Made by a program: the position numbers and the translations under genes
The notes under the pieces: generated by a model
What the model was told of the DNA's origin: nothing
The model's input: only the letters and a program-made list of their open reading frames with translations
Databases searched by the model: none
Shown here: piece by piece, positions 1-31,690 of the stretch
Layout: every line of letters starts with the position of its first letter
How positions within the stretch are numbered: the stretch's first letter is position 1
Virus record (IMG/VR): IMGVR_UViG_3300027721_000051
Location: 1-31,690 of that record
Length of the DNA stretch: 31,690 bases
Source: a virus
Direction: 5' to 3' (one strand)

Positions 1-378
1 ATGTATAATCATTGTTCTTACAGTGGTGGCACTTATACTGCTTTAGTGCAAAGTATAATTACAGATTATTGTGACACCGCAAGAACTGTCGGAAATTGGA
101 CTGAAACAAGCATTGCGACCAGAGCAAATTTAATTTATAAAGATAATGATGTTACTGCATTACGATCAAATTCTTGTGATCCAATTGATGCTGCTCTTGT
201 ATTAGCCGCTAAAGATAAATTGGATATTGCGAAAATTAAATCAGCAGGAGCTATAATGTATTTTCATACAGTTACGGATGATGATTTAGCATTGATATTG
301 GAAATAGTTGATTACGCTATTGCAGAAGGATTTGATATTTGTACCATAGATGAATTACATACTAAAATGACCACTTAA
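1..378 (+). CDS. C-terminal part of a polysaccharide-deacetylase-like protein (cut by window edge)
   Basis: The reading frame is open from base 1, so the ATG there is probably an internal Met and the 125 residues seen are only the C-terminal part. The pattern resembles the end of NodB-type polysaccharide deacetylases: a YSGG turn near residue 7-10 followed by a helix and an ART segment (cf. family YPGG...AR), then GAIMYFHTVTDDD near residue 82-94, and a terminal helix ending in a TIDEL-like motif, as in families that end 'H......l..ild.a...G..i.Tldel'. Such domains in phages usually sit in tail or fibre proteins and modify host surface glycans. The metal-binding motifs would lie mostly upstream, outside the window, so activity cannot be judged. 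Position next to fibre-like genes fits a receptor-binding or capsule-acting role. The family call is moderately sure; the role is inferred. Confidence 0.5.
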   Translation: MYNHCSYSGGTYTALVQSIITDYCDTARTVGNWTETSIATRANLIYKDNDVTALRSNSCDPIDAALVLAAKDKLDIAKIKSAGAIMYFHTVTDDDLALILEIVDYAIAEGFDICTIDELHTKMTT

Positions 379-418
379 TGTCATCGGTGTCAGACAACAC
401 GAAAATAAATGAAATGAA

Positions 419-811
419 ATGATTTTACTTTACGCAATATTAGCAATCCTTATTCAGCCGATTCTTGAAGCGGTGCAGAACGCTTATAAGCCTGAATGGA
501 ATCCAGTGGTAAGGAAACTTAATCCTGTGATAAGGTTGGCTATTGCTTCCTTATGGTTTTTTGCGGTTGCAATCCCGTTTGATGATTATTATGTGCCGAT
601 TTGGAAATTAATAACGGGGTATGTCTTTGTCGCTTTTATGATTTATGATATTATTTGGAATTTAACGTCAATAATCTGTGGCAAGAAAATAAGTATTTGG
701 TACTACGGAGATACAAAATGGTATGACAGGGTAATGACACAGCTTGCGGAGTGGGGTTGGATGATGAAGGCAATTTTAGGGATAGTAGGGATAATACATT
801 TGTGGGGATGA
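419..811 (+). CDS. small multi-pass membrane protein, possibly holin-like
   Basis: A 130-residue protein with about four hydrophobic segments (roughly residues 1-18, 37-55, 60-86 and 113-129). It has a short aromatic loop, W-Y-Y-G-D-T-K-W-Y-D, between the third and fourth. No family is recognised with certainty. Size and topology would suit a holin or another envelope-acting phage protein, but no lysozyme or amidase gene is seen beside it, so lysis is only a guess. The start is the third of three overlapping ATGs (409, 414, 419); only 419 is in this frame. Codon use is noticeably less AT-rich (GCG, CCG, GTG, CTT are frequent) than in the genes downstream, which suggests separate ancestry. It ends with TGA, unlike the TAA or TAG used by all other intact genes here. 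Confidence 0.7.
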   Translation: MILLYAILAILIQPILEAVQNAYKPEWNPVVRKLNPVIRLAIASLWFFAVAIPFDDYYVPIWKLITGYVFVAFMIYDIIWNLTSIICGKKISIWYYGDTKWYDRVMTQLAEWGWMMKAILGIVGIIHLWG

Positions 812-861
812 GTGAGATTTAAAATAATGGGGATATGACAGTAGATAAAAGAGAGTAGGTG

Positions 862-927
862 ATGGTTCCTATCTGGCTGATAAGTGTGATTGTTAGTTTG
901 GTTATTAGGATGGGAAAATGGAATTAA
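862..927 (+). CDS. possible 21-residue hydrophobic mini-protein
   Basis: The 148-base gap between 811 and 960 holds a tiny ORF starting ATG at 862. It encodes a short peptide, M-V-P-I-W-L-I-S-V-I-V-S-L-V-I then a basic tail R-M-G-K-W-N, i.e. one membrane-spanning stretch followed by positive charges. A GAGAGTAGGTG purine-rich stretch sits immediately upstream. A 7-codon ORF (ATG at 835) ends at TAG 856-858 in the same frame, so reading through that TAG would give a 30-residue peptide, MTVDKRE-x-VMVPIWL and onward. Phages do make peptides this short, often for lysis or superinfection control, but at this length chance cannot be excluded. Nothing else is seen in the gap. Confidence 0.3.
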   Translation: MVPIWLISVIVSLVIRMGKWN

Positions 928-959
928 AAGAGTAAAAACTTATTTAAAAATAAATAGAA

Positions 960-1226
960 ATGAATGTAACTAAAGTTAAAGGAGATTATACAATAACTGA
1001 AGATACTCCTCTTGTTGTATGTGATTCAAGTGTTGCATTAGCTGTTACCTTAAAATCAGCATCAGGTAAACAAGATGTATTTTATATTAAAAATATAGGA
1101 TCTGCTGATGTAACAGTAACTGCAACTCTTCCAGACTTAATAGATGGAGCAGCTACTAAAACACTTGCTCAATATGAATCTTGCTTATTACTTGATTTGA
1201 GTGTAAATACTTGGATGGTGATTTAA
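960..1226 (+). CDS. small beta-rich fibre/decoration module, copy 1 of 3
   Basis: An 88-residue protein made almost only of short beta-strand-like stretches. Its signature is FYIKNIG..DVTVT followed by D.IDGA.T..L.QYES..L.D....W.VI, a pattern common in trimeric phage fibre tips, head fibres and stalk-attached domains, where it repeats as a small beta-sandwich. It has no signal peptide or membrane segment. It is the first of three tandem related genes (960-1853), and its stop lies two bases before the next gene's preferred start. An AT-rich leader without a clear Shine-Dalgarno precedes it, as is usual in Bacteroidota. The likely role is as a capsid- or tail-attached decoration or an adhesin subunit, perhaps assembling with its paralogues. 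The relation to fibre domains is from motif reading; the exact location in the virion is unknown. Confidence 0.7.
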   Translation: MNVTKVKGDYTITEDTPLVVCDSSVALAVTLKSASGKQDVFYIKNIGSADVTVTATLPDLIDGAATKTLAQYESCLLLDLSVNTWMVI

Positions 1227-1228
1227 CT

Positions 1229-1513
1229 ATGAGAATTATTGATGTAACTCAGACTGTAGATGTAACAGGAATAAATGAATTATTAGTATGTAATTCTGCT
1301 AATCCTATAGCAGTAAATCTTCTTAGATCTGCTACAGGCACACATGGAGGTTACTATATTAAAAATATAGGAGTAGGAGATGTTACAGTAACTCCTCAAC
1401 AAAATGATACAATAGACGGAGCAGGAACAATAGTTGTTTCACAGTATAGTTCTATAAACATAATAGACTATAAAGAAACAATTTGGTTGATAATCTCACA
1501 TAGTCATGTATAG
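1229..1513 (+). CDS. small beta-rich fibre/decoration module, copy 2 of 3
   Basis: A 94-residue paralogue of the preceding gene, sharing LLVCNSAN.IAV.L, YYIKNIGVGDVTVT, D.IDGAGT and QYSS...ID....IWLI. The ATG at 1229 is preferred: it follows the upstream stop by two bases and begins directly at the conserved strand. An in-frame ATG at 1211 would add six residues and overlap the previous gene by 16 bases. The gene ends with TAG at 1511-1513, directly followed in frame by TAA. The next gene starts at 1506 inside its last codons, so the three are almost certainly translated from one message. Copies 1 and 2 are clearly closer to each other than to copy 3. Function is presumed to match copy 1. Confidence 0.7.
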   Translation: MRIIDVTQTVDVTGINELLVCNSANPIAVNLLRSATGTHGGYYIKNIGVGDVTVTPQQNDTIDGAGTIVVSQYSSINIIDYKETIWLIISHSHV

Positions 1514-1853
1514 TAAAGATGATTTAGATGTAAATAAAGTAAGAATATTATATTCTGACAGTGTTCTTTATTTAGGAGATTCAATAGTTATATCTAAAGC
1601 AACGTCTGATATATCTCTTAAATTTTTTGGAGCTACAGGATCAAGAAACACTTATATGATTAAAAATACTAGTGATTCTATATTGACAATATTGTTTGAT
1701 GCAGAAGATACTTTAGATGATGATATAACTTATATTGATATATTTCCTTATGAGTCTTATTTAATTACGGATTATTCTCCCCATCATTGGATAATGCTAG
1801 ACTTTCATATTTTGTGGTTTTTTGGAGGCTTTCCTCCTATTGTTAAATATTAA
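1506..1853 (+). CDS. diverged beta-rich fibre/decoration module, copy 3 of 3, with an extra C-terminal tail
   Basis: A 115-residue protein that keeps the skeleton of copies 1 and 2 (L.LGDSI.IS, YMIKNTSDS..TI.FDAED, PYES.LITDYS..HWIML) but has lost the glycines of the IDGA turn, which here reads L-D-D-D. It adds about 20 aromatic and hydrophobic residues at the C-terminus (ending WFFGGFPPIVKY) that the other copies lack. It overlaps copy 2 by 8 bases. The divergence plus new tail suggest a specialised role, for example an attachment point or the terminal member of a hetero-oligomer. This is inference; only the homology to the neighbours can be read directly. Confidence 0.65.
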   Translation: MYSKDDLDVNKVRILYSDSVLYLGDSIVISKATSDISLKFFGATGSRNTYMIKNTSDSILTILFDAEDTLDDDITYIDIFPYESYLITDYSPHHWIMLDFHILWFFGGFPPIVKY

Positions 1854-1856
1854 TAT

Positions 1857-2585
1857 ATGAAGACAACTTCACTTAACGAATTAGTATATGAGCTTCTTGA
1901 ATTAAGAAGGTCTTATCTAAAAGAAACAGATCCAATACCTAAGAGATTGGTAATTGATTGGATACAAAGCCAAAGAGCCCGGCTATTAGATCAAAAAGGT
2001 AAGAAACCGATGTCATCTATTGATGATCATTTTATTCAAGATCTTGGAGCAGTTCCTATGGAAAAATATCTATCTAACATAGTTGATCCTCAAATAAAAA
2101 ACTATGATTATATGTATAGGACTTCTATAGATATTCCTAGAACTATAGAATCTTATGATGGTATTGGAATGTTTAGTAGAATTGGGCCTGTAGATAGATT
2201 ATCAGATCATTATCAAATAACATCATATAATAAAGCATTAGCTTTAGGATATGGAAAATTTAATTATAATTCTATATATGCTTTTGTATTAGGAGATAGG
2301 GTATATCTTACCAGTAATGGAGGTTTACATTTTACAGTAAATTACTTAGATATAAGAGGAGTATTTCAAGATCCTATAGCAGCTGCTTTAATAAAAGATC
2401 CTAACTGGACTTATAATGATGATTATCCTATTAATAAAGAAATGATAGATCAGTTAAAAGTATTAATTATAAAAGAGAAGTTTGGATTAACATTAATTCA
2501 AGCAGACGATAAAACAGATAATAAAGAAGATGATCCAACAGGAGCAAATGACCTTCAAAAGAGGGCAACGCAAAGTACTAGCTAA
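1857..2585 (+). CDS. structural protein, candidate portal-proximal tail ring/adaptor
   Basis: A 242-residue soluble protein. The first about 50 residues form helices ending in a conserved-looking VIDWIQSQRARLLDQKGK stretch, of the kind seen at the start of head-tail connector and tail ring proteins in crAss-like and other Bacteroidota phages. A mixed alpha/beta middle follows, and a strongly charged, likely disordered tail (about residues 215-242, rich in D, K and E). It lies three bases after the third beta-module gene and overlaps the next gene, marking a cotranslated structural block that leads directly into the muzzle gene. By position it matches one of the ring proteins between portal and muzzle described for crassviruses; which ring cannot be said from sequence alone. 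Confidence 0.55.
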   Translation: MKTTSLNELVYELLELRRSYLKETDPIPKRLVIDWIQSQRARLLDQKGKKPMSSIDDHFIQDLGAVPMEKYLSNIVDPQIKNYDYMYRTSIDIPRTIESYDGIGMFSRIGPVDRLSDHYQITSYNKALALGYGKFNYNSIYAFVLGDRVYLTSNGGLHFTVNYLDIRGVFQDPIAAALIKDPNWTYNDDYPINKEMIDQLKVLIIKEKFGLTLIQADDKTDNKEDDPTGANDLQKRATQSTS

Positions 2586-3078
2586 TTATAAATTTGACGA
2601 TATATATAAGTTTTACAAAGAACTTAATGGTAAGAAAGCATTACCAAAAAAAGTAGTAAGACAGATATATAAAAAATTATTTCCTACAATAGTAAAGATG
2701 ATGGTATTTGATGCATTCGATTTTAGAATGCCATCAAGATTAGGGTATATCAGAGTTAAGAAAAAACTTATAGAACCAAAACTAGACGAGAAAGGTAATT
2801 TAGATGCCAGAAGATTATCTGTAGATTGGAAGAAAACTACAAAACTCTGGAATAAATTATATCCAGAAAAAACTAAAGAAGAGATTAAAGCTATTAAGAA
2901 TAAACCTTTAGTAAGGGAATTAAACGAAGATTACAACGGATACAGAGTAACATGGTATTGGGACAAAACAACTTGTAATATCAAAAATCAGGCTGCATAT
3001 TATATTGATATTACAAGAGATAATGATAGAATATTAAGTAGAGGCGTTAGAATGAATAATTTAAATTTTTACGGATAA
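2548..3078 (+). CDS. structural protein, candidate tail ring component
   Basis: A basic protein of 176 residues from the start chosen here. The ATG at 2548 is preferred because a GGAG sits 4 bases upstream (2541-2544). An in-frame ATG at 2530 would add six residues (MIQQEQ) and deepen the overlap with the upstream gene from 38 to 56 bases. The N-terminal half is helical and lysine-rich (KFDDIYKFYKELNGKKALPKKVV), with a strand-rich centre (RMPSRLGYIRVKKKLIEP) and a C-terminal beta stretch (YRVTWYWDKTTCNIKNQAAYYIDITR). The stop shares a base with the next start (TAATG). No enzyme motif is present. The gene order in crAss-like phages points to a small ring or completion protein of the portal-tail assembly; that assignment is by context. 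Confidence 0.5.
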   Translation: MTFKRGQRKVLANYKFDDIYKFYKELNGKKALPKKVVRQIYKKLFPTIVKMMVFDAFDFRMPSRLGYIRVKKKLIEPKLDEKGNLDARRLSVDWKKTTKLWNKLYPEKTKEEIKAIKNKPLVRELNEDYNGYRVTWYWDKTTCNIKNQAAYYIDITRDNDRILSRGVRMNNLNFYG

Positions 3079-3860
3079 TGTTAAGTGGAAGAACGGTGTC
3101 TGTTGACATGATTATAGAAACTCTTTATAGAGACTATGGATTTGAAACCATAAATAAATCAGAGGTAGTAGAATGGATCTGGACTTCTATGGCTATCATT
3201 GGAACTCCTTATCCATACGAAGATAAATCAAAAGAACTTACTATTGTAGATTTTAGAGCATCTTTACCTTTAGACTTGTATAGTATAAATATGGTTAGGG
3301 AAAAAACTACTGGAACTCCTTTAAGAGAAATGACAGATCTTATGAACAAATTTGGAGACACTGCTTATGAAGGAGTAACTGAAGTTATTGCTGACTATGA
3401 ACCGGCATATCCTTATCTAAGTGATATGGAAAATGAAGTAGAATATTATAATACCATAATAGGGCCAGATACAACATCTGAATATTATACTTATAAAACA
3501 CAAGGTAATTTTATGTATTTTGGTATGGAGACAGGAACTGTAGAAATGCAATATAAAGCTATTCCTATAGATATAGTAACTGGAATGCCTACTATACCAG
3601 ATGATGCAAAATATATTAGAGGAGTAGTTAGTTTCATAGGAGAACGGTTGGCTTTTAGACTTATGTTAAAAGATATGTTATCAGAACGTAAGTATGAAAT
3701 AATCAGACAAGATTATTTATTTAATGTAGGAGCAGCTAAATCGTCTTGTGTGATGCCAGATCCAAGTAGAATGGAGACTCTTATTAACAGGTGGAAATCT
3801 ACATATCTAGGCTCTGAACATTTTGACACTAACTATAAACACCTTGGTTCTAGAGAGTAG
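3078..3860 (+). CDS. candidate tail adaptor (gatekeeper-like, T7 gp11 / P22 gp4 position)
   Basis: A 260-residue protein with an N-terminal helical part (SVDMIIETLYRDYGFETINKSEVVEWIWTSMAIIG) typical of head-tail adaptors that dock on the portal. A strand-rich centre follows (LTIVDFRASLPLDLYSINMV), with conserved-looking YYTYKTQGNFMYFG.ETG.VEMQYKAIP, and a helical C-terminal region with VSFIGERLAFRLMLKDML. The 'G...F..E.G.V...Y...P.D..G.P.IPD' pattern is common to ring and adaptor proteins of short-tailed phages, including crAss-like ones. It starts on the upstream stop (TAATG) and ends at TAG eight bases before the muzzle gene, inside that gene's ribosome binding site. It likely bridges portal and muzzle. 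The family-level call is fairly sure; the precise ring number is not. Confidence 0.6.
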   Translation: MLSGRTVSVDMIIETLYRDYGFETINKSEVVEWIWTSMAIIGTPYPYEDKSKELTIVDFRASLPLDLYSINMVREKTTGTPLREMTDLMNKFGDTAYEGVTEVIADYEPAYPYLSDMENEVEYYNTIIGPDTTSEYYTYKTQGNFMYFGMETGTVEMQYKAIPIDIVTGMPTIPDDAKYIRGVVSFIGERLAFRLMLKDMLSERKYEIIRQDYLFNVGAAKSSCVMPDPSRMETLINRWKSTYLGSEHFDTNYKHLGSRE

Positions 3861-3864
3861 GAGG
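3859..3864 (+). promoter_or_regulatory. strong Shine-Dalgarno for the muzzle gene
   Basis: AGGAGG overlaps the TAG stop of the preceding gene. It lies 4 bases before the ATG at 3869 and 10 bases before the in-frame ATG at 3875, so either start (MEMPK or MPK) could be used. Most genes in this window show no clear Shine-Dalgarno, as expected for Bacteroidota, so this perfect one stands out and may raise muzzle yield. Confidence 0.55.
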
Positions 3865-3868
3865 TTTT

Positions 3869-6800
3869 ATGGAGATGCCTAAGTTAACTAACAGTTTTAA
3901 AGGAGGTATGAATAAGGATATTTCTCCTAATGAATATCCTAATACCTGTTATTTCAATGCAGAAAACTTTAGAGTAATAGTAGATAATGGAGATGGATTA
4001 AGTTCTGCCTCTCTTGCTAGTCCTAAAGGTAATATAGTAAGTTTTACCTTACCTGTTGATCATGTTTATTTAGGGTCTACTGTATTAAGAGAAAAACTTA
4101 TATTACTTACTAAAGATACATCTGTAGGTATTACTTTACCCGATAAAATATACGTACTTACACTATCAGATGTTCTTGTAGGATCATATATAATAACAGG
4201 AGCTGATCTTATCTATGAACAAGATCTTGGATTTGATATTAATTATCCTATTAAGGTAGTAGGTAACTATGAGAATGCAGAAGTCCAGAAAATATATTGG
4301 GTTGATGGTCTTAATCCACTAAAACATCTTAATATAGTAAGTAGTGCTTTTAATGATTTGAGTATTCTAAGTCCTGAATTGTTAAATATATTACCTAATC
4401 ATACTTACGGATCATATACTCTTACAGAACTATCTGGTGGTCATTTAAAAGCAGGTAGAATACAATACTCCTATCAACTATATTCAGTATCAGGAACTGA
4501 AACTATGTTTGCTCCTCCTAGTAAGTTATATAATCTTACATCTTCTGATATAAGTGATGGAATAGATTTTGAAGGAGAAGAGATTGAAACTGAGATTAAC
4601 AAATCAATAAGAGTTACAATAGACTTAGATGCAGATGTAACTTCTACATTTAATAGAATAAGGTTAGTAGCATTGGAATATGAAACTTATGGAGATGTTC
4701 CTACTGTCAGAGTAATAGCTGAATTAGAATTAGGAACTAACTCTATATCTTTTATAGACTCAGGTAATACTATAGGAGAGTTCATTCTAGAAGAGTTTCA
4801 ACAAATTAGAAATGAAATTACTCCTACTACTATAGAGACAAAAAATAATTATTTATTTGCTGCTAATATAAGTCAGGAATTCTTTGATATTGATGACCTT
4901 GTAAAAGAAATTACAAGCGATGATAACTCTTTTTTAGATACAAGAGTATATCGTTGGAGATATGTAGAATCTGGTTTTGGGGAAGGTTCTGGATCTCAGA
5001 TCTTAAATGATAATACAGATCCTGGAGCAATTTTAAACACTCCTGGATATCTTGCAGGAGGAACAATACCTACCAATTCTTTTGATACTACAATTTTTCA
5101 AGCTACTAATACTACTTGGAGATTAAGAGTTACCATACGTCCTGATCTTCATGCCGCTGCTCAAGTACCAGTAAGAACTGTTACTGGAATATCTTCCATT
5201 AACGGTATCTGGTGTTATGTAAGATTAAGAACTACAAGCACTGGAATGTGGGATGAACATGCTTTTATGCTAGACTTAAGAACAGCATATATAGAAGAGT
5301 ATAACTCTACTTCTAATTTTGTAAGTATAAGAGGTACAGATTACTTTGGAATAAAACCTCAAGATCTTACGCCTCCTTGGAGCTCTACGGCTTATAGTGT
5401 TGATGCTGTTACTCAATTTAGTTATACATATACATATACATATCCTTTAGCATTAGGAACTTCTAATTTTGAATCTACTATAAATAAAGTAAATTTATTA
5501 GGAGAGTCTCCAGGGGTTTGGTCTGAGATCGTAATAGATGATGGCTCTAGTGCTCCTTCTTATGACTCTGTTCCTGAAAAACATGACTGTATAAATACAT
5601 ATAATAATATATCAAATGATAGCAATGTAAATCATTTGTATAAATATAAATATGGAGCTTCAGATCCTCCAATAGTAACAGATTTAGGAGGTACAGGTCA
5701 GTTCATTTCTTATGAGTTTATTACTCATACTATGGAAGACGTAGCTACACGAAGAACTCTGGCTGGTTCTGCTACTAATAATTATTTATTAGATTCTTTA
5801 GTTCTTACACAAAGCTATGCTAATCCACAAACAGTAATGGATTATACTAGTTATCAAAGAAACGAAGTATACAGATTTGCTATTGTATTTTATGATCTTA
5901 AAGGTAGACCATCTTTCTCTAAATGGATTGCAGATGTCAGATTTCCCGATATAAATGAATATTTATCAGATGGACGATATAGTGATGCTTTTAATTTTAC
6001 TTCATTAGATGCTACTAATCCTGACGAAGTTATGAACGGAGTTGCTCTTGGCATTAAATTCATTATTAATTGGGCAAGCATTGATTCTACCTATCCTGGA
6101 TTATTAGAACAACTATCTGGGTTTCAAATAGTAAGAACTCCCAGAACCGAATTGGATTGTACTATTAAAGCACAAGGTCTTATAGTTCCTACACATATAG
6201 TAACAACTGATTCTGATCCTGAGTTAAAAGAAGGAAATTACAGTTCTTATAATATTACTTCTGCAGGAGATTATGAGGTGGGTGTAGTTACTCAGATAAC
6301 AGATGTTACTGGTACTAACTCTACTTTAGATGATGAGTTAGTTGAATTACTAAGTCCAGAATTAGTTATTAATAAAGATTTAAGTATAGATACCAGTAAT
6401 GATTTTTTAGAAGCTATTGGACATATAAGTAATATTACAGCAGATAGAATAGTAATACCTGTGGTGGATCAAAAATCTTATACGGTAACTTCAACAACAA
6501 TAACGTCGTTTGAAAGAGATCCTAATGATTTAACTTCTGATTTTAGACAAACAATTGACGATGCTATAATATCTTTCCCGGAAGCTAAAGTTCCTACTAC
6601 AAGAGCTATTGGAGGAACATTCTATACACCAAGAGGTTATGACGATGATCTAGCCGGTAGTAATCCAGAAATGACTTATAAAGGAACATCTTTAGTAGCT
6701 AAACTAGATGCTCCTTTTGTAAGTGTTACTCCTGCAGATTATATAGCCGGAGATGAACAAGCTATATACGGCAGATATAGAAAACCTTTAGGATATTCTA

Positions 6801-8287
6801 TTTATGGCGGAGCTACTTATACTGAAAGATCATATTCAAAATATATTGATGTTAGTGGTTTTAGTGAAATAACTAATGTAATAACTTCCTATGATTTATA
6901 TAATGGAGATACTTATATCGTTCCTTTTAATTTTCTAAAATTATTTTATGATTATAAAGCAGAATATGCTGAAGATGATGGAGAAAATTCAGGACAAGTT
7001 CTTGTGGCTTTTCCTACTGAGAGTAGAATTAATCTACATTATAAGTTAGATAATATCCCAAAATATTTTACTATCCCAGAATTAACTCCAGAATATTATC
7101 TAGCAGAACAATATTCTATAGGGATTTCACAATATCCTAATGGATATCCAAATATAAATGATTTATACAGATATAATTCTGCTTACTCTGCTATAGATAT
7201 GAGTAAAGTATTTTCTCCTAAGCCATTTGACTACAGGAGTGTTACCCTTAATGATGTTATGGTTACTTCAAGTGAAAAGAAATATAATGGAGAATACTCT
7301 GATTCATGGCTTAAATTTAAGTTTAATAATTACTTAGAGTTAGAAGGAGAATACGGAGCTATAACAAGATTAATTAATAACAATGAAAGACTTGTAGCAT
7401 TTCAACCCAGGGCTATCGCAGTGTTATCAGTATTAGAGAGAGAACTGGTAGAGACTAATAATGTAGCTAATCTTGCTGTAGGTTCTGGAGGAATATTAAG
7501 CAGATATGATTATATAACAAAAATGGCGGGTACTAGTCTGTATTATGCAATAGTAAATACAGAAAGCGGATTATATTTCTACGACGATAAGAATATAATA
7601 GTATATCGCATTCTAGAGGGTTTAGAGCCTATTTCAGACACGAAAGGTATGAAGTCATACTTTGAGTCTAATCCTTATTCATCATTGATTGCAGCTTACG
7701 ACAGAGCTAATAGAGAGGTTGTTTTTAGTCCTAATGCTTCATACACTAATCCTACTATTTGTTTTTCTGGTTATATAGATGCTTTTAGTAGTTTTTATTC
7801 TTGGAATAGTGGTGCAGATTATGTAACTGATTTTATTACTTTTGATAAGTACTTATTATCATCGCTTGATAGAAGAACGTTCTACTTACATAATGTAGGA
7901 AATTATAATGAGTTTTATGGTGAAGATAAGGCAAGTTCTTTAACTTTAATATCCAATCCACTTAAGAATAATGTAGTTACTTTTCATACCGTAGATTGGC
8001 TTACTGACCTTACTATATCAGGTGTTGATGATCTTACTCATACCTTTGATACTCTACAAATAACTAATACTCATCAAGATACTGGTAATATGATTTTATC
8101 TGCAAGAGATGATTTACGAAGAAGATTTCGTAAGTGGAGATTAAATACTTTTAGAGATGTTGATGATGAAGGAAGGATTAGAGATTCTTGGATTAAATCA
8201 CACTTTACTTGGTCACAAGATGTTAACAATAAAAAATTAATAGTACATCCAATTGATTTCTATTACTTACCTACAAAGATTCGATAG
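3869..8287 (+). CDS. muzzle / nozzle tail protein (crassvirus muzzle, T7 gp12-like)
   Basis: A 1,472-residue, mostly beta-rich protein. Its N-terminus (KLTNSFKGGMNKDISPNEYP then YFNAENFRV) matches the start shared by nozzle proteins of short-tailed phages and crAss muzzle proteins: a glycine turn, a D-x-x-x-x-x-Y-P segment, then N.R. Further inside are repeated strand pairs of the type seen in beta-propellers (IRVTIDLDADVTSTFNRIRL, VYRWRYVESGF, YRFAIVFYDLKGRPSFSKW). Near the C-terminus are YYAIVNTESGLYFYDDKNIIVYR and AYDRANREVVFSPNASY, which look like propeller blades. The last residues are a WRLNTFRD...SHFTWSQD...PIDFYYLPTKIR cap. In crassviruses the muzzle closes the tail end and must open for ejection of cargo proteins and DNA. 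The gene ends in TAG. Muzzle identity rests on the N-terminal pattern, length and position. Confidence 0.75.
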   Translation: MEMPKLTNSFKGGMNKDISPNEYPNTCYFNAENFRVIVDNGDGLSSASLASPKGNIVSFTLPVDHVYLGSTVLREKLILLTKDTSVGITLPDKIYVLTLSDVLVGSYIITGADLIYEQDLGFDINYPIKVVGNYENAEVQKIYWVDGLNPLKHLNIVSSAFNDLSILSPELLNILPNHTYGSYTLTELSGGHLKAGRIQYSYQLYSVSGTETMFAPPSKLYNLTSSDISDGIDFEGEEIETEINKSIRVTIDLDADVTSTFNRIRLVALEYETYGDVPTVRVIAELELGTNSISFIDSGNTIGEFILEEFQQIRNEITPTTIETKNNYLFAANISQEFFDIDDLVKEITSDDNSFLDTRVYRWRYVESGFGEGSGSQILNDNTDPGAILNTPGYLAGGTIPTNSFDTTIFQATNTTWRLRVTIRPDLHAAAQVPVRTVTGISSINGIWCYVRLRTTSTGMWDEHAFMLDLRTAYIEEYNSTSNFVSIRGTDYFGIKPQDLTPPWSSTAYSVDAVTQFSYTYTYTYPLALGTSNFESTINKVNLLGESPGVWSEIVIDDGSSAPSYDSVPEKHDCINTYNNISNDSNVNHLYKYKYGASDPPIVTDLGGTGQFISYEFITHTMEDVATRRTLAGSATNNYLLDSLVLTQSYANPQTVMDYTSYQRNEVYRFAIVFYDLKGRPSFSKWIADVRFPDINEYLSDGRYSDAFNFTSLDATNPDEVMNGVALGIKFIINWASIDSTYPGLLEQLSGFQIVRTPRTELDCTIKAQGLIVPTHIVTTDSDPELKEGNYSSYNITSAGDYEVGVVTQITDVTGTNSTLDDELVELLSPELVINKDLSIDTSNDFLEAIGHISNITADRIVIPVVDQKSYTVTSTTITSFERDPNDLTSDFRQTIDDAIISFPEAKVPTTRAIGGTFYTPRGYDDDLAGSNPEMTYKGTSLVAKLDAPFVSVTPADYIAGDEQAIYGRYRKPLGYSIYGGATYTERSYSKYIDVSGFSEITNVITSYDLYNGDTYIVPFNFLKLFYDYKAEYAEDDGENSGQVLVAFPTESRINLHYKLDNIPKYFTIPELTPEYYLAEQYSIGISQYPNGYPNINDLYRYNSAYSAIDMSKVFSPKPFDYRSVTLNDVMVTSSEKKYNGEYSDSWLKFKFNNYLELEGEYGAITRLINNNERLVAFQPRAIAVLSVLERELVETNNVANLAVGSGGILSRYDYITKMAGTSLYYAIVNTESGLYFYDDKNIIVYRILEGLEPISDTKGMKSYFESNPYSSLIAAYDRANREVVFSPNASYTNPTICFSGYIDAFSSFYSWNSGADYVTDFITFDKYLLSSLDRRTFYLHNVGNYNEFYGEDKASSLTLISNPLKNNVVTFHTVDWLTDLTISGVDDLTHTFDTLQITNTHQDTGNMILSARDDLRRRFRKWRLNTFRDVDDEGRIRDSWIKSHFTWSQDVNNKKLIVHPIDFYYLPTKIR
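5423..5443 (+). repeat. TATACA microsatellite inside the muzzle gene
   Basis: Three perfect tandem copies of TATACA plus TAT. It encodes alternating Tyr-Thr (SYTYTYTYP), a single extended strand. The repeat length is a multiple of three bases, so copy-number changes would lengthen or shorten the strand without breaking frame. Confidence 0.7.
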
Positions 8288-8306
8288 ATTATTTTTCATA
8301 ATATAT

Positions 8307-8337
8307 TTTGTAATATTAAACAATTAGTATAATTTTG
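8307..8337 (+). promoter_or_regulatory. Bacteroidota-type promoter (-33 TTTG, -7 TAATTTTG)
   Basis: TTTG at 8307-8310 and TAATTTTG at 8330-8337 are separated by 19 bases. They match the primary sigma factor pattern of Bacteroidota (TTTG, 19-21 bases, TAnnTTTG). The site sits in the only gap (68 bases) within the plus-strand block from 1857 to 30314, about 18 bases before the cargo gene start, which gives a very short leader. It implies that host polymerase can transcribe the cargo / polymerase / nuclease genes independently of the tail genes. In DNA this AT-rich the match could arise by chance, but its placement in the sole non-coding gap argues for function. Confidence 0.6.
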
Positions 8338-8355
8338 TAATTAACTTTTAATTAA

Positions 8356-11259
8356 ATGGCTACCAAATCTAAAATTCATATTAAGCCGTCTAAGAGAGGT
8401 ACACTTAGAAAAGCTATGGGAGCTAAAGAAGGAGAGAAGCTCTCTGTATCAGCTATGAAGAAAAAGATGAAGAATGCTAGTCCGGCCATGAGAAAGAAAC
8501 TTAACTTTGCTATTAATGCAAGAAAGTGGAAACATGAGGATGGTGGACTTTTAAGCACTGATAATCTTTATAATTCGTTTGCTGAGATGAATAATCTACC
8601 TACAAGGGGATTATCAGAAAGTGGATTAGCTCCTACTAATAATCCTGGAGGCGGAGGGGGAGGACTTAATATGTCTTTTGATCCTATAAGTCTTGGTCTT
8701 AGTGCATTAACAGCTATTGGTGGTTCATTAGGAGCTAATATGGCTGCTGAAAAAACTGAGATGTATGAAGATGCTTCAGAGAATATGAGAACAGTAGATG
8801 TTAATAAAGTTGTTAAGGGATCGGGTGTTCAAGCTTTTTTACAAAATCCTTTAAGCTTAGGCATAGGAGGAAGAAAAAGAGCTAGATTAGAAGCAGAAGA
8901 ATTCAATGAAAATATAAGAAAGCAACAGTTTAGTAAAGATGTTAATAGTAGGTTTTCAGCTATTTCACAAGCTCCTACTTATACACCAGTAGCTAGGCAA
9001 GGAGGTTTTATAGCTTATAAAGGTCAGACACATGATGGCCCTGATGGAGGAATTTTAGTTGATCAATTTGGAAACCCTACTTCTATTTCTAGTGGTGAAA
9101 GTATTGCATCAGTAGAAGGTGGAGGTAAAAATAAGAAAGGAGAAGTATCGCATTATGACCCAGAAACTGGAAGCACCTATATTTATTCTGATGCACTTAA
9201 ATTTGCAAAACCTGCCAATGCTCTTCTTAATAAATATAAACTGAATAAACCTAATAGTCTACAGTATCAGCAATATAAAAATGATCTACTTACTAAAACA
9301 ATGGTAGATAAGAAATTTGAAGAATTAAGAACAGCACAAGAGTTTGCCAAGGAAACTAATTTATCTACAGAAGACTCTTTAAATATGTTTAGGAATGGAG
9401 GAGAATTAACCAGATTCAAAGCTAAAAAAATGTTAAAAGACGGAACGGCACATGGTAAAAAACTTACTGCTAAACAAAAAAGATATTTTGGTTGGGTTGC
9501 TAGTGGAATGAAAGAAGATGGTGGCCCTCTTTCTAAGAGAACTATATTAATGCCTAAAGAAAATCTTGAATATGATAGAGATCTTAGGATGAACCCTGAT
9601 TGGATGGGATCTTTACAACAAGCTCAGGATTTAGATTCAATGTATTCTATTCCTGTAGGTACTTGGAAAGGCAATCCTTTGTCCTTAAAAGATTTTACTA
9701 AGATGCCAGAATATGTTACTAGTTATTATAGACCTGATTATGCTATTGAGTTTAATAAAAACAGATTAGGATTACCCAATACTTTTCAAGATATTAATTT
9801 AAAGAACACCAAACCTACTGAAACTGTTTCCAGATATCAACCTGCATCTACTGTAGTTCCTGCAAACCAAGTGGCTTATTATAAAAAAGGAGGTAAAGTT
9901 TTAAAATCTGTTCCAAGATATGATATGACTTTTGAAGAAGAAATAGCAGATCCATTTGGATTAGCTCTTGTGCCCGGGTATACAACAATGGAACAGGGGA
10001 AGAAGGATAATAATATGATGGAAGGTGTTTATAATTCAGCTTCTAGTCCTTTTATGTTGGGAGAGGCCCAAGTTAGTGCTATACCGTCAGCTAAAAAACA
10101 ATTTCTAGAAAAATTTGCAGAAAATAAAGCAAGAGTAAAAAAGTTTATGAATGTTAAATATGCAGATCCTAATAAAGTATCTCAAGATAAATTAAGATAT
10201 CCACAGGATTCATATTCTGGAAATAGAAATTTATCGACATCTCCTAAATATAATACTGTTAGTAAATATGAAGTACCTAATTTAGAAATAAATCCAACTC
10301 AAATACCAGGAGTTACATTTTCAAGTGCTCCAAAATTAAATATGCCTTCAGGATTTGCTAATGTAAGTGGATTATATGACAGAAAAACTCCTAACGCAGG
10401 ACCCGGTTATTATAATAAAGGATTTACTAGACCTTATAACTTTGGTAATATGGAACCTGCTTCTAGAACTCAAAGTAGAGTTGAAAGAGGATTAGGACAA
10501 TTACCATATCCAGTAGAAGCATATCGTGCTCCAGGTGATCTCATGCAGATGCCAGAGTATGGTAGTTTAGTATCTGAACAAGGTGTGGCTAATATGAATT
10601 TACCAACAACTCCTGTAACAGTAGAACAAGGAATTAATCCACTTCAAGAAGAGTCGTATGGTGCTAATTGGTTAAATCCTGTTGGTCATATTCTTAGTGG
10701 ATTAGGTAGCATAGCTGATTATGCTGCTATGAGAAAAGCCAGACCTGAAAATGTTAATTTAGGTAGAGTAGGAGCTGAAAGAATTAGTTTAGCAAAACAA
10801 AGACTTGCCAACGAAAGACAAGCAGCCAGTGCAAGAGCTATGGCTACATCTGCTGCAAGATCTTCTGGAATGAATGCAGGTGTTGCTTTAAGTAATGCTA
10901 CAAGTGCTAATACAGGAGTCAATAGATTGCTTGGAGAACAAAATGCTGAATTACTTGAGAGAGAAGAAACTGCTAATGCTCAAATGAGACAACAAGCTAA
11001 TATGGTTAATGCAGAATTAGCTGCTCAGGAAGGATTGTTTAATACTCAACAGCAAAATGCTTATAAGATGATGATGGCATCTAGAAATCCTTTATCTAAT
11101 ATTGCAAGAACGACTGCTAGTTATTTTGCAGATAATGCAGCATATCAACAAGATTATGATACATTACAGATGTTAGCACCAAATGCTGAATTATATACAG
11201 AGCCGAACAAGAAGGGAAGAAAGAATCCCTTTAAAAAACCAAAAGTTAGACTAAGATAA
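8356..11259 (+). CDS. virion cargo/ejection protein with KPSKRG N-terminus
   Basis: A 967-residue protein. It opens with a basic stretch, IHIKPSKRGTLRKA (residues 7-20), then SPAMRKKLNFAINARKWKHEDGG (about 42-64), a start I recognise from cargo proteins placed after the muzzle in crAss-like phages. A six-glycine run lies at 98-103 and a hydrophobic stretch at about 111-130. Around residue 220 is YKGQTHDGPDGGILVD..GNP followed by a VEGG..KGEV element. At about 359-390 is MLKDGTAHGKKLTAKQKRYFGWVASG, a module recurring in phage virion proteins, and a KKGGKV turn lies near 510. The C-terminal third is Ala/Gln-rich and helical (roughly 790-930), like ejection proteins that form channels, ending in a lysine/arginine cluster. 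It is probably packed in the head or tail and ejected with DNA. It follows the promoter at 8307-8337. Confidence 0.7.
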   Translation: MATKSKIHIKPSKRGTLRKAMGAKEGEKLSVSAMKKKMKNASPAMRKKLNFAINARKWKHEDGGLLSTDNLYNSFAEMNNLPTRGLSESGLAPTNNPGGGGGGLNMSFDPISLGLSALTAIGGSLGANMAAEKTEMYEDASENMRTVDVNKVVKGSGVQAFLQNPLSLGIGGRKRARLEAEEFNENIRKQQFSKDVNSRFSAISQAPTYTPVARQGGFIAYKGQTHDGPDGGILVDQFGNPTSISSGESIASVEGGGKNKKGEVSHYDPETGSTYIYSDALKFAKPANALLNKYKLNKPNSLQYQQYKNDLLTKTMVDKKFEELRTAQEFAKETNLSTEDSLNMFRNGGELTRFKAKKMLKDGTAHGKKLTAKQKRYFGWVASGMKEDGGPLSKRTILMPKENLEYDRDLRMNPDWMGSLQQAQDLDSMYSIPVGTWKGNPLSLKDFTKMPEYVTSYYRPDYAIEFNKNRLGLPNTFQDINLKNTKPTETVSRYQPASTVVPANQVAYYKKGGKVLKSVPRYDMTFEEEIADPFGLALVPGYTTMEQGKKDNNMMEGVYNSASSPFMLGEAQVSAIPSAKKQFLEKFAENKARVKKFMNVKYADPNKVSQDKLRYPQDSYSGNRNLSTSPKYNTVSKYEVPNLEINPTQIPGVTFSSAPKLNMPSGFANVSGLYDRKTPNAGPGYYNKGFTRPYNFGNMEPASRTQSRVERGLGQLPYPVEAYRAPGDLMQMPEYGSLVSEQGVANMNLPTTPVTVEQGINPLQEESYGANWLNPVGHILSGLGSIADYAAMRKARPENVNLGRVGAERISLAKQRLANERQAASARAMATSAARSSGMNAGVALSNATSANTGVNRLLGEQNAELLEREETANAQMRQQANMVNAELAAQEGLFNTQQQNAYKMMMASRNPLSNIARTTASYFADNAAYQQDYDTLQMLAPNAELYTEPNKKGRKNPFKKPKVRLR

Positions 11260-11272
11260 AATATTATAAATT

Positions 11273-12691
11273 ATGGCATTAGGTCAGACACTTAGATATT
11301 ATAGAGGACAATTTAATCCAGAGTCTGCATATCAGCCTTCTGGAGATGGAAGTACTATTATTTCTTTATATAATCCAGAATCTCAAGCAAGGTTTATTGA
11401 AGCTGTTGCTCAAAGACAGGAAAGATTTGATACAGCTAAACTTGCAGAAGCTCAGGAATTAGCTAGAATAGGAGAATTAGAAACTTATGATTTACCAGAG
11501 TTAAATAACAGACTTAAATCTTTTGAAAGTAATATTAATAATTTAGTTAAAACTAAATATAATGGAGACTATGGAGCTGCTGCAAATGAAATAGCCAAGA
11601 TGATTGGAACTGAACGTAGTAATCCTTTCTATCATTTTAATAAACAAAAGGTTGAGATGAGTAAAGCTTATTTAGATGCTAAGATGAAATTAGGTTCTAA
11701 TTTTATGTCTGCTAATAATCCTATGGAAGTAGGATTTCAAGATTGGCAGAAAGGAGCTAAATTCGATTTTACTCCTATTAATAGAGAAGACATTGTAAAA
11801 GATGCTGCTATGGAATTTGGAACATTGGCAGATACAATAATGAGTGATCCTACTTTACAATCAACAGCCGGTGGTCAGTATTTTCTATCTACTATACAAT
11901 CAGGATTAGAAGATCCAAGAGCCGTAAGAGAGTTTATGGAAACTGAAGAAGGTCAGATAATGATACAAAATATTGTTGATAAAAATCCTGAATTATCTAA
12001 ATTAGACAGAGAGCAAGTTATGGGAGCAGTTACTGAAGGTGCTTATAGTGCTATAGGTAAAACTCAAACACAATACTTGCAGAATCAGGATTTTATAAGT
12101 AGAGCAGATTTACTCAAAGCTAGTGGGGAAGTTGAAGATAGTTATTTTAATTTAATGATTCCTACAGGAGCTATGGCTACAAAAAAATATTTTGAAGGCG
12201 TAGATGAGAAAGGGAATAGACTTTCTGCTATCAGATCTTATTCAATAAATAGCACTTCTTCAACAAGAATGACTACTTCTCAAATAAATGAACTTGATAA
12301 TATTAAGAAAAATTTAGGAAGTCAAATTAAATTATTAGCTTTTGGAGATAAACCTAGCGAACTTGTAAACTTCATGAATAAAAAGAGTCGTAAAAATATT
12401 GAACAAATGGATGGCAAAGAACCTGTCGAAATTACAGATGTAGGCTTTAGTCCAAATACCTCTGAGCTTGTTTTAGGAATTACTGGTTATGATAAAGAAG
12501 GAAAGATGCTAGAAGCTGGTTTAGTATTAGATGCAGGTACAGAAGAAACATATCCTAACAATAATCGTATATTAGCTTTAATCCCATATTTGGAAACTTT
12601 AGGAGAACAAGGTTCAGATTTTAATAGAGAATTATATACATGGTTAGCAAGAAACTACCCAAGTATGTATAAACAATATACTAATCAATAA
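11273..12691 (+). CDS. second virion cargo protein (function unknown)
   Basis: A 472-residue protein, helical in its first half. It begins ALGQTLRYYRGQFNPESAYQP and has a long charged helix around residues 45-110 (AQRQERFDTAKLAEAQELARIGELETYDLPELNNRLKSFE). No enzymatic motif or membrane segment is seen. It lies 13 bases after the first cargo gene and 5 bases before the polymerase polyprotein, with tandem TAA-TAG stops. In crAss-like phages the genes between muzzle and virion polymerase encode packaged cargo. By that context this is a partner or chaperone of the ejected complex, or a scaffold for loading the polymerase. I do not recognise it beyond that. Confidence 0.55.
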   Translation: MALGQTLRYYRGQFNPESAYQPSGDGSTIISLYNPESQARFIEAVAQRQERFDTAKLAEAQELARIGELETYDLPELNNRLKSFESNINNLVKTKYNGDYGAAANEIAKMIGTERSNPFYHFNKQKVEMSKAYLDAKMKLGSNFMSANNPMEVGFQDWQKGAKFDFTPINREDIVKDAAMEFGTLADTIMSDPTLQSTAGGQYFLSTIQSGLEDPRAVREFMETEEGQIMIQNIVDKNPELSKLDREQVMGAVTEGAYSAIGKTQTQYLQNQDFISRADLLKASGEVEDSYFNLMIPTGAMATKKYFEGVDEKGNRLSAIRSYSINSTSSTRMTTSQINELDNIKKNLGSQIKLLAFGDKPSELVNFMNKKSRKNIEQMDGKEPVEITDVGFSPNTSELVLGITGYDKEGKMLEAGLVLDAGTEETYPNNNRILALIPYLETLGEQGSDFNRELYTWLARNYPSMYKQYTNQ

Positions 12692-12696
12692 TAGTT

Positions 12697-15600
12697 ATGG
12701 CTCTTTACGAAGAAACAAAGAAAATTCAACAAGAATTAGATAATAAGTACAACCAAGATGATCCACTTAAATACGTATTTACAAAACTAGCAAATGCTAA
12801 TCGTAATTTAAGTGCCACTGGTAAACCCCCCATAGACATAACTCCTACAGAAGATACTGGTATATACTTACCAAGAGACGGAAGAAACTTTGGAAGATTC
12901 TTCGGTGAGGTATATAATCCATTGTCTAACGTGGAAAATGCAGTTGCATCCAGACAATCAGGATGGGAACGTATGGGCTATATGATTCCTAGAATAGGAG
13001 TTAAAGTAGCGTCTGAAGTTGCTCAATTACCAGGGTATCTTGGCGGAGCTGTTGCTTGGGGAGCTACTGGTTTTGATAAAGATCAAATTGGTTTAATGGT
13101 TGATAATTTCTGGCAAAGAGCTATACAAAGTACTGAACAATCTGTTAAAGACGAACTTCCTGTTTATGTAAGTGATAAAGTAAAAGAAGGTGGATTAATG
13201 CGTAATATTTTTTCCACTGCATTCTGGGCTACCGAAGGGGCTGACGGAATAGGATTTTTATTATCTTATTTAGTACCTGGACAAGTACTTAAAGCTACTG
13301 GTTTAGGAGCAAAAGCGGCTAAATTAATAAAACCAGGTAGCAAGATTTCTAAGTTAATGAGCCAAGGAACTACATATGAACAAGCAGTAAAAGCAGCTAC
13401 AAAGGGAATGAAAGAGTCTTTTGATTTTGTAGGAGCTACTGTAATAAATACATTATTTGAATCAGCTGCTGAAGGTGGAGAAACATTTAGAAATGTATTA
13501 GATAAAACCGGAGATAAAGATAAAGCAGCTAATGCGGCTGTTGATGTTGTTAATAAAAACTTTGGTATTTTATTAGCATCTAACGCTGTTGATCAATATT
13601 GGTTATTTAAAGATATTAAAATGTTTAAGAAAGTAGGAGCAGATGCTACTGAAAACTTAACAAAGAAAAGTATATTAGATAGACTTATAGATCCTAAAAC
13701 TAATAAAGTATTATCTGAAGTTAAACAAAAAACTAAGTGGGAAAAAGCAGGAGCTTTAACAAAACAATTATTTGAAGGTATTGGAAAAGAAGGTTTTTAT
13801 GAAGAAGGCTTACAGTTTGCTGCAAGTAAACAAGCAGAACAAGATGTTGAAAATCCTGAAGAAGCTGACAGAGGATTTGTAGATGAGATGATAGATCTTG
13901 CGGATACTTATCTGGAAAACCTTTCTAACACCGATATGCAGAAAAGTATTTTCTTAGGAGGATTATTAGGAGGTGGTATGTCTATGGTTGGATACGCTAG
14001 ACAAGAAGCTGCTGAAAAAAGATTGTTAGAAGGTACTTCTGCAAAATCTCCAAGTCCGTTTGCTAAATTCTTTGGAGCACAAGAACGTAAAGAAACTCCT
14101 GGATTAAAACAACTTTTGGAAAGAAATATGAATGCCTATCATACTAATCTTTCTGATCTTGCTAAAAAAGATAAAGATAATAATCCTGAATTAAATCCAG
14201 ACGGAACATATGTTTGGGACGAAGATAAAATTAAAGAACTTGCGGAAGATAAATTATTAGATTATGCAGAAAAAGAAAAATTAGTTTCTTTTGCAAAATC
14301 AGGAAATATAGAAGGATTTAAATATATTAAAGATAAATTAGACTATCGTTATATGTCTTTATTTATTCAACAAGAAGGTGGAATAAATACATTATTAAAG
14401 CATATTGATGAAATGTCTGAATTAGAAAAAGAATACTTTGCTAAAGAAGGCGTTGAATTTGACTTAGATACTATTAAAAGAGATCTTAAAGAGAAAGCGT
14501 TGAGGTTTCAAGGTATGTATGACAGAGTAGAAAATACTCATGATCTTCTTATGTCTGATATTAAATATGATAAAGATAATAAAGACTTATTTAATAAGTT
14601 TAGTGAGAAAGTTAAAAATAATAAAATTCAAGAAGAAAGAATATCCGCTTTTTCAGATAGTAGAATTAATGCACTTCGTAATGAATTAGCTAATTTAAAA
14701 TATAATGACACTTCTATTCCAATAACATCAGATCAAAATAATCTATCTGATAATCTTATAGAAAGTCTTAATAAATCTTATGATGAACAAAAAAATAATT
14801 TATCAGAAGCTAGTAAAAAACAAGTAGAAAGAACTCTTAAGGACATTGAAGAGCACCAAAAAGAATTAAAAAAATCAAGAGACTTTAGTTCTAAACTATA
14901 TAATAAAACTTGGTTAAATAAAACTTTTAAAGAATATACAGACCGTACTAAAGAAGTAAAACAAACTACTTTAGATGGAAATAAAGCAACAGAAGCTGCT
15001 AAGTTATCTCCTAAATTAAGGGCTTTATATAATAAAGCTGTTATAATGGAAGAACTTAATGATCCTATTAAAGCCGTTGCAAGACATTCTGGAGATGTTC
15101 AAGTTACTTATAAAACTCCTGACGGCAAAACACATAAAATTGTAGGTCAAATTACAGGTGATAATAGTGCAGGTAATTTAACATTAAGATCTACTAAAGA
15201 AGAAGTTAATGGTAAATTACGAAATGTTGATAAAGGAACTATATTCTATATTAATGAAAACGATACTATAGGATTAAATAAAGAACAGTTATCAATTAGT
15301 GATATATCTATTACAAAAGCACCTGAAGATGTTTTAAAAGAACGTAGAAGTACTGTATTACTTGAAGTATTAAAAGATCAACTTGCTGATCAAAAAGAAG
15401 GTATTAGAAATTTTAAAGATAGAGTTTTAATTCAACATGATTATGTTGAAGAATTAAAAGCTAAAGCTAATGAATTAAATAAAATAGAATTAGAAATCCT
15501 AGAACAAACAGGTAGTAAACTTACTTCTAAAGGAACTGCTCGTAAAATATCTGTAAAAGTTGCTCCAGGTTCTTTAGCTGTAAAAGTTGAGAATAGAAAA

Positions 15601-18600
15601 TATGTTGATGTTAAGAAAAGACAATTTCTTAATACAAAAGAATTACAAAGAGAATTAAGAAATGCTACAAGAATACACGAAGAATTAAAACAAGATTTAA
15701 ATACTTGGACTGAGAATAGAAAGAGAGTTACTGATCAGATTAAGAAAGCAAAGGAAGATGGAAATTATTATAAACTTTTTGAAAAAGAAGTAGAAGATTC
15801 TAATAATCAATTACAAGAGGCAAGAAATGGAATTGCTAAAAACCAAGAAATAATTGATAACTCAAATATTTATCTTCAGCGATTAAGGTCTACTCTTAAA
15901 GGTTATTTTACATCTTTTGCTAATGTTTTAGAAATAACTCCAAAACTTATAGTAATTAGGAATAATCCTAATTTAACTCCTCAAGAAATAGAAGAACAGT
16001 CTATAGAATTAATATCTTTAGCTTTATCTTCTATAGAATTAACAGATGAGATGGTAGACTCTCTCGAACTACTTCCTTCTAATTTAGAAAGAATACAAGC
16101 TCTTATACAAGAAACCCAAGCTACAATAAATAATGCAGAAGTTGCTTTAATAGAGAATCAAAGAAAATTAGAAGAATTAAGAGGAATTGTTAAATTATAT
16201 TCTAGTCTTAGTAAAAATTACAGGGATACTTATATAAAATATCTTAGCAATACTTTAGGAGAGGTTAGTGAATTAGTAGATGAAGAAACTAAAAAAGCAG
16301 ACACTCCAGAAGATAATATAGAAGATTTAAGAACTAGAGAAGAAGAGTTTACAAGACAATTTGAAAAAGATGCCAAACATCCTTATATAAATAAAGATTC
16401 TTTCATTGTAACAGGAGGCGATCAAACTGAATTAATGAAGGGAGAACAAAACGATGACTTAGCTCGTTGGTATATATTTGTAAATAAATTAGCACATCAA
16501 AATAAAAACTCAAAGTATGTATTAAGATCTTTTACTATTTCACAAGTAGCTAAGCTTAAAGAAGACGATCCTATAAGGAAAGGACTTAAGTTTTATGCCG
16601 GTAAAATAAAAGGTATTAAACAATATGTAACTTATAATCAATTATTGAATCTTCCTAAGGAAAATCAAGATATAGCAGAAGATGATATTAAAGTAGTTGT
16701 ATATGAGGACGAAAAACCATTATTAGTATCTAAACAAGTTATTGACAGTAGTGAAGGAAAATATTATCTTATATATAATTCTCTATTAAAAGAGGATAAA
16801 AATATTTTTGGGAATAGATTTTCTAAGACAAAAGCAATTGCAGATAGGATTGCTGAAATGAAGTATCCTCAAGATACTGAAGAAGAAAAAGAAATAGCTT
16901 TATCACAAGCTACTGCTTTTGTAGATGAAAAATATGATAAAGACTTTGAAAGTTATTTAAAATTCAGGGAAGATCTGAAAAAAGAATCTTACTATTTTGG
17001 AATCAATTTTATTAATCCGGGTATTAAGAATGATAGTGGAGCTACTGAAATAGAATTAACGGATTACATAGGTGATACCGATGTATCTAGATTAAGAGAC
17101 TCTATATACATTCATAAGATAGGCACAAGAAAGGGTGATAAACGTAATTCTAATTTAAAAAAGACTGATTATGGTCATCGTATTACAAGACAGTTTAGTG
17201 GTGCAGAGCATGGAGTTACTAGTGGATATGCCTATCTGGGATGGGATAATAGGTTTGAATTGATTAAACCAAGGACTATTCAGGATACTGGATCAGTAGA
17301 AGAAGTATTAGGAATTCTAAGATATCTTGCTACTAATCCAAAAGATTATGAAGAAATAGAAAAGTATCTGCATACAATAGTATATATCAATGCTCAAAAT
17401 AAGAAACATAGATTATATTTTTCAAAATTCTATGGCCCTAATAAAACTAAAAGAGGATTCAGAACTTTAATATTTGGAGATAAAGAAATATCTGCACAAG
17501 ATTTAGCTAATGGAGAAAATCTTGAGGATTTACGTGAATTTCTTGCCACTAAGTATTGGAATTTTGATAGTGGATCTATTGATTCTACTTCTTTTACAGA
17601 GTTTAAAGTATCTTGGTCAGATAGAAATGAACCAACTGTTACAAGTACATTATGGGATACTAAAAAAGGAGGGTATGTAGGCTTTTTATTCTCTCAGGAT
17701 AATAGAATACCGAAAGGTACAGTATACGCTAAACCTACAGAAGAATCTCCTTTAGATAGTGTTCGTAATCCTAATTATATTAATCAATCATTATCTTTAA
17801 AAAGTATAGGCACTACTTATAAGAAAGAAAAACCTGTAAGTACTAATAAAACAAATACTGATCCACAAGATAAAAAAGAATCCAAGACTACTAAAAAAGG
17901 TATTAGACCTACTGAACAAGGTGCTGTAGATGCTAAGAAAATTAAATTAGGTAGAAAAGTTAAGGAAGAAGATGTTGAACAAGAAGAAGAAGCTCCTAAA
18001 GTTAAAAAAACTCTTAGACCTAAAAACTTAGGAGTACAAACAGCTCCAGATGCTGCTGAAAATGTTTCAGAACCAATAGCTACCAATGAAAAAATCTATA
18101 AAACTCCACAAGAATTATGGAATAGTTTTACTCCAGAAGGTAAAAAAGCCTATCTTGATAGATTTGGTAAGTCTGAAGAAGAAGTTATGAAGATGGTATT
18201 TCAAGGATACAAATCTAGTTTTGGGTCTATCAATAGGAGTAAAGATCAAAATGAAGCTTATATACAAGAAGAACTTCAAAGTAAGATAGAATGGTTTAAA
18301 AATAAATTTCCACAAATTCCTATTAATGTTATAGAAGATTCTTTAATGAAAGATTCTTGGGGTAGACTTACAAAAGATGGAATTGTTTTAATAAGTGATC
18401 TAGCTGCAGAAGGAACAGTATATCATGAAGCATTTCATACTTATTCATTATTATTTTCTAACGAAGATGAAAGAAAATCATTATATGACGAAGTTCGTAA
18501 GAGATTAAATAAACCAGAATTATCTGATAAACAAGCAGAAGAATTTTTGGCAGAAGAATTTCGTATGTATATGATAAGTCCAAATGAATATAAGTTTAAT

Positions 18601-21600
18601 CAAGAAGATAAAATAGTAAAAAATTGGTTTAATAAAATATTAGATTATATATTAGATATATTAAAAGATTTTGGAATAATAAAATCAGATAAATCAGGAT
18701 TTAGAATAGAAGAAACTTTTAATAAAATTAATGTTGAAAATTCTTTTAGAATAGCAGATGAAACTCTTACAGAAAATATTAATAATCTTAGAGATAATTA
18801 TGATCAATCCCGAACAATAACAGGTCTTACAGAAAAAGAGACTATGTATTTTGTGCAAGATTTTAATTATCAATTTTTTCAAAATTTATTTAATCCTGAA
18901 AGTATATTAAATCCTGAAACTCTTTTTAACTTAGATACTAATCTTCAGGATTTATATAATGTTGTTTATTCTTTCTATGATTTAAATAAAGGTAGTAATC
19001 CTAGCTATGAGAAAATACTTAAAAATTTCGATGAGATAGTAGGCTTACATGGTAAATTCTTAAAACAATATGGAATAACATTACCAAGTAAATTTAAAAC
19101 AACTACTGATAGAATAGAGAATATAACCGAAGAAGATATAGAAGGATTAAATGCTATTGATGAAGATGAAAAAACTAAATCCAAAACTGAATATCAAGAT
19201 AGTATTCAAGTTAATATGGATGAGTTAATAGACAATCCTATTAGAATGTTAATAGCCGGACTTCCTGCTGTTACTTTAGTTAACAATATGATGAAAGCAA
19301 ATCTATCAGAATATCTTACAAAATCAACTACTAAGTATGGAGATATTATGAGAGTATTAAGAGATAATCTCGCTACTCGTACTTCCGTCTCTGAAATGGC
19401 TGATGTTTTAAGATCGTTATCTTCTACTTATCCAGAATTAACTATTTTATTAAATAGACTAGGATTAAATGAAGCATCTGATAGACCAGTAACTACTCAA
19501 CAAGTTGCACTACAAAATCAATTGTATAAGAATTTTGCTTTAAATAAAAATAATCCTATACTTCATAATTATACTCATACAGGTAATAAACATCAATTTA
19601 GTGCTACTGAAGATAACGTAGAAGAAATATTAAGTAATCAATGGATTAATAACGCTAGATTAAATGCAACTACAGATACAGAATCATCATATATATATAG
19701 AAACAAAAGTGGAGATTATTTAATTGATATTAAAACTTTAAAAAGAGATTTAAAATATCATAGTTCGTTAGATAAAATTAAAAGATTAAATACAAGCATT
19801 GATATTCTATCTAGATTAGGTATTAAACTTCCCTTAATAGCAGATGAATCAATTGATAATTATTTATTTTGGCTAGAAGATTCTCTAAATGATATAACAA
19901 AAGATATTTCTATATTTGATTTTTATAATAGAGATGTTGTAAAAGTAAAAAAAGAATTTGATAAATTACTTAAATATGCTAGTAAAAGTTATATAAACAA
20001 TAAGGATTTATCTTATTTTAATCAAGATGGTAATAGAGAATTTTCAGTAACTCTTAATTCTCATTTATCCAATACTGTTAATTTATTAAATACAATATCT
20101 GTTAATAAGAAACTAAATACAATAGATATTCCATCAGAATTAGAATATCTTATGGGTTGGGATAATAATATTGAAAAAGGAAGTTTATTTAATCGTAACT
20201 CAATTTGGTTAGATTACATCAAAGATGGTAAGAAAATAGAATTAGTATTACTAAAAGGATTAATTACTCCTATTGATGGTACTGAAATATCAAAATTGGA
20301 ATTAGGAGATTATAAATCTTTAACTTTTAATTCTTTATTACAAGGAGTTGTTCCATTTTTAAGATCAGCAGACAGAAAATTAGAATATGGCTTTAGAGTA
20401 GGAACAGTTAATTATAATATTAGTAATGAAATTTTTAAAGATACAATGTATAAGTATCTTGAAGATGAATTAGCAACTTCTTTTGCGTTATTATTAGATC
20501 CTTCTAATTGGGGAGGTAGACTTAAAAATTATTCTGAAAAAGCTAAAAGTTTAAGAGTGTTTAGTTTCTTACATGAGGATAATAAAATACCAACATTAGA
20601 AGAATTTGTTAACGATCATATAAGTAATAAATATGAAAGCTTAGATTCTACTGGTAAAACTAAATCTGCTACAGTAACAGAAGCAGATAGAATGGTTAAA
20701 GAATTTATAAAAGTATATAAGAAAAGAATAGACTCTAGTTTTAATAATTATCTAGAAGATTTATATAATACTACTTTAAATTCATTACAAGAAGACGAAC
20801 TTATTGTAAAAGAACAAAGAGGAACTAACTCCAGAGTTGTTAAATATTCTATACCCGGACTAGACCTTGAGGTTTTAGATAAGATAGGAATTAAGACTTC
20901 TAAAATAGATCCTGTTCTTACAGGAGAACAAATGAATAGATTAATTAGAATAGCTACTTATCATTCTTTTGTTGGCAATAACGAACAGTTGAAATTATTT
21001 CTTGGAGATCTTGCTTATTATAGAGATGCCGCTGATTTCCATAAAAGAACAAATGGAGCTACTTCTACAAAATATAATCAAAGAGATGATCTCTTTATAA
21101 GAGAACATTTAAATGAAAATTATAGAAGGTTTGATAATAAAAATAGAACAGATTCTATGGCTATGGTTGTTGTAGAAGATATATATTTTAATAATGAAGA
21201 ACTTTCTAAAATAAATTCTGCATACTCTAAAGCTGATGGTACTGATGCTCAGTCTTGGATAATGTTGGATGAATATCGTGATATTATGTTAAGACATGGA
21301 TTATGGTATCCAAGGCATGAAAAAACATATCAATATGAAATGCAGAAGCTAGCAATAAGACTTATAGATCTTGTTGATAATAAAGGTAAAAAATATAAAA
21401 TTGATATACAAAAAGTAAAAGATCAATTTACTGATCCTAAAGGAACATTTTTTAAACATACTTCTGGGATTATACCAAATAATCCGCAATATAATGGAGT
21501 TGATATTAAAGAATCTTCATTAGTTCCTTTACAGATATTAAAGCCACAAGGGTTTGGACATATTAATAATACTGAATTAGACGGATTAAATGCTACTACT

Positions 21601-24600
21601 TTCTGGAAAACTAGTGCTGCTCCTATCTTTATGAGTGTTATTTCTGAAGACAGTCCTATGTTTGACTTTCTAATTAATATGATGGCTAATCAACAAAGTA
21701 TATTAACGTTCTCTAATTATGGTAGTGGATCAGCTATTAAAGCAGATTTATTAGGAAACGAAGAAGGAAAAATTCAGAAAATATTTGAACAAGATGAATA
21801 TTTTGCTCAAGAATTAAGATATAGAGATTTTGGTATTCAATTAGATATACACGAAGAAAGTGAAGGACAAGTATCTGTTTCATCACAACGTACTAGATTA
21901 GAATTCTTAGATATATTTAATTTAGGAAGTCCTGTTAAAAATGAAGAATTAGTAAAAAATAGGCATGAATATACTACAATTACTAATGAAATAGAAGCAC
22001 AACTTCGTAAAGATTTATTAAAAGAATTAGGAATAGTATATAAAGATAGTAAATATCTATTACCAGAAGATAATAAAGAACAATTTAAAAAGAAATTATT
22101 AGCAGCTTTTGAGAATAGACAAATGCCTTTAAATATTTTAGATGGTATAGAATTGTCTCTTAATCCAAAATTAGGATTAAATATGTTTGATTTATCATTA
22201 AGCAAATTTAAAATTGAAGAGATACTAACCTCTATTGTAAGAAATAGACTTATCAAACGTAAGGTTTTTGGAGAGATGTTAATCCAAGAATCTTCATTTC
22301 TATATGAAAATCCAAACTCAAAAGATAGATTACTGGAGTTTTATCAAAGGACGTTTCCTAATGGAAAGAAAAAAGCACCCGTTATTACTCCTATGCAAGT
22401 TATGATTGCCGTACCAAAGAGTATGTTAGAATACGTAGATTCGATAGGTGGTTTAGATGTTTTAAATAAAGCCTTAGATACTTACTATGAAACAGGAGAT
22501 TCTAGTATTTTAGGAGATGACTTTATAGATTTTTTAAGTATGCCTGCTAATAGAATACCAGGACAATCATTAGGTTCATTAGATATTATACAAGTAAGAA
22601 GATTTTTACCACATTATCATGGAAATAAAGTTGTTATTCCTGCAGAAGCTACTGTAAAAGCTGGTTCTGACTTTGACGTTGATAAATTAACTGTTTATTT
22701 TAATAACTTTTCTTTCAAAGATGGTAAATTTATTTTTAACGAAGATTTAAATTCTATTAATGGTAAACAGAATAGATTAAATATTTTAGCAAAAGATTCG
22801 TTGCTAGATCCAGAAAGATTTGAAGAACTTATTAATCCATTAGATTCAAGTTACTTAAAAAAATCAGCAACATCTATAAGACAAAGAAAAACAAATATTA
22901 CTGATATTGAAGCTAGATCTAATTCACCTGAATTAAAGGATGTTATACATTGGTGGTATAATATGCAGAAAGGATATGAATTTTGGACTAGTAAATCAGG
23001 AGTAGCTGCTGTTGCTGTTCAAAATGCGGCCCATGCTATTGAGCAAAATCATCCTTTGATATTAAACGATGTAATTCCGTTAATGTTTGAAGGACAGGAA
23101 TTAAATCCAGGAGAATACTATAGGTCTGGATTTATTAAAGATTCTTCTGGAAGAAACATATCTAATAATTTTGCAGAGTTTTTAACAGCTTTTGTTGATG
23201 CTGTAAAAGATCCTTTTATATTTGAAATAACCGATACTAATACTTTTTCAGCAATTGCTGCTCTTAATAGATTTGGTAAAGATGCCGGAGTAGGCATTGA
23301 TTCTATTATTGAATTTTATAGTCAGCCCGTAGTTAAAAACTTCATTAAAATTAAAAGAGTTAATTCTGCTCAGTATATGTTTTTTAATCAGTATAATACT
23401 GGTAGAACAAAATGGAAATTTAATCATAGATTAAATAGAAATAAACAATATAGGACTGTTTTACAGACTTTAAAGAATCAACTTAAAGTTACTTCTGATA
23501 TTCCAATATCTTATGACAAAAGTGTAGCAGCTGCTGTAGAAAACTATATACAGACAAGAACAAGAGTATATAATAATAATGAAAAATTAGAACAGTTTAC
23601 AAGTATAGAAAATTCTATAGAGAGAGCCAGAGAATTAAATATTTATACAGATAATGATAGTGAAGTACAAAAAGCTAAGCAAGAAATTTCTGATAGAATA
23701 AATAAATATGGTTATAAATATTTATCCTTACAAGACTTAAAAGACATAAAATCTGGAAATAAAACATTAACTAATGAAGACTTATTTAAATTACAAGTTC
23801 AGATTTTAGATAACTATATGATGTATAGTCAACTTGGTTGGAATCTTGCTACTGTTAATAGCTTTTTAAGACCAGATGCTAGTAGTAGTTTTGGTAGGCA
23901 TTTATCATCGTTAGATGCTAATATTACTGTTACTGATCAAACTATTCGTAAACGTGGTATATTTGATTATAATAGTATTTTATATGCTATTGCGGGAACA
24001 GAAGATAACCCTAGTCTTATAAATGAATTCTTTGAAACAAAACAAAATACCAGTAGTTTTTATTCTTGGGGATCTTTAATTAATTCTAATCCTACTATTA
24101 AGAAGTTTTTTGAAAAAGAAATATATTCTGTATTTGGAGACTCAGATAGAAGGTTATCAAGAGTTAAAATGGAAGGTGCTATAGATACGATAGAAAGTAA
24201 TTTTATATCTTTTCTATTAGTTAAAATGTTTGGAACTATGACTCCTAAAGAATTACAAAAAACCTATAAATCTATTTTTAAAGGTAGAAATTCAATAGCC
24301 AAACAATTACTAAGAGTTAAGAAAGATATCAATGGAAATTTAGCAATTGATGAATTAGAAGCAATTTTATCAAAAAAACTATCACAAAGTCAATCTATAT
24401 CTGAATTAGATACAATATCCTTATTTAGTAAACAATTTGATATTAATCAATGGAATACACTAGAGGCTGATATATATGATTTATATCATAGTAATGAGGA
24501 TAATAAAGCTTTTGTAAATGGATTAATCTATCTTAATTTACTACAATCCGGATATAGAAAGTCTCCTAGTTCATTTTCTGAGATTATTCCTAATAGAATA

Positions 24601-26163
24601 TTTATACCTATGGCGGCTATAGCTTTAAATAAATTTGTATCTTTGCCAGAAGGAGATCAATTAATTCAAATGCAAAGTTTTATACGACAAATGTATAAAA
24701 ATAATGCAAGTAATAAAGATATAGTACCTAGACATAAATTTCCAATTGACTACAACCAAACTTATATTGAAGATAAAAACGGATATTATAAAAACTTTAA
24801 TTTTATCTCTGCAAATATGTATATAGACAGACCAGAAAAATATTGGAACGAAAATCGAAAAGCTCCAATGACTATAGCATTATATGAGAGAGATAAAAAT
24901 AATCCTAATTCCTTTAAACTAATAAGTAAGTTAGGAGGAGAATTTATTGAATATTATCCAGATGCTACAGCAGAAGAGTTAGAAAATCTTTCTATATTAA
25001 ACTCAAATTATTATGAATTTAGTTTAGATAATCCTATTAAAGTAGAAAAAGATAATAGACCATCTAAGAAAAAACAAGTTGTTGAAGAAGACGAAAGTGA
25101 TTATGAAGATAACTCTGATTCATCTAGTCTATACTTCTCAGCACCTCCTAAACAATCAACAAAGAAATATAAGAAAAAATCTATAAACGGATCACAAGAA
25201 TATTATCTTACAGATATTACATATCTTGATAATAAAAATTCATATGTAAGAAATTTGGATAAAATAAGTATGTTACATCCTTTATTAAGAAATATAGAAA
25301 ACAAGAGTTATAATCCTGTAAATGTTGCATTAGCCAGAGCTATTAAGGAAGAAATAAGAATTCCTATTGAATTAGAAATATATGATTCAGAATGGAGGGA
25401 TTCTAATTTATCTCCTTCTAATAGTAGATATAATGGATATACTGTTACTACAACTAAAGGTAAAGCTTTAAAAATAGGTATATATGAACAACTAAGTGAA
25501 CCTAGTTTTGAAACAATATTACTACATGAAGGAGTTCACGCCCTTACTTTATATAAATACAGAACTGATTCTATATTTCATAATCAGATTAATAATTTAT
25601 ATAAACATATAAAGGATTATGTATATTCAAATAAAGCTTTAAAAGATACAGTATCTTTAAAAGTTATTGAAGAATCATTATTATTAAATGAAGAAGAGTT
25701 TATTGCAGAGGCTATATCTGATCCAGAATATCAAAAATTATTAAGTACAATTCCTGCTTATAATGAATCTAATATTAAAGACTTATCCAATTCTGTATTT
25801 AGTCAATTTTTAGATAGAATTTTTAATTTATTACGAGACTTTTTCAGTAGACATCCTGAGTATAATGGAATTTTAACAAAGTCTGCCTTTGAAGAGTTAT
25901 TATCTGTTACTGATGATGCTTTATTAAGAAATAATGTTGATGAATTAGATTTTATTGACGAGATGTCAATGGCAGAAATAGAACAATATAAAAAGAATTA
26001 TAAAGAGGATATTAAGAGTAATAATAATTATGAACTAAATAAAGAGAATGTTGATAATTTTGATATTACTTATCCTGAATATAAACATTTATCCGAAATA
26101 GAAAAAGAAGCTTTCCAAGAAGCAGTTAACAAAGGAGAAATACAATTAGCTTGTGGATTATAA
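12697..26163 (+). CDS. giant virion RNA polymerase polyprotein with two zincin-type metallopeptidase domains
   Basis: A single uninterrupted 4,488-residue frame. Residues 1-450 carry amphipathic or hydrophobic stretches (about 104-126, 182-212, 417-435), suited to envelope contact during ejection. Long coiled-coil-like helices span roughly 880-1070 and beyond. A disordered Lys/Glu linker at about 1705-1795 is followed by HEAFH at 1910-1914, with a downstream EEFLAEEF that could give the third zinc ligand. The polymerase core lies in the C-terminal half: A-G-S-D-F-D-V-D-K has the three aspartates D3325, D3327 and D3329, the Mg-binding DxDxD signature of crAss virion polymerases (phi14:2 gp66 type, double-psi barrels on one chain). 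A second acidic linker (about 4118-4165) precedes HEGVH at 4277-4281, with EEEFIAEAIS downstream. In the family, the polymerase is packed in the virion and transcribes early genes after ejection. Polymerase call sure; the metallopeptidase roles (self-processing or cell entry) are inferred. Confidence 0.88.
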   Translation: MALYEETKKIQQELDNKYNQDDPLKYVFTKLANANRNLSATGKPPIDITPTEDTGIYLPRDGRNFGRFFGEVYNPLSNVENAVASRQSGWERMGYMIPRIGVKVASEVAQLPGYLGGAVAWGATGFDKDQIGLMVDNFWQRAIQSTEQSVKDELPVYVSDKVKEGGLMRNIFSTAFWATEGADGIGFLLSYLVPGQVLKATGLGAKAAKLIKPGSKISKLMSQGTTYEQAVKAATKGMKESFDFVGATVINTLFESAAEGGETFRNVLDKTGDKDKAANAAVDVVNKNFGILLASNAVDQYWLFKDIKMFKKVGADATENLTKKSILDRLIDPKTNKVLSEVKQKTKWEKAGALTKQLFEGIGKEGFYEEGLQFAASKQAEQDVENPEEADRGFVDEMIDLADTYLENLSNTDMQKSIFLGGLLGGGMSMVGYARQEAAEKRLLEGTSAKSPSPFAKFFGAQERKETPGLKQLLERNMNAYHTNLSDLAKKDKDNNPELNPDGTYVWDEDKIKELAEDKLLDYAEKEKLVSFAKSGNIEGFKYIKDKLDYRYMSLFIQQEGGINTLLKHIDEMSELEKEYFAKEGVEFDLDTIKRDLKEKALRFQGMYDRVENTHDLLMSDIKYDKDNKDLFNKFSEKVKNNKIQEERISAFSDSRINALRNELANLKYNDTSIPITSDQNNLSDNLIESLNKSYDEQKNNLSEASKKQVERTLKDIEEHQKELKKSRDFSSKLYNKTWLNKTFKEYTDRTKEVKQTTLDGNKATEAAKLSPKLRALYNKAVIMEELNDPIKAVARHSGDVQVTYKTPDGKTHKIVGQITGDNSAGNLTLRSTKEEVNGKLRNVDKGTIFYINENDTIGLNKEQLSISDISITKAPEDVLKERRSTVLLEVLKDQLADQKEGIRNFKDRVLIQHDYVEELKAKANELNKIELEILEQTGSKLTSKGTARKISVKVAPGSLAVKVENRKYVDVKKRQFLNTKELQRELRNATRIHEELKQDLNTWTENRKRVTDQIKKAKEDGNYYKLFEKEVEDSNNQLQEARNGIAKNQEIIDNSNIYLQRLRSTLKGYFTSFANVLEITPKLIVIRNNPNLTPQEIEEQSIELISLALSSIELTDEMVDSLELLPSNLERIQALIQETQATINNAEVALIENQRKLEELRGIVKLYSSLSKNYRDTYIKYLSNTLGEVSELVDEETKKADTPEDNIEDLRTREEEFTRQFEKDAKHPYINKDSFIVTGGDQTELMKGEQNDDLARWYIFVNKLAHQNKNSKYVLRSFTISQVAKLKEDDPIRKGLKFYAGKIKGIKQYVTYNQLLNLPKENQDIAEDDIKVVVYEDEKPLLVSKQVIDSSEGKYYLIYNSLLKEDKNIFGNRFSKTKAIADRIAEMKYPQDTEEEKEIALSQATAFVDEKYDKDFESYLKFREDLKKESYYFGINFINPGIKNDSGATEIELTDYIGDTDVSRLRDSIYIHKIGTRKGDKRNSNLKKTDYGHRITRQFSGAEHGVTSGYAYLGWDNRFELIKPRTIQDTGSVEEVLGILRYLATNPKDYEEIEKYLHTIVYINAQNKKHRLYFSKFYGPNKTKRGFRTLIFGDKEISAQDLANGENLEDLREFLATKYWNFDSGSIDSTSFTEFKVSWSDRNEPTVTSTLWDTKKGGYVGFLFSQDNRIPKGTVYAKPTEESPLDSVRNPNYINQSLSLKSIGTTYKKEKPVSTNKTNTDPQDKKESKTTKKGIRPTEQGAVDAKKIKLGRKVKEEDVEQEEEAPKVKKTLRPKNLGVQTAPDAAENVSEPIATNEKIYKTPQELWNSFTPEGKKAYLDRFGKSEEEVMKMVFQGYKSSFGSINRSKDQNEAYIQEELQSKIEWFKNKFPQIPINVIEDSLMKDSWGRLTKDGIVLISDLAAEGTVYHEAFHTYSLLFSNEDERKSLYDEVRKRLNKPELSDKQAEEFLAEEFRMYMISPNEYKFNQEDKIVKNWFNKILDYILDILKDFGIIKSDKSGFRIEETFNKINVENSFRIADETLTENINNLRDNYDQSRTITGLTEKETMYFVQDFNYQFFQNLFNPESILNPETLFNLDTNLQDLYNVVYSFYDLNKGSNPSYEKILKNFDEIVGLHGKFLKQYGITLPSKFKTTTDRIENITEEDIEGLNAIDEDEKTKSKTEYQDSIQVNMDELIDNPIRMLIAGLPAVTLVNNMMKANLSEYLTKSTTKYGDIMRVLRDNLATRTSVSEMADVLRSLSSTYPELTILLNRLGLNEASDRPVTTQQVALQNQLYKNFALNKNNPILHNYTHTGNKHQFSATEDNVEEILSNQWINNARLNATTDTESSYIYRNKSGDYLIDIKTLKRDLKYHSSLDKIKRLNTSIDILSRLGIKLPLIADESIDNYLFWLEDSLNDITKDISIFDFYNRDVVKVKKEFDKLLKYASKSYINNKDLSYFNQDGNREFSVTLNSHLSNTVNLLNTISVNKKLNTIDIPSELEYLMGWDNNIEKGSLFNRNSIWLDYIKDGKKIELVLLKGLITPIDGTEISKLELGDYKSLTFNSLLQGVVPFLRSADRKLEYGFRVGTVNYNISNEIFKDTMYKYLEDELATSFALLLDPSNWGGRLKNYSEKAKSLRVFSFLHEDNKIPTLEEFVNDHISNKYESLDSTGKTKSATVTEADRMVKEFIKVYKKRIDSSFNNYLEDLYNTTLNSLQEDELIVKEQRGTNSRVVKYSIPGLDLEVLDKIGIKTSKIDPVLTGEQMNRLIRIATYHSFVGNNEQLKLFLGDLAYYRDAADFHKRTNGATSTKYNQRDDLFIREHLNENYRRFDNKNRTDSMAMVVVEDIYFNNEELSKINSAYSKADGTDAQSWIMLDEYRDIMLRHGLWYPRHEKTYQYEMQKLAIRLIDLVDNKGKKYKIDIQKVKDQFTDPKGTFFKHTSGIIPNNPQYNGVDIKESSLVPLQILKPQGFGHINNTELDGLNATTFWKTSAAPIFMSVISEDSPMFDFLINMMANQQSILTFSNYGSGSAIKADLLGNEEGKIQKIFEQDEYFAQELRYRDFGIQLDIHEESEGQVSVSSQRTRLEFLDIFNLGSPVKNEELVKNRHEYTTITNEIEAQLRKDLLKELGIVYKDSKYLLPEDNKEQFKKKLLAAFENRQMPLNILDGIELSLNPKLGLNMFDLSLSKFKIEEILTSIVRNRLIKRKVFGEMLIQESSFLYENPNSKDRLLEFYQRTFPNGKKKAPVITPMQVMIAVPKSMLEYVDSIGGLDVLNKALDTYYETGDSSILGDDFIDFLSMPANRIPGQSLGSLDIIQVRRFLPHYHGNKVVIPAEATVKAGSDFDVDKLTVYFNNFSFKDGKFIFNEDLNSINGKQNRLNILAKDSLLDPERFEELINPLDSSYLKKSATSIRQRKTNITDIEARSNSPELKDVIHWWYNMQKGYEFWTSKSGVAAVAVQNAAHAIEQNHPLILNDVIPLMFEGQELNPGEYYRSGFIKDSSGRNISNNFAEFLTAFVDAVKDPFIFEITDTNTFSAIAALNRFGKDAGVGIDSIIEFYSQPVVKNFIKIKRVNSAQYMFFNQYNTGRTKWKFNHRLNRNKQYRTVLQTLKNQLKVTSDIPISYDKSVAAAVENYIQTRTRVYNNNEKLEQFTSIENSIERARELNIYTDNDSEVQKAKQEISDRINKYGYKYLSLQDLKDIKSGNKTLTNEDLFKLQVQILDNYMMYSQLGWNLATVNSFLRPDASSSFGRHLSSLDANITVTDQTIRKRGIFDYNSILYAIAGTEDNPSLINEFFETKQNTSSFYSWGSLINSNPTIKKFFEKEIYSVFGDSDRRLSRVKMEGAIDTIESNFISFLLVKMFGTMTPKELQKTYKSIFKGRNSIAKQLLRVKKDINGNLAIDELEAILSKKLSQSQSISELDTISLFSKQFDINQWNTLEADIYDLYHSNEDNKAFVNGLIYLNLLQSGYRKSPSSFSEIIPNRIFIPMAAIALNKFVSLPEGDQLIQMQSFIRQMYKNNASNKDIVPRHKFPIDYNQTYIEDKNGYYKNFNFISANMYIDRPEKYWNENRKAPMTIALYERDKNNPNSFKLISKLGGEFIEYYPDATAEELENLSILNSNYYEFSLDNPIKVEKDNRPSKKKQVVEEDESDYEDNSDSSSLYFSAPPKQSTKKYKKKSINGSQEYYLTDITYLDNKNSYVRNLDKISMLHPLLRNIENKSYNPVNVALARAIKEEIRIPIELEIYDSEWRDSNLSPSNSRYNGYTVTTTKGKALKIGIYEQLSEPSFETILLHEGVHALTLYKYRTDSIFHNQINNLYKHIKDYVYSNKALKDTVSLKVIEESLLLNEEEFIAEAISDPEYQKLLSTIPAYNESNIKDLSNSVFSQFLDRIFNLLRDFFSRHPEYNGILTKSAFEELLSVTDDALLRNNVDELDFIDEMSMAEIEQYKKNYKEDIKSNNNYELNKENVDNFDITYPEYKHLSEIEKEAFQEAVNKGEIQLACGL

Positions 26164-26174
26164 AAAGGAAAATT

Positions 26175-29100
26175 ATGGCATGTAGAGAAGTTAATTTAAG
26201 TAAAGAAGAAGTTACCAATATTCTTATAAATAAAGGGATGTTATTTGATATAACTCCTGAAGATAATATAGATGATATCTTAGGAAGGTATAAATACCTT
26301 CAGGATGTTATGGAGTTGCCTTCTGGAGATAATGCAAGATATTCCATATTTGGTCAAGAAATTAAGGAGAGATTTTCTAATATTGCTAAGAAAGCATACG
26401 AAAGTAGAATAGGGTCAACTTTTCTCGAAAGAACTATACAAGAACCTGATTTTATTAGAAAGAAAGATGCTGGTAGTAGAGTTCATGAAATATTAGCAGA
26501 TTTAATGTTAGTAAAATTAGGACAAAAGAAAAAATCGGAAATACTATCTAAAGCAAGAACAGGAGACTATGCTGTATCAGGAGATAATTTAAAAGAGTTA
26601 GAAAACTTAGTTGATGAAGTTTACGAAGATATTCAAAAACTTCAAAAAGAAATAAACCCAGAAGGCAAAGTTACTATATTAGTAGAGCAACGTATATTAG
26701 ACCCTGTTCAGAATAGAGGAGGTACTATGGATATACATGCTATTTTTTCTGATGGAACTGGCCTTATATATGACTATAAGACTACTCATTCTAAAGGAGA
26801 TAACTATCAGTTTGGTCAATTAGTTGATGATTTATTACACGAAAATAAAATAGCTGATAATGAGTTAACTATGGCTGAATATAAAAGAATAGCTATTCAA
26901 AGAATGGGTGTTAAAAAAATAAGGCAAACTCGTCTTATTCCTGTACATTTAAGATTAGCGTTAAAGCCTGAATCAGAATGGAAAGATTTTGATTATAGAA
27001 CTAAAGAAATTGAACTTATAGAAGCCGGAAGTAGAACAGGCAGAGAAAGTGATCAGTTTTTAAAGCCTATTCCAGTAGCAGGAGAAGAAACTAAATATGC
27101 AGGTATTAATGAATTGTTAGAAAGGCAAATGATTCTTCTTAAAAATTTATCGGGTAAATTAGATAAAGATACATTATCTGCTGATGAACGAGATAGAATA
27201 AAAAATAAAATATCAACGTTAAGAAGATCTATAAGAAAAACTTTAACAGATGGCGAAATATATGATATAATTGAATCTGCTACAGAGATTATATCTGAAA
27301 TTAAACAACGTATTCATATTCCTCAGTTTGATGGTAAAGATAAACCAAATTCTCTTTATATAGATAATGAAGAGTTAATAGAATTAATGCAAGAAATAAG
27401 CATCTATACAGATATAATAGAGAACACTTCTATATATTATAGAGATTTACAAAAGGAAGATCCAGAAGAATTTAAAAAACTAAGAAAGGCTATAAGTACT
27501 ATTGCCAGTGATGTTGACATGGCATTAACAGAAGTTAAAGAAGAACTTAATAAAAGAACTTTAGAATCTGTTGTTGATGATGCTAAAGATGAATATGGTA
27601 ATTTAAGACCTATTACTGAATTAGACTTTATGAATAGGAATTTTACCAGGATATCAGAGATAGATCATCCTATATTTAGGTCTGCTTGGCAATTAATACA
27701 AGATAAGTTATTTGAACAACGACAAGAATTAAAAAAGATTTCTGATAATATAGATGAAAAAGATAAAGGTGTTGCTACTTGGGCTAAATCTGTTGGAATA
27801 AGTAAGTTAGATGCTTTCAGAAAAATTATAGATTTTTCAACAGGACATTTAATTAATAAACTTTCTAAAGAGTTATATGATAAAATAGAATCTGCATATA
27901 CTAATCCAGATTTAGAAAAAGGTTATAAAGAGCTTAGAAAATATTTAATGATTAAAGACGAAAAAAAGTTTAAAGAAAACTTTGATCGTAGATTCAAGAA
28001 TTATAAAGAAAGAATTAAATACAAGTATATGGATGATCCTATTAAACAGAAGAAAGCCATAGATACTTGGTACTTAAATAACAATCTTTTAGATTCTGAA
28101 GTTGCTTGGACTAGTAAATATAATAGAAAGTATTTAGTATTCAAACCAGAGGTAGAAGAGAATAATCTATCTAAAGAATACCAAGAGATACAGAATATCA
28201 AGCCTTTATTAGATTATTATAATATGTATAGAAAGTATAATGATGAGTTTAGATCTATATTAGGACTTTCTAATTATAATAAACTTCCTTCTAATTTTAT
28301 AGCCAATATTCGTAAGTCTATGACAGAGAGTATAGTTACTGAAGACATAAAATCAGCTTTTAAATATATTACTACTGAATTCTGGGACTCTTTTAATGTC
28401 AGAGATGAAGATATATTTATATCAGATAGAGATTCTTCAGGAGACTTAAAAAGAACTATTCCTATATTATATTTAAACCCATTACGTAATAAAAATAACG
28501 AAATTGATAATACTAAAAAATCTTATGATTTAAGTAAAAATCTTTTACTTTTCTCAAAGATGGTCTATAATCATAAAAACATGAGTGAAATTGAACCTGT
28601 TATAATAGGAATGAAAGAATTAATGGCTCATCCTACAGCAGATCAAGGCGGTACTCAAGTATTAGATGCAAACGGTAGAAAAGTCTTAGGAAATATTAGA
28701 GAATATGCTATGAAAAAAGGCTTTGACACTGATACATATAGACTTTTTGAAGACCTCATGGATTTTTATTTATATGGTATTAAATTTAAAGCAGATAATT
28801 CATTTGGTAACTCTGCAAGACTAACTAAAATATTATTAAAACTTAAGAATTATTATGCTAAAAAAGCATTATCATTTGCAGTTATTCCAGGAGTCGGTGC
28901 TTATATGGCTGGTAATGTAGCCGGATTTTTTGAAGGCGTTAAAGGTGTCAACTATACAAAACAAAATATATTAGATACCAATAAGAATAAAGTTACAGAT
29001 TTTCATAAGTTTAAAGCGTTATCTTTATTTTTTGATGTATATGCTGAAGATCCTATTAATGTTTTAATGGATGCAAAATCAGCAAATTTTATGACAAGAA

Positions 29101-30314
29101 TAGGAACTACTAGAAATATGTTTTATCCTTTAAGAAAAACAGACGAATTAATTAATGATGAATTAGCTAATAGACTATCTTTAAATTGGGGTATAGATAC
29201 AGAAAATAAATTAGGATTAGGTAAAAATACTTTGATAAGATTAAATCGTCCTGATATAGATACTACAGGAATTAAAAATATTTGGGAATTAACTACTTTG
29301 GATAAGAAGACAGGCAAACTTTCTATAGAAGGAATAATAGATAAAGAGGGTAATATAATAAATAAAGATGCTTATATAGCTTTTAGAAATGCTGTTAAAG
29401 CTACATCTGCAAGTATTATAGGTTCTTTATCACAAGAAGATATTAGTAGAATAGATACTAATCTTTTATATAATTTAATGTTCCAATTTAAAACTTGGAT
29501 GCCTGGTATAATAAAAGAAAGATTTGGTCAAATACGTTATGATGAAAGATTACAATCTGTAAGATGGGGTAGATATAGAGCAGCATTTGCTGAATATGGA
29601 CTATCTTCTAGTGAAATGGACGGAGCTCAGAAAATAAATAATTTCTGGAATCAAATTGCTTTGCCTAATATGGGTAGAATGGTTTTAGATCTTATAACTT
29701 TTGGTATAGCTTTTAAAACAGGACTTGGAGGAGTAAGTAATAAATATACTGATAAATTTGGGAAAACACGTAAAGTTCGTACAAATATAAGAAGAGCTAA
29801 AAGAATGTATTATGATTGGATAATTAAAGATAAGTTAGATCCTAATAAAGTAACTTTTGAAATGTATCTTGAAACTAAAGAAGGACAAATGAGAGCTATG
29901 ATGGTTGAATTAAGAACTATTTTAAGTTTTATGTCAATATTATTATTTTTAGGGGGAGATGGAGATGATGGAGAACCAAGATATATGGCTAATTATTTTA
30001 CTAGACTTATCTTTAAATCAATGGCAAAAGCAAATTCAGAATTAACTTTTGTTTGGAGTCCCGCTCAAATGGCTCAGATTATTAAAAATCCTATTCCTAT
30101 GTCTGCATTATTTACAGATGTAATTAAATTAACAAGTAATACTTTTGATGAAGGAAGAGATATAATATTTGGTGAAAATTCACCATATGATAAATCTCCT
30201 GCATTTTTCTATACTTTACAAATGGCTTACGGAGGAAATCAATTAGCTCGATTCTTAGAGCTATATAAACAATATGAAAAAAATCCATATGTATTATTTG
30301 ATACAGGAAGATAA
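26175..30314 (+). CDS. ejected virion protein with N-terminal PD-(D/E)XK nuclease domain
   Basis: 1,379 residues from ATG 26175 (MACREVNLS), 11 bases after the polyprotein stop. An in-frame TTG at 26151 would overlap that gene and is less likely. A RecB/Cas4-like nuclease fold is readable near the N-terminus: R-V-H104-E105-I-L-A-D helix, then GGTMD186-I-H-A-I-F, then IYD200-Y-K202-TTH, giving the D...DxK metal-binding core. Long charged helices follow (about 300-860). The C-terminal third has hydrophobic stretches at about 897-920, 1170-1185 and 1246-1262, the last followed by GGDGDDGEP. This nuclease-plus-membrane-active layout suggests a protein ejected with the polymerase that acts on DNA at or inside the envelope, for example to degrade host or rival DNA or to process entering phage DNA. 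It is the last gene of the late block, followed directly by a terminator. Confidence 0.75.
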   Translation: MACREVNLSKEEVTNILINKGMLFDITPEDNIDDILGRYKYLQDVMELPSGDNARYSIFGQEIKERFSNIAKKAYESRIGSTFLERTIQEPDFIRKKDAGSRVHEILADLMLVKLGQKKKSEILSKARTGDYAVSGDNLKELENLVDEVYEDIQKLQKEINPEGKVTILVEQRILDPVQNRGGTMDIHAIFSDGTGLIYDYKTTHSKGDNYQFGQLVDDLLHENKIADNELTMAEYKRIAIQRMGVKKIRQTRLIPVHLRLALKPESEWKDFDYRTKEIELIEAGSRTGRESDQFLKPIPVAGEETKYAGINELLERQMILLKNLSGKLDKDTLSADERDRIKNKISTLRRSIRKTLTDGEIYDIIESATEIISEIKQRIHIPQFDGKDKPNSLYIDNEELIELMQEISIYTDIIENTSIYYRDLQKEDPEEFKKLRKAISTIASDVDMALTEVKEELNKRTLESVVDDAKDEYGNLRPITELDFMNRNFTRISEIDHPIFRSAWQLIQDKLFEQRQELKKISDNIDEKDKGVATWAKSVGISKLDAFRKIIDFSTGHLINKLSKELYDKIESAYTNPDLEKGYKELRKYLMIKDEKKFKENFDRRFKNYKERIKYKYMDDPIKQKKAIDTWYLNNNLLDSEVAWTSKYNRKYLVFKPEVEENNLSKEYQEIQNIKPLLDYYNMYRKYNDEFRSILGLSNYNKLPSNFIANIRKSMTESIVTEDIKSAFKYITTEFWDSFNVRDEDIFISDRDSSGDLKRTIPILYLNPLRNKNNEIDNTKKSYDLSKNLLLFSKMVYNHKNMSEIEPVIIGMKELMAHPTADQGGTQVLDANGRKVLGNIREYAMKKGFDTDTYRLFEDLMDFYLYGIKFKADNSFGNSARLTKILLKLKNYYAKKALSFAVIPGVGAYMAGNVAGFFEGVKGVNYTKQNILDTNKNKVTDFHKFKALSLFFDVYAEDPINVLMDAKSANFMTRIGTTRNMFYPLRKTDELINDELANRLSLNWGIDTENKLGLGKNTLIRLNRPDIDTTGIKNIWELTTLDKKTGKLSIEGIIDKEGNIINKDAYIAFRNAVKATSASIIGSLSQEDISRIDTNLLYNLMFQFKTWMPGIIKERFGQIRYDERLQSVRWGRYRAAFAEYGLSSSEMDGAQKINNFWNQIALPNMGRMVLDLITFGIAFKTGLGGVSNKYTDKFGKTRKVRTNIRRAKRMYYDWIIKDKLDPNKVTFEMYLETKEGQMRAMMVELRTILSFMSILLFLGGDGDDGEPRYMANYFTRLIFKSMAKANSELTFVWSPAQMAQIIKNPIPMSALFTDVIKLTSNTFDEGRDIIFGENSPYDKSPAFFYTLQMAYGGNQLARFLELYKQYEKNPYVLFDTGR

Positions 30315-30316
30315 AA

Positions 30317-30347
30317 AAAGGGAGTCTAATGCTCCCTTTCTTTTTTT
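30317..30347. terminator. bidirectional intrinsic terminator between convergent units
   Basis: AAAGGGAG (30317-30324) pairs with CTCCCTTT (30332-30339) around a 7-base TCTAATG loop. On the plus strand it is followed by C and seven Ts (30340-30347). On the minus strand it is followed by a run of seven Ts (complement of 30313-30319, partly within the stem). It starts three bases after the nuclease-protein stop and can end transcription from both sides. The loop contains the TAG stop of the minus-strand remnant. Confidence 0.88.
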
Positions 30348-30531
30348 GAAATTACTATATTAGTAAAATTTCCTAGGCTTAATAACCTATTTCGTTCCTT
30401 CTCTGCTTCTGTATAATTAGGAACATTCCTAATATAGTCTTCTATTGTAGTTTTTTCATTATTATTAATGATTCTAAACGCTTTTATTATAAAATTAATT
30501 GTACACGCAATTTAAGGCATATTTCAGCCAT
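30326..30531 (-). pseudogene. small frame-disrupted coding remnant (about 68 residues if repaired)
   Basis: On the minus strand an ATG at 30531-30529 opens a short frame, M-A-E-I-C-L-K-L-R-V-Q-L-I-L, that hits TAA at 30489-30487. A second frame, -1 relative to the first, runs on without ATG, GTG or TTG start as IIKAFRIINNNEKTTIEDYI and continues NVPNYTEAEKERNRLLSLGNFTN and ISKKEREH to a TAG at 30326-30328. The second part has convincing coding character (charged helix, balanced residues). One extra base in the T/A-rich stretch near 30485-30490 would fuse both into one small protein. No classic slippery heptamer is seen, so a real indel or sequence error is more likely than programmed frameshifting. 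Its stop lies in the terminator loop. Function unknown. Confidence 0.45.
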
Positions 30532-30584
30532 TTTAATATATTTTAATACTTAGATATCACTTAATAGTAGATCGTTAATCCTAG

Positions 30585-30606
30585 ATGATCCTATGAGATC
30601 ATTTTT
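30585..30606 (+). terminator. weak hairpin with T-run, possible back-up terminator
   Basis: ATGATC (30585-30590) and GATCAT (30597-30602) pair around a CTATGA loop, extendable by a G-U and an A-T pair. A T-run follows on the plus strand (30602-30606), so it would catch plus-strand transcripts that pass the main terminator. On the minus strand it lies just after the protease stop but lacks a T-run, so there it may only be a 3'-end stabilising hairpin. The stem is short and AT-rich. Confidence 0.3.
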
Positions 30607-30609
30607 CAT

Positions 30610-31398
30610 CTATTTCTTAAAAATATTAAAAAACCATGTTAAACAACCTTTTTTCTCTGGTTCTACAGGATCTACAGGATCTATAGGAGGATATTCCGAT
30701 TTTAAGTCTACAGATGTCCACCATTCCCATGCTTTTTCAAATTCAGAGTAAGGCATTTTAGTATAACCGGCTATTCCATATTCATGACCCCATGAATTTC
30801 GTATCCAAATTACTTGTTCGTCATCATCATAATCTACTGCACACATATCATGACCTCCAAGAAAAACATCTCCTGGTCTTTCAAGCCAAAGTTTATTAGT
30901 ATAATTATAGACAGGAACAGCTACTACACAAGGCCCTTTAATAAATAATGCTTGTTTGAGTTCATCTAAACTATAAATACGAGCATAGTTATTAATTTTA
31001 AAAATTAAAGCTTCTTTAAGAGCTTTTTCAGTAGGTGGTTTTAAATTACCGTAAGTAAAAGTAGACTCAAAGCATACTCCTTTATTTTGAAGTATTTTCA
31101 TTAAGTCTCTATTTGTCATACCTTCGCTGTCTTGGTTTTCACGAAGATTGTAAATAAATTGAGGACTTAAATATTCTTTTATACTTACATCTTTTATTTC
31201 TTGCCACTCTTTCATAGCAGAGGCAGACATAGCAGCACATGAACCTTGTGATTCCTGATCTCTCACAGGAAACATAATGTCCATATTATTAGTTTTTCTA
31301 GGTAAGTCTATAACCTTATAGATCCTACTAAATACATAGTCCCTTTTATCTTCAGGACTTTTAATTACACCAAGTTTGTACTGTGAGAAATCTTTCAT
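30610..31398 (-). CDS. papain-like (C1 family) cysteine protease with Pro-rich linker and hydrophobic tail
   Basis: 262 residues with a complete C1 catalytic set. The oxyanion Gln48 and nucleophile Cys54 lie in V-R-D-Q-E-S-Q-G-S-C-A-A-M-S, the spacing of six between them as in papain. His183 is in FLGGHDMCAVDYDD and Asn201 in IRNSWG, followed by GYTKM. There is no signal peptide or clear pro-region: the first 45 residues (YKLGVIKSPEDKRDYVF) resemble the short leader of bacterial and phage C1 proteases. After the catalytic domain come PPIDPVDPVEPEKK (about 237-250) and a hydrophobic CLTWFFNIFKK tail that could bind membrane or a partner. The gene ends in TAG and starts 26 bases after tRNA-His, so it is probably cotranscribed with the tRNAs. 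The target is unknown: virion polyprotein, host defence protein and envelope protein are all possible. The enzyme class is sure. Confidence 0.9.
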   Translation of the reverse strand: MKDFSQYKLGVIKSPEDKRDYVFSRIYKVIDLPRKTNNMDIMFPVRDQESQGSCAAMSASAMKEWQEIKDVSIKEYLSPQFIYNLRENQDSEGMTNRDLMKILQNKGVCFESTFTYGNLKPPTEKALKEALIFKINNYARIYSLDELKQALFIKGPCVVAVPVYNYTNKLWLERPGDVFLGGHDMCAVDYDDDEQVIWIRNSWGHEYGIAGYTKMPYSEFEKAWEWWTSVDLKSEYPPIDPVDPVEPEKKGCLTWFFNIFKK

Positions 31399-31424
31399 TT
31401 TTATTTATTAAATTGATAAATTTG

Positions 31425-31498
31425 GGTGGAAGATGAGCTTCGATCTCATTACCTTCTGATCCACAGTCAGATGCTCTACCAATTGAGCTACAACCACC
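31425..31498 (-). tRNA. tRNA-His (GTG), with two U-U mismatches in the acceptor stem
   Basis: A cloverleaf can be folded: G-1 and GTGGTTG acceptor, GCTC/GAGC D stem, TCTGA-CTGTGGA-TCAGA anticodon arm with anticodon GTG, and ATGAG-ATCGAAG-CTCAT T arm. The extra 5' G (31498) faces C73, the histidine identity pair. The acceptor 3' side, CTTCCAC, leaves positions 5-68 and 6-67 as U-U. The T loop lacks T54 (A instead). CCA is not encoded in full. It reads His codons CAC/CAT. Confidence 0.85.
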
Positions 31499-31503
31499 GT
31501 TTG

Positions 31504-31576
31504 TACTGCGTAAGAGACTCGAACTCTTGAATATAAGATTGAAGGTCTTACGTGCTAATCACTACACCAACGCAGC
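31504..31576 (-). tRNA. tRNA-Glu (TTC), with C at position 33
   Basis: Acceptor GCTGCGT / ACGCAGT (one G-U pair), D arm GTGT/GCAC, anticodon arm TAAGA-CCTTCAA-TCTTA, variable TATTC, T arm AAGAG-TTCGAGT-CTCTT, discriminator A. The anticodon is TTC (31543-31541), reading GAA/GAG; GAA is very frequent in the giant late genes. Position 33 is C (31544), where U is nearly universal. CCA is not encoded in full. Five bases separate it from tRNA-His and six from tRNA-Pro. Confidence 0.85.
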
Positions 31577-31582
31577 CTTTTG

Positions 31583-31656
31583 TCGAGATAGTTGGACTCG
31601 AACCAACGACCCCATGCTCCCAAAGCATGTATTCTAACCAACTGAACTACATCTCG
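31583..31656 (-). tRNA. tRNA-Pro (TGG)
   Basis: Acceptor CGAGATG / TATCTCG (C1-G72, as in bacterial tRNA-Pro), D arm GTTC/GAAT, anticodon arm CATGC-TTTGGGA-GCATG with anticodon TGG, variable GGGTC, T arm GTTGG-TTCGAGT-CCAAC, discriminator A. It is canonical throughout, including U33. It reads CCA and, by wobble, other Pro codons. It is the first complete tRNA of the minus-strand tRNA cluster in the window. Confidence 0.93.
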
Positions 31657-31690
31657 ATAATATACAATTAGGCTATACCCAGTGTCTCGG

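What the first reader, a model, noticed from the sequence alone, without database searches (positions are those of the whole stretch)
12697..26163. One 4,488-residue polyprotein joins a virion RNA polymerase with two separate HExxH metallopeptidase motifs
HEAFH (residues 1910-1914) and HEGVH (4277-4281) each have an acidic, E-rich helix 35-60 residues downstream (EEFLAEEF; EEEFIAEA), as in zincins. Each sits about 110 residues after a long disordered Lys/Glu/Ser linker (about 1705-1795 and 4118-4165). The same linker-then-peptidase layout twice, flanking the polymerase core with DFDVD at 3325-3329, suggests a polyprotein cut at the linkers by its own peptidases. The cuts would release an N-terminal ejection part, a middle polymerase part and a C-terminal part. 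Alternatively the peptidases may open the host envelope during ejection.
Basis: partly seen in the sequence, partly recalled or inferred. Interest (0 to 1): 0.68.

Follow-up and report, generated by a model that had tools for sequence, protein, structure and literature searches.

The report
Two peptidase domains in crAss polymerase polyprotein
A giant protein of a crAss-like phage, carried in the virus particle to start transcription in the host, contains two probable zinc-peptidase domains beside its RNA polymerase; they look real and widely conserved, but nothing shows that they cut the giant protein, and several facts argue against that being their main conserved job.

Summary
The 4,488-aa ORF is a Crassvirales gp47-like protein fused to the virion RNA polymerase (DFDVD 3325-3329). 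HEAFH (1910) and HEGVH (4277) mark two real, mutually related domains. Zincin-1 sits at the gp47/RNAP boundary in nearly all sampled relatives, with H, E, H and E1949 invariant. Zincin-2 (likely third ligand E4334) lies at the start of the next gene in nine relatives. A profile of non-crAss viral zincins finds it at E 4e-17; that family includes ejectosome proteins and the zincin of phage N4's unrelated giant virion RNA polymerase. Self-cutting of the polyprotein is not shown. Zincin-1 stays intact where gp47 and RNAP are separate genes; one relative fuses RNAP to the next subunit without a zincin; N4 vRNAP is packaged uncut; the linker layout is not conserved. I favour an ejected-cargo peptidase acting during or after delivery. 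New here: the paired layout, the shifting gene boundary and the link to N4 and ejectosome proteins.

The parts
12697..26163 (+). giant ORF: gp47-like part + zincin-1 + virion RNA polymerase + zincin-2 (4,488 aa)
12697..17784 (+). gp47-like/phi14:2 gp67-like N-terminal part (residues 1-1696); residues 68-578 match phi14:2 gp67
   Evidence: tblastn E 1e-24; blastp 8.6e-42
17785..18072 (+). Lys/Glu-rich linker 1 (residues 1697-1792)
   Evidence: TOP-IDP peak above 2.5 sd; not significant across relatives
18145..18732 (+). zincin-1 domain (residues 1817-2012)
   Evidence: leave-one-out HMM 5.7e-33; model mbc972e1e3399
18424..18438 (+). HEAFH of zincin-1 (residues 1910-1914)
   Evidence: H, E, H invariant in A1 (19 sequences) and A3 (A3 was collected with a DNA pattern for YHEAFH, so only A1 counts as a test)
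18541..18543 (+). E1949, likely third zinc ligand of zincin-1
   Evidence: invariant in 19 sequences and in 65
18991..25047 (+). virion RNA polymerase part (about residues 2099-4117)
   Evidence: hhalign of fused against separate RNAP genes, prob 100, E 2.8e-64, starting about residue 2099; tblastn/blastp to Crassvirales RNAPs
22669..22683 (+). DFDVD catalytic motif (residues 3325-3329)
25048..25191 (+). Lys/Ser-rich linker 2 (residues 4118-4165)
25273..25911 (+). zincin-2 domain (residues 4193-4405)
   Evidence: HMM without the window 6e-18, without any crAss sequence 4.4e-17; model m8fafdac5911a
25525..25539 (+). HEGVH of zincin-2 (residues 4277-4281)
   Evidence: H, E, H invariant in A4 and A6, N4 vRNAP included
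25696..25698 (+). E4334, likely third zinc ligand of zincin-2
   Evidence: invariant in A6 including N4 vRNAP; above 90% in A4
26175..30314 (+). third RNAP-block protein (gp49/phi14:2 gp65-like, 1,379 aa); carries zincin-2 near its start in several relatives, not here
   Evidence: blastp to cr108 2.4e-71 and crAss001 gp49 2e-8
11273..12691 (+). cargo protein 2 (crAss001 gp46 family)
   Evidence: Pfam crAss_CARGO2 1.1e-10
8356..11259 (+). ORF in the place of cargo protein 1 (967 aa)
   Evidence: position between the stabilisation-type protein and cargo 2, as gp45 in crAss001; no direct homology shown
30610..31398 (-). papain-family cysteine peptidase with Cys/His/Asn, a possible alternative protease
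   Evidence: Pfam Peptidase_C1 1.3e-15, sequence

Best explanation
The giant ORF is the fused cargo polypeptide of a crAss-like phage: an ejection-associated gp47-like part followed by the virion RNA polymerase. Both zincins are probably active zinc peptidases that belong to the set of proteins ejected with the DNA. Shown: homology, position, conserved zinc-site residues, fold topology in models. Inferred: that they are packaged, ejected and fold again in the cell, and there act during or after delivery, either on the ejected chain itself and its partner subunits (freeing or de-repressing the polymerase) or on a host protein. Cutting before packaging is not needed to explain their conservation.
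For: Zincin-1 is present at the same boundary whether the genes are fused or separate. Zincin-2 is at the C-terminus of the RNAP ORF here, near the N-terminus of the next ORF in phi14:2, cr10, cr4, cr1, cr273, cr7, Dulem42, cr114 and MT835560, and a zincin-2-type domain ends the gp47-like protein in Rudgehvirus jaberico. Zincin-2 relatives sit in capsid-internal ejected proteins: internal virion protein 9sfn E 9e-21, PhiM1 gp48 2.7e-13, gp10 23sg 1e-11, N4 vRNAP 3.6e-4 (the crAss-only profile alone gives 1.4e-5 for gp10 and 2.7e-4 for gp48); 28 of 42 members match the PHROG named virion RNA polymerase. crAss001 gp47, gp49 and gp50 are in virions by mass spectrometry (PMC10172136). In N4 the C-terminal part that begins with the zincin restrains the polymerase (PMC12633501).
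Against: No activity, zinc content or substrate is known for any of these domains. The gp47-RNAP fusion is very common in Crassvirales and zincin-1 sits at that junction, which is also what a self-cutting polyprotein predicts. phi14:2 lacks a recognisable zincin-1 and crAss001 lacks zincin-2, so neither is universally needed.
Confidence: 0.5

Rival explanations
1. Polyprotein processing before or during packaging: zincin-1 (and zincin-2) cut at the linkers so that virions hold separate gp47-like, RNAP and small C-terminal pieces.
For: Zincins lie at subunit boundaries; the strongest disorder peaks of the chain precede both; phage P1 DdrB with a C-terminal zincin is cleaved before packaging, as reviewed in PMC5512222.
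Against: Zincin-1 conserved in split-gene phages; RNAP-gp49 fusion without zincin in R. jaberico; N4 vRNAP packaged unprocessed; linker layout not conserved.
Confidence: 0.22
2. The zincins are injected effectors that cleave a host protein (defence, envelope or transcription factor).
For: The fold matches effector-type zincins (PPEP, anthrax LF, IrrE); related domains occur in DarB-like antirestriction and internal virion proteins; proposed for polyvalent proteins in PMC5512222.
Against: Fixed position at RNAP subunit boundaries suggests a link with the polymerase or ejection rather than a free effector; no substrate known.
Confidence: 0.18
3. Structural domains or hinges that kept a zinc site but do no proteolysis.
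For: Recombinant full-length N4 vRNAP showed no degradation (PMC12633501) although its HELVH at 2228 is intact in sequence.
Against: The general-base Glu of HExxH is invariant along with the ligands, more than a structural zinc site needs.
Confidence: 0.1

Closest known systems
Crassvirales virion RNA polymerase block (crAss001 gp47/gp49/gp50; phi14:2 gp65/gp66/gp67)
   Same: gene order after the cargo proteins, DFDxD motif, sequence homology of all three parts; zincin-1 also in crAss001 gp47
   Different: gp47-like and RNAP parts are one ORF (as in many Suoliviridae); zincin-2 is attached to the RNAP ORF instead of the next ORF
N4 (Schitoviridae) virion RNA polymerase gp50
   Same: giant ejected vRNAP with low-complexity linker and a homologous zincin directly after the polymerase
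   Different: polymerase core is T7-like, not the crAss type; one HExxH only (HELVH 2228); no detectable homology between N4 C2 and the gp49/gp65 family
Podophage ejectosome / internal virion proteins (PhiM1 gp48, PDB 9sfn, 23sg gp10)
   Same: zincin-2-type domain; HExxH kept in gp10 and gp48
   Different: no polymerase
Polyvalent proteins with zincin-like MPTases (Iyer et al. 2017, PMC5512222)
   Same: multidomain injected proteins with one or more zincins, processing proposed
   Different: crAss-like phages are not mentioned in that paper
Rudgehvirus jaberico record NC_091965 (annotation note 'ZnMc_tr')
   Same: gp47-like protein ending in a zincin; 34% identity to window zincin-2
   Different: zincin-2-type domain in the zincin-1 position; RNAP fused to gp49-like part

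Membership tests
zincin metallopeptidase superfamily | HExxH on one helix and a downstream Glu on the next, both conserved | tested here: met
   zincin-1 H/E/H + E1949; zincin-2 H/E/H + E4334
zincin metallopeptidase superfamily | zincin fold (helix, three-stranded sheet, two helices) | tested here: inconclusive
   AF2 models have this topology; best structural rows are zincins (IrrE Z 7.6, PPEP-3 7.0, LF 6.9 for zincin-1; LF 5.6 for zincin-2), but all Z under 8 and Foldseek E not significant
zincin metallopeptidase superfamily | binds zinc and cuts peptides | not testable with these tools
   needs purified protein; ligand distances could not be measured because model coordinates are not given
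Crassvirales virion RNA polymerase | DFDxD motif and sequence homology to phi14:2 gp66 / crAss001 gp50 | tested here: met
Crassvirales virion RNA polymerase | two double-psi beta barrels in one chain | not tested
   polymerase part was not modelled
N4-type virion RNA polymerase | T7-like polymerase core | tested here: not met
   core is homologous to the crAss-type RNAP; no significant blastp match to N4 vRNAP
N4-type virion RNA polymerase | zincin domain C-terminal to the polymerase | tested here: met
   zincin-2 and the N4 zincin are found by the same profile and align with invariant H/E/H/E
self-cleaving polyprotein | mature products cut by its own peptidase | not testable with these tools
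   no proteomic data for this phage
self-cleaving polyprotein | peptidase kept only where products are fused (prediction of a pure self-cutting role) | tested here: not met
   zincin-1 intact in crAss001, cr128, cr85, Dulem41 with separate genes

The most novel reading that the evidence does not exclude
Two unrelated kinds of virion RNA polymerase (crAss-type and N4 T7-like) each took up the same family of ejection-associated zincin next to the polymerase, because the peptidase is what turns an ejected, restrained giant chain into a working polymerase inside the host; in crAss-like phages this has become a paired system, one zincin at each subunit boundary.
Probability: 0.25. Interest if true: 0.8.

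Novelty: new variant of a known kind. Interest (0 to 1): 0.5.

Why it matters
How giant virion proteins pass a narrow tail and become active polymerases is an open question. A conserved peptidase next to two unrelated virion polymerases, and in ejectosome proteins, gives a testable handle: change one glutamate and look at virion and post-infection N-termini and at early transcription. crAss-like phages are among the most abundant viruses of the human gut.

Tried and rejected
Scans of the whole protein with PHROGs gave no hit and with Pfam only a sub-threshold DUF3201; NCBIfam had nothing for either zincin. The search for related loci with the window domains gave 0 and 1 loci, and A1/A2 were too divergent for it, so DNA patterns were used. 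Foldseek against PDB alone was uninformative. Homology between N4 C2 and the gp49/gp65 family: none detected (the N4 C2 set held only two sequences, so a weak test). A frameshift joining the giant ORF to the next ORF: not pursued, the next ORF has its own ATG 11 bases after the stop. The HEGMH of cr56 was first counted as zincin-2 and then dropped because its score came from its own training. A first leave-one-out search for zincin-2 with default HMMER filters missed the window; without filters it is found at 4.4e-11. Lone HExxH such as HELNH in Dulem41 were not counted as support. The linker-then-zincin layout was tested as a general rule and rejected. Two main crAss papers (Yutin 2018; Drobysheva 2021) are not held, so earlier mention of the zincin there could not be excluded.

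Full report
What the window is. The window is a complete IMG/VR record of 31,690 bases. It carries part of the structural and transcription blocks of a crAss-like phage: a tail stabilisation-type protein (3869-8287, PHROG hit 3e-119), a 967-aa ORF in the place of cargo protein 1, cargo protein 2 (11273-12691, Pfam crAss_CARGO2 1.1e-10), the giant ORF, and a 1,379-aa gp49/gp65-like protein. The order matches crAss001 (gp44 to gp50). The giant ORF is therefore gp47-like plus gp50-like (RNA polymerase) in one reading frame. Such fusions are ordinary in the order: sampled Suoliviridae and relatives have ORFs of 4,148 to 5,794 aa with the same layout, and a review gives giant RNAP ORFs of up to about 6,000 aa (PMC10136315).

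Observation. All stated motifs are at the stated residues. Two or more HExxH are expected by chance in about 0.1% of such proteins.

Zincin-1. The HEAFH domain has tblastn relatives in 64 phage records; those named are Crassvirales or unclassified crAss-like phages, crAss001 gp47 among them. In 19 aligned members H, E, H and the Glu corresponding to E1949 are invariant. A leave-one-out HMM finds the window domain at E 5.7e-33. Most sampled genomes were chosen because they match this domain, so its presence in them is partly built in; of those fetched for other reasons, cr52, cr56 and cr273 (chosen by the RNAP) have it and phi14:2 does not. Motif invariance within that set is built in by the pattern; the Glu is not. 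In crAss001, cr128, cr85 and Dulem41 the RNAP is a separate gene, and the gp47-like gene ends 147-363 aa after the motif. Homology to separate RNAP genes starts at about window residue 2099, 190 residues after the motif. So zincin-1 marks the end of the gp47-like module.

Zincin-2. The HEGVH domain matches, by an HMM made without any crAss sequence, at E 4.4e-17. In nine relatives the equivalent domain lies near the N-terminus of the next ORF: phi14:2 gp65, cr10 (two copies), cr4, cr1, cr273, cr7, Dulem42, cr114, MT835560. In the window it lies at the C-terminus of the RNAP ORF. The gene boundary thus floats around the domain. Other records put a zincin-2-type domain upstream of zincin-1 in a 6,060-aa frame (G023) or in a gp47-like ORF (G027). 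crAss001, cr50, cr113, cr118, cr128 and cr85 have no HExxH in the third protein.

Relation of the two. Profile-profile comparison links them (A3 against A4: probability 95.7, E 9e-9; A1 against A2: probability 80), and the zincin-2 profile cross-hits zincin-1 in three records.

Wider family. The broad zincin-2 profile finds in PDB: an internal virion protein (9sfn, 9e-21), PhiM1 tetrameric ejection protein gp48 (2.7e-13), gp10 (23sg, 1e-11), anthrax lethal factor (5e-5) and N4 virion RNA polymerase (3.6e-4, residues 2150-2332). The crAss-only profile already reaches gp10 and gp48. In alignment with N4 vRNAP the four zinc-site residues are invariant. The N4 polymerase core is T7-like, unlike the crAss type, so the association of this zincin family with a virion RNA polymerase arose in two unrelated polymerase contexts, or was passed between them.

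Structure. AlphaFold2 models on alignments of 65 and 42 sequences have mean pLDDT 77 with cores above 90 and zincin topology. The second-look aligner lists zincins at the top for both, but with Z under 8; the fold is supported mainly by sequence profiles plus topology.

Mechanism. Four facts weigh against self-cutting as the conserved role: zincin-1 keeps its residues where nothing is fused; R. jaberico fuses RNAP to the gp49-like part without a zincin between; N4 vRNAP is packaged unprocessed (PMC5512222) and the recombinant protein shows no degradation (PMC12633501); and the disordered-linker layout is strong in the window but weak before zincin-1 and absent before zincin-2 in relatives. In crAss001 virions bands near 150, 270 and above 300 kDa were reported and gp47, gp49, gp50 detected (PMC6235969), compatible with near full-length proteins, though a cut near the C-terminus of gp47 would not be resolved. 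The shared feature of the family is residence in capsid-internal proteins ejected into the host. A papain-family protease on the opposite strand (30610-31398) is another candidate for any processing.

Known or new. Zincins fused to N4-like vRNAPs, and processing as their role, were proposed in 2017 (PMC5512222). Giant crAss RNAP ORFs are known. Main texts on crAss phages that could be searched do not mention a metallopeptidase in this block, but one record annotates it and two key papers could not be read. New here: the pair flanking the polymerase, the moving gene boundary, the invariant third ligands, and the link of crAss zincin-2 to N4 vRNAP and ejectosome proteins.

Noticed in passing
window 30610-31398 (-): Papain-family cysteine peptidase with Cys, His and Asn in place and a hydrophobic C-terminal tail, directly downstream of the RNAP block and convergent to it, next to three tRNAs.
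   Followed up: partly
L006 28375-28693 (cr108_1, NC_055878): A group I intron (RF00028, 80 bits) interrupts the RNAP gene inside the codons of the catalytic DFDxD motif; the record annotates two separate proteins.
   Followed up: yes
L036, L051, L079, L093, L095, L097, L104, L111, L112, L116, L133, L143: Viral contigs with a zincin-1 domain in a giant ORF but no DFDxD[KRG] motif in about 2,000 or more residues downstream; could be variant polymerases or other cargo proteins.
   Followed up: no
L277 20071-32367 (Rudgehvirus jaberico): RNAP (DFDID 1462) fused to the gp49-like subunit in one 4,098-aa ORF, with no zincin between.
   Followed up: partly
L010 36377-39988 (cr10_1): Two tandem zincin-2 domains (HEIVH 565, HEIAH 806) in the third RNAP-block ORF; this ORF runs off the record's end and is not annotated in it.
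   Followed up: no
window 31424-31656 (-): Three tRNA genes (His, Glu, Pro) in a row.
   Followed up: no
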